DNA of 64,000 nucleotides from assembly GCA_963965975.1 (NCBI GenBank), contig OZ014411.1:26770249-26834248 (forward strand), written 5' to 3'. The notes under the pieces were generated by a model. It had not been told where the DNA came from and did not search any database. It saw nothing but the letters and a program-made list of their open reading frames with translations. The position numbers and the translations under genes are program-made. The DNA comes from Xestospongia bergquistia (lineage: Eukaryota > Porifera > Demospongiae > Haplosclerida > Petrosiidae). This document shows, piece by piece, positions 1 to 64,000 of the stretch (positions within the stretch are counted from its first letter, which is position 1; every line of letters begins with the position of its first letter).

Positions 1-1694
1 TATTATTTCAGATGAAATAGTATATCTTCTTCTTATGGCTTCAATTATTGAGCAATCAACTACAAAGATTTCTATTTAGGTTCTTACTGGCTGGCTCCAT
101 GTATTGAATTACTATATACTATTGTATTGAACATGTATTGTGTTCTTGTACTAAGTCATTATTGGGAATTAATGAAACTATGGTAAGTATGGCCAAATTT
201 GTGATACTTAAGTGTACAATAATAACATATTTATATCAATGGTAATACATATTTATAACAATGAACTGCATGTACAGATACAATATCCTTACAAATTGAA
301 ATTGAATAAGGTCTTTCAATATTACTAGTGTTTTCACATTTGTAAGTAAATTGAAAATGTCCTCATTTAATTACCATTTGTAAACAAATTATGCATAGGA
401 TTCACAATGAATTGTAGTCAATGTTAAACAATTCTTGTATGTTATTACTAGTTACGTTACCTATGTCAAATAAGCGTTGACATTTCACAGTCCCGCAGAC
501 CTAAAAAAAGATTTGATCACATAATTTTGGTCCTTGAATAAAAAATAGTATGCCCTAACATGTTTAATACCTACTGATGGAAAACAAGGTAGTCAAGTAA
601 GTATACATATATAATACTAGGAAGATATCCATATTGTATAAAAACCAGAAAGCATGTTATTAAGAAAAAGGATTCTTAGTTAATGAGAACAGAGCTAGAG
701 TTTTGCTATAAATACAGAAGAAAAATCATGTTTGATGTGACTATTTAAGTTTATTCATTGTTTAACTTGTATATAGGATAAATGCCTTCTAACTTAAAGG
801 AACAACAGATATGTTGTCATGTAGACACCGCCCAATTTAGTGCAGTTGGGAAGCAGCATCAGATATCCACCAACAGCACTACATGTTTTTGACTCCATGC
901 CAAATTCACCACCTCATGCAAAGTCACAAATTTCTGCAATATTATCTGTGAAAGAGCAAATATTGTTCTAGAGTTTGTACCAGTGCAAGAACATTATGAC
1001 CACTGTGATTGTGGTATACTTGCTACAACTTTCACCACATCTCTGTGTGCTGCACATAAACCAGCTGAGAGCACATACATACAGCAGCACTTGTTATAGC
1101 CCCACCTACTTCAATGTTCAATGGATCAATATTATAAGTCTATTATATAAATTACATCTACCAAACATTCAAAGTTCAGATCACTACAAGGATCAGTACA
1201 TATCATGCTAACATTCAACAATGGGGTAAAAGCAATATACATTTGAACTTAAACTATAGCTAGATGTGACATAGTAGTCATGATAGGCTAGACATTTAAT
1301 CAAAAGGATAAATAAGAAAATTCATTTTTGACCAGATATTACAGATATAGGCGTAATTTCATATCATATTTATATCCTAATTACTCTACATAAATACACA
1401 ATAATGCTAATACAGGTGTAGAGATAGCTCAAATGAGGTACCCAGGCCATTGCAAATGAAGTGCTAAAATTACAGCAATTCATGATCTTGAAAAAAGAAT
1501 AAAATAGATTTTTACTGTATAAACATATCGAAAAAAATAGTTGTCCTCAAATTATTGCCCAGGCCATGGCCTGAAGGCCTGGGTGGAATCTTCAGGCCTG
1601 TAATAACTCTAAACTCCAAATTTTAAATAAGATAAATATATCTAAATATTGCAATCTAGCTCAACCTCCTTGATGACACACCTCTTTCAAAGTG
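1..1694. other. AT-rich intergenic sequence, no gene seen
   Basis: No open frame here shows a recognisable domain or a coherent exon chain. The only local structure is a short GC-rich palindromic patch near 1557-1602, with nested CAGGCC/GGCCTG repeats and a related half-site near 1441. It could be the end of a small inverted-repeat element. The sequence just before 1695 should contain the promoter and 5' UTR of the next gene, but no clear TATA box was recognised. Confidence 0.5.
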
Positions 1695-4138
1695 ATGGCA
1701 GTATGTAAGCCACATATTGACGTACCTGTCGAAGCTAAGGAATGCTTACCTCAAGGAGGTTATGTTGATGAGCTCTTCCTTGAACCTCCAGATGAGACCA
1801 GCTCTCTTCGATGTCCAATTTGTCTTTTAGTTTTGAGAGAACCACATCTTCTTTCGTGTTGTGGATCTCATTTATGTCAAGTCAGTAATCAGTATTATAA
1901 AAGATAGATGTTGTTATTATTGTATAGGTGTGTATTACATTTATTCAAAGAAAACAACAACCATGCCCTTATTGTCGAGAAGTTGGATTCACAACTATGT
2001 TAAATAAGAAAACACGTGGGGAGATTTTAGGATTAAAAGTCCGTTGTGTTAACAATGGTGTAGGATGTGACTGGACTGGGGAGTTGGGTGATCAACAAAG
2101 ACACCTTGCAGGAAACTGTGAATATTTAGAAGAGGAGTGTCAGTATGGATGTGGCGTGCGTAACCATCGACGTCTTTTACGAGTTCATGAAGAACGTGAA
2201 TGTAGTAAACGTTCAGTTGATGTGAAACTTATAGCTTTATCTAAGGCACTGTTTGATTTGGAGAAGAAATATGCTGAAGAAATAACAAATATGAAGCGAC
2301 AAAGTAATCAAGACAAAAATGATCTTTATCAAAAGATACAAGAACAACAAGAACAATTAGAAGCATTAAAAAGAAAGATAAATAAACAAGATGACGTAAC
2401 AAATGGTAAGTATTGAAAGTAACATAATGTTATATATTGATATTATAGTCATTACATATATCATGGCAACAGTTGTTTGACTAGACAACTTAACCATACT
2501 GCCCCCCCCCACTCCCAAATAATTAACACACTTTATAAACTTGAAATTATTTTAATGGAGTTTAATTTATCATACATTGCATGTAGATATATTATTTGTT
2601 TCTACTTAATAATTGAAGACAAATATGACAAGAATAAGTGTTACTATTTGATATTGTCATTGAGCTAATCAATATTATGCTCACTAGGTATTATAATACT
2701 AAATATTATGAGCTAGTAATGACCTAGCTCTATCCAGACATTTTACTCTTTAGTCTTAAAGTACATGTAATAATAAAGTCCATTGTAATCTGTAGAAGTA
2801 AATTTTGTATAATCGTCTTGGATTTTAAAGTTAGTATTTGACAGATGTTTGAATATTTTATAATATATGAAGTTCCATTTCACTTTTATTTAATAACTTA
2901 TGCACACTCTTTTTGTTAAAATAGCTGTTAATATGACTATTACATTTATCACTATATCAGAAATCATATTTTCTATTAAATGTGTAATTGATCACAGAAC
3001 AACATACAGTGCAAATCATTAACTATATTATTGGCTCTACATGTATCACACATTATTGACTGAGTATGAATAGATTAGCAACTAACTGAATAATAACTGA
3101 ATAATTAAAGCCATCAGGATTCCAACTGAATAGACCAGAACACAATGCTCTTTTCAGTATATAAATATTCACTAATGTAGATCTTACTAATAGTGGCTAT
3201 TCTAGATCACTGTAGTAAGTACAGATGTTTACTAGTCTATAACTTATAATGATGGCTATCTTAGGTAACTATGGTTAAGAACTGAATTGATGTCCACTTG
3301 TTTACAACTTACTAATAATGTAATGCATATGTACATGTATTTTACATGCACTACTCATTTTATAAGATAATTTTTATATACCTAGCTTTTAACTTAGTCT
3401 TTGATCTTATTCACCTTCACATTGTTCTAAATGTTGTATACACATCTTTTAATTACCAGTTATGTGTACATTAGATGCATTATACATGTACATTTGTCTA
3501 GTGTTTCATTTACAATAACATCCACAGTGTAATAATTAGTCAATTATTTCAACAACCACTTTGTAGCTTATATGAGCAATTTGCTATAGAATCTAGAGTT
3601 CATGTGAATTACTCACTGCTATGATATACTATTACAAAGCAACAAATTATTAGTAATTTTTTCTAATACTATTGTAGGTAAAATTCGTCCATTCTATCGT
3701 TACTATAACGAAAACAGCAAAGATCACTTTTATACTACAAATGAAAAAGAGATTGGTACAACTAGTGCTGGTACAGTTGGTAAACATGGCTATAAATGTG
3801 AAGGCAAGGTTGGGTATGTGTTTACTATGCAAGAATCAAATACTGAACCTTTATATCGATATTGGCAAATAGGAGTCAGTGACCATTTTTATACAACTAA
3901 TGAACTTGAAATTGGTACAACAACTGCTGGAGAAGTTAAAAAAAAGTACCAATCAGAAGGTATTGCTGGTTATTGCTATACTACGGAAGTCCCTGGTACT
4001 TTACCACTATATCGATATTGGAGTTCTAAAACTCATGACCATTTCTATACAACTAATCCTAATGAAGTTGATATGACTAATCTACAAACATATGGTTATA
4101 TTTTTGAAGGGATCCAGTGTTACGTTCTTGACCTGTGA
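1695..4138 (+). CDS. RING/TRAF-type zinc finger protein with C-terminal DUF5648-like repeats
   Basis: Three exons (1695-1880, 1928-2405, 3678-4138) join in phase to give 374 residues. A RING finger spans about residues 40-78 (CPIC, CGSH, C-x2-C, CPYC) and is split by a 47-nt intron. A TRAF-type Cys/His finger follows at about 102-154, then a charged coiled coil at about 165-217. The last exon encodes three repeats, each with a core like YRYW...DHFYTTN, which matches the DUF5648 style of repeat. RING-TRAF proteins usually act as ubiquitin ligases or signalling adaptors, so that role is family-level inference. Unlike classical TRAFs there is no MATH domain; the repeat module takes its place. 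The start ATG follows an in-frame GTG that was not used. The 1.27-kb second intron contains a run of C. Substrate and ligand are unknown. Confidence 0.85.
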
Positions 4139-4629
4139 GTGATTGTTCACATTTTACATTTCATAAATTTATACTCAACATTATGATTAAATTCATTTCC
4201 ACATACTATACTCACTACTCTTTGTGGTTTTCATTGTTTTGATTATGTTAAAAATTAAGTATGATGTTATTCAGACTTGTTTTCACAATAGGCATTGAGA
4301 GAATTTAATTTTAAATTAGTATGAATCATTCTACCAGTATATTAGTTTAGCTCTTTAATAAATCTCATCTAATCTATGATATATGAGCTTATGAAGATTG
4401 ACTATGATTTAGTAAGTTTAGAGCTAATACAATAATATATATGATTATGTATTGAAGTGGAAAGTAAAATATGATTTTTTCTGATTAGTAACATTATCAT
4501 AAATCATTTCTTAAACACAATTAATAATATTATTTATTAAAAATCTTGTATAATCGGATACTATATCAAATATTGATGACTATAATGAATTACACATTTA
4601 TTAATAACAATATACTTTAATTAGTATGA
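4139..4629. other. Short convergent intergenic region
   Basis: About 490 nt of AT-rich DNA between the stop codons of two convergent genes. It presumably holds both 3' UTRs and polyadenylation sites. No other feature was seen. Confidence 0.5.
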
Positions 4630-5584
4630 TTATATCAGTTTGACATAATTAGCTGGAAATATACCCACCTTGTCATTAACTTTGCCTTCCCACCAATCAA
4701 ACTGACTCTCAGTACGTGTCATCACTTCAATAATTTGACCTTTACGGAACTCAAGATCACAGCTCATTTCAGCTCGATAATTATAAAGAGCTACTGCTCT
4801 AGGTAAGCTGTCCCAGTCAGCTTTTCTTGCCAGAGCATATTTGTAAATCCTGTCCTTTTGAGAAACTGGGCGTCTAACTTGAGGTTGAGTTTTTGGTTTG
4901 CCGGCTGACAGATTTATATTTGGTTTAAACCGGTTAAAAACTGACGGTTTTTGTGGAGCAGGAGTGTTCATTTTCATCAATTTATACTGTTCAAATTCAT
5001 ATTCATCATCGTCAACATCACAATGTCTATACTGAGTGGATGAAACTGGTGCTGATGATGGGGGTTTTGATGCTGATGCCTGCAATTTACTTGTTGAGGC
5101 TGGTTTATACTTAGCCTGCTGAGAAGAGGCAGTTGGTACTACTGGTGATGGGGACTGATCTCCAAGGTAACGATCAGACAAGTCTTTAACTGCTGCATCA
5201 CTTGCTCCTTTCACAGCTGCTTTAGTAGCAGAGCGTCCTGCTTCAGACTGAGCTACTTTTTTACCAGCTTTAGCGGCTCCAGATCCTAATTTACTGGCAA
5301 ATTTACTATAAACATCTCGTCCTTCTTCTGCAGAATAAAATAAAATAAAAAAAATAACTACATAATAATAAGTATCATTAGTGCACGTGATTTACAATTA
5401 TATTAAAGCATTATAAAAATTCGTATGGTATAGTATTAATGACAAGTATTTTTACTCTAGTCACGATTGGCAGGTTACTACATTATAGTCGATTCCAAAA
5501 TGTTTACTTAAACAAACCACAGCCAACCTACCACATATCACTATAAAAACAAAAACAAAAAACAGAGGAACACTTACCTGACAT
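4630..5584 (-). CDS. Small SH3-domain adaptor protein
   Basis: Two coding exons: 5578-5584, which encodes only ATG TCA G, and 4630-5327. The donor CAG/GTAAG, the acceptor TTCTGCAG and the phase agree, giving 234 residues beginning MSEEGRDVYSKF. The N-terminal third is rich in Ala, Lys and Gly and may be helical. The middle is a low-complexity Ser/Pro/Gln linker with an acidic patch (DVDDDEYEFEQ). The last ~57 residues form a canonical SH3 domain, with ALYNY, a DLEFRKG turn, the WW pair of DWWEGK, and FPANYV near the end. SH3 domains bind proline-rich ligands, so a scaffold or adaptor role, perhaps in actin or endocytic complexes, is plausible but not shown. I do not recognise a specific orthologue. 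The gene lies 221 nt downstream of the CSRP-like gene on the same strand. Confidence 0.82.
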
Positions 5585-5805
5585 AATGACTAGACAAACC
5601 ACACCTGCGCAATATTGAACTCCACCCCAAGGCACTCCTTAAAGTTATGGACATAATTTATTTAATCAAATAATTTTAAAAAAACAATGAATTGTTGAGC
5701 TACTATAAAAAGTTGTAAACTATACTACCTACAAGATGCAAAATATGGCTAGGGAACAATTAGAGATTACACAACTCAAATTGATTATATCAGAATGGAC
5801 TTGAT

Positions 5806-8800
5806 TTATTCAGTACGAGTTAAAGCACCAGCACCACCACCAAAGCCATAACCTTTGGGACCAAATTTAGCACCATAGCAACCTGCAAGACAAATAAATA
5901 TATTACAAGTTAAAGGTATAAAGAGAAAAATGTGTACATATAAGAAATACTTAATACTAAGAATCTTGTAGGACTACTTAAAATAATGGACTACTTATAT
6001 AATTGTTAAGTCTTGTCCTCATGGGGTGGACATTAAAGCTAGAGACTAGACTATATCATTGTGTATTCTTTATATCAAACTTATTTTCTTACATAGATTA
6101 TTCACATAGCTTATCATAATGTATTAAGTCAAGTACCTTTGCAATAGATCTCTCCTTCTTTATCATTAACTGTAGTGGACTCCAATGCTTTCGAACATTC
6201 CTTACAACGGAAACAGCGCTTGTGCCAGGGCTATAAAAGAAATATCATTATTTCCTTATACCACTACATTGTATTATCTATTTATTTACATAAATTGGGG
6301 AACATTGATGTTATGTCTATTCTCTATCCTTTCATTTTTTATTTATTATCTCTTACTATCAATGTAAGGACTTGTGTAAATAAAATAGATAACAATTAGT
6401 TCTATCTAAGTTTTCCATGAAACAAAAGTTTCCCTTTAGAAAAGAATTAAACCAACTTTCTAAAACTAGTACTAATAATAAACTAAAGAGTTAGTATAAT
6501 TGACGACCAAATTTCAGACACATTGTTGATGTTCACTGTACACCCTTTAACATATAGTAATGTAGACTGTATTATATGTCACAGTAGACTACAGTCAACT
6601 CCTGTTATAACAAACTGCTAAATCCGTGACAAAACGTTCTTTGTAAAAGAAGTTCTTTATAGCCAAAATGTGCCTAAAAACATATTTCATGTCCTTTCTC
6701 ATTGTATAAAAGTACATTATTAATCACAAAGATTCATTTAAATGATTAATAATTCAATAATTCAAAACTTAACTGTTTTCAAGGAAAAAGTAATTACATA
6801 GCTAACTAAAGAAGTCAGTTAATTGCGAGGTAGTGTCTCGTGATGCCATTTGTCTACCATTTCTGGTGTGACCGTTGCTGACTCTTCACAAATGGTCTTA
6901 AAAACTAAGCCATGGCAATGTTTAAAGCGATGTAGCCATCCATCTGAAGCCTCCCATGCGTCAATACCCATCTCATGAGCAAATTCAGTCGCCTTCTGCT
7001 TCATGAGAGGCCCATTTACTGGCACATTCATTGCTACACACTGCTTAAACCACACGAGTACAGCCTCGTCTACATTACCATGTTTTGCTGACCTGGCACG
7101 CTTTCGTATGGGTCCAGCACTTTGCCGCAACTCCATTAGTTTTGATCGCTGGCTGATGATTGTGCTTAGAGTAGACTTCGGTATATCGAATCGAGTGCAT
7201 ATGTCAGCTTTTTTCACCTTCTTGTCCACCTCATCAAGAACTTTTAACTTAAATTCAAGCATATAGCTTGATCTCTGCCTCTTTCTAGCCGCTGCCATTA
7301 TTCAGCTCGCTACCGGAGCAAAACCGCACCTACTAATTTATGACGAAATCTGCCAACGCACATGCGGAGAGCGTTCGTTTTAGCAGAAGTAGGGGCGTTG
7401 TAAATCGCACTGTCCGAAACGAGGACGTGAAGCTTCGTTCGTTATAACCCAAAATTCGCTTAATCAGAGTTCGTTATAGATGAAGTCAACTGTATATTAT
7501 ATGTGTAGTTTATAACAAACCTGTTTACAAAGACAAATTTGCAATTATTATAAATTTTGTTTCAACTTACTTTGCCAGCTGCCACTACTTTCTCAGCTGG
7601 ATACACTGCTTTATCACAACGACCACAAGCATTGGGACCTCCAGTACTACCTAATATAACAATTGAAGTGAAAAAATAAAATTTGTATAATATTACATAA
7701 TTTGTTAAAAATTAGTAAATAAATCATTAAAAAGAGTAATATAAGTCATTGTATTGTGTTAATTAGTTAATTAGATATTCAATGATTAAGTTGCTTGGAA
7801 GTTCTCGAATAACATGTTAGACAGACATATTTTTTTACAAGTTATGCATGTACTTACATAATTCTATTGTTATAATCCAATTATCAAAAGCAAGACCACA
7901 TACTTTAACTACCACTATGTTATGTAGTAGTTTCTGCTATTACAATGACTATTATCAATTATACTTTGTCTTTCCAATGAGATTAATTACTATTTACTTC
8001 TAACATAACCTTTTCAAAGCAAAACATATAGTTGTAAGTTGTAACAACAATTGTCAAAAATATAATTGATTGTTCTTGTTGTTGTCAAACAAACTATTAA
8101 CACAACATACCATCTGGTACATACTGGTTGCTAACTGATATCATGCTTACTTTGTTGTATTATGAATTACAATACATTAGCATTCTCAGAATACTATAGT
8201 AACCACACTCCATGATTCTGTCCATATAAGGTCAAATACAAGACCACAACAAAACAGACATACTTACTTCAAAACCACGAGAGACCAAAGCTGAGATATT
8301 TTGCAATTGACATCATTGCTAACAATGTTTAAAATATCTTGAATTTTTAATTATTATATTATCCTATAGCCTCACCTGATACAAATTAAGGCTACAGGTG
8401 TTAATATTACATACAACATATAGGAAATACAATCAGAAATGGCCTAATCAATAGTTGTAAATAAATGGCCCCAAATATGGTAAAATAAGAGATTGTCATG
8501 ACAACGAATCATTGACACCAAAAAAGTAAAAATAAAAACATCTACCCTTTCTAGTAAAATGATAATATATATCAGAACTATTTGTATATTGGTTTGAGTG
8601 GAAATTTGGAATAAATTACTATGCTATTTCTTATAAGTGGTTAAAATTTCATATGCATAATTAACTATACCTCTAATAGTTTCAGCAGTCACTTTATGGA
8701 CATCATGAATCTTACGATGACAATGAGCACAATATAATTTAGGTACATCTTGTCCTTCCTCCCTATGTGCAGCCATATTGTTACTAAACAGGACAATAGA

Positions 8801-9038
8801 ACAACAAGGGAAGCACAATTGATAAAGAGTATAGCCAATAATTACAATATTTATTTAACGAGACCACTATATACAACAAAGTGTTACTGATAAAAACTCA
8901 CGGATCAAGAAATTTGTTACAAGCACAACACTTGAAACAATTCCTGTGCCACTTCAAACCTTCAGCAACTACTTCTTCCGCCATGTAAACACTTTTCCCA
9001 CAAATGGGGCATTTCGGTGCTCCACCAAACTTAGACAT
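5806..9038 (-). CDS. CSRP-like: Cysteine-rich protein with two LIM domains (CSRP/muscle LIM family)
   Basis: Five exons in transcript order: 8902-9038, 8671-8783, 7571-7650, 6137-6230, 5806-5882. All junctions are GT-AG and in phase, giving 166 residues. LIM1 begins at CPIC and runs through [11 protein letters not shown] to CAHC. LIM2 begins at CGRC and runs through [11 protein letters not shown] to CKGC. The tail [16 protein letters not shown] is the glycine-rich signature that follows LIM domains in CSRP proteins. Known CRPs (~190 aa) bind alpha-actinin and zyxin and shuttle between actin and the nucleus. Here the glycine-rich linker after LIM1 is missing, LIM1 has about five extra residues before its last zinc pair, and the protein is shorter than usual. 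Intron 3 contains a Tigger-type element. The promoter side has a GGGCGTGGC box near 9118. Confidence 0.9.
6592..7492 (-). mobile_element. Tigger/pogo-type DNA transposon, internally deleted
   Basis: A 901-bp element is inserted in the CSRP-like intron 3. It is bounded by TA target duplications at 6590-6591 and 7493-7494. The ~24-bp terminal inverted repeats begin CAGTCAACTCC on the left and CAGTTGACTTC on the inner-facing right end, both leading to TATAACRAAC. The TA target site, CAGT ends and a CENP-B-like transposase frame place it in the pogo/Tigger branch of Tc1/mariner. The length leaves no room for a DDE catalytic domain, so it would need a helper in trans. Confidence 0.88.
6819..7298 (-). 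pseudogene. N-terminal transposase fragment (CENP-B-type DNA-binding domains)
   Basis: An uninterrupted 159-codon frame starts at ATG 7296-7298 inside the Tigger element. Residues ~5-55 form a pogo/CENP-B helix-turn-helix (FKLKVLDEV, then [11 protein letters not shown]). Residues ~75-140 match a second CENP-B/Tc5-type HTH (VWFKQ...[12 protein letters not shown]...[15 protein letters not shown]). The frame ends before any DDE catalytic region, so only the DNA-binding half remains. Such a remnant could in principle bind related terminal repeats without cutting. Host use is speculation; deletion of an autonomous parent is the simpler explanation. Confidence 0.85.
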
Positions 9039-10100
9039 GATTCGATCGTTTGTAAAAAACAGTAGAGTTAGTTAAATGAAAGTCTTCTGTGGCCAATGGC
9101 TGCTATATAGAAAAATAGGGCGTGGCCTGATTTTGGCGGAAGCATTTCCGTTGTTATTAACCAACCGTAAACGGAACTCAAAATTATTACATATTCTTTA
9201 ACTGAATAACCTGTAACATTCCATTTATATTACAAACTGTCATGCTGTTTGATAACCCATATATCTATGCCCTTTCATTAACCAAGTACAATAAATTGGT
9301 CAGTCCTCAAAATAGTATGACCACATGCATTATTGAATCTATTATTATATTATTATTATTAATAATTAATTAAATAATTAATTAATTATTGAATTATTGA
9401 ATAGTGTGACAATTGATGTTTATAATGTCATAATTGTTATCAAACTAATCACTTCACTCCATTAGCATTGATTCTGACTCAACCTTATAAATGCAAGGTT
9501 AAAGGTTACTAGTCCTTTACCACTGACTAAGACTGCCAACTCAAAATGAGTCTAAATCATTTAATGTCTAATTAAGCTAACACTATAGGACTAAAAAAGA
9601 AACTCAAGGTTGCAATATTTTTTAAAGAAACGACAAATATTGTCATTTTACTAAACCAATGACCTGGAGTAAGTCTCCAAGGCCCAAAATTTGCAATAAC
9701 AAGCTCACTAAACTTCATCCAAGAGAGTGTAACAGGTAAATAAGTATATAAATCCTTGAACAAGAAATGCAGAGTTAGTTCTTACTAAAGGATACTACTT
9801 CACTTTCAATCAATGTATTGTTAATTTGACCTGATAATATAACAATGTATAGTAACAAAGTTCTTATTGTTAAAAGAGTGAGAAGATTTAATTTACTCAA
9901 TGGCTGATTACATGTAGGTTTTGCTAATCATTAATGTACATGTCCTATTTATATTAAAAAGAGCTAAAATTAGCAGTTCCAGGCAATACATAGAAACTAC
10001 AAAATGCATAAACATACGTTATAATTATTATATATAGTTTAATTTCTTTTGTCACAGATAGATTGACTGCAAGGTCACAAATGGCTTATGTGAGTACATT

Positions 10101-10641
10101 AGGGATGTTATAATTACAAGTACAAATGTAATCATTACAACTCAATTACTGTTGTTACCAAAAAACTTTGCTAATCTTATTTTTTTGAAAGTTAATGTGC
10201 ATCTTTTGTAATCGTAAATTTGTTATTAAGTAATTGAATAATCCCAATTAAAACCTTGAAGGAATGATTACATTTTATGTCAACAGTAATTGTAATTGTA
10301 AATATTATATAGATCCCTGACCTGCCTTGATGTAGAATTTTCTCAGCTTGGCTGAACACTCTCTCAATACTACCAGTACAGTGGAATATTTCCTGACTAC
10401 TCTAGCAAGCTGTGGAAATCTCGATGAGTACTAGTTCTTCTTCCAAAAAGTCAAAGGATTTTTGGATATCTCTGTTACTTAATATGATCCTGTAATTGAT
10501 CCATCAATTACAAAATATTTCAATTACAATTACTAATTACACCTATATAAAAATTTTGAATTACAATTACCATTACAATTATTTGCCAAAAGTAATTGAT
10601 TATAATTAATTACAATTATCAATTACAATTAAAACATCCCT
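10101..10641 (-). mobile_element. Degenerate hAT-family transposon remnant
   Basis: The ends form imperfect inverted repeats: AGGGATGTTATAATTAC at 10101 and, inverted from the right end, AGGGATGTTTTAATTG. Many subterminal TAATTGTAATT/AATTACAATTA motifs lie inside both ends. On the minus strand at roughly 10310-10500 the DNA resembles the hAT C-terminal dimerisation domain: NPLTFWKKN, then FPQLARVVRKY and a region like the conserved SxERxFS block, with in-frame stops. No clear 8-bp target duplication survives. At 541 bp it is non-autonomous and probably old. Confidence 0.6.
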
Positions 10642-11119
10642 CCCATCCAATATAGCATCTGATGTACAAGATACAAGCCAAAACACAATAATAGTTTATA
10701 ATAACTTTAAAATTAAAGATTATATAATTACTTTTAAAATTTGGCAAAAATATAACAAGGATATCTTAGAGTTGTTTAGATAGTATCCATATTTTATACA
10801 ATGAAAATTTTGCTATTATATTAGAAGTTAATTAGACTTATTATAGATTGTGTTTAAGAGTTTGATTTGGTTTTGATAATATTTAGTACATATGTACAGT
10901 TAGATAGATCATCAACTGATCAATTATAACAAGTGTACATTCTAAAAACTTCTCTGTCTTTAGAGATATGCAGCTCTTTCTTTGACAAATTCACTTAAAA
11001 ATTATAGGAAGATCCACTGATATTGTGATATTGTGTTATACTTGTTCATTATTACGTAAGATATAATACTTGAATAATTATAATTAATAATAATTATTAT
11101 TATTATTTTTATCTGGTTT

Positions 11120-11375
11120 TACATACCATATATGTAGTGAGTGCCATTATAACATGTATACAGTTTTATGGTTAATATCAATTTTATCTTGTAATTGGTA
11201 TTGCAGCACTGCATTGTTCTCATTGTAAAATATTTATACAAATCATTGCAGAGTAATTGATTTTACCATGAGTTGTTAAGGTTTCCTTTCATTCATGCAT
11301 GCATTTCTTTTTATGATTATTAATCTAGCTTGCAATTTTCTAAAAGAAAATATATTTTTCTTTCAAAACACTTTT
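11120..11375. repeat. Dispersed repeat, copy 1 (partner 12945-13170)
   Basis: This block, which includes TTACATACCA, a TACAGTTTT-TGGTTAAT segment, CACTGCATTG, GAGTTGTTA and TTTCTTTCAAAA in order, aligns in direct orientation with 12945-13170. The two copies flank the DUSP23-like gene. They differ by many substitutions and small indels, so the duplication is not recent. No coding content was seen. Confidence 0.65.
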
Positions 11376-11642
11376 AATTCAATATGAATAATATTCTTTG
11401 AACAATTTTATAGCAAAATAGCTCACTTAAAATCATAGGAAATTAAAATGCACTATTGTGATCGATATCTTTGTTCTTTATCAGGTAACATTTTGTTTTT
11501 ATTATAATCATAATTAATAAAATTAGTTGATGTGGCCTAATAATTAAGACAAATATCATTAATTTGACATGCACTAAAAATATATGGTTATTGAAACAAT
11601 TGTTTCTGCACAACATTTGTATAATTAATATGAATTGTGACA

Positions 11643-12224
11643 TTAAAGCATCTCATTTTTATATTTTTCTAGTGCTTCTATTTGACGATCATTTTCAATG
11701 GCATAAATTGGAGATCTCCTTTTTTTAGTTTCTTTCACAGCTTCATCTACAGTCATATTTTTATTCTTATACAAGAGATAGGCAGCCAACATAGTCCCAG
11801 TTCGACCACAACCTGCCCAACAATGAATACCCACAGGACGATTACGTTTAATGTTCTTTTCTATCACTAGATTTGCTTCATGCATCTAAATAAGGTAACA
11901 TGTACGATGTCAACAAGATGTACACAATATTACCTGTTCTGGTGTTGGCGGTTTAAAATCTCCAATGATTATATTGTAGATAGTAATTTCAGCCTTATCA
12001 GCTTCAAGTTTGTAACGTGGAGGATCTCTTTCTAAGTTAATAATCAATTTTATTCCTTTATCTGTTAGATACTTCATCCCTCCACTTTTTTCAGGGTAGC
12101 CCATTGCAGCAAAGACGTCTTTCTCAAACCATGAGAAGTTATGAGTTTTGTCTTTATCATTTGGATGAAGTTCAGGACAATGGCATACTTCCTCCTCATC
12201 ATCGTCAACGTCTAGCCCTGCCAT
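11643..12224 (-). CDS. DUSP23-like: DUSP23-like atypical dual-specificity phosphatase
   Basis: Two exons (11934-12224, 11643-11885) separated by a 48-nt intron encode 177 residues. The phosphatase signature HCWAGCGRTG places the catalytic Cys at about residue 119 and the phosphate-binding Arg at 125. The likely general acid is Asp89 in IGDFKPPTPEQ, the position used in DUSP23/VHZ (IPDF-PP). The fold starts at NFSWF, as in DUSP23. The family removes phosphate from Tyr and Ser/Thr of small substrates. An N-terminal acidic/Cys segment (DVDDDEEEVCHC) is extra relative to mammalian DUSP23 (~150 aa). A paralogue with the same intron position lies at 33771-34606. All catalytic residues visible here are intact. 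Confidence 0.9.
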
Positions 12225-12900
12225 TATTGAAATAGCAATACTCTATGACAGACAAATATGAAATTTATATCTCCTTGTATTCAGTATGTATATTATTATA
12301 GTCACGGAAATAAGGAATTATATATAGATAAACACATCATTTAAGTACATTAGAACAGCATTACATACGAATACGCTATGATTCATACTGTACTATATAT
12401 TGTCTTTTACAGAAAAAGATCTGTGGGTTAGAATCTTAAGAATTAAGAACTTTGTAAAGCTAATAAACATATTTCAATATATGACCTAAACTGTATTGTT
12501 GGTATCTAGGTCGTACATGCAGTCAATAAAAAGGCATGCATAATATAATATAACTGATCAATATATGCGCGCGCATGCATTAGTGCTTTTTTGCCTTCTG
12601 CCATCAAAGTTGATAAAATGATGCTAGCGTTTTTATCAAAAACTCCACATAAGATTTATTTTGCTTGATCACTTACAATTTACAAATGCCTTAGTTTCTG
12701 CGGTAAAGTAGTCCAGTTTACAATAGCGAGTAAGATGTATGTGTTCACAATATATAACTAGATAGTTGACCACACCTATAATTTCATTGTATTTGTTTAG
12801 TGTTTATTGACTGGTTGACAATAGCGTGAGAAATATATCAATGCTAGTTTTGTTGCAGTAACTATAAATATAATAACAATAATACATTAATTTATAAATG

Positions 12901-12940
12901 CTTTTAACTGCTTTTAACTGCTTTTAACTGCTTTTAACTG
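12901..12940. repeat. Short tandem repeat, 10-bp unit x4
   Basis: Four perfect head-to-tail copies of CTTTTAACTG. Confidence 0.97.
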
Positions 12941-12944
12941 CTCT

Positions 12945-13170
12945 TACATACCAGTATAGTGTCATTTTAACATGAATACAGTTTTCTGGTTAATCAAATT
13001 TATCTTACAGCTTGGATAATACAGCATACGCTGCATTGTCTCATTATAAAGTGTTACCATTGCAGTCATTGATTTTAATATGAGTTGTTAGATTTTCCTT
13101 TCATTTATTCAATGTGTTCCTTTACACAGTCTTTCTAAAAGCAAACACATTTTTCTTTCAAAAAAATGTT
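12945..13170. repeat. Dispersed repeat, copy 2 (partner 11120-11375)
   Basis: Same order of blocks as the copy at 11120-11375, in direct orientation (ACATACCAGTATAGTG, ACAGTTTTCTGGTTAAT, CTGCATTGTCTCATT, ATGAGTTGTTA, TTTTTCTTTCAAA). It lies upstream of the DUSP23-like gene. Confidence 0.65.
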
Positions 13171-13239
13171 TAAAAATTAAAAAAAAATTAAAAATTTTAA
13201 AAATTATTTAAATATGAGCTTAATGCAGAACCTAAATTG

Positions 13240-14660
13240 ACTATTACAACAAATAGTTAATGTTTACATTAAATTTAGTGACAGATCATTTATAAAACAA
13301 AAAGACAAAACTATGTATGATAAACATGAGCTGTGATATTGTGTTTTCAATCTAACCCACATATATATAGACAGAAAGAAATAGCTATATTATATAAACA
13401 ATTTCCTAAATAAATTTTTGAGCCATGCATAAAAAGGTAACTTCATTAATACTCATTGACTAACAATAACACAGTAAACAGAATTTTGAACTTCATGAAT
13501 AAAAAATTTGTTAGATTTTATAATATTTTTATTTTACTATACACTACTGTTACATAATTAAGAAATCAACAACAGCAATATTCAAATTTATCAAACTGTA
13601 GTGATTCATTTCTCATTCCCATTAACAACAACTGGTGTCAAATTAGTTTTATATAAAAACAAAAGGGAATCCTTGACATGTGATAAAAGTTCCATGTCAT
13701 TAGAACTAGAAGGTCATAGATGATTATTAAATATCTTCTTGATCATGACTTTTTAATAGTAATCCCAGACATAATAGAATAAATACCACAGAATACGATA
13801 AACGCTACAGATACTAAAAGAATACTGGATGCTTTCCTTTTTGACATTTAAGAGGTTTGTACACTTACATAGGCCATAAATGCAAAGTTAAAAATAGGGC
13901 AGTGTTTAGAATGCTGGTAATAGCACACCATGTTTTATGTGAAACTAATACTATACCCTAGACTCTAAATGCTAAATATCAGAACCTATAAATGTATCAA
14001 TTTCACATTATATTAAAGTATGGTATGTGGCATTTAATTATAAATGCTCTAAACATTAACTAAAAGAATACACCTCCAGATGAAGTCAATATATTCCTCA
14101 CAAAAAAGACATATGAATACCATAACAACTAAATGAGGTGTACTATTATGTACAAATTTACAGCTGCGCTTGTAGGGTCAGTACAACCATTACTATATGT
14201 ATCAGAGGAAGGCTTCATATTATGATGAGAACTTTTGACATGCAGCAGCCTTATACATTGATAGAGGGATTTAACAATGATATATTAATTGAGAAAGTAT
14301 ATAAGGTGCATTGAACAATTTTAAAGTGAGTACAGGCAGTGAGAACAGCATTAATGACATATGACAACCACTTAGATAGTGAAAGTTAGCATTAGCTAGC
14401 AACTTTAGTAATGTGACAGAATTAAACATGACCATAATGATGCATGGGTCTGCAATATTAAGAAAGAAGGATTATTAAGGGTTAATAAATAAATGCTTGA
14501 CTTTCCATAAATCAAGCCAGTTTTCTGCAATATCATCACAGTATTATGATAAACATTATAATATTGACCAAAAAGATATAATGAAACCATACCATACTGC
14601 AAAAATCCACATATGATAGAACAATGTTAACTCTCTCTGCAAACCTGGTGTCATGTAACT
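13240..14660. repeat. Segmental duplication, left copy (partner 18640-20020)
   Basis: The interval 13430-14660 aligns block by block in direct orientation with 18780-20020. Shared blocks include CAATAACACAGTAAA, the GTAGTGATTC segment, AGAATACCACAGAAT-like sequence, CTAGACTCTAAA and TCAATATATTCCTCA. The first ~145 bp (13240-13385) match 18640-18785 in inverted orientation instead. No open frame of interest was seen. The two copies bracket the oxidase gene. Confidence 0.7.
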
Positions 14661-14992
14661 GTGGCATTAACAGCTGCAAATTTGCTACTATCATTGACAA
14701 GCAATCAAATGTTAAAATTATTATCTATACTTTAAATGCTTAATTAAGCATAAATATATAATATGAATCCACCTACAATGGATTCATTCTCTGTTATAGT
14801 GGTTACACTATCAAAAGTGTGGTTTTTTACGTCACTGAAATTTTGGTGGCTGAGAAGTCCCTTTAAATTCACAATTTTTATATTCATGTTCTATTTCTAT
14901 TTTGTAGCAAAAAAATAAACTTCTTTAATTGTAAAAAGTTACAATAATATTCTGCCCTCAAAGTAATTAGTTACAAGTTGTTCAAAGTTTTT

Positions 14993-17900
14993 CTAAAACT
15001 GTTTTTCATTATCGGTGAACAACTGATAAGCTGCTCTCAAACCAGCCTCAAAAGCACCTTGAATCCACCCATTAGTAAACGATATTCCTTCACCACCAAA
15101 ATAAATTGGTTCATAAGGATGGTTCATCAGTTCCTTTACAGCTATGTACTGCTCAGGATTAAGAAAACAAAATGCTCCTTGGGCAGCTGGATCATCGTAC
15201 CAAGCTTGAACAGCTCCAACTTCAAACTCCTCCTTTATCTCAGGATGTATCTTGGCAATTTCTTCAACTGCTTCTGCAATAGCATTCTCAGGCAGTTGAG
15301 ATCCAAATGAAAGTGCTTCGTTTTTCCATGTGTAACAGAGTAAAACACCACGTTCATCATTTGCCACTCTTCCACTAGGATAATGAAGTTGACCGATAGG
15401 CATGTTGGTTTTAGTAAAGCCACCCTGTATTCCTTGTTTTTGCCAGAAACGTGTACGACATTGTAGCATAATTTTAGTAGAGGGAGTGACGTTAATATTT
15501 TCAAAAGCTTGATAGTATTCTTTTGGTAACGGTGGAACAAATTTCAATCCACGGATTATGTTAATAGGCAATGTATTGATAACTCGATCACCTTCAAAGG
15601 TAACTTCATTCTTAGTTGTGGTGTTATAGCATTTGACATTTACATATCCTTGAGAATATTCGATAGTGTGAGCAGTGACACCAAATACAATGTTTTTAGA
15701 TAGCTCGACCTCTTTATTCCAGCCATAGTTGTTTTTCTTTAAAAAGGCTTCTGGTAACATGCTTAAACCATTTTCAAATGTATGCATTGGATCTTTCCAC
15801 CATAGTCCTAGAATGTTGTGTAAATATGCAACAAGACTACATTCCAAAGGAACAACATAAGTGAAAGTACTATAAGCAATAACAGCTTCATGAGGCCATG
15901 GTAGAAGGTCTGCAAGAGGAGCAAGATCATCATCGTCGCTAATTTCAAAAACTTTAGCTTCTTGTAGTGCAAGTTTGACTTGTGCATAAGAACTGCGGAG
16001 TAAACCATCTACGGAAAACCATGCCCACTTTGCAGTCCATTTGTCCCATGCAGCTCTTGGATCATTAGGTAACCATTTACGGAGTTGATTGGTGATTGGA
16101 GCTATTGTTTCCAGAAAATAATCTCCTTAAAAAAATGAAAAAAATTATCAATATCAAAGTAGCATATTTTTATACAATAAGAAACATAAGTTTCTGTGTA
16201 TACTAGATTAAGATATAATTCATTTTCTCAGAGAGATAGAATCAATTAAGTTTAGATTAGACTAGAAGGTTTTAATAATGGCAATAACATATTTATTATT
16301 AGAGATATGACAAAAACTATGAGAACATGGCACAGCTGCATATATGTTAAGTCATGAATTTACTTAACAAAAATTGATAGAGTACTACAATTATGATAGG
16401 GACATGTTTTATCGGGATATACAAAAGCAGATTATCTGATATAATTCCTTATATGGTAACAATGAAACTAGAGCTATATACACTGACAAAGAATAACACC
16501 TTTGCACTAAGGAAAGACTAATTTTTAATATCATCTGGACTAAAGTTTTAGTGAAAAGGTCAGAGTAAATATTAAAAACGTGTCTTCTTTAATATATATG
16601 CAATTTATTATTAATGCATGAGACTGCTAATTATATAATATGGATTATATATAACTGTGTAACTGTATCTATATTGATGCTCATTGACTGTAAAATCAAT
16701 GGTTGTTGGTTGGTAAAAATACAAGTAGATACAGACTATGCATTGTGGTACATATGGTAATCCTGTTTTAAATGCCATAGTGAAAGCCCTCACATATTAA
16801 TCATCAGAGATATAAGGAAAAAGTGTCCTGATTTACAAAAAGGGACCAGTTCTGGCAAAACATGATTTATGAAAAAGGACAACTGTTAAAACATCAAAAA
16901 AAACAGTTTTGTATACATATTATAGCTGCTATGTATATGTACAACTATTCATGAAACTGCATCTATGTATACAAAACTGTTTATTGATGTGTTTTAACAG
17001 TTATCCATTTTTTATAAATCACATCACAAATGTTTTACAGAAGTGGTCATTATTGCAAATCAGGTCACATACGTAATTAGATATCATATTTCAGTGTGAT
17101 TAAAATTGTTATATAAATTATTTTAGGGTCTGCACTTACTTATACCACGAATTTTCATGGCTTCTTTGAATCCCGGCTTTGTTTGTTCAACTTCTTTCAA
17201 CCTCTTGTCCCAACTTGGCCAATAAATGTCACAATACTTTTCTGGATCTTTTTCCCATTCTGAAATGTTAATGGAAATTAATTAGTTTAATTAGATTTTC
17301 ATTGCACAGGAGTTTACCTCCCATTTTGATAGGTGTATCACCATAGAATCTGTAATATCCATTTTTGTCACTGTTAATGAAAGGTTTCAAAGGTAGCTCG
17401 AACGTCTGTGAATAAAAGTCAGTCAGAAAATGACATGGCCCTTTCAAGTTAGGTTTTCCAGTTCCTGGAAGTCTCATCGCTCCAGCTTTATAGAAGGAAT
17501 AAAAGCATATTGCTATAACTTCTTATCATAAATACTTTAAAATATGCTATAAGAAGATGTTAGATATATAGTAGGACTTTTTCATAACAGTTTAGGTTGA
17601 AAAGAAATCTGTTTGATTGACTTAGCCTTCTAATGCACTTAAAACAGCAATGTCATTGTTAAACCAACCTCATATTGTTATAACAAAGCCAATAATTTAA
17701 ATTTAGTGGCTTACACTTTAATCAGTTGTTTTTAACAACCAAATTAGAGCTTACATCAGTGAATTTCTATGAATTCTAGAGTTCACATAAATTACTCAAA
17801 GTATAACTTATTGGTTAGTTATACTAAATTGAGGTTTTGCATTTTTTGTATTCATCATGCAAATTGCTTGATGGTGTAATTATTTTTAGTGTCATGAGTA

Positions 17901-18289
17901 TACGTGTGTTAATACTTACAATCAGCCCATTGACCATTGTAGAAATGAGAGTCTCGAATTGTCTTTACTCTACCTCCAACACGATGCTGCATCTCCAATA
18001 TTGTAACATGATGTCCAACTTGAGCTAGTTCATATCCAGCAACTAATCCTGATGTTCCTGCTCCAATAATGATAATATTACTGGGATGGTTTGTTTGAGT
18101 GTGTTTGTATTTATCAATAACTTTTTCCTTTAAGCAATACTTGTGGTAGGCGTAGTTCAAACCCCAATTGCCAATATCCAGCAAAAAATGTTTGAAAAGA
18201 TCACTCTCTTGAACTGGACCAGTAGGAGACACGTGGTCTGCTGGAGCAAATGGCCAATCTGGCTCATCACTAATATTAGAAAACGTCAT
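14993..18289 (-). CDS. Flavin-containing amine / L-amino-acid oxidase
   Basis: Four exons (17920-18289, 17318-17485, 17140-17259, 14993-16125), all joining in phase 1, encode 596 residues. The FAD Rossmann motif IIIIGAGTSGLVAGYELAQ is followed by TILEMQHRVGGRVKT, the usual Glu and GG-R motif. The exon 1/2 junction restores a GAMRLPG block, and the C-terminus carries YFGGEG...NGWIQGAFEAGLRAA, the FAD-binding end of L-amino-acid oxidases and monoamine oxidases. The family oxidatively deaminates amino acids or amines to give the keto acid or aldehyde, ammonia and H2O2. No signal peptide is evident at the chosen ATG, so an intracellular enzyme is likely unless an upstream exon exists. Substrate cannot be read from the sequence. 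A MITE sits in intron 3. Confidence 0.88.
16823..17068. mobile_element. MITE-like inverted-repeat element in oxidase intron 3
   Basis: About 246 bp whose two halves are long imperfect inverted repeats. The left half reads GTGTCCTGATTTACAAAAAG and later AACTGTTAAAACATCA and ACAGTTTTGTATACAT. The right half inverted reads GTGACCTGATTTGCAATAAT, AACTGTTAAAACACATCA and ACAGTTTTGTATACAT. It has no coding capacity. Target duplication is unclear. Superfamily was not assigned. Confidence 0.7.
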
Positions 18290-20291
18290 AAACAATAACG
18301 TGACAGCCAGTGAGAAAAATGGGCGGAAAAGAAACTGCTACTGTGGAACTTCATTCAACAAGCGATTATACAGGGTTGTATAAACTAATAATTAAAATAA
18401 TCCTGTGAAAAAGGAAGTTAGTATCTAACCACTGATAACAGGATTTATAATTATTATCAGGATGTTATTTACATAAACTATTTGCAATTGAAAATACTTA
18501 TTAAAGGATTGTCCAATTGACGTTAAAGATGAAAAGTATGTAAAGATATATTTGTTCAGAGGACTTTACTAATCCACTATTATAAGCTGAGCCTAACTTC
18601 ACTATTAAATTCATTCAGGTATTAATTTATAATAAACTATTTTCTTTATATATGTGGCTTAGGATAAAAAACATAACACTATACAGCTCATGTTTATCAA
18701 AAATAATCATGTCGTTTCCTAGTTTTTTAAATGATCTGTTATTAAATTTTATGTAACCATTAACTCTTTGTTGTAATATATAGAAAAGATAACTTCAAAA
18801 ATACTCATTGATCAATAATAACACAGTAAAAAGAGCATTGTATCACTTCAGTAAAGTATTTACTAAGATATTATAATTTATTATGTCTTACTACACTACT
18901 ACTACTAAGATATGACAAAAATGAAGAAATCAGCCAAACGTTTGTCAGCACTATTCATCTTTTTATCAAACAGTAGTGATTCTTGTACACATTTCCATTG
19001 ACACCACTGATGTCAAAATTCTTTATATAAAGCAACAGGGAATCCTCAACATGTTGAAGAAATTTCCATGTTATTAGAACTGCAAGGTGGTGGAGGCTTC
19101 TCAAATATCTTCTTGTCATTTGGAATTAGTTGTTGTAAACAAGACTTTAATAGCAATTCCAGATGTGATAGAATGAATACCACAGAATTTGACAAATGCT
19201 GCAGATAACTAAAACAATGTTGGACACTTGCCTTTTTGGCATTTAAGAGGTCTGTACATTCATATAAGCCATCAATACAAGGTTAAAAAAGGTAGTGTCT
19301 AGAGCATTGGTAATAGATTCTATAGTTTAACATAAAATTAATACTATATCCTAGACTCTAAACATTAAACATTGGAACTTCAATATATTATTTTCACATT
19401 AAAGTATGGTATTTGATTACTAGCACTCTATACACTTCCTAAATAATAACCTCCAGACAAAGTCAATATATTCCTCATAAAAGAAGACATATAAATAAAT
19501 TACAACTAAACGAACATGTACAAGCTTACTGTGTACAACCAGTACCAAGACAACATGGAGTATTCAAAAATGACAATTCCCATCTAGTTATGAATCTCCA
19601 TATGCATCAAAGTAAGGCTTCATATTTATGATGACAACTTTTGACAGCAGCCATATACATTGACAGAGGACTTGAAACATTGATATATAGTGATTGGGTG
19701 GGTATAAGGTGTATTAAGTACAAGTGGTGACAACAATTATAATTAGCAGATGACAATCACTCAAACAGTGAAAGTTAGGATCAAAGTATAACTTTAGTAA
19801 TGTGACAGAACTATACATTAGCATAATGATGGATCTGGAATATTAAAAAGAAAAAATCATAGATGTTAATACTAGAATTGCTTGTCTTTCCATAAATCAC
19901 ACACTTTTCTGCAATATCACCACAATATTATGATAAGCATTCTAATATAGACCAAATAGATAATATAGTGAAACCATTCCTTACAGCAAAAATTCCCACT
20001 ATGATAGAGCAATGTCAACTCTCAATACCAAGATCTATATTGAGCAATGAAACGAATTGATTATGAAATAGAATGGAACCATTAGGAAAGATGTATTGTG
20101 AAAATGTTAGCATAAAATATAAGTCCATTGATGGTATACAAAGATAGAGTCAGGGATAAAAAAGACAAAAGACTTAATGGTATATAGGTACAATGTACAC
20201 AACAATAACTACTGGACAGTTCAGACAAACATAAAATGTTTTAAATTGAATAGATATTTACAAAATTATGCATAAATTGGAAATGTCAAAT
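18290..20291. other. Intergenic region with right copy of segmental duplication
   Basis: The oxidase promoter should lie just above 18289. From about 18640 to 20020 the DNA is the second copy of the segment at 13240-14660. No other feature is supported. Confidence 0.5.
18640..20020. repeat. Segmental duplication, right copy (partner 13240-14660)
   Basis: The interval 18780-20020 is direct relative to 13430-14660. The block 18640-18785, which contains CAGCTCATGTTTATCA and AAATGATCTGTTA, is inverted relative to 13240-13385. Divergence is visible throughout (many substitutions and short indels). Confidence 0.7.
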
Positions 20292-21815
20292 TTAAAACAC
20301 ACAATCTGGTAGATCTTTTAATAATTCATCTGCTAGAGCAATTTTTTCTAACTCCAGTTGTGCTAAGTGAATACGCTGTTTTGAGATTGCTGTAAGATTA
20401 TGTAGCTTCTTTGATTCACTTTCCTTTATCACTATTTTAAAAGAAGCAATAGCCATCTGAATGTCTCCTGAAAGTCGTAGTAATTCAGCTAGCAATAATT
20501 GACGTTCACATTTTCTCATATCAAGTAGAACCATTTCTTCAGGTAGAGCAAATAAAGTGTCTTTCGCTTTTCTTATGTCACTATCATCAACTTCAGGTTC
20601 AACATTGGATAGTGGATTAACTTTCAAACCGAATGAGATGTGAAGGTGGAAAGCAGTCTTTGAAAGTATTAAGGAAGGTTTGCTTGCAAGAGCGAAGGAG
20701 TCGGTATCACTCACATTTTGTAGTGCTTCATTGTAAATGTCTTCAATTTCTTGTCTTTTCTCAGGAGAAGTTGCTGAGAGGATCTTTGCTCGACGGCAAA
20801 GCATGTTCACTCTATCATAGCCTCTACTTACACACTGTAAAGTATCACAAGCACGTTTGAAAAAGGAAAGAGCTAGCTCTTTCTGTCCTGATACTAAATA
20901 TACTTGAGCCATTCTTTGAAGTATTCTACCTTCAAGAATTATTGAATTTTTCACATTTAGATTTGATCTGCAAACCTCAAGAGCAGGAGAAAGAATTTCT
21001 GATAAACATCTGTCATAGTCACCATCACGATGCATAATAATAAGTGATTGAAACCATTTGCCTACAATTTGAAGATCAACAATATGACATTGTTGTAATC
21101 TTGTAGTAAGAGTTGACAGGTAGTCATACTGACCATTACTAAAATATGTCCAAAGTGTTCTGTCAATTCTGTCATAAGGTTTCCCTTTAAGAAAACCTTG
21201 TAAAGTTATAAGAGGAGGAGGTTTGACAATTTTATTCTCAACACATTTTTGTTCTTCTGTTGATTCATTAACAAAATCTGTTTCTTTCACTGACAAATAG
21301 TAATCATGACAGCAGTCAGCCTCAGGAGTACTACGGCCCGAGGAACTTGATGAAATTGAAGAAAGATCATCATCTTCCAGTGAACTGTTATCACATTGAC
21401 TCCAATTAGGAACTACATCATCGGTATGATTAACTGTAGGGTTAAAATCAGCTGTAGCTTTCTTCACTATTCTTAAAATAAGTTTCCTTTCGTGAGATGG
21501 TAGATCATTCAATATCACTTGAGACAATTCTTTGTGTCCAAGATGTTCCGGTTCTGACACAAGAGAAGCAACAAATCGTCGAAGTTCTTTATCTCCTTTC
21601 TCGTGGAGAAAATACAATATCTTGCTAGATTTCTCATAGTTGCTGTATATCTTTTCAATTTGTTTAATTTCACTTCTTGATAAAAACTTCAAATAAGGAT
21701 TTAAGATTTCTGGAAGCAAACTTTTAAAATTTAACAAATTGTAGATAAGGCGAGAGTGACGAAAAACCTTCTTGCGCAAAATTTTCTTATTTTTAGCCGA
21801 TTCCTTTGAAAACAT
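20292..21815 (-). CDS. CARD-domain protein with helical (TPR-like) C-terminal region
   Basis: A single uninterrupted exon of 507 residues starts at ATG 21813-21815. Residues ~17-92 resemble a death-fold CARD: six predicted amphipathic helices including YNLLNFKSLLPEIL, FLSRSEIKQIEKIYSN, SSKILYFLHEKG and LRRFVASLVSE. A Ser/Asp-rich linker follows at ~130-175. From ~205 to the end the protein is alpha-helical, with repeats that look like divergent TPR units (GDYDRCLSEILSPALEV, AQVYLVSGQKELALSFFKRA, LAELLRLSGDIQMAIASFK). CARDs make homotypic contacts in apoptosis or innate-immune complexes, so an adaptor role is the family-level reading. Its start faces that of ECH1 copy A, 158 bp away. The CARD call rests on pattern recognition and needs a profile search. 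Confidence 0.72.
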   Translation of the reverse strand: MFSKESAKNKKILRKKVFRHSRLIYNLLNFKSLLPEILNPYLKFLSRSEIKQIEKIYSNYEKSSKILYFLHEKGDKELRRFVASLVSEPEHLGHKELSQVILNDLPSHERKLILRIVKKATADFNPTVNHTDDVVPNWSQCDNSSLEDDDLSSISSSSSGRSTPEADCCHDYYLSVKETDFVNESTEEQKCVENKIVKPPPLITLQGFLKGKPYDRIDRTLWTYFSNGQYDYLSTLTTRLQQCHIVDLQIVGKWFQSLIIMHRDGDYDRCLSEILSPALEVCRSNLNVKNSIILEGRILQRMAQVYLVSGQKELALSFFKRACDTLQCVSRGYDRVNMLCRRAKILSATSPEKRQEIEDIYNEALQNVSDTDSFALASKPSLILSKTAFHLHISFGLKVNPLSNVEPEVDDSDIRKAKDTLFALPEEMVLLDMRKCERQLLLAELLRLSGDIQMAIASFKIVIKESESKKLHNLTAISKQRIHLAQLELEKIALADELLKDLPDCVF

Positions 21816-21973
21816 CTCCTGGTGTTTGTTTAGGGTCAGCGTTGGGGTTCCCGGGTGTTTTCCCCACTTTTAGAGTTCCGGAACTTGTGTGAATACTTAT
21901 AAGACTATTTCCTTATTTATAGAGGAAGTGAAATCAAATTATGATAATACTATCGAGTGTGACGTCAACAATC
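21816..21973. promoter_or_regulatory. Divergent promoter between CARD gene and ECH1 copy A
   Basis: Only 158 bp separate the two opposing start codons, so the core promoters must overlap. A perfect CRE (TGACGTCA, 21960-21967) lies 6 bp before the ECH1 ATG. Possible ETS sites include GTTCCGGAAC (~21876-21885) and GAGGAAGTG (~21922-21930). No TATA box stands out. Motif function is inference from known CREB/ATF and ETS consensus sequences. Confidence 0.6.
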
Positions 21974-24900
21974 ATGGCTGTCCTCTTCAAAAACTTGTTT
22001 AGTAAGAAATATAGCTAAGATAATAGTGATTATCTTCAAATACATTATCAATTAAACATAGGTACCATGAACTTGGGAGCAATGTAAATGATTGTTTATT
22101 TTAAAGGAAGAATGCCGATATATAAGTGTTTACAATATTGTTTAATTGGATTAACTGCCATTTACACCAATAAAGTTTATAGACTTCATATAAATACCAA
22201 ATCCAAGGTCCTGGTTTTAAAATTGTTTGCTTTTTCATATCCCACTAGTCTTGCTGGCTTTGCCGACCCAGGTCTGACAAAGTGGGTAGCTATTTACATC
22301 ATACTAGTATATCACAGTATATATATGTGAATGAGAGCATTTGATTAATATAGATAGAAATTGAGGTTACTATGGTATCTAGTCAAGTCTATGCTCTATT
22401 TATAGCAATATCACTGTCAAACAATAGCCAATGTGTCATATTTAATACTTACTATATCTTTTGGGTCATCTTTCTGTCAACAGATTGTTTCATCTTGTTA
22501 GTTGAAGTCATTTGATAATATAATTACTTGTTATTATTGTTGTAGATGTGCGACCTTTTTTAGTAGCTGCCTCCATGGCTACTACATCATCTGTTCTACC
22601 TACATATGAGACACTCCACCTCTCTCGTCCTGTGGAATATGTAGTACAAGTTGAATTGAATAGACCAGAGAAAAGAAATGCCATGAATCTTCCTTTTTGG
22701 AGGTACATAATTAACTTTATAATTTAGTTTCCCATACTAGAGTCCTCCATGAAGTTACATTAATATTAAAATAATACTAAATAACAAATATTAAAATAAT
22801 ATTAGTGAAAGTAATATTAGTTTAATATTAGAAAATTATATAAACTAATAGTAATAACTATTACTGTAGTCTTTAAAATCACTACAATTAGTACATGTAA
22901 TTAAAGGTATGCTTATAACATATGACTTCACAGTGCTAACCAGCCTTTGATGATGTAGTCTTTATTTTTGACAGCATTATTATTAACACAATTGTTATTA
23001 ACATGTTATTACAGGGAGATGATAGAGTGTTTTCCTCAGTTACATAATGATCCTGATACTCGTTGTGTTATTATTAATGGTGCTGGACAAGCCTTCACTG
23101 CAGGTATGACTTGGCTATTATGGTTTGTAACAATTCCTTACTGTTTATATAAATGTAAAAATAGTTGAGTTCATTATAACATATTGATGCTATCAAACAT
23201 TGTGCATTATAGTACTAGAATAAGTAAAATGGATGAGTCAGGTAAGGAGTTAGGTATTTAAAGAAAACAACATAAGATAGTCAGAGTCCATCACATTTAT
23301 AGATAGTGTGGGAAGATGATGTAATACACTGACAATCATTAAAGTCTTAGCTGTAGCAGTAAGCTAGTGTTTTCGTCTAAGCCACTATGTAAGGTACTAG
23401 ATGATATAAGCTCATAGTAGCAATTAATGTTATGTATTGAATTTGTTTCTTTATTAATATACTAGAATACATTGTTATTATTAGGTCTTGATCTTACTGA
23501 TGTCGGACAAGTATTTGTAACAGGAGATGATGATGTTGGTAGAAAATCTATTAATTTTATGGAAACTGTTATAAAACCATTTCAGGATGCATTTACTGGT
23601 ATTGAAAAGGTACATATTGTAGTGTTGTCATATTTACTAATAAAAGTGTCTTAAATGTTCAAGTCTAGCAACATGTACATGCCATTCCTGTTAGAATTTG
23701 GTACAGCCAATCAAATCACAGCCTTCTTTCTAGAAATGGGATGGATAATATAAAAAATTATATATTATACATTATATTACTTACTTTATCAATAATAGTC
23801 ATGTTTAATCACTTTAGTGTCGTAAACCTGTGATTGCAGCTATACATGGATATTGTATTGGAGGAGGGGTTGATCTAATAACTGCCTGTGATATTAGACT
23901 ATGTACAAGTGATGCTTGGTTCCAAATCAAGGTTATTGGACACAATATTTTAACTATTTACAGATTGTTAAGTTCCATGTTTGACATATTTTTGTTGTCC
24001 ATATTAGGAAGTTGACTTAGGATTAGCTGCTGATGTCGGCACTTTACAGAGATTACCAAAAATAGTTGGAAATGACAGGTTAGTCTAAGTTTAGTATATG
24101 AGACAACATAACTAGTTAAGCTTTAAGCAGTAAAGTTTGTAATTCACTTTATAATAAGAATCCAATTTTATTATGTTTGTCAATTTCTTTAATGTTGTCG
24201 TTATTCACATTAATGTTATAATTGTATTGTGTTCATTGTTTAGTTTAGTACGAGAATTAGCATATACTGGTAGAAAATTTACTGCTGATGAAGCTCACTC
24301 TATGGGATTAGTGAGGTAGTATTAATAATACATTGCATATTATATTAGTGAGGTAGTATTAATAATACATTACATATTATATGATTCTTTATCAATATCT
24401 TCAATCATAGTATATCATATTTTGTAGTTCTTTATTTTATTATCATTCCTTCTTTCTTTATTAGTCATGTATTTCCTGATCAATCATCTATGATGTCTGC
24501 TGCTATTAAAATGGCTACCACTATAGCCAGCAAGAGTCCAATAGCTGTTCAAGGAACAAAAATTAATATCAACTATTCACGTGATCATACTGTAGATGAG
24601 TCACTAGAGCACATGGTTAGTTTCAATAAATTTTATAACCTTAAAATGTCTCTTGTTCATGTACATACTCACATTATAATGATAATAGTGGTGTTTAATT
24701 TATACACTAGCAATGTAAAGGTTTGAACTAAACAATTGATATAACACTGACAGCACAATTGATTTTACTAGTACTTTCATGTATCAATACTCCTGGGAAC
24801 ATTTCTCAGACTAACTTACTTAATAAACCTCTTATAAATTTGTTACTATAATTTCATCATCTACTAGGATGGTATTAATGGTAGTAGTCTATGTTGTTAA

Positions 24901-25045
24901 GATACATGTTAAATAATATTGTGAACACTATCTTATTTTTGTCATTTAGCGTATTTGGAATATGTCTATGTTACAAAGTGAAGATGTCATGAAATCTATT
25001 CAAGCCATGATCCAAAAAGAGCCCCCAGACTTCTATCCACTTTAA
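21974..25045 (+). CDS. ECH1: Delta(3,5)-delta(2,4)-dienoyl-CoA isomerase, copy A (mitochondrial-type)
   Basis: Nine exons: 21974-22001, 22546-22702, 23015-23103, 23485-23609, 23818-23931, 24008-24078, 24244-24315, 24465-24615, 24950-25045. Total 903 nt, 300 residues, with every junction in phase. A crotonase fold with the oxyanion segment [19 protein letters not shown] is clear. The three acidic residues of mammalian ECH1 (Asp176, Glu196, Asp204 in rat) are all present in GGGVD, KEVD and AADVG. ECH1 isomerises dienoyl-CoA in beta-oxidation of unsaturated fatty acids. The start [19 protein letters not shown] is basic and hydrophobic, without acidic residues, like a mitochondrial presequence. 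The C-terminus is PDFYPL, lacking the peroxisomal SKL of mammalian ECH1. An AATAAA lies at 25101. Exon 1 was deduced from splice phase and was not otherwise tested. Confidence 0.9.
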
Positions 25046-25591
25046 CGGATTTGCTAGCTGACTTTTAAAATGTTCATTGTTATATTACTGTTTTGTTGTT
25101 AATAAATATTCATAACAAAATGACCGTCTGTGCAGAATGAAAGGAGGGGCTGTCTGATAATTAACTCTATATCAGGTGTGTCTTTGAACCTTCAACTTTG
25201 TAAGTAATAATATTTAGTTAATATTTTTACTTGTATACGATGTTCTTAACACGAGATGTGTTGATATGGTCCTCAGGTTACTTTACATAATACTAGTACT
25301 TGAAATATCTATATCAAAATCTAAGATCTGCCAATATACAGCAACTTTAGTCGACATCCAATACAATTTCAATTGTAGGTGACAAATTAGACAGAATCCT
25401 ATAGTTGGTAGGCCATGTACAAAACAAAGGTTGAGTTATTATATTTAAATTAATTATCTAATTATTCGCTTATAATCTCAAAGTAATCAGTAATCTCATC
25501 TCTTAACTGTCTATTTTAAATTTATGATAATTACTATAATTATAGTCTTTTGTATTATCAGTTTATTAATTTGAGCACTATAGGGGTTACC
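25046..25591. other. Spacer between ECH1 copies
   Basis: Contains the 3' UTR and poly(A) signal of copy A and the promoter of copy B. A possible first coding exon for copy B (25240-25277, donor TCAG/GTTACT, phase 1) would splice to an acceptor ending TATAG at 25580. It would add about 15 residues before the ATG used here. The donor is weak and I do not rely on it. Confidence 0.35.
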
Positions 25592-28500
25592 ATGACTACT
25601 ACATCATCTGTTCTTCCTACATATGAGACGCTCCACCTCTCTCGTCTTGTGGAATATGTAGTGCAAGTTGAATTGAATAGACCAGAGAAAAGAAATGCAC
25701 TGAATGGACAATTTTGGAAGTACTGAGATATAGTGTAGCTTCTCATAGTAACAGTAATGATTATCATAGTTTTCTTAAGAACAATATTGGGTCATTATCA
25801 GATTAAGAACTTGATCATTCATTTGTATATTGATTTAGGCTTCTGTGATTATTATGAATTAGCAATATTTAAAAGATTGGTAATGTTTGGAATGGCCATC
25901 AAAGAATGATCAGTCACACTCTTTTTAAATTCATTGGTTACTAGTTGTTACGTAGAAGTTAATAATTCTAAGAAATTTCATCTAACAATACAATTGAATG
26001 ATGTGAAATAGACATACATGTTTACATAATTATCATGTGACCCAAACAGTTATAGGCGTGGCATATCAGTATATTAATAATCATATATTCATTATCTACT
26101 TGTCCACTTATTAACTATTAATAATTATTATAATGACAAAATGGATTTCCTATACATACAAAAGCTGTAACTACTGGCTAGTACAATATCTGATTTACTA
26201 CCCTTGCTATTGGACTATAACCTATAATGTTTACTGTATGATAGTCTGTATCAGTATATTATTGAACTAAATGTACATATCAATGCAATATTATTTAATT
26301 GATTTTTTTATTAATGTAGGGATGTGACAGATTGTTTCCTTAAGCTAAATGTTGATGCAGACACTCGTTGTATTATTATCAGTGGTGCTGGACAAGCCTT
26401 TACTTCAGGTCTAGTATTACATATTTAGAAAAAATTAAATATGTATGCCTTAATAAAAAATTAGTGCATAATTATTCAATAATAATATATAAGATAGACT
26501 GAGTTTTTTAACAGGTCTTGATATTAACAGCATCGCCGGAGGTGATACATTAGGAACACAAAGTGATGTTGGTAGAAGAGCTATTTTCCTGATGGAAAAT
26601 GCTATTAAACCTTTACAGGATGCATTTACTGGCATTGAAAAGGTACTTTATATCAACAAGATATATCTCAATCTATACACCAGTTACTTACATTACTCTG
26701 TGCATGTTCATATTACAATAATTATTTTAGCTCACATGATTGTCATGTGATCATCCTATTAATTTTTTTGGAAACAGTTATAAAACCATTTCAGGATGTA
26801 TTTACTGGTATTGAAAAGGTACATATTGTAGTATTGTCATATTTACTAATAAAAGTTTCTTAAATGTTCAAGTCTACCTACTTGTATACTGTTAGAATTT
26901 AGTGCAGCCAATCAAATCACAGCCTTCCTTCTAGAGGGTGGATGGATACTATTAAAAATTAGACATTATATGTTATATTACTTACTTTATCAATAATAGT
27001 CATGTTTACTCACTTTAGTGTCGTAAACCTGTGATAGCAGCTATACATGGATATTGTATTGGAGGAGGAATTGATCTTATAACTGCCTGTGATATTAGAC
27101 TATGTACAAGTGATGCTTGGTTTCAAGTTAAGGTATGACATAATGTATTATGTAATCATATTGTCCATTATAAATATAAAACTGATCGTCTGTATTTATA
27201 GGAAATTGAAATGGGATTAACTGCTGATGTTGGTACTATACAACGTTTTCCAAAAATTGTTGGAAATGAAGGGTAAGTAATGACTTTTAATTAATGTGGT
27301 ATTTGATTAAATAATAATATTCAGTTATACATTTTAATTGATATTCTGAACGTGTACATAATATTTCTAATCTTCATTATTTAGTTTAGTACGAGAATTA
27401 GCATATACTGGTAGAAAATTTACTGCTAATGAAGCTCACTCTATGGGATTAGTGAGGTAAATGGCATTAGTTATCTAGCATGTTACAGTATAATATGAAA
27501 GCTTAGCATATGCTGTTTAAATGTGATTTTCTATTTACCTATACAAACATAATTTTATTAATCTTCTAATATATTTAACTTCAATAATATTGAAGTTATT
27601 TGATGTTTATAATATTGGCATGTATATAATTGAAATAATGAAGTTATAATAGTTTAATTTAAAAATTATTTGAAATTTAGGGCTTTAGATTGATAATTTG
27701 TAATTGTTTCATACAGCAATAAAATAATAATGTGAAATAGTCACATCTTTATATCCAAGACAATTACAAGACTGCAGTAAGACTTTTATTTTAGATTTGT
27801 GTCATGTTAGTAGTCAATTTTATAGGTCCTTTTGTTCTTAACCTTTTAAGATAACTTACTAGACATACGTATATGCAGTGTAGAGCCTTGCGCAATGAAT
27901 TGCATACATTTTTGTATGCAGATATTATTTTATCTTTCTGTTAAAATAGCTGGGCCAGGGAAGATAGCACACATGATTCCATGCACAGCTGGAGAATAAT
28001 AGCAACAGTGCCATTTCAGGAGCACGTGAGCATACGTTTGCGGGTTGGGCTGAAATAATTGCATTCTCAAGCGTGACACATACATACATACATACATACA
28101 AACTATCTGCGAGATGCGACACACGATTATTTGCCTCGCGCTAAGGCGCTCGGCAACAAGTAGTCATATAGTAACATACTATCTAATATATGCACTGATA
28201 TTGTATAATGCATCTATAAGAAGGAAAACACTAGTAACTAAATGTACAATAACTTTTAACAATAAGGATATCAATGCTGCATTATTTCTCAAATGATTCT
28301 TTATTCTTATTTTATAATCATTCCTTCTTTTTTTTATTAGTCATGTATTTCCTGATCAATCATCTATGATGTCTGCTGCTATTAAAATGGCTACCACTAT
28401 AGCTAGCAAGAGTCCAATAGCTGTTCAAGGAACAAAAATTAATATCAACTATTCACGTGATCATACTGTAGATGAGTCACTGGAGCACATGGTTAGTTCA

Positions 28501-29028
28501 TACATTCTGTGTAGTACATTTGTGATAGTAGATGCCTCATACAATTTGTATATAGTACTATGCAATCAAATTATGTGTTTATAGTTAACTTGGGTGTGAT
28601 ATTCGTAGATTTATGATACTGTGTGCCTATGCTGAGAGCTGCTGCATCATTAATTACATTCCTGAATCAAATTATATACATATCTTTATTAAATTGTATC
28701 AAAATTAATTCTTGCTTCGCTCTAGCTCTGCTCAAACAATCAACAATTAATACTATACATCATCATCATCATAATAATAATAATAATAATAAAACTATAC
28801 ATCTAGTAAAATGATGACCTAATGAACCACAATTATGATATGTGTAAACCATGAAAGACAAAAATTAATATTAATAAATTTTGATTTTAATATTAATCAA
28901 ATTTTCCATTCAATGACTTTTCTATTTAATAGCGTATTTGGAATATGTCTATGCTACAAAGTGAAGATGTCATGACAGCTATTCAAGGTCTAATTAGTAA
29001 GGAGCCAGCTATCTTTTCTAAACTTTAA
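25592..29028 (+). CDS. ECH1: Delta(3,5)-delta(2,4)-dienoyl-CoA isomerase, copy B (peroxisomal-type, ends SKL)
   Basis: Eight exons: 25592-25719, 26320-26408, 26515-26642, 27019-27132, 27202-27272, 27385-27456, 28341-28491, 28933-29028. They give 282 residues in phase. Exon boundaries match copy A exactly except for the missing first exon. The catalytic acids are kept (GGGID, KEIE, TADVG). The protein ends AIFSKL, a canonical PTS1 tripeptide at the same place as in mammalian ECH1 (TFSKL). Starting at MTTTSSV it has no presequence, although a short upstream exon cannot be excluded. Intron 3 holds a duplicated tail of exon 4 of copy A, and intron 6 is enlarged to 884 nt. Exons near the 3' end are almost identical to copy A while the 5' exons differ more, as expected from partial gene conversion. 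Confidence 0.9.
26770..26818 (+). pseudogene. Relic of ECH1 copy-A exon 4 tail inside a copy-B intron
   Basis: These ~49 nt match the end of copy A exon 4 (GGAAACTGTTATAAAACCAT... ATTGAAAAG) and are followed by an almost identical version of copy A intron 4, including its GTACATATTG donor. Copy B already has its own exon 4 (26515-26642) just upstream, so this is a redundant piece. It keeps a good 5' splice site. The preceding TTTTTTTGGAAACAG could serve as an acceptor. The resulting 41-nt exon would break the reading frame. Confidence 0.8.
27930..28160 (-). repeat. Possible tRNA-derived SINE or other insertion in ECH1-B intron 6
   Basis: GC-richer than its surroundings and absent from the matching intron of copy A. 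Read on the minus strand it starts GTTGCCGAGCGCCTTAGCGC, loosely like a tRNA-Leu/Ser A box, with GTGTCGCATCTCGCA further on as a weak B-box candidate. A (CATA)n tract interrupts it at about 28078-28100. No target duplication was found. The SINE reading is tentative. Confidence 0.25.
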
Positions 29029-30258
29029 GAATTATTTTATATTTTATGTGTTTGGTTCTTTTTCCATTACAATTACGAACTTATCCTATCTTTTCACTGA
29101 CATTAATTTTATTAATATTATTATAATTATGTTTGAACTGTTGTAAATCATGTAGTCTATATTATTAACACTGCCATTATTTTGAAATATTTGATACTGA
29201 CTTTTCTACTTCGGAGTTAAATATAAGACATACTCACTCTAGGGGTGAGCTTATTATGTTAGCATAATTTAGGCATAATTGTTATTGACCATTATCCAGG
29301 CATAATTATAAAATGCTCAATAAATAGGTTAAATTCAAAGGCCACTCCCAATAAAAATTAATGTTAGTTGAAGAGCAGAATTAATTATATAATATACTGG
29401 AAAGTAGACTTGGGCCAAATGAATTCATAATTAGATTCAAGCCTATATCTTTGAATCAAAACTGTCTTTTTTTCTTTAATTTTAGAAACTCTCTTGACAT
29501 CATATGAAATAAAATGGTTTGAGGTTGATTAGATAAATGAGAAGATATTACAAAATGCTATAACACATTGGCCATAAAACTAAATTACAAAAAAATTGAA
29601 TGGAAAGAAATGCAAGACTTGATAATTAATATAAATAATTAAGACAAACATGGATGATTAAACACAAACCAGAACAAAGACAGAGAGATAAAGGGCCTTT
29701 CTTTCTTCTTATGATGGGCAATATAACATACAGATTGATTATGACAGTGTTATGACAACTATAGTATCGGCCTTAGTTGAGACTATTGTTAGAATGAAAG
29801 AGTTTTCAATTATACATGAATACGTACGTATTTTCGTAACTTTGTACAATGATAGATTATTCACACGTGTCTAAAGGCGTGGCAGACTGAAGGGGAATAC
29901 CAAGGGCGTGCCTCTACATTGCTGACAGGGCATAAGTAATTCAACCTGATTGATCAGAAAATTTTATTTGTCCCTGGAGTTCTTGTATTAGTGATTTCAG
30001 TGATTTCGGTGAAGTAAAGTGGTTGATCAGAAATCGTTTGTAAGTGGATGTCTAGAGGTAACTGAACACATACTTTAATGTGAAATTAATATATTTAGGT
30101 TAAAGTTTATTATCTAGAGTAGAGTATTAAATTCCCTTTAAAGTGCCGTTATCTATTACTGGCACACTTTAGTTATGTTACTATGACTAAGTTGTCTAAA
30201 TTAGCATGTTTAGTTTATATATGTAGCTGTTACATTTTTTTCTTTGTTAACAGTGATA
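29029..30258. other. Intergenic region and 5' UTR of the Death-domain/ankyrin gene
   Basis: No coding exon seen in the first ~850 nt. Two GGCGTG boxes occur at ~29877 and ~29905. A non-coding first exon probably ends at CTAGAG/GTAACT (~30056), and its intron ends at AACAG/TGATA at 30253, 5 nt before the ATG. Confidence 0.55.
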
Positions 30259-32787
30259 ATGTCAGATTATACAAGATTAACTGGACCAACTTTAAAATCA
30301 CTCATAAAGGAATTACAAATTGTCATAAAGTGGGAATTTCTTGGCCTTTTCATGGGAATTAGTGAGAGTGAACTTACAAAGATTCGTGTACAATTCTTTG
30401 CTACCGAAGGTGTTGAAAAATGTAAGCTGGAATTATATAAACTATGGCTTAACAAGGGTAAGAATGCCTCGTGGGAATCAATAGCTAAAGCTTTAGACAA
30501 AACTGGTTATGGAGCTTTAGCTGATTACATAAGAAGAAAGTATTCATCAGTATTACATGACCCTGCATTGACATTCAATGTACCAGCAGGTTCAAGAGTT
30601 CCTCCTCCTGTGGTTGAAAATGCAGAGAGTAACTCAAAGATTGCTCATATCACAGATGAAGTAGATTCTAGTAAACCAAACCAGGTAGGTAGCATGGCTA
30701 GGACAATACCTGATGTTGTAGTCAAACGACAACTTGTAAAACCTCTTGAAGAGCTGGAAGAAACATTTGCTGCTTTAGTTGTAGAAACTCAAAAAGCTTT
30801 TATGGATGATCCCAGTCGATTGGCATTGCTTATTTGTTATGTCGAAACACGCTTCTTAAAAAAAGGCCATTTATCTGGTCTATCAAGTAATCCCACTTGC
30901 AATGATGTCTTTCGTGTTCTTAATCAGCATTTGCATTGTCTTCAGGTCAAACCTTTATTAAAAATTGTTGAAATATTGCCAAAAGGTCCTCTTTTAGAAG
31001 ACGTTAAACAGTATGAAAGTGACCTTGCAAAATACAAAAGTTCCACAATGCTAAAGGCCCTCATTGATGTTATAAAATCAAAGAAACTGGGACAATCAGA
31101 TATGAAACCTATTGTCATGAAATTAGGAAGATTCTGGTTAGACGTGACAATAGCCAATTTTGAACTTTTAATACAGATGCAGTTTGAAGAAATGGATGAT
31201 TTTCTTAACATCAGTTCAGTTACTGATGGCTGTGTTTGTGTGACTTTAACTCCAACAAATGCAACATCAAATATCGCTTTAAAAGCTTCAAACAATTATT
31301 CCTTTTTGAAATCTGTTGGGATTGCTTTCATTATGGTGGATGACCAAGAAATATTTAAAACAGATTTAGAAAATGTCAAAAATATAACTGTAAGCAGAGC
31401 TTTTCAAGTTTCTTTTGAGTGTAAATCATTATTAGCAATTGAACTACTACTTGCTATATCAGCCAAACAAGAGCTTTTAAATGCCACAGAATGGTTAGAT
31501 GTAACACATAAGGCATCCAAAATCTCAGATAAACAAGGCATGACTGTCTTATACTTTGCAAGCAAGTATGGTCACAGCGAGGTAGTTTCGGCTTTATTAA
31601 ATGCAGGTGCAAATCCAAATATGTCCACAAATGATAAACGTAGCCCGCTTCTTGTTGCCAGCTTTTATGGTCATAAAAAAGTTGTCAGATTGCTTCTTGA
31701 AACCGGAGCAGATCCAAATATTTCGAATAAACATGGTGCTACACCACTGTATTTTGCAAGTGCAAATGGTCACAATGATGTAGTATTGATGCTGCTTCAA
31801 TCTGGAGCCAATCCAGGAATTGCTCGGACATCTGGGTGGACACCATTAATGGTAGCTTGTGAGAATGGCCATTTAGACATTGTTAATTCTCTACTGGGAA
31901 TAAATGAAATTTATTCAGCAGCAATTTCAGTTGATGTTAACTTTCAAAATGACAACGGTGTCACAGCATTATATCTTGCCAGTCAAAATGGTTATGTTGA
32001 TATCGTTAATGTGCTTACATTAGCTAATGCTGATCCAAATTTGGCAAATGCTAATGGAATGACACCACTAATGATTGCTTGCATTAAAAACCATCAAGAC
32101 ATTGTCCTTGCACTTCTTGGTTGTAATGCATCACCTAATGAAGTTCGTAAAGATGGCTGGACAGCTCTTACTCTAGCTAGTCGATTAGGCCATGCAAATA
32201 TCGTATCTTCACTGTTTCAATTTGATACTAAACCAAATATTACTCAGGCAAATGGGGGAACTGCGCTACATCTTGCATGTTATAATGGCCATTTCAAGGT
32301 AGTATCATTGTTACTTGAACATGGTGCTAACCCTAATTTGACCTTGGAAAGAGAAAATGGAGATCAATATACCCCTCTTATGATAGCAAGTACTAAAGGA
32401 GACACATCAGTAATTGAAGAATTACTAAAAGCAAACACTCACATTAACTTTGAAAGTAATGACGGACTCACTGCTCTAAATTTAGCTATTCGATTTGGGC
32501 ATGTCAATGTAGTGAAAGCTCTAATAAGTGCAAGAGCTGATCCAGGTAGGAAAAACAAGAAAGGTCAGTCACCAATAGCAATAGCACGACATTACAAGCA
32601 AACAGAAGTTGAAGAAATATTAAAAGATGCTATTCTGAAGTCACTTGGAGATACTGATCTTGATGAAAGTGTTCTTGATAGACATCCAAGTATTTCATCA
32701 TTGGGTTCTAGGTTATCTCTATCATCTCTTTCTGAATGCATGTCTTTTGTTAGTAAGGCCACTTCTGTATTTAAAATAGTCAATTAA
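30259..32787 (+). CDS. Death-domain protein with about eleven ankyrin repeats
   Basis: One coding exon, 842 residues; the ATG lies 5 nt after a probable 5'-UTR intron acceptor. Residues ~8-95 form a death-fold domain of Death-domain type (LTGPTLKSLIKEL, WEFLGLFMGISESEL, CKLELYKLWLNKG, WESIAKALDKTG, ALADYIRRKY). A ~300-residue middle region is alpha-helical and unrecognised. From ~420 to ~790 there are about eleven ankyrin repeats with typical TPL..A..NGH..VV..LL..GADPN cores; the fourth carries an insertion. The tail is Ser-rich. Death domains assemble signalling complexes and ankyrins provide protein binding, so an intracellular adaptor or sensor is plausible; its partner is unknown. AATAAA lies at 32873-32878. 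Lack of introns in such a long coding region contrasts with most neighbours. Confidence 0.85.
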   Translation: MSDYTRLTGPTLKSLIKELQIVIKWEFLGLFMGISESELTKIRVQFFATEGVEKCKLELYKLWLNKGKNASWESIAKALDKTGYGALADYIRRKYSSVLHDPALTFNVPAGSRVPPPVVENAESNSKIAHITDEVDSSKPNQVGSMARTIPDVVVKRQLVKPLEELEETFAALVVETQKAFMDDPSRLALLICYVETRFLKKGHLSGLSSNPTCNDVFRVLNQHLHCLQVKPLLKIVEILPKGPLLEDVKQYESDLAKYKSSTMLKALIDVIKSKKLGQSDMKPIVMKLGRFWLDVTIANFELLIQMQFEEMDDFLNISSVTDGCVCVTLTPTNATSNIALKASNNYSFLKSVGIAFIMVDDQEIFKTDLENVKNITVSRAFQVSFECKSLLAIELLLAISAKQELLNATEWLDVTHKASKISDKQGMTVLYFASKYGHSEVVSALLNAGANPNMSTNDKRSPLLVASFYGHKKVVRLLLETGADPNISNKHGATPLYFASANGHNDVVLMLLQSGANPGIARTSGWTPLMVACENGHLDIVNSLLGINEIYSAAISVDVNFQNDNGVTALYLASQNGYVDIVNVLTLANADPNLANANGMTPLMIACIKNHQDIVLALLGCNASPNEVRKDGWTALTLASRLGHANIVSSLFQFDTKPNITQANGGTALHLACYNGHFKVVSLLLEHGANPNLTLERENGDQYTPLMIASTKGDTSVIEELLKANTHINFESNDGLTALNLAIRFGHVNVVKALISARADPGRKNKKGQSPIAIARHYKQTEVEEILKDAILKSLGDTDLDESVLDRHPSISSLGSRLSLSSLSECMSFVSKATSVFKIVN

Positions 32788-33770
32788 TTCTTTGTCATTG
32801 TTTACAATTTATAGTAGTAACATTATGGTAATCATTGTATTTTATGATTAATCAATTTTATATTTTATTATTAATAAAATATTCCTAAAAATGAACATAA
32901 GTTTATTTACTTATTTACTCCTATTTTAATTACCTATCAACGTTTTGTTGATCACCATGCTGCAGGTGTACAATAACACAATTTTAAAAATAATTTTAAA
33001 AATATCTCATACATTAAAATCATCACATATATGTTGTCTCAACTTGTTTCTTGTTACTTCTAAGAACGTCTAGGTATCTCATAACAGTAGCATTCTTGTC
33101 ACTAACTTGCTTTAGCTATAATTATGGTTATTTAGTAATTGTTGACAATGTTAGTCACTGATCAAGTCATAATCTTTTATGCATGCATACAACATATACT
33201 TACTGATAAATAAACTCTACAGGTTTCACAGAAATTTGTAAGTGCATAATGATTCTTACTGGAACTAGCAATTCTTGTGAACATCAACAGATGGACTTTG
33301 GAGGGAGAAACTAACTTATTATATTCCTTAAAGTAACCTGTAGTATCTGTGGTACATTTACCTGTTCATGTGCTGACATTTTCTTTATTAATTGAGCATA
33401 GACTTCTTTAAAGCACATATACAATACGTTCTTATTTTTAGCTTATGTACATACACATGCTTAATACATGTGTCAAAGTTAGTAAGTGATTTGAGGTCAA
33501 CTCAACTCTTGCCATTAAATCAATTCCTACAAGATCAATATCAATTAATTGGTATGAAATCATCCCTCACAATAGAAATTTCCCATCAATTCAACTGGGT
33601 ATTCGACGTGTTTAATTTATAATATCGTCTGACGTTCAAGTCTTGGTAAATCGTATCTTGCTATTGCGTTAGCTGCCACGTCGATCGCTTGTGCGTGCAC
33701 GGGGTGGAGTTTTGATCGTAGCTATTATAAATTCGACGGACTATTCACGAAACGTTATCTTTGTGACAAA
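32788..33770. other. Intergenic region
   Basis: Holds the 3' UTR of the upstream gene and the promoter of the next. The last ~80 nt before 33771 are GC-richer (ACGTCGATCGCTTGTGCGTG), typical of a promoter. Nothing else is supported. Confidence 0.5.
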
Positions 33771-34606
33771 ATGGCAAAAAGGCCTTACAATTTCTCATGG
33801 TTCGTGCCTGAAGTATTGGCTGGTATGGGTTATCCAAGAGCTAAAGGAAATCTTGAGTTTTTAAAGGAAAAAAAGATTGAAGTTTTGATTAACTATCATG
33901 ACAAAGATGAGAGTAGTTATTTTGATGATCCTAAAAAATTTGGAATAAGTGTCATTAAAATGTATATTAAAGACTGGGGAGCCCCAAGTCTTGAACAGGT
34001 AATGAAATTACAGATGATATGCTTGACTTGTTTTTATGCCTTATTTTTTAGATGATTGAAGTTAATAAAATTATAGCCAGCAACAAAGCAGAAGGTAGAG
34101 CTGTAGGTATGCATTGTAGTGCAGGATCTGGTCGGACAGGAACAATGTTAGCAGCATTTCTTTTGTATGAAGATAGAAATATAACAGCAGATGAAGCTAT
34201 AGAAGAAGCTCGAAAGAGAAGAAAAAAGAACAAAGACAACAAAGATGGTGACGAAGACAATGAAGAAGATGATGATGAAGAGGATGAAGATGATGATGAT
34301 GAAGAGGATGATGCAACTAATGCTATTGAGGTAGTTTGTCAAGAAGAAGCTCTGGACACTTATTGGTTTTATTTGAAAAAAGAGGAAGAAAAAATGAATG
34401 AGGGGACTCAGGCTATGTTTGTGCCTTTGGAAATAGCTGAAGAATATCAGAAAGCAAAAGAAAGCAAATTTAAAGAATACAATGACAAAATTAATCGTGC
34501 AAATAAAGCGGTAAAGCAGAAGATTTATGAGAGAATCAGAAAAGAAGCACATGAATTTGCCAAAGAATTCCAAAAACTGGAGAAAATAGACAAAATGAAT
34601 CTGTAG
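33771..34606 (+). CDS. DUSP23-like: DUSP23-like phosphatase with acidic C-terminal extension
   Basis: Two exons (33771-33998, 34052-34606) with a 53-nt intron encode 260 residues. The signature HCSAGSGRTG gives a catalytic Cys at about residue 98 and Arg at 104. Asp68 in IKDWGAPS is the likely general acid. After the ITADEAIEEARKRR helix there is a Lys/Asp/Glu-rich insert (about residues 133-163), then a charged helical tail (~170-260) absent from mammalian DUSP23. The intron falls at the same place (after P/APS-x-EQ) as in the paralogue at 11643-12224, so the two arose by duplication of an intron-bearing gene. The acidic tail could bind basic partners or nucleic-acid proteins, but this is a guess. 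It is convergent with the PUR gene. Confidence 0.9.
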
Positions 34607-35660
34607 ACACACTATTGAGATACAGGTACAATTACTAGCTTGATAATTGTGCCATTGTTATATCTTACAAACATGATAACTGCATACATTACTAACACAG
34701 TTCAATTATTGTATATGATCCATTAAAATACAGGTATGTAATAGCATCTATGAGCACTTATTAATATGCAGTGCCTACAGGTTTGGTAGAACATCCTGAT
34801 ATGTACTTTCATGTCTATTAAACTGCTCAGAAAACTAAATCAGAAAAACTATGTCCATAAAAAACATAAATGAAAAGTAAAAAAAAGTAAAAAAAGTTTT
34901 AAAAATATAAAAATGTGAACATTATACATTAATCATAATTGTTATAATAAGTGTTAAAATGAAAACAAATAATGAATTAAGAAAAAACTTTTAGAGATTG
35001 TCTATCATTAGGAGAATAAATAACAATTATGACTTCCTGTCAGACATATATGATTTCCTGTCAGACGTATATGCACTCTTACTAATAGGATGCAGCATTG
35101 AAATGACATTACTAAAATAGTCTTGTCACCAGCATGCTGAAGATGAGACATTGAAAGGAGAAATGATTGTGCACCTGCCATTCAAAAAGTAGTAGACAAA
35201 ACACATTGGTATGCTGAATTGCTGATGACCATATTAGGACTCTACATACTTACAAAATTATGGTTAACTCACTTATAAATATGATCATAAATATGTCCTT
35301 ATATGGTCATTTTAATGTGCTCTAATTCAGCAAAATAATATTACATTTTATATCCTGAATTTGTCTCAAAACGTGATGCATCACAAAAAATCGATTTCAT
35401 AATTATTGACTTTAATTTACAAAAATATCTCAAAACATCAAATACATCATAAACTTATTAGCGGAGATGGGGGAAAAAGAACACATCCATAATAACAATA
35501 CCACATCCAATGCATGTACATTAACTAAGAACATTTTCTGTATTTCTTTGTAACATCTATTAAAGCTTCTGGTAAAACTTCATATACAACTTAACAAAAT
35601 CTTGGTAAAACAAATTCCTAAACAAAAAAATTATCATAAGATGGTGTCTTGGAACACTCC
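34607..35660. other. Convergent intergenic region
   Basis: 3' flanks of the phosphatase and PUR genes. A ~23-bp motif (GACTTCCTGTCAGACATATAT / GATTTCCTGTCAGACGTATAT) occurs twice around 35031-35074. No other feature seen. Confidence 0.5.
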
Positions 35661-37049
35661 TTAATTGTCTTCGGAGCCACTCCCACTAGCACTGCCAGCA
35701 TCGTAGGGTATTTCTTGGTTGAGTTGGGAGAAGACTTCAGACATTCTGGACCAACAGGAATGTGGAACATTGATGTGAGTACGACGACCATAATTACGAA
35801 GTACCTAACATAACAAATAATATATCAGATCAAATAACAAGTACAGTTGATTGTACACAGTGTGAATGGTTCATGTACTAATTAATGGAGCCCAAAAGAG
35901 TCAAGGAATGTGCTACGACTATGTCTTCATAATTTAGTGGTAAGTTGTGTATGGTTAAGAAAAAAGTGTCAAATTCCCAAATTAAATAGTGTGTCATGTA
36001 CTTTAAATGTAATTAACTATTGTACTTATACAATAATTGAAGCAGCTAATTTTATGGGATGTCTAATAAACCATCTACATTCTACAATACTTTCAAGTGT
36101 ATTATACACTTATGCTTTAAGTATAGGAATATTAGGGGTGTGGTTTCCTTATAGTAAAAATCACATATTAATACTACTTGACTTAATAGCTCATTTGGTC
36201 CCTCTTAACTTTTGACAAGCAGTGTGTGTGAGTGTGTACGTATAAAATAGTGCAATGAAATAACAATACTACTACTAATAATAATAATAATAACTACTAA
36301 TAATACTACTTGTGTGTGAGTGTGTATGTGTATGTGTGTGCATATTAGCTTATAAAATAGTGCAATGACATAAAATATGACTACTAAAGAAAATATGTTT
36401 TTCTTTAGTAGTCATATTTTATATGTTGCTGATGACTGTTGTTGGTAAAGTATTTCTAAGTGTGGCCAATAATCAACAAGATTGATGGTATTCATGCCAG
36501 GAATTTGTAGTAGAAAAGGGTATATCTGATATAACATTAAATACAGCATTACTAATATATCTGAAATTCTAGCAATGTTAAGAACAGCTGCAACTATTTC
36601 AAGAATTTTTAACATTTTTACAAGTCAACAAACAAACAAGAACCTTATTACTGTAGCTCTCATCTAAGAGTTAATTAATTTAAATAAACTAATCCTTATT
36701 GTACTACATTACAATACAATAAAATAAAGATGTACCTCTGTCAGACGGACATATACTCCACGATCGTTACGTTCCACATCAAAGAAGAAACTCTTGCTTC
36801 CAGCACGAACTTCTCTGGAAGAAGGTAACTGCTCTTGAGGAGAACCTGTCAACACAAACCATATTATGTATAAAATGAAGTATGCAAACAATCATAAAAA
36901 ACATCATTTAATAAACATTCTACAAGTTATTTAACTCTATAATAAACTCACAATTACTAAAAGAAAACAAATAAATCTATCTATGACAATATATGTACAA
37001 TATATTGGATACATACTATATATAGCATATTACAATACATTGTATATAT

Positions 37050-37086
<37 letters not shown>

Positions 37087-40000
37087 TGAAGTATCTAAGT
37101 CTGTTGAAGAGTGCTCGATGTCGTTTAGACAGAGCGGGTTAGAACAGAATTAAAGGACAGAAGAACAGAGCTCTCGCTGTGTTGCTGTTACTCCGAGTTT
37201 CACGCGTTATGCGATCGTCAGCTGTCTGACGATCGCATAACGCGTGAAACTCGGAGTAACAGCAACACAGCGAGAGCTCTGTTCTTCTGTCCTTTAATTC
37301 TGTTCTATATATATATATGTATGTATGTATATACAGTGTCATGTACAAGGTCATAGTTACTGTAACTTTGATATATAAGACTTTGAATATTGTCCTTCTT
37401 ACTTATTACATATCATTATTCCTTTACCTGGAGGACTGTAATCTGAAGATCCAAACTCATCCAGTAGCTGACAAAACATTTCCTGGAACTTCAACAGGCC
37501 ATCTCCAGGGATGGCTACAAAGGTCCTACCACCAGGTGTAAGCTGGGTCAGCTTAAGGAACCGACCACGAGGGTTCTGACGGAGATCAACATAAAAGCGG
37601 CGACGACCTTGAGAAAAATTTTCACTAGAATAAAAGGAATAAAAATAATTTGAAGTATTTGTGCTTATAATGTACAGCCTCAAGAGCTCAAAACGAAAGA
37701 TACAATCACAATAACAAATATTTAACTGCTCAGTTAACGATCAACTCAACTAACGTTTTCAGTCGCTCAGAGGAAGCATTTTCATCACTTGGACCTAATC
37801 TTTCATGTTCAGCTACCAATGAATCAAGTATGGGTCGGAAAGTTTGACCAGTCTCCACAGAAAAAATAACACGACCACGACCTGGTCCTTGAGACTGACG
37901 CTAAAAATAAAATAAATCAAGATGACTATTTAATCAAACATGGCGGCAGCTAAATGTATTTCAATTTGCTATACTTTAATGTCAAATTATCAATGTTAAC
38001 TAAGTTCTTCTCATATACTAACTACTTAATATAACTACGTAGCAACAAAATATACCACTAGCATAATACATACTAACTACTTAATATAACTACGTAGCAA
38101 CAAAATATCAATATGACCACTAGCATAATACACTAGTTGAGCTATTTATTCATTGTTACTACTACAAAAGAATGCAATATTAACAATAAACAATGTAACA
38201 AGTATAATATGTATCATTTAACACATTATATTGTTAAATAACATATATTATACTCATTGCATTGTTTTAGTTGTATTGTTCTTTGCTTTACTTTCTCCCC
38301 TCTCCTAAACTACATGATCTGTAATTGTCTTCTTGTTAATATTTATAATCTAATCAATATTCATAATGGGTGTGTCCATGTGAAAAGCAAAGCACAGGTT
38401 TTGTGTGTGAACATCTGTTTGACTGTGCAAATGAAGCACCTCCTTAAAAGGTCACCATACTAAGTACTAGATATACTCAGTATACACTAATCTTATTCTA
38501 CAATACTAACATTCAATGGTCACCATACTAAGTACTAGATATACTCAGTATATACTAATCTTATTCTACAATACTAACATTCAATGGTCACCATACTAAG
38601 TACTAGATATACTCAGTATATACTAATCTTATTCTACAATACTAACATTCAATGGTCACCATACTAAGTACTAGATATACTCAGTATATACTAATCTTAT
38701 TCTACAATACTAACATTCAATGGTCACCATACTAAGTACTAGATATACTCAGTATATACTAATCTTATTCTACAATACTAACATTCAATGGTCACCATAC
38801 TAAGTACTAGATATACTCAGTATACACTAATCTTATTCTACTAACATTCAATGGTCACCATACTAAGTACTAGATATACTCAGTATGCACTAATCTTATT
38901 CCACAATACTAACATTCAATGGTCACCATATTAAGTACTAGATATACTCAGTATACAATAATCTTATTCTACAATACTAACATTCAATGGTCACCATATT
39001 AAGTACTAGATATACTCAGTATACACTAATCTTATTCTACAATACTAACATTCAATGGTCACCATACTAAGTACTAGATATACTCAGTACACAATAATCT
39101 TATTCTACAATACTAACATTCAATGGTCACCATACTAAGTACTAGATATACTCAGTACACAATAATCTTATTCTACAATACTAACATTCAATGGTCACCA
39201 TACTAAGTACTAGATATACTCAGTATACACTAATCTTATTCTACAATACTAACATTCAATGGTCACCATACTAAGTACTAGATATACTCAGTATACACTA
39301 ATCTTATTCTACAATACTAACATTCAATGGTCACCATACTAAGTACTAGATATACTCAGTATACACTAATCTTATTCTACAATACTAACATTCAATGGTC
39401 ACCATACTAAGTACTAGATATACTCAGTACACAATAATCTTATTCTACAATACTAACATTCAATGGTCACCATACTAAGTACTAGATATACTCAGTATAT
39501 ACTAATCTTATTCTACAATACTAACATTCAATGATCACCATACTAAGTACTAGATATACTCAGTATGCACTAATCTTATTCCACAATACTAACATTCAAT
39601 GGTCACCATATTAAGTACTAGATATACTCAGTATACACTAATCTTATTCTACAATACTAACATTCAATGGTCACCATACTAAGTACTAGATATACTCAGT
39701 ATATACTAATCTTATTCTACAATACTAACATTCAATGGTCACCATACTAAGTACTAGATATACTCAGTATACACTAATCTTATTCTACAATACTAACATT
39801 CAATGGTCACCATATTAAGTACTAGATATACTCAGTATACACTAATCTTATTCTACAATACTAACATTCAATGGTCACCATACTAAGTACTAGATATACT
39901 CAGTATACACTAATCTTATTCTACAATACTAACATTCAATGGTCACCATACTAAGTACTAGATATACTCAGTATATACTAATCTTATTCTACAATACTAA

Positions 40001-43000
40001 CATTCAATGATCACCATACTAAGTACTAGATATACTCAGTATGCACTAATCTTATTCCACAATACTAACATTCAATGGTCACCATATTAAGTACTAGATA
40101 TACTCAGTATACACTAATCTTATTCCACAATACTAACATTCAAAGGTCACCATATTAAGTACTAGATATACTCTGTATACAATAATCTTATTCTACAATA
40201 CTAACATTCAATGGTCACCATATTAAGTACTAGATATACTCAGTATACAATAATCTTATTCTACAATACTAACATTCAATGGTCACCATACTAAGTACTA
40301 GATATACTCAGTATATACTAATCTTATTCTACAATACTAACATTCAATGGTCACCATATTAAGTACTAGATATACTCAGTATACAATAATCTTATTCTAC
40401 AATACTAACATTCAATGGTCACCATACTAAGTACTAGATATACTCAGTATATACTAATCTTATTCTACAATACTAACATTCAATGGTCACCATACTAAGT
40501 ACTAGATATACTCAGTATATACTAATCTTATTCTACAATACTAACATTCAATGGTCACCATACTAAGTACTAGATATACTCAGTATATACTAATCTTATT
40601 CTACAATACTAACATTCAATGGTCACCATACTAAGTACTAGATATACTCAGTATATACTAATCTTATTCTACAATACTAACATTCAATGGTCACCATACT
40701 AAGTACTAGATATACTCAGTATACACTAATCTTATTCTACTAACATTCAATGGTCACCATACTAAGTACTAGATATACTCAGTATGCACTAATCTTATTC
40801 CACAATACTAACATTCAATGGTCACCATATTAAGTACTAGATATACTCAGTATACAATAATCTTATTCTACAATACTAACATTCAATGGTCACCATATTA
40901 AGTACTAGATATACTCAGTATACACTAATCTTATTCTACAATACTAACATTCAATGGTCACCATACTAAGTACTAGATATACTCAGTACACAATAATCTT
41001 ATTCTACAATACTAACATTCAATGGTCACCATACTAAGTACTAGATATACTCAGTATATACTAATCTTATTCTACTAACATTCAATGGTCACCATACTAA
41101 GTACTAGATATACTCAGTACACAATAATCTTATTCTACAATACTAACATTCAATGGTCACCATACTAAGTACTAGATATACTCAGTATATACTAATCTTA
41201 TTCTACAATACTAACATTCAATGATCACCATACTAAGTACTAGATATACTCAGTATGCACTAATCTTATTCCACAATACTAACATTCAATGGTCACCATA
41301 TTAAGTACTAGATATACTCAGTATACACTAATCTTATTCTACAATACTAACATTCGAAGGTCACCATATTAAGTACTAGATATACTCTGTATAAAATAAT
41401 CTTATTCTACAATACTAACATTCAATGGTCACCATATTAAGTACTAGATATACTCAGTATACAATAATCTTATTCTACAATACTAACATTCAATGGTCAC
41501 CATACTAAGTACTAGATATACTCAGTATATACTAATCTTATTCTACAATACTAACATTCAATGGTCACCATATTAAGTACTAGATATACTCAGTATACAA
41601 TAATCTTATTCTACAATACTAACATTCAATGGTCACCATACTAAGTACTAGATATAATCAGTATATACTAATCTTATTCTACAATACTAACATTCAATGG
41701 TCACCATACTAAGTACTAGATATACTCAGTATATACTAATCTTATTCTACAATACTAACATTCAATGGTCACCATACTAAGTACTAGATATACTCAGTAT
41801 ACACTAATCTTATTCTACAATACTAACATTCAATGGTCACCATATTAAGTACTAGATATACTCAGTATACAATAATCTTATTCTACAATACTAACATTCA
41901 ATGGTCACCATACTAAGTACTAGATATAATCAGTATATACTAATCTTATTCTACAATACTAACATTCAATGGTCACCATACTAAGTACTAGATATACTCA
42001 GTATATACTAATCTTATTCTACAATACTAACATTCAATATTTCTCATTCAATATTTTTACCTCAATAATCTTAAAAAATCTTCCTTGTTCATTAGATTTT
42101 ACTTCAATTACAATCTTCTTTCCTTCAGCCTCTAATTCACGACTATCTAAATCATCTATAAACCGAATATATCAAATAGTGAACATTATGAATACACAAA
42201 AAATAGACAACATAAAGAGGAGGAATGACAAGTTTTCAATAGATGGTTTAGATTTCATGATAACCTCTATACAATATTTATCAGATAGTGCTTGTCAAAA
42301 AAATGAATAGATCACCACAAACTATTCATTGTATCTAAACAATTTAGCAAGTATTGTAATGTTATTGTTTAAGTTTTAATTAAATGATTATATTCATATA
42401 TATGATAAAATTTTTAATTTTACTGTTGTTGACCAATCAGATTGTAATTATATTTCTTTATTGCTAGCAGTGTTATTATGAAATAACTGGTTGTTGTCAT
42501 AGACACACACACACACACACACACGCACACACACACACACACGTACTGCATTAGTAAGTATAGAACAATATAGAAATGCACAATATATTAACTAGTAAAA
42601 ATCACTACAAATGAATGTTTTAGTGATAGCTTCTAATGCTGCATTCTAGTAATTCTAAAAGAGCTTCAACTAGTATAAAGTTCTAGGCAGAAAAGATCAA
42701 TTCTTTGTCCTAGCAAATAGTAATGTCATGAGATTGTGAAGGCTGACCCAAAAAATAGTTCAATACTGTCTATGTCATCATGTTTATTTGTTGTCAAGAT
42801 GTCTCCTCTTAAAATAGTAAAACGTTTAAGTGAAAGTTGTTTCTTTAACTTAAAAGTAGTAAATTTGACTGAACTTTGTCTCATGAAAAAACACAATGTT
42901 AGGTTGAATTAACATAAGAGAACTCTATCATAATATATCATCATAAATTCAATCTACTCTATTAACATAAACTTGTTCATGGTATTATCAATATATAGGG

Positions 43001-44445
43001 TAGTTGTATTAAAAGAGAGTTCATCTTAACACTAGAGGAAGGAAAGGACTAAAGCTAAGCAACTTGATAAAAAGACAACTAATTTCACCTTTAAATCTTA
43101 TTATTAATAAGCATGTATATTAATTAAGACTAAAACTCACATAATCTGATTAGATCATCAAACATTTTTTATCATTAGTTTCTGCAAAGAAAATACTAGC
43201 AAAAGAATACAGTTCTAACTAGAGCTATAAAGATTGTATATAATTAGCAGCTGTTGTCTGTGGAATATTAATAGCTATAGAAAGTTAGAAATATAAAAGA
43301 GCAATCTAGCAAGAAGTTTCAACCATTGTCACTCAAACTAGTTATCATACCATTCACAGTTATTGGTTATTAAATACATTATCAGTTAAAGGATGCAGTT
43401 ATTAAAATAACATAACCAGTTTATATAGTTAACATGTGGTCCATAAGACCACCTGGCACACACAGCATGACAGGTGGAAAAAGGTTTTTACCGAAAATAC
43501 CATCAAGACAATATCAACAATATACTTTAAAAGTACATGTTCTTAAGCTTACTATTAAAATTTACCAATTTACCAAGACAGGTGTAAAATTTAAATCTTG
43601 GAATATACAAATGTAACAGTAGACTCTCTCTCTATATTTTATATCTATATATCATTAGCCTAGGAATATCTAGACTATAAACAAGGAAGATATCTTGTAT
43701 TTATAACACCTTAGTATATGTTATTTTAAAGGGGTTAAAATATACAATAATAAAAAATGTTTTCTGTTAAACCTTCAAGCTTATATTACTAATAACTCTT
43801 AATATAACAATAATGTAATCATCACAAATATTTCAAACACTACTCAACCTATATAGAGATATCACAACAAATTAGACATCCATAATAAATAAGGTAATGC
43901 TCATTTAGTCAAGTCATGATCATACTATCATAGTTGTTATTATATATACATTTGAATGTTTGCCCGTAGTCAGTGGGTGTGGTCATTGACAGTCGTTAAA
44001 CAATACTACATATTATATTGCTCATTGAGTAAGAAGCACATTCTATTTGCTGGACAAAAACTTGACCTTTGATAAAATACTATAAATTAGTAACAAAATC
44101 AGTTATATATGTAGCTATGTATGAAATAGATGTAACTATACATTACGCCACACTTTCAAAATACACATACTTACCACACCCCTTGATTAATTGTTTGTAA
44201 TAACCACACCCTTTAAACTAGACTTTTAACTGAACAACACAGCTTCTAGATGCCAAAAATGATTTATTTATGTTGTACAAATACTACTTTATCTGTTATG
44301 ATGTTTATTCTCAATTATCAAGCTTACCTGGGGGTGCTGGCATTTCTCGGTCTCGCGGCGGTGGTCCGCGAGGTGGTCCCCGTCTAGGTAGTCCACCTCG
44401 ATATTGGCCTCGTCTGCCTCGCCAAGATCGTCCAGGGCTCGCCAT
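35661..44445 (-). CDS. PURA/B-like: PUR-family single-stranded nucleic-acid-binding protein
   Basis: Six exons in transcript order: 44328-44445, 42061-42155, 37755-37900, 37428-37624, 36736-36845, 35661-35804. Total 810 nt, 269 residues, all phases consistent. Exon 2 is short but is required by phase and encodes the first half of PUR repeat I (RELEAEGKKIVIEVKSNEQGRF). Exon 3 gives its second half (FRPILDSLVAEHERLGPS). Exon 4 is repeat II (RRRFYVDLRQNPRGRFLKL). Exons 5-6 are repeat III (KSFFFDVERNDRGVYVRLTE, then THINVPHSCWSRMSEVFSQL). The N-terminus is an Arg/Gly/Pro-rich RGG-like segment. PUR proteins bind purine-rich single-stranded DNA and RNA and act in transcription and mRNA transport. 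Introns 1 (2.2 kb) and 2 (4.2 kb) are much longer than the local average because of repeats. Confidence 0.92.
36370..36422. repeat. Perfect 24-bp hairpin in PUR intron 5
   Basis: Arms ATAAAATATGACTACTAAAG plus AAAA and their exact inverse, separated by a 5-nt loop (TATGT). It lies beside a duplicated TG-rich block (~36222-36360). Confidence 0.9.
37053..37084. repeat. (AT)n microsatellite
   Basis: About 16 AT dinucleotides in PUR intron 4, just upstream of the long palindrome. Confidence 0.95.
37141..37306. repeat. Perfect 166-bp palindrome (81-bp arms, 4-nt loop)
   Basis: The left arm starts AGAACAGAATTAAAGGACAG and ends GCGATCGTCAG; the loop is CTGT; the right arm is the exact reverse complement across all 81 positions checked by eye. 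It lies between AT-rich microsatellites in intron 4 of the PUR gene and is markedly GC-richer than its surroundings. The transcript would form an uninterrupted 81-bp RNA hairpin. It could be a foldback transposable element, an inverted duplication, or an assembly artefact. Confidence 0.95.
38450..42038. repeat. 68-bp minisatellite, about 53 copies
   Basis: Unit starts GGTCACCATACTAAGTACTA and ends CTAACATTCAAT; 68 bp. Roughly 53 tandem units fill 3.59 kb of PUR intron 2. Units are mostly over 90 % alike and fall into a few recurring variants (TATATACT, TATACACT, TACACAAT, TATGCACT; CTA/TTA in the CCATACTAAG stretch). A few units lack AATAC (near 38840, 40737 and 41073). The array ends only ~22 bp from the exon 2 splice donor at 42060. 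Confidence 0.97.
42503..42542. repeat. (CA)n microsatellite
   Basis: About 20 CA dinucleotides with one CG interruption, in PUR intron 1. Confidence 0.97.
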
Positions 44446-44689
44446 ATCTTACACAGCTTCTCTTCTTCCCTCACAAGATCTCTCACACTCACAACACATT
44501 CACTACCTCCCCTTCTACTTCAAACATGTGCTCATCACGTGACAATTTAGATTAACTTCCTAATACGCATGCTCGTTATTAATTAATAATTGGAAGTGAG
44601 GAAACGTAGGAGCACCACTAAAGTTTCCCTATATGAATTACATAAATAACATAATCGAAAAGTCATTTCCCAGCTGAGCACCAGTACTG

Positions 44690-44960
44690 CCATTCATGTC
44701 TATAGAGATAGGGATGTTATCAAAGTTAAGGGAGTTCAGTACTGACCAGCCTTCTCTTTACTGAGTGTTGTAGAATAAGGAGGATCATTTGTATACACTT
44801 TATTATCATTTATTATGTTGACTAATCATAGAGTAGTCATAACATCAGTACTTTACTGTCATGGTGGTACTACTTATAAATTCTTTTGTGTCACACACTA
44901 AATACTGCACTGATCAATGATGTACTTGACAAACATTGGAGGCACCATCACATGCATTGC
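44690..44960. repeat. Low-copy repeat shared with 56690-56960
   Basis: Aligns in direct orientation with 56690-56960: GCACCAGTACTGCCATTCAT, TGAGTGTTGTAGAATAAGGA, TAATCATAGAGTAGTCATAA and TCACACACTRAAYACTGCAC are common to both. Parts also recur at about 47935-47990 and 49255-49350. It appears to be part of the units that duplicated with the NHL genes. On the minus strand of the 56.7-kb copy, one frame reads MNGSTGAGK, possibly the remains of a nucleotide-binding gene, but too little is left to assign. Confidence 0.6.
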
Positions 44961-45168
44961 ACATGTCACACAGGTCACAAAACTCCTCCAGAAAGAGGCA
45001 GTTACAGATATAATAGGGTTTAATTCCAACCTATTTCTTGTCCCAAAAAAGGATAGAGGACTGTTATAAACAGGGAGGTACTAAACCAGTTAAACTGGTT
45101 TAGTACCTTCTTGTTCAGATGTAAAATGTAACATTTCCACCTGGATAAATGGTCAATTTAGACCCCTT

Positions 45169-45417
45169 ATGTGGAACTATTTTGCCTACAGTGGTCCCAG
45201 AAACAACAATCATTTACAAGGATGGCGCCGTCATAATAGATTAAAAAGAATTGCCAGAAAGGTACACCCTAATTTCTACAAAGTGCATGATGAACTCTTC
45301 CAAAAAGAACAAGCTTCTTCTGAAGTCACTATTCTAAAGCTAAAGGTAGGGGAATTACACAAAGCTAAAAGGCAAAAGATAGTCCAAAGAGAAGAGAAGA
45401 GAAGAGAACATTGCTGA
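45169..45417 (+). pseudogene. MULE-type transposase C-terminal fragment
   Basis: An 82-codon open stretch contains NNNHLQGW, HNRLKRIARKVHPNFYKV and FQKEQASSEVTILKL. This resembles the segment after the catalytic domain of MULE-family transposases (typically NN..EGWH...HP..W.FI..L..EQ....V). No catalytic domain, terminal repeat or start is visible. Plain DNA-transposon debris is the likely explanation; the family call is by pattern only. Confidence 0.45.
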
Positions 45418-46157
45418 AAGACGAGCTTACTAATGATAATAGAAGCATTGAATCATACATTTCTACAATTAGACATTGTGTTGTTTCATTTGATTTATAT
45501 ATATATATATATATTTAGATTAGATAGCTATACATAATTACAATCAATTCATTATCACTCAATTATCACCTGTTAGACATTCTGGGATTAGACATTATGT
45601 TTCCAAGCTACGATTGCAAGCAAAAAAGATTGTATATAAGTAACAAAAGCCATTATCAGGATTTACATACCTAACTTCATAACTATATATCTATAACCGC
45701 TGTAAATGGTCTATATGTAAATGTTTGTGCAATAATATATTCTGGTGAGGGATGTGTGTTCTCAGATATCAGTACATGCGATATTTTTTGAATGATCCTT
45801 TATTTTATAACAACTGAACTTACGAGATGTTTTTGATCACATATAATTGATTGATTATATAGTTTTATATAGAAAGCTGATGCATGGTGAGCCAGAAGTT
45901 AAGTTTGGCTGATGACATGTAATTGCTTCTTTGACAATAATTTAGTCATAAAGTGTAGAATTTAATCTCTCAATTTGATTTTGTATGAAATACAACCTTG
46001 CAACATTACTGCATGTATATGTCATGTTGTAATGACATAGCTGTAGACATTACACATTTGAATGCAAAGTATAAATGCTACTATATATCTACACATATTA
46101 TCTGGATATGTTGTTATCTTCAGTTGGAACTAATTAGTGTCTTGTTTTTATCCCAGC

Positions 46158-46191
<34 letters not shown>

Positions 46192-46349
46192 ATCCACAAT
46201 TTCTGGATTTTACGAGGGTTTGCATGCACCATATGACAAAAAGTTAGTGTTCAAATTTTTGTGATATATGTGTATTACAACTATAAAATTACAAAAAAGG
46301 GACATTTTACAAAATGTTCTTACAAATTAAAATTGCAAAACATAACACT

Positions 46350-47293
46350 TTAGTAAAGATAGACTTTGTTCCCAGAAAAATCTGTAATCCATATTGTTCC
46401 ATCTGGAGCAATAGCTACATCCCCAGCATTAGTAAAGCCCTTGATAATTTTAATTGGTTTGCCATTCTTGCCACAAAGATAGACTTCTCCTGGGCTGGAG
46501 CGATCAGCTACATAAATGTTATCATAACAGTCTACATATAAACCTTCACCAAGGTTAATACCATTGGTTTTTATACGACTGAGATGATGTCCAGACTTAG
46601 CAGTTATATACACACCTTTGTAATAAGTATTCACATGTAAGTTTTCATCAGAATCAAACTGGATTTTACGAGGGTATGTTCCTATACCAGTGATAACATG
46701 GGATTTGGTACCATTGGAGTTATACACATGTACTTTTCCAGTATTCACTTCTGAAACATACAGATTACCAACACTGTCTACTGCAACTCCAATTGGTTGG
46801 TTTTGTGCTGTTGCTGTTATTACTCTAATCAAGACTCCACTCACTGAATATTCATAAATTTTTTTAGCATTATAACCTGCAACGTACACTCGACTTCCTT
46901 TCACATACACTCCAGTTGGACCACCTTTAGGAATAGCAAATTTCTTTTGGAAGTTCCCATATATATCAAACTTATGGACATATATATATAACCATCTCCC
47001 CATCCTGAGATGAATACTTCACCATTATCAGTGATAGAAATGTAAAATGGTTGAATGATTATTCCAGTAATTGTTTTCCATGGACTTCCAATAGAAGATG
47101 GACTTCGAGTACGATTGCAATCACATCCAGATTGTATGGTTTGTATTTCTTTAACGAGTTCATCCATCATTTGTGTTACTTTGGACCGTATCCCTGGTAT
47201 TTTCTGACAACAATGTTGTTTGCATGTATCACTAGACACAATGTCACTGCCAAAAGCTAATACAATCATCAAAACTGTGATGTATCTAAACAT
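46350..47293 (-). pseudogene. Secreted NHL-repeat protein, copy 1 (frameshifted)
   Basis: The sequence starts with signal peptide MFRYITVLMIVLAFGSDIVSS and the DTCKQHCC / GCDCNRTR cysteine motifs, then NHL-type propeller blades up to the terminal DFSGNKVYLY. Compared with intact copy 3, an extra TATATATA (8 bp, around 46980-46989) interrupts the stretch encoding WGDGYVHKFD, so the frame changes there. A further 3-bp insertion near 47062 is in frame. Both halves are otherwise open and well conserved, so inactivation would be recent; a sequencing or assembly slip in an AT tract is the alternative. The TATA and CCAAT elements upstream are intact. Confidence 0.85.
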
Positions 47294-47396
47294 CTTTAGT
47301 CAATGTAGAATTATAGGAATTAAGAGATCAGCTACTACAAGTTACTTACTAATAGTTACTATAATAGTTGTGTTGAGTTATTGCAGAGAATCTCTT

Positions 47397-47446
47397 CATT
47401 TTATAACCTAAGTGCAATGTGCTATATATAGGATTTGACCAATCAG
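47397..47446 (-). promoter_or_regulatory. Core promoter, NHL copy 1
   Basis: On the minus strand: CTGATTGGTC-type CCAAT box (here CTGATTGGTC at 47437-47446), CTATATATAG at 47422-47431, and GGTTATAAAATGA at 47397-47409, about 105-150 bp before the ATG. The same layout recurs before other copies. Confidence 0.6.
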
Positions 47447-50400
47447 AATGTGCCATGAATCAACTCTCTTTCAACCCTTGAGAATATAATGACCAGGTCA
47501 CTACAGTTCACATAAAGTGAATAGATATTACATAAGGTATCCTGACACTCCAATAGTATCAACTCAATAGATAATGATGTCATTATAACAACAGCACATT
47601 GGAAAAGGTACATAGATGTTGATGTAGGCATTAGATAATATTTATGATGTAAAAACACAGCAATAGGTCATTATTACTCTTTAGCATGAAAAGTATATGT
47701 ACATTTATATAGAACTTAATAAGCTTCATGGAATAGGAACAATATATGTAGTATATTATAATATACTCTAAGCACTCTTTCAAAGTTTAGACCTTATTAT
47801 ATTCTGTTTGACTACCAATCAATTTGTCTATACATTTTCTATCCTATAGCTATCTATCCTTTGTAAGTCTTTTAAAACTGATTCATGTTGTATGTTCACA
47901 GATGATGTTGAGAATATTACTTTGAAGATTCCTTTGTGTCACACACTAAATACTGCATTGATCAATGATGTACTTGACAAACAATGGAGGCAACTACTGT
48001 ATTATATATATTATATATATATATTAATTATAATAAAAATATATTTTATATATTTTAATAATGATATATTTTTCAGATGAGATAGCTATACATAATTACA
48101 ATCAATTCATTATCACTCAGTTATCACCTGTGATTAGACATGGGATTAGACATTCTGTGACGTTTCCAAGCTAAGATTGCAAGCAATCAGATTTTGCCAT
48201 GAATGAACTCTCTTTCCTTTCTTCAACCCTTGGAAAATGACCATGTCACTACAGTTCACATAAAGTGAATAGGTATTAGATAAAGTTATCAAAGCTGACA
48301 CTCCAATAGTATCAACTCAATAGATAATGATGTCGTTATAACAACACTACATTGGGAAAGGTACATAGATGTTGATGTAAGCATAGATAATATCTATGAT
48401 GTAAGAATATAACAATAGGTCATTATTGCTCTTTAGCATGAAAAGTACATGTATATTTATATAGAACTTCATGGAGTAGGAACAATATATGTAGTACATT
48501 ATAATATACTCTAAGCACTCTTTCAAAGTTTAGACCTAGCCTTATTATATTCTGTTTGACTACCCATCAATTTTGTCTATACATTTTTCTATCCTATATC
48601 TATCTATCTCTATCCTATGTAAGTGTCTTAAAACTGTTTATGTCGTTCACAGATGATGTTGAGAATATTGCTTTGACAATGAATGTATTTAAATTGAAAA
48701 AGTTTAAAATGACACTGATTACAAATAGGGGAGTCATTAAAGCATGCTTATTTTGGTTAATGTTACACCAATTAAGTCTCTATCAGTCATATGCTTATAA
48801 ATTTGTTAGCTAATTAAGACCTGAAATAATATGGATATATAAGTAATTTGTATTTCATTGTTTAACAATGTAATGTGTTCCAGACACTCTAAGAAAAGTA
48901 ATAACTATCTTTCTCTTTCATCTGTTTAATTTCTATCTAATTGTGTAGAATCATCACTTGAATCTTTAACATATGCATAATATCATGCATATACCAAATA
49001 TATTCTCTCATACCATATGCTGCGGCATTTAAGTAGCACATTCTTTCATCCTTTTATATTATTAAAAATCATTAAATAATACCACAAACAGTTTAATACG
49101 CCTACCAAAAAAATTATTAAATAAACTCAAAACTACTGCTACGAAAATAGATATTGAAAATCATTGTGCATGTAGCAATCACCTGAAAATGACTATCACT
49201 GCTGGAGCGTAGGAGCACCACTGGAGTTTCCCAGTATATATGAAGCTTCATGATTATGATACATCAGCACTTTACTGTCATGGTGATACTACTTTTAGAT
49301 TCTTTTGTGTTACACACTAAATACTGCATTGATCAATGATATACTTGACAAACAAGCACAACTAACCTCATGTTTCATTTATATAACTATATTTAATGTC
49401 ACAGTAATCAGTCTAGAAAGTATGATTAGATACACAATAAGATACTACAGTTCACTGAACATGTGATCTGGACATCACTGCAGCCTTAATATAATATCCA
49501 CATGAAAGGTACATAGTCCAAGCACTGTTATCGTTACACACATGGATATTTTTCTTGCACTATTGCACATTCACTGGTTTCTATTAATCCCAATTAGTAA
49601 GCCCTCCAGAAAGGTCAGAGGTCACACTACCAGCATGATTATGTCCCTGATTCAAAGAGTTTGGTTCACATACTGTGTATGGTAATGTGTACATAATAGG
49701 ATGAAATGGGATTCTTCATTGATCTTATATCACAGAGGATATGCATAGTCATTTAAGGGTATTTGGGGACTTGGAAGTATCATATTTCCAAAGCAAATAT
49801 TATGCAGCTGAGACAACCCCATAGTAGTCATCTAATCTATTGCCTCTTGGCAGATGGCATGCAATGAATTATTTACCTGACTACATTCTTTATTTATCAT
49901 TAATTGACCCTAAAATTCAGAAAAGGAATCTATAAAAAGAAATAATAAACTAGCATTAGTCCACTAGCATGCATGCAACATGCAAAGATTATATATAATT
50001 TGTAAGTAACAAAAGCTATGAATGACAATAATCCACATTATCAGGACTAACAAATTATCTTATAACTGCTATGAATGGTCTGTGTACCAAATGTGTTTAC
50101 CTGAATTAGCTATATGTCAGTAGATTGTTCAACAACTTTTGAAGTCTCCACAATATTATATATAAGTGACTTTAACAAGTGGATATATATATATGGAAGA
50201 TCCTACTGATGAAGATTGTTTGAAGATGAGCAAATGGATTTCTTTGACAGCTATTGCATGCATGTAATCATAAATGTAGCATGCAATTGTCAAATTGGTC
50301 TTGATCCTTGTCAAATTGAAGTAATGATCTTCAATAAATTTCCTTTACTTGAAACTTTTAATGTATATTATAATGCATACATTAAAGTGAAGCTAACATA

Positions 50401-50815
50401 CATATAAAAACTGAGCTGTAGATGTAAAACATTTGAGTGTAACATAATTAAAAGCAAATGGTCTTGTATCTATTCAGTAACCTCACTACATATATATTGG
50501 TTGAAACAAATCCTAAAAAAAGAATGTAAGGAAAATGAAGAAATAACAAAATGACACTAATTCTAGCTGAATTAAGACAGTAACAATGCCAGATATTAAA
50601 TTATAACCATTACAAAGACTTTTTATTATCTTTGTCCATGTTTTTATCTATCCACAACATAGATTAAATCTGTGAGTATTATGTGCCTAAAATTATTGTT
50701 CAAAATCATGGTATAATTGATGCAATTATGCATTGTAAATAGAAAACTACAAAAGTGGGGGTGATTTGACAAGGTTTTCTTGTTAATTTTAAGTATGTAT
50801 ATATCATACGCTAAT
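47447..50815. other. Spacer between NHL copies 1 and 2
   Basis: No gene supported. Almost all of it is shared with the spacer between copies 3 and 4: 48610-49190 matches 55660-56240 and 49440-50470 matches 57050-57990. AT microsatellites occur near 48005. Confidence 0.55.
48610..49190. repeat. Recent duplication, copy 1 (partner 55660-56240)
   Basis: About 580 bp nearly identical to 55660-56240, from AAGTGTCTTAAAACTGTTTA to GTAGCAATCACCTGAAAATG, with only scattered substitutions and a short deletion. This is the most similar stretch between the two NHL units. Confidence 0.85.
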
Positions 50816-51739
50816 TTAATAAAGGTAGACTTTACTGCCAACAAGTTCTGTAATCCATATTGTTCCATCTGGAGCAATAGATGCATCCGCAGCAACAGTA
50901 AAGTCCTTGATAATTTTCTTTGGTTTCCCATTTTTACCACAAAGATAGACTTCACTTGGACTGGAGCGATCAACTACATACATGTTATCATAACAGTCTA
51001 TAAACAGACCATCACCAATGTCTATACCATTGATTTTTAACTGGCTGAGATGATGTCCAGACTTAGTAATAATATAGACACCTTTGTAATGAGTATTCAC
51101 ATATAAATTGTCATCCAAGTCAAACTGGATTTTACGAGGGTTTGTTCCTATACCAGTGATGACATGAGATTTGGTACCATTTGAATTATACACATGCACT
51201 TTTCCAGTATTCTCTTCTGAGACATAGAATTTGTCATCACTGTCCACAACAAGTCCAATTGGATGGTATGGTGCTGTTTTTTCATCAATAAAGACTCCAT
51301 CCATTGAATACCTATAAATTTTGTTAGCATAATAACCTGCAACATACACTTGATTGCCTTTCACATACACTCCAGTTGGACCACCTTTAGGAATAGCAAA
51401 TTTCTTTTGGAAGTTGCCATATTTATCAAACTTGTGTACATAACCATCTCCCCATCCTGAGATGAATACTTCACCATTATCAGTGATAGAAATGTAAAAT
51501 GGACGATCAATTCCATTAATCGTTTTCAATGGCCTTCCAATAGTGGATGGACTTCGAGTACGATTGCAATCACATCCAGATTGCATGGTCTGTATTTCTG
51601 TAATAAGCTCATCCATTATTTGATTTACTTTGGATCGTATCCCTGGTAATTGTTGACAACAATGTTTGCAAGTATCACTAAACATGATTTTACTGCCACA
51701 AACTAATGCAATCATAAAAATTGTGATGTATATTGACAT
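50816..51739 (-). CDS. Secreted NHL-repeat protein, copy 2 (intact)
   Basis: A single exon of 307 residues. Signal peptide about residues 1-21 (MSIYITIFMIALVCGSKIMFS), then DTCKHCCQQLPG, a short helix (IRSKVNQIMDELITEIQTMQ) and GCDCNRTR. The rest is about six NHL/YVTN-like beta-propeller blades (e.g. FISGWGDGYVHKFDKYGNFQKKFAIPKG is one, quoted only in part: GDGYVHKFDKYGNFQKKF; also VAVDS-type turns and GKVHVYNSNGTKSHVITGIG-type strands). The family forms propellers that bind protein, RNA or glycans; here secretion points to an extracellular ligand. N-glycosylation sites NRT and NGT are present. It belongs to subtype B with copy 4. CCAAT, TATA and TATAAAA boxes lie upstream (51828-51877). Confidence 0.88.
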   Translation of the reverse strand: MSIYITIFMIALVCGSKIMFSDTCKHCCQQLPGIRSKVNQIMDELITEIQTMQSGCDCNRTRSPSTIGRPLKTINGIDRPFYISITDNGEVFISGWGDGYVHKFDKYGNFQKKFAIPKGGPTGVYVKGNQVYVAGYYANKIYRYSMDGVFIDEKTAPYHPIGLVVDSDDKFYVSEENTGKVHVYNSNGTKSHVITGIGTNPRKIQFDLDDNLYVNTHYKGVYIITKSGHHLSQLKINGIDIGDGLFIDCYDNMYVVDRSSPSEVYLCGKNGKPKKIIKDFTVAADASIAPDGTIWITELVGSKVYLY

Positions 51740-51827
51740 CTTTACTTAATGTAGACTATTAAACGAAGATATCAGCTACTAAAGGTTACTTACTATACTT
51801 GTATTGATTTGTTGAAGAGAATATCTT

Positions 51828-51877
51828 ACTTTTATAACCTAAATGCAATGTGCTATATATAGGATTTGACCAATCAG
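51828..51877 (-). promoter_or_regulatory. Core promoter, NHL copy 2
   Basis: Minus strand order: CTGATTGGTC (51868-51877), CTATATATAG (51853-51862), GTTATAAAAGT (51828-51838). About 90-140 bp before the ATG at 51739, with the same spacing as in copies 1 and 3. Confidence 0.65.
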
Positions 51878-54031
51878 ATTGTGCCATGAATCAACTGTCT
51901 TCTTTTGTTCACCTCTTAGGGAGTGACCAAGTTACTATATGTTCATATATAGAATGAATAGATATTAGATAAAGTTATCAAAGCAGACACCCCAACACCA
52001 CCATCTCAATAGATATGATGCCATTATAACAACAGTACATTAGAAATGTACGTAGATGTTCATGTAAGTATAGATAATATCTATGTGATAAGAAGTTAGC
52101 AATAGGTCATTATCGTTGCTAGCATAAAATGTACATATATGTGTTATAGGACTACATGACCTAGTATATTTTAATGTACTCTAAGCACTCTTTCAAAGCT
52201 AAGTTCAGATATTATTATATTCTGTTTAGCTACCCATCAATTCTATCCATGCATTTTTCTATCCTGTATCTGTCTATCTCTATCCTATGTAAGTCTCTTG
52301 AAAACCCTTATGCTGTTCACAGATGATGTTCAGAATATTGCATTGACAATACATTTATTTAAAATGACATTTATTGCAAAATGGGGAGGAGGTGATTAAG
52401 GTGAGCTTGTTTTCCTTAAACATTAAACCAATTTAGTCTCTATCAGTCATATGCTTGTAAATCTGTTAGCCAATTAAAGACCAGAAGTATATACATATAT
52501 ATAAAAAATACTTTATATTTATTTGTTTACAAATGTAATCTATCCCAGACAATCCAAGAAAGTATTTACTAGATTTCTCTGTCATCTTTGCAATCTCCCT
52601 CTAATTGTGTAGAATCATCAGTTGATTCTTTGTTATATTTATCATAATGCATTAGTCTAGGGTTGTTACCCCTTCGCTTTTGAGAAGAAGGATCTAAATA
52701 TTAGCATATTACCAAACTTGCATCAACAGTTAATTAGCACATTCTTTCATCCTTAAATGTAATTAAATAAGCATTGATCACTAATTACATTCCAGCAGAA
52801 AAGGTTTGCCAAGTCCGTTGTCAAAATTGATAATATCAAGTGGGCAAGTTCAAAATGACAGTTCCCTACCACGTTGCGTGTAGAGTTCCGAAGCATTAGA
52901 ACACCTTCTTCAGATCTCAAAACGTACTGTAGGGCGATATTTACTTTATTCCTGAATAGAAGTTGAACGTTAGACATCGTAAAAATGATTCATCCAATGG
53001 CAAGCTTTTTGGATACGTTTAGTATTTAATATTATTTTAGAAAATTCCAGAATATATTTGCTTGAGATGCAGTTGAAGCTTTCCCAGAAATTCCGAGTAG
53101 AAGTGAGTGTTTCCACTATATGTAGAACACTCAAGGACATGGGATGTATAGCCACCAACAAATGCACCTTGTGTCTATGCAACAATCAGATGATCTGAGA
53201 GGAAAATTTACGACTCACTAAGAAAGGAAGAGTATGCTATGGAAGCCAAGGGTGGACTTCCATTTGTACTTTCCGATTTCAATTGTGGACTTTGCAGATT
53301 TTAAAAATTCCAAATAAAGATCCAGCTGATAGGTTCCATTTACTTATTACTTATTTCATTCTTGACATGTGTGCCATTTCCAATTTTTATTAAGCTTTTC
53401 TTGTTACTTAATAAGATGCAGAGTATGAGGTTGTGTTCCTGATTTTGGTTGTATGTTGTAAGACATTTCAACTAAGATTATCATTTACAGAAGCTGAGGA
53501 TGGACATTCCATCTCCAAATAACCCCATTTCAGTTTCGAATTTGGAAATCACTAATTTGGAAATGGAAATCTGAAAGAAAAAATGGAAGTCCGCTCTTGG
53601 CTTCCATACTATCCTCTACATTGCTGCCATACATGTTGTATATATACACTTGTCTTCAGACACTTCCTCTCTTAGCTAGCCTAAGGGTAACTATGCCAGA
53701 CTATAGTGATCACTCTACATACGTGATTTAAAAATCCTTAAAAAGGAACTAATGTGGGTAAATGTATGGCATGTGAATACATAAAATAAGACAATAATGA
53801 TATCATTGTCTAGTTATGTGGTCATCTTCAGCTGGAGCTAATTAGTGCCTTTGTTGTTATAAAGATCCCAGCTATTAAAATGTCTTATCCATATCTTTAC
53901 CATAATCATGTGACAAAAACATAATGTTCAATATCAATGTTACATCTAATGTATTATCACTACAAAACTATAAAAATGGGGGTGACTTCACAAGGAACTC
54001 TTAGAAAATATTACAAAAAAACAACAATATT
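51878..54031. other. Spacer between NHL copies 2 and 3
   Basis: Contains a TA-flanked MITE (53240-53606) and another divergent copy of the GTTCACAGATGATGTT block near 52315. No host gene is supported. Confidence 0.5.
53240..53606. mobile_element. MITE with TGGAAGCC termini
   Basis: 367 bp flanked by TA (53238-53239 and 53607-53608). Terminal inverted repeats of about 40 bp: left TGGAAGCCAAGGGTGGACTT, right inverted TGGAAGCCAAGAGCGGACTT, continuing CCATTT...CTTTC-GATTTC. No coding capacity. TA target suggests Tc1/mariner-type mobilisation. Related ends occur at 61.8-62.4 kb. Confidence 0.82.
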
Positions 54032-54958
54032 TTAATAAAGATAGACTTTGTGGCTAACAAAGTCGGTAATCCACAATGTTCCGTCTGGAGCAATAGCTAC
54101 ATCTGAAGCTCCAGAAAAACCCGTGATGATGTTCACTGGTTTGCCATTTTTACCACAAAGATAGATTTCCCCTGGATTGGAGCGATCAGCTACATACATG
54201 TTATCATAACAATCTACATACAAACCTTCACCATAGTCTATACCAATGATTTTTAACTGACTGAGATGATGGCCAGATTTAGTAGTAATATAAACTCCTT
54301 TGTGATGAGTGTTCACATGTAAGTTTTCATCTGAATCAAACTGGATTTTACGAGGGTATGTTCCTATACCAGTGATATCATGGGATTTGCTACCATTGGA
54401 GTTATACACATGTACTTTTCCAGTATTCACTTCTGAAACATACAGATTACCAACACTGTCTACTGCAACTCCAACTGGTTGGTTTTGTGGTGTTATTACT
54501 CTAATCAAGACTCCACTCACTGAATACTCATAAATTTTGTTAGCTTTGTAACCTGCAACATACACTTGATTACCACTTGCATATATTCCGGTTGGATTAC
54601 CCCCAGGAATAGCAAATTTCTTTTGGAAGTTCCCATATATATCAAACTTATGGACATAACCATCTCCCCATCCTGAGATGAATACTTCACCATTATCAGT
54701 GATAGAAATGTAAAGTGGTTGAATAATTCCAGTAATTGTTTTCCATGGACTTCCAATAGTAGATGGACATCGAGTACGATTGCAATCACATCCAGATTGC
54801 ATGGTCTGTATTTCTTTAACGAGTTCATCCATCATCTGAGTTACTTTGGACCGTATCCCTGGCAATTGCTGACAACAATGTTGTTTGCAAGTATCACTAG
54901 ACACCATTCCACTGCCAAAAGCTAATACTATCATCAACACTGTGATGTATCTAAACAT
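54032..54958 (-). CDS. Secreted NHL-repeat protein, copy 3 (intact)
   Basis: A single exon of 308 residues. Signal peptide about residues 1-21 (ending GMVSS), cysteine motif DTCKQHCCQQLPG, helix, GCDCNRTR, then about six NHL-type blades ending DFVSHKVYLY. It is closest to copy 1 (subtype A): both share SVSGVLIRVIT, SVGNLYVSEVNTGKV and PGE(V/I)YLCGKNGKP, which differ in subtype B. Differences among copies are mostly substitutions in surface-turn positions, for example GGNPTGIYASGNQ here against GGPTGVYVKGNQ in copy 2. A role as a secreted binding protein is likely from architecture; the ligand is unknown. Confidence 0.88.
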   Translation of the reverse strand: MFRYITVLMIVLAFGSGMVSSDTCKQHCCQQLPGIRSKVTQMMDELVKEIQTMQSGCDCNRTRCPSTIGSPWKTITGIIQPLYISITDNGEVFISGWGDGYVHKFDIYGNFQKKFAIPGGNPTGIYASGNQVYVAGYKANKIYEYSVSGVLIRVITPQNQPVGVAVDSVGNLYVSEVNTGKVHVYNSNGSKSHDITGIGTYPRKIQFDSDENLHVNTHHKGVYITTKSGHHLSQLKIIGIDYGEGLYVDCYDNMYVADRSNPGEIYLCGKNGKPVNIITGFSGASDVAIAPDGTLWITDFVSHKVYLY

Positions 54959-55047
54959 CTTTAGTCAATGTAAAATATAAGAATTAAGAGATTAGCTACT
55001 ACAGGTTACTTTATAGTTGTATTGAGTTATTGCGGAGAACTCTTCAT

Positions 55048-55094
55048 TTTATAATCTAAGTGCAATGTGCTATATATAGGATTTAACCAATCAG
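55048..55094 (-). promoter_or_regulatory. Core promoter, NHL copy 3
   Basis: Minus strand: CTGATTGGTT CCAAT box (~55085-55094), CTATATATAG-like (55069-55079), TTATAAAATGA (~55044-55053). Same layout as copies 1 and 2. Confidence 0.6.
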
Positions 55095-55165
55095 ATTGTG
55101 CCATGAATCAACTCTCTTTCCTTTCTTCAACCCTTGGAAATGACCAGGTCACTACAGTTCACATA

Positions 55166-55400
55166 AAGTGAATAGATATTAGATAAAGTTATCTAAACTG
55201 ACACTTCAATAGTATCAACTCAATAAATAACGATGTCATTATCTATTGAGTTGATACTATTGGAGTATATGTACGTAAGTTTATGCTAGCTTACATCAAC
55301 ATCTATGCACCTTTCCCAATGTAGTGTTGTTATAATGACATCCTTATCTATTGAGTTGATACTATTGGATTGATAACTTTATCTAATATCTATTCACTCT
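55166..55400. repeat. Inverted-repeat cluster upstream of NHL copy 3
   Basis: The segment AATAGATATTAGATAAAGTT ... CAATAGTATCAACTCAATA (55171-55229) is repeated in inverted orientation at ~55346-55398 (TATTGAGTTGATACTATTGG ... AACTTTATCTAATATCTATT). A third partial copy (CTATTGAGTTGATACTATTG) lies at ~55242. The corresponding spacer upstream of copy 1 has only the single forward copy. Confidence 0.8.
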
Positions 55401-55404
55401 ATAG

Positions 55405-55449
<45 letters not shown>

Positions 55450-55659
55450 TAAGAATATAATAATAGGTCATTATTGCTCTTTAGCATGAAAAATACATGT
55501 ATATTTATATAGAGCTTCATGGAGTAGGAACAATATATGTAGTATATTATGATATACTCTAAGCAAAGTTCAGACCTTATTATAATTATTCTGTTTGACT
55601 ATCCATCAATTTTGTCTCTATAGATTTTTCTATCCTATATCTATCTATCTCTATCCTAT

Positions 55660-56240
55660 GTAAGTGTCTTAAAACTGTTTATGTCGTTCACAGATGATGT
55701 AGGGAATATTGGTTTGAAAATGAATGTATTTAAATTGAAAAAGTTTAAAATGACACTGATTACAAATAGGGGAGTCATTAAAGCATGCTTATTTTGGTTA
55801 ATGTTACACCAATTAAGTCTCTATCAGTCATATGCTTATAAATTTGTTAGCTAATTAAGACCTGAAATAATATGGATATATAAGTAATTTGTATTTCATT
55901 GTTTAACAATGTAATGTGTTCCAGACACTCTAAGAAAAGTTCTTTCATTTTTTTTAATTTCTATCTAATTGTGTAGAATCATCATTTGAATCTTTGTTAT
56001 ATTTAACATATGCATAATATCATGCATATACCAAATATATTCTATCATACCATATGCTGCAGCATTTAAGTAGCACATTCTTTCATCCTTTTATATTATT
56101 AAAAATCATTAAATAATACCACAAACAGTTTAATACGCCTACCAAAAAAATTATTAAATAAACTCAAAACTACTGCTACGAAAATAGATATTGAAAATCC
56201 ATGTGCATGTAGCAATCACCTGAAAATGATTATCACTGCT
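55660..56240. repeat. Recent duplication, copy 2 (partner 48610-49190)
   Basis: Nearly identical to 48610-49190; part of the duplicated two-gene NHL unit. Confidence 0.85.
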
Positions 56241-56689
56241 GGAAACAACGAAGGCAAGAGGATTAGAGGATAGAGTTTATTGGTGAAAGTCTACGTACCA
56301 CACCCACCTATTGTATCAGGAAATGATGTAATGAGCACTAATTACATTCCAGCAGAAAGGACTTAAACAGCGTGCTACCGGAAATTTTAAATCCGTTCTC
56401 AATTTCAAACTACTCATGCGCAATATAATATCGTCTGGTAACTACTGTTTGAGTAATTTCCATAGATTTCTTGGATAATAATATACTCTAGGAATCATCC
56501 ATCAACTATGACGTAAAAATTCCTTTTACCGCAATGTTCAACTATCTACGATGACTATTTTTAGTGCAGATATTGACTTATCTGCTGCTCTACTCTATGA
56601 TCTAAATTAAAGCAGCTAATAAGACTAAATCTATCTCTTAAAAAAATTTTCTTTTTGTCCATTGAAGCTGTATATGATGGAAAAGATGT

Positions 56690-56960
56690 CTTGTTTTCCA
56701 GCACCAGTACTGCCATTCATACCCATAAAGATATAGGAAAGTTATCAAAGTTAAAGGAGCTTGGTACTGACTAGTCTTCTCCTTACTGAGTGTTGTAGAA
56801 TAAGGAGGATCATTTGTATACAGTTTATTGTCATTCATTATGTTGACTAATCATAGAGTAGTCATAACATCAGCACTTTACTGTCATAGTGGTACTACTT
56901 ACAGATTCTTTTGTGTCACACACTGAACACTGCACTGATCAATGATGCACTTGACAAGCA
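56690..56960. repeat. Low-copy repeat shared with 44690-44960
   Basis: Direct-orientation partner of 44690-44960; see that entry for the shared blocks. Function unknown. Confidence 0.6.
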
Positions 56961-57049
56961 CAACTAACCTCAGGTTCCATTTTTATAACCATATTTAATG
57001 TCACAGCAATCAGTCTGATTAGATACAATAAGATACTACAGTTCACTGA

Positions 57050-57990
57050 GCATGTGATCTGGACATCACTGGAGCCTTAATATAATATCCACATGAATGG
57101 TCTAAGCATTATTATCAATACACACATTTCTTGCACTTCACTGGTTTATATTAATCCCAATTAGTAAGTCTTCCAGAAAGGTCACAGGTCATACTACCAG
57201 TGTGACTATATGTCCAAGTTAATTGATTCAAAGAGTTTGGTTCACATATTGTATGTGGTATTGTGTACATATATTAGGATGAAATGGGAGCATACATCCT
57301 CCATTGATTGATCTTGTATCATAGAGGATATGCATAGTCTGTCATTTAAAGGTATTTTGGGACTTGGAAGTATGAAACAACCTCTTGGCAGATGGCCATG
57401 AATTACTTGACTGAATTCTTTATTTATCATTAATTTATCCCAAGATTTAGAGGAGGAATCGATCTATAAAAAGACATAATAAACTAACATTAGTCCACTA
57501 GATAGTATGCAACATGCAAAAGATTATATATAATTTGTAAGCAACAAAAGCTATGAATATAACAATCCATATTATCAGGACTTAACAACTTTTCTTATAA
57601 CTGCTATGAATGGTCTGTTATAATTGTCAAGTGTGTTTACCTGAATTAGCTATGTCAGTAGATTGTTCAAAAAGTTTTGAAGTCTCTGCAATATTATGAA
57701 TGACTTTAACAAGTGGATATATGGAAGATCCTGCTGGTGAAGATGTGTTTAAAGATATTGTGCAAACAGATTTCTTTGACAACCATTGCATGCATGCATG
57801 CAATCATAAAATGTAGCATCCAATTGTCAATTTGACCTCCATTCATGTCAAACTGAAGTAATGATCTTAAAAAAGGTTCCTTTATTTGAAATGTTTAAAG
57901 TATATATCATGCATAATATACATTAAAGTGAAGCTAACATAATTAAAACTGAGCTGTAGATGTGAAAAATTTGAGTGTAATATAAAATTA
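57050..57990. repeat. Duplication partner of 49440-50470
   Basis: Shared blocks in order: GATACTACAGTTCACTGA, TGTGATCTGGACATCACTG, CCTTAATATAATATCCACAT, AAAGAGTTTGGTTCACATA, CCTCTTGGCAGATGGC, TTACCTGAATTAGCTAT, ACTGAGCTGTAGATGT. It places the two NHL spacers as homologous. Confidence 0.8.
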
Positions 57991-58479
57991 AAAGCAAAGG
58001 GTCTTTTAACTATTCAGTAACCTCACTACATACAATAAGTTGAAACTATAAGGAATATAAAGGTATAGTGTATAACTTGTATATCAATTAAATAATTGGC
58101 TAAATCAGCCAATCAAAAAAGCAAAGGGGTTTTGCTATTCAGTAATCTCACTGCATATATATTGGTTGAAACAAATCCTAAAAAGAATGTAGGGAAATGC
58201 ATACATAAAATAAGACACTAATTAATTCCAGCTGAATTAAAACAGTAACAATACCAGATATTAAATTATAATCATCACAATATTATTTATTATCTTTGTC
58301 CATGCTTCTATCCATCCACAACACACATCAAATCTGTCAGTGTTATTTGCCAAAAAATTATTGTTCAAAATCATTATGACATAATAATGCATTATAAATA
58401 GAAAACTTCAAAAAAAGGGGATGGGGATTTTACAAGGTTTTCTTGTCAACTTAAAGTATGTATAATATTAGATGCTAAT

Positions 58480-59442
58480 TTAATAAAGGTAGACTTTGCT
58501 GCCACCATGATCTGTAATCCATATTGTTCCATCTGGAGCAATAGCTACATCCCCAGCAACAGTAAAGCCCTTGATAATTTTCATTGGTTTTCCATTTTTG
58601 CCACAAAGATAGACTTCACTTGGACTGGAACGATCAACTACATACATATTATCATAACAGTCTACAAAGAGACCTTCACCAATGTCTATACCATTGATTA
58701 TTAACTGACTGAGATGATGTCCAGACTTAGTAATGATAAACACACCTTTGTAGTAAGTATTCACATGTAAATTGGCATCTGAATCAAACTGGATTTTACG
58801 AGGGTGTGTTCCTATACCAGTGATGTCATGGGATTTGGTACCATTTGAGTGATACACATGTATTTTTCTAGTATTCCATTCTGAGACATAAAGTTTGCCA
58901 TCTTTATCCACAACAAGTCCAATTGGTTTGATTTGTAATGTTATTACACCAATCAAGACTCCATCCATTGAATACTTATAAATTTTGCTAGCATAAGAAC
59001 CTGCAACATACACTTGATTGCCTTTTACATACACTCCAGTTGGACCACCTTTAGGAATTGGAAGTTGCCATATTTATCAAACTTGTGTACATAACCATCT
59101 CCCCATCCTGAGATGAACACTTCACTATTATCAGTGATATAAATATAAAATGGGTGAATGATTCCAGTGATTGTTATCAGTGATATAAATGTAAAATGGG
59201 TGAATGATTCCAGTGATTGTTTTCAATGGACTTCCAATAGTAGATGGACTTCGAGTACGATTGCAATCACATCTAGATTGCATGCTGTGTATTTCTTTAA
59301 TGAGTTCATCCATCATCTGAGTTACTTTGGACCGTATCCCTGGTACTTGTTGACAACAATGTTTGCAAAAGCATGTATCAGTAGAAACCATTCCATTACT
59401 AAAAGCTAACATGATTATCAACACTGTGATGCATCTAAACAT
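58480..59442 (-). pseudogene. Secreted NHL-repeat protein, copy 4 (disrupted)
   Basis: Starts with a good signal peptide (MFRCITVLIIMLAFSNGMVS) and the family cysteines, with an extra Cys (DTCFCKHCC). Relative to copy 2 it carries a ~47-bp tandem duplication around 59115-59210 (the ATCAGTGATATAAAT...GATTCCAGTGAT block appears twice). It also has a ~14-bp deletion near 59056, where AGCAAATTTCTTTT is missing. The C-terminal 184 codons remain open and end DHGGSKVYLY. It belongs to subtype B. It is probably a non-functional paralogue or a truncated product. Confidence 0.82.
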
Positions 59443-60801
59443 CTTTAGTCATATGAAGAATATAAGATTAAAGACACCAGATACTATAGGTTACTATAAA
59501 TGCTTGTACTGAATTGCTTCAGGGAAACACTTCACTTTATAACCTAAATGCTATATATGTTGATATGTATAGAAATTGACCAATCAGATTGTGTTATGTC
59601 TTTTCTTTTTTTCTCAAGAGTCAGACCACCGATGATGATGATGAGATCATAGTCAGATCATTGTCTTTCCAAAGTCAGATCATTGTCTTTCCAAAGTCAG
59701 GCCATTGTCTTTCCAAAGTCAGCTCATTGTCTTTCCAAAGTCAGATCATTGTCTTTCCAAAGTCAGATCATTGTCTTTCCAAAGTCACATCATTATCTTT
59801 CCAAAGTCAGATCATTGTCTTTCCAAAGTCAGGCCATTCCTGACTATATAAGGAATGATAAGGTCACCATCTGTTTACATATAGAATTAACAGGTTATAA
59901 CATAAAGTTATAAAGCAGACACACCAATAATGCCAACTTATTAGATTATGTAATGTCACTATACATCAACAGTACGTGGGAAAGGTTGAATAAAATAACT
60001 ATAAATTGTGCTACCATATATTAGTGCTGTTAATATAAACTGTACATGTATACATATCTAGGACTGCAAGGAATAAGAGCAATTGTATATTATAATACAT
60101 TCTCTAACCACATCAACTAACTCTTCTAGAGTAAAGACCTTATTATATTTTTTTACATATATATTGTATACATATGTATTGTTTCAAGACTTTTAGCTTT
60201 TTACAAGATCTTCTGAAGCACCATTGTTGTAACTTTGTATAAAGCTTTCTGCTTTTGCTTGCAATACCTCATCTGTCAAGGCTATATATGTACTGCTAAA
60301 GATATAAGAAATTAATCTCACTTTCTGCTTCGTATCTCGTAAAAAACCATACATTTCAAACTTGTTTTTCCATTTGATTTGCATGCAAAACATAGTTAAT
60401 AATAATTAATAACTTAATAAAAAACCACGCCTTTATGAAAATTAAACAGCTAAAAATTTGCGTGCAGCGCTTCCTGGCGTACAAGCTGTAAATGTGCTGG
60501 TTCTAAAGATCATAACATAACTAGATAGTGAAACATTTTTATCATTAGTATCTTATTTTTTGTACTTATAAGCCATACATTTACTTACATTAGTTCCTTT
60601 TAGTTTTTTTTCAACCCCATATTTAATACAATTTACAAGTCTGGCATAGCTGACCCTTCACTAAGTGAGGTAGGGTTTAAACTGGAACTAATTATTCCTT
60701 CGGTCCCCCCTACCGATTCAAGCATCTATTCATCCATAACTTTGTCCATGCACCATATGACAAAACTTCACAAGGAATATTTAGAAAAATTACAAAAAAA
60801 G
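59443..60801. other. Spacer upstream of NHL copy 4
   Basis: Contains the copy 4 promoter (CCAAT box ~59579-59588), a 22-bp tandem repeat (59653-59836) and no supported gene. A 66-codon open stretch at 60193-60393 (minus) was seen but not accepted. Confidence 0.45.
59653..59836. repeat. 22-bp tandem repeat, about eight copies
   Basis: Unit TCAGATCATTGTCTTTCCAA plus AG; roughly 8.4 copies with variants GGCCATT, GCTCATT, ACATCATTA. It lies ~60 bp upstream of the CCAAT box of NHL copy 4. None of the other copies has it. Confidence 0.93.
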
Positions 60802-61185
60802 TTAATAAAGTATACTTTGCGACTATTATAGTCCATAATCCACAGTGTTTTATTTGGAGCAATAGCTACATCCTCAACTCCACTAAAGCCCTTGATAATT
60901 TTCATTGGCTTGTCATTTTTTACCACAAAGGTAGACTTTACTTGGACTGAAGCTATCAGCTACATACATGTTATCATAACAGTCTACATACAAACCATCA
61001 CCATGATCTATACCATTGATTATTATCATCTGACTGAGTTGATATTTAAACTTAGTAGTGATATAGACTTTTTTGTAACCAGTATTCACATGTAACTTCT
61101 AATTAGAATCAAACTGGATTGTGTGAGGATATGTTCCTATGCCAGTGATGTCATGGGATTTTCTACCGTTTGAGCTGTACACACA
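60802..61185 (-). pseudogene. NHL-repeat gene remnant, copy 5
   Basis: Only the last ~125 codons can be matched: terminal KVYFI-like end, AIAPNKTLWIMDY region, CYDNMYVADSF, GHDITGIGTYPHTIQFDSN. Several frame breaks and base changes are visible against copies 3 and 6. The 5' two thirds are gone; AT-rich unrelated DNA replaces it from about 61186. An old decayed member of the cluster. Confidence 0.8.
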
Positions 61186-62730
61186 TATATTATATATATT
61201 AGTGATGAGTTCATTCAATATTTTTCTTCATAAAATCTTGCACATATCAATTAACTTACACATACACCTTTCTGATAGAAAATTTTCATTTCACATAATA
61301 TCACCTCCAAGTTACCTTTACATGTATTATACATAATATATCTTATGTAACATCTGTTAGGTAACACATTTTAGTACATTTAACAACAAGATAGCATGTT
61401 AAATGGAAATACACATTTTCGTTATCACATGTGGTTTAGTTAATGTAGTTTGAAGTGATCATGATGAGCATGTGTGCTAGATTGAAATATATAGGCCAAC
61501 GTACGAACTATATAGTAGTAGTTATTGTTCAAGCTTTTCTTCTAGTAGTACCTACATATATATTACCTTTGTTCAATTAACTTCTCCTTCCATTAGCACT
61601 TGTAATAAGAGTTTGTTTTATTTAGTGACTTGGACTATATTTACTGATAATTTACGTAGTCTATATTATCTATGACATAATTTATTTACTTCATTTATTA
61701 TAAAGTAACACTTAATTAAAGTAAAAATTCCAAAAATACTACATACTGGTTTCAGAAGAACAAGAACATTGTAAGCCATACATAGTTTACGTGCAGTTTA
61801 TGCTTGTCAGGTAAAGGTAGACAAGGAGTGCACCAAAAGTGCATGGGCGAAGCCAAGGCGGACATCCAATTCTACTTCGTAATTTGCTTTAAAGTTTTCC
61901 AAAAAATTTCAATTCCAATTCTATTACCTATGCTTCAATTGAATATTTAACAACTAAAATCCTACATCCCCAACCTTAACCTATGGAAGCCGAAGGTAGA
62001 CATCCAATTGAAATTCTATTTTCAATCACTCAATGAAGTCTTAATAAAGTGAGCGCGAGGAACAGAAGCGACCAGAGGTAAAGGATTTTAGTTGTTAAAT
62101 ATTCCATCGAAGAATATAAAATAGAATTGGAATTGAAATTTTGGGGTACAACTAGAATTGGATATTTTCGTAAAACTTCAAAGTAGAATTTCGGAAAAAT
62201 TCAAAGCAGAATATAAGTAGAATTGGATATCCACCTTCGGCTTCCGTACTAACCGGAAACATGTCGCTTCACTTCATTCTAAGAGACAGCTCACCGCATC
62301 ACTTCATTGAGCGATGGAAAGTAGGATTGGAATTGGAACGTCTGCCTTCAGCTTCCGTACTTCGCCCTTAACGAACATTCAGATACGTCAGACCACTAAC
62401 TAATCATACTACATATTGGGTTGAAGTAATCCCTAAAATGAATGAATATAGTTAAATGTATAGCTTGTGAATATATAAAATAAGACAATAATGATTAAAA
62501 TTTTTTATTATATCGTTATGTTGTCATCTTCAGCTGGAACTAATTAATATCTTCGTTATCATCCAGATCCCTCATCTATCTATCCATGACTTTGTCCATA
62601 TACCATAATCATGTGACAAAAATGTAATCTTCAATATCAATATTACATCTAATGTATTATCACTACAAAACTACAAAAAGAGTGTGAATTTACAAGGAAC
62701 TCTTACAAAAATCAAAAAAAACATCAGACT
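61186..62730. other. Spacer with interleaved MITE-like inverted repeats
   Basis: AT-rich and without genes to ~61840, then a block of GC-richer inverted repeats (61848-62362), then the conserved 3' flank of the NHL genes (from ~62460, CATCTTCAGCTGGAACTAATT). Confidence 0.5.
61848..62362. mobile_element. Interleaved inverted repeats of a TGGAAGCC-type MITE family
   Basis: Arm A (61848-61963: GCGAAGCCAAGGCGGACATC ... TTTAACAACTAAAATCC) is inverted at 62083-62249 (GGATTTTAGTTGTTAAATAT ... CCTTCGGCTTCCGT). Arm B (61982-62041: TATGGAAGCCGAAGGTAGAC ... CACTCAATGAAGT) is inverted at ~62303-62362. The order is A-B-A'-B', so the pairs interlock rather than nest. The ends resemble the MITE at 53240-53606. 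Probably two related elements rearranged together. Confidence 0.6.
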
Positions 62731-63666
62731 TTAATAAAGGTAGACTTTATTAGCACCAAAATCTGCAATCCACATAGTTCCATCTGGAGCAATATTTACA
62801 TCTATAGCAACAGTAAAGCCCTTGATAATTTTCATTGGTTTGCCATTTTTACTACAAAGATAGACTTCACTTGGACTGGAGCGATCAACTGCATACATGT
62901 TATCATAACAATCTATATAGAACCCATCACCATTAGTTATATCATTGACTTTTAACTGACTGATATGGTGTCCAGACTTAGTAATGATATAGACTCCTTT
63001 GAAATGAGTACTCACATGTAAGTTGTCATCAGAATCAAATTGGATTTTATTAGGGTATGTTCCTATGCCAGTGATGACATGGGATTTGGTACCATTTGAG
63101 TGATATACATGTACTTTTCCAGATTTCCATTCTGAGACATAGAATGTACCCTCACTGTCCACAGCAAATCCAATTGGTTGATTTTGTCCTATTTTTTCAC
63201 CAATCAAAACTCCATCCATTGAATACTCATAAATTTTGTTAGCAGTAAAACCTGCAACATACGTATACACTCGATTGCTATTTACACATACTCCAGCTGG
63301 ATTACCGTTAGGAATAGCAAATTTCTTTTGGAAGTTGCCATATTTATCAAACTTATGGACATAACCATCTCCCCATCCTGAGATAAATACTTCACCATTA
63401 TTGGTGATATAAATGTGATGTGGCTGAATGATTCCAGTAATTGTTTTCAATGGACTTCCAATAGTAGATGGACTTCGAGTACGATTGCATTCACATCCAG
63501 ATTGCATACTCTGTATTTCTTTGATAAACTCATACATCATCTGAGTTACTTTAGATTGCATCCCTGGTAATTGCTGACAACATTGTTTGCAAATATCACC
63601 AGACACCATTTCACTGCCAAAAGCTAATGCAATTATCAACACTAGCATTGTGATATATTTTAACAT
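62731..63666 (-). CDS. Secreted NHL-repeat protein, copy 6 (intact)
   Basis: A single exon of 311 residues. Signal peptide about residues 1-24 (MLKYITMLVLIIALAFGSEMVSG), DICKQCCQQLPG, helix, GCECNRTR, then about six blades ending DFGANKVYLY. It has an in-frame two-residue insertion in the SNRVYTYVAGF blade and is the most diverged intact copy. It mixes subtype-B traits (SMDGVLIG, SPSEVYLC) with A-type 3' flanking sequence, suggesting an older branch or recombination. The cysteines, the NRT and NGT glycosylation sites and blade spacing are conserved. Upstream lie CCAAT (~63801) and an expanded TATATATA stretch. Confidence 0.88.
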   Translation of the reverse strand: MLKYITMLVLIIALAFGSEMVSGDICKQCCQQLPGMQSKVTQMMYEFIKEIQSMQSGCECNRTRSPSTIGSPLKTITGIIQPHHIYITNNGEVFISGWGDGYVHKFDKYGNFQKKFAIPNGNPAGVCVNSNRVYTYVAGFTANKIYEYSMDGVLIGEKIGQNQPIGFAVDSEGTFYVSEWKSGKVHVYHSNGTKSHVITGIGTYPNKIQFDSDDNLHVSTHFKGVYIITKSGHHISQLKVNDITNGDGFYIDCYDNMYAVDRSSPSEVYLCSKNGKPMKIIKGFTVAIDVNIAPDGTMWIADFGANKVYLY

Positions 63667-63778
63667 CTTTATATAGCCAAGTTAGAATATAAGATTGAAG
63701 ACACCAGCTGCTACAGATTATTGTACTTATTGAGTTGCTTGACAGAATCACTTTTTTTTGTAGCCTATTACAATGTTG

Positions 63779-63810
63779 CTATATATATATATAGGATTTG
63801 ACCAATCAGA
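63779..63810 (-). promoter_or_regulatory. Core promoter, NHL copy 6
   Basis: Minus strand CTGATTGGTC CCAAT box (~63800-63809) followed by an extended TATATATATA stretch (63779-63794). The third element (GTTATAAAA) of copies 1-3 is degenerate here. Confidence 0.5.
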
Positions 63811-64000
63811 TTGTGCCATGAATGAACTGTCTTTCCTTTGTTAAAACCTTGGGGAGTTACCTGGTCTTCATCAGTTTACATAGAATATTAATGTCACTAT
63901 AACAACAGAACATTGGGAAAGGTAATGAATGAATATATAAGAACAATAGACAGAAAACCAGAAGAAGTATGCGATAGTACGAATTAAGTCGAGAATTATT
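63811..64000. other. Window edge, no feature
   Basis: Short upstream flank of NHL copy 6; nothing supportable. Confidence 0.5.

Follow-up and report, generated by a model that had tools for sequence, protein, structure and literature searches.

Tandem ECH1 genes in the sponge Xestospongia bergquistia, a candidate case of divided mitochondrial and peroxisomal targeting

Introduction

Mammalian ECH1 carries both a mitochondrial and a peroxisomal signal in one protein. In zebrafish, according to a passage of one study, Ech1 carries SKL (PMC8919083). After a gene duplication, the ancestral locations can be divided, each copy keeping a part of them, which is described as sublocalisation in a passage of PMC2397506; a passage of PMC9549241 describes yeast isoform genes that carry the signal for one compartment only. 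Cases have been described in yeast and in other organisms (PMC2397506, PMC9549241).

The two sponge genes described here resemble ECH1 of mammals and zebrafish in their family, in their conserved acids and in their best structure matches (1dci, 2vre and 8sk6, with rat and human ECH1 at the top for both copies). Unlike mammalian ECH1, in which one protein holds both signals, they are two tandem genes with SKL on one of them. They are also similar to the sublocalised duplicates, as far as the cited passages describe them (PMC2397506, PMC9549241), in that an ancestral set of locations may have been divided between the copies, but differ from these in that their locations are predicted from sequence alone and in that they also have conversion tracts. 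Since the partition of signals after duplication is an already known process, the pair is a plausible candidate for a new case and would make a clear, modest addition to it. No title or abstract among the literature matches listed deals with split ECH1 genes in a sponge; a sponge ech1 transcript is mentioned in a passage of PMC9012834. If the reading proposed below is true, an animal would have divided a dual-targeted enzyme of beta-oxidation between two genes with one address each, with conversion preserving similarity in parts of the core, and the pair could be used to test directly if conversion spares the targeting ends.

Results and Discussion

Two complete ECH1 genes in tandem

The window, by which we mean the whole analysed stretch of 64,000 nucleotides, contains the two genes with the following structures.

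21974..25045, plus strand: ECH1 copy A, nine coding exons, 300 residues, C-terminus FYPL, closed frame from joined exons
21974-22001, 22546-22702, 23015-23103, 23485-23609, 23818-23931, 24008-24078, 24244-24315, 24465-24615 and 24950-25045, plus strand: coding exons of copy A
25592..29028, plus strand: ECH1 copy B, eight coding exons, 282 residues, C-terminus FSKL (PTS1), closed frame from joined exons
25592-25719, 26320-26408, 26515-26642, 27019-27132, 27202-27272, 27385-27456, 28341-28491 and 28933-29028, plus strand: coding exons of copy B

The copies lie in tandem on the same strand, with GT-AG introns and no internal stop codons. Their intron phases, 1-2-1-0-0-2-2-0 in copy A and 2-1-0-0-2-2-0 in copy B, are identical from exon 2 onward (exons of both copies are numbered below as in copy A). 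Upstream of copy A lies a divergent gene, whose ATG at 21815 is about 160 bases from A exon 1.

Among PDB sequences, the best match of both copies is rat ECH1 (1dci), with E values of 1.4e-104 for copy A and 1.1e-97 for copy B. Both match Pfam ECH_1 (2.7e-51 for A and 1.1e-46 for B) and exceed the cut-off of 308 bits for NCBIfam NF004794, with 332.6 and 316.4 bits, respectively. The alignments were read against D176, E196 and D204 of rat ECH1, which we take to be its catalytic acids; counted on these alignments, the corresponding residues are D152/E172/D180 in A and D134/E154/D162 in B. Both copies probably encode a dienoyl-CoA isomerase, the activity predicted by these matches, and we infer that both are expressed. 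A first-pass annotation of this DNA had described tandem ECH1 genes that both retain the three catalytic acids, and the joined frames and alignments agree with it in both respects. When the genome was searched with copy B, exon by exon and with only the best candidates scored, 16 of the 18 matches listed fell in the A-B locus, the remaining two being distant crotonase relatives on C10 and C6 with identities of 30% and 36%.

The end of A exon 7 and its donor are present in a 37-base tandem copy (24307-24380, 97% identical), which duplicates the donor site; use of the second donor would shift the frame. An interspersed repeat (27858-28159, about 300 bases) lies in the intron of copy B before exon 8, and a search of this intron against the genome gave 64 listed matches including itself, many of them at 89-96%.

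C-terminal ends and the proposed division of targeting

29017..29028, plus strand: codons of copy B for SKL (PTS1) and stop, opposite the YPL and stop codons of copy A (25034-25045)

Copy A ends in EPPDFYPL and copy B in EPAIFSKL, the two termini being in register in the alignment and in agreement with those annotated before. The first 45 bases of the last exon are nearly the same in the two copies (43/45 identical), and the final 51 bases are identical at 32/51. On the joined frames, the predicted PTS1 is firmly assigned to copy B only and has no counterpart in copy A. The end of copy B matches the vertebrate end, because zebrafish Ech1 likewise has SKL in the passage cited (PMC8919083).

An alternative SKL exon in copy A, raised in the first-pass annotation as evidence that would count against divided targeting, was looked for at the AG sites within 24650-25591, where no good one was found; the sole PTS1-like end, QQL, lies at an acceptor scoring 0.1. 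Read-through of the stop codon of A adds RIC, and retention of its last intron gives a frame (24385-24726) that ends in SNVKV, neither of which is a PTS1. In the same genome, a Pex14_N match above its cut-off is present (E 1.3e-4). HMGCL, considered as a one-protein control for dual targeting, was set aside, its last exon not having been found in the frames listed.

The best explanation, which we put forward tentatively, is that the copies are duplicates with split targeting, mitochondrial for A and peroxisomal for B. The ECH1 gene would have been duplicated in tandem in the lineage of this animal. Copy B would have retained the C-terminal SKL and would enter peroxisomes via PEX5, and copy A, having lost SKL or being without it, would enter mitochondria, most likely by means of an N-terminal extension from its first two exons. 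Recurrent gene conversion would hold exons 5, 7 and 8 alike, while both ends and exons 3, 4 and 6 diverge. That the ancestor had both signals is suggested by analogy with vertebrate ECH1.

The start of copy B

25544..25591, plus strand: two candidate splice acceptors upstream of the copy B ATG, whose AG ends at 25561 in one (phase 0) and at 25583 in the other (phase 1)

The homology between the copies starts at 22573 in A and 25590 in B, two bases before the ATG of B, and because it begins there, nothing in copy B clearly corresponds to A exon 1 or to the opening 27 bases of A exon 2. A copy B without a presequence is the simplest reading of this start. It is not a secure one, because the candidate extension MYKTKFINLSTIGVT is acid-free and as basic as the start of A.

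A different reading, which we consider somewhat unlikely, gives copy B an upstream coding exon, either its own or A exon 1 acquired by read-through splicing; B would then be dual-targeted like mammalian ECH1, and only A would have lost a signal. Both upstream acceptors score well, and the one at 25583 is in phase 1 as in A intron 1; an equally good phase-1 acceptor is found at 46 of the 2987 ATGs in the window (53 of 2987 with the first matrix) and an equally good one in any phase at 125 of 2987. When A exon 1 is joined to the acceptor at 25583 it reads in frame into B, but to do so it must splice across 3.6 kb, past A's own exons. Nor does B appear to have a homologue of this exon, the candidate matches upstream of B being only 8 to 31 bases long (best E 0.004). 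The region upstream of B matches only itself in the genome at the sensitivity of the search.

The top-scoring extension, MYKTKFINLSTIGVT, joins 25415-25429 to 25562; it contains two lysines and no acids, and the protein extended by it has no acid up to residue 26. By the yardstick of acid and basic residues, it would be as much like a presequence as the start of A; the next-best extension, MFLTRDVLIWSSGVT, has one acid and one arginine. Comparable extensions are not rare, however, since 31 of 600 random ATGs have one of equal splice score (41 of 500 with the first matrix). The good acceptors at 25561 and 25583, together with MYKTKFINLSTIGVT, bear out the caveat of the first-pass annotation that copy B may have a short upstream exon.

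The start of copy A

21974..22001, plus strand: putative first exon of copy A (MAVLFKNLF), a possible presequence, 28 bases, weakly supported
22575..22577, plus strand: Met20 codon of copy A, a possible alternative start, homologous to the ATG of copy B

Under split targeting, the presequence would lie at the start of copy A. The first 30 residues of A include two basic ones and no acid, and their hydrophobic moment peaks at 0.29; B has three acids in its first 30. An in-frame ATG at 21941, upstream of the A start, would add 11 residues. For comparison of composition, 340 open stretches of 35 codons beginning with ATG were taken from the window. In 53 of them the first 30 residues include two or more basic residues and no acid, and 46 also have a moment no lower than that of A. 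By this measure, the composition of the A start is indistinguishable from chance. Two other crotonase-family genes of the genome have readable N-ends for comparison: L001, on the reverse strand, which we take to be an ECI-like gene, has four arginines within its first 25 residues, and L018 has two within its first 18.

It is improbable, in our estimation, that the exon 1 model of A is wrong and that translation starts at Met20 (22575), in which case neither copy would have a presequence, and A would be cytosolic, or peroxisomal in mixed hexamers with B. Besides the common composition of the A N-end, this reading can draw on the homology between A and B, which begins at this ATG, and on the junction between A exons 1 and 2, which ranks 34-35 of 45 candidates. 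The small splice matrix, derived from the other 14 introns, gives the junction this low rank and therefore lends no support to a presequence exon of A, but with only 14 introns behind it the matrix is also a limited argument for a start at Met20. Against such a start, moreover, exon 1 has a usual donor core, GTAAG, its distance of about 160 bases from the divergent ATG makes a promoter likely there, and an ECH1 free of any signal would be odd.

For split targeting, the consequence is mixed. The first-pass annotation had given copy A a basic, acid-free N-terminus; the absence of acids and the two basic residues in 30 are as it described, but such composition is common and the exon 1 junction ranks low, so that its role as a presequence is no more than putative. 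It had further interpreted the pair as subfunctionalised dual localisation. The duplication and the PTS1 on B only stand; that A is confined to mitochondria and that B lacks a presequence is not secured by the sequence, MYKTKFINLSTIGVT matching the A start in its lack of acids and its number of basic residues.

A mosaic of similarity and probable gene conversion

26767..27132, plus strand: A-like tract in copy B, with a remnant of half of exon 4 (49/52 identical), intron 4 (180/200) and exon 5 (107/114)
27373..27459, plus strand: exon 7 and edges, probable conversion tract, 98% identical to A 24232-24318
28329..28498, plus strand: exon 8 and edges, probable conversion tract, 98% identical to A 24453-24622

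The similarity between the copies varies sharply along the gene. Synonymous divergence reaches 0.41-0.68 in exons 3, 4, 6 and 9 but is only 0-0.07 in exons 7 and 8, with exons 2 and 5 in between at about 0.2. About 2 of 49 synonymous sites differ in exons 7 and 8 versus about 28 of 81 in exons 3, 4, 6 and 9 (Fisher p 2.9e-5, calculated on rounded counts with the exons grouped after the values were seen). The longest run of unchanged synonymous codons is 42 of 211 (p 0.037, 20000 shuffles). Intron 4 is 90% identical; the other compared introns after exon 2 share short matching stretches only, of which the longest (34-36 bases) lies in the intron preceding exon 8.

The A-like tract sits 3′ of B's own exon 4 (26515-26642), so that the remnant of half of exon 4 lies within the intron. 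Most plausibly, A was the donor and B the recipient of this tract, and its left edge was shifted. Judged from these alignments, the pair is a gene conversion mosaic, a feature missing from the first-pass annotation.

Ancestry and unequal divergence

In trees that also included rat, human and five relatives from bacteria (5 of the 14 plasmid hits; L021, the one relative from the bacterial and archaeal genome scan, was excluded), A and B group together with a support of 98 (263 columns). The support is only 75 when the tree is built on exons 3, 4, 6 and 9 (118 columns), and 98 on the 112 columns of exons 5, 7 and 8. On this grouping, one duplication after the split from vertebrates would have given A and B. 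The synonymous divergence of 0.41-0.68 in exons 3, 4, 6 and 9 is not saturated.

In the 118 columns, the branch of B is 0.53 long and that of A 0.05. Replacements found in B only exceed those in A only by 19:5 with rat and 22:4 with human as outgroup. With the bacterial outgroups, the ratios are 14:3 (Rhodococcus), 13:9 (Tistrella), 5:14 (Cupriavidus), 8:11 (Paraburkholderia) and 9:10 (Yoonia). An excess in B is therefore evident with the vertebrate outgroups and with one of the bacteria; with the remaining four it is slight, absent or reversed.

The long branch and the vertebrate ratios, together with the interspersed repeat in the intron before exon 8, would fit a copy B that is relaxed or redundant, partly overwritten by A and without a separate function. 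We regard this as highly improbable, given that B retains 282 codons without a stop or frameshift, its GT-AG sites, the catalytic acids and SKL, and that the replacement bias is inconsistent among the bacterial outgroups (from 5:14 with Cupriavidus to 14:3 with Rhodococcus). Hardly to be expected at all is a single transcription unit with a shared presequence exon, in which A exon 1 would be spliced either to A exon 2 (a mitochondrial form without SKL) or, with the phase unchanged, to an acceptor before the ATG of B (presequence plus SKL), a promoter of B would give an SKL-only form, and the core would be largely interchangeable by conversion, so that mixed hexamers could bring A into peroxisomes.

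Among the bacterial relatives, the ECH1-like enoyl-CoA hydratase gene of Yoonia (L026, 265-1365) adjoins an annotated NADPH-dependent 2,4-dienoyl-CoA reductase gene, a pairing of genes of the same pathway.

Other features of the window

AATAAA occurs 11 times, against a mean of 8.71 in shuffles, which is at chance level. A single-frame protein of 844 residues with many ankyrin repeats (Pfam) is encoded at 30253-32787. On the minus strand, 46350-63666 holds five similar open frames of 184-311 residues, apparently a tandem family, which presumably encode NHL-repeat proteins.
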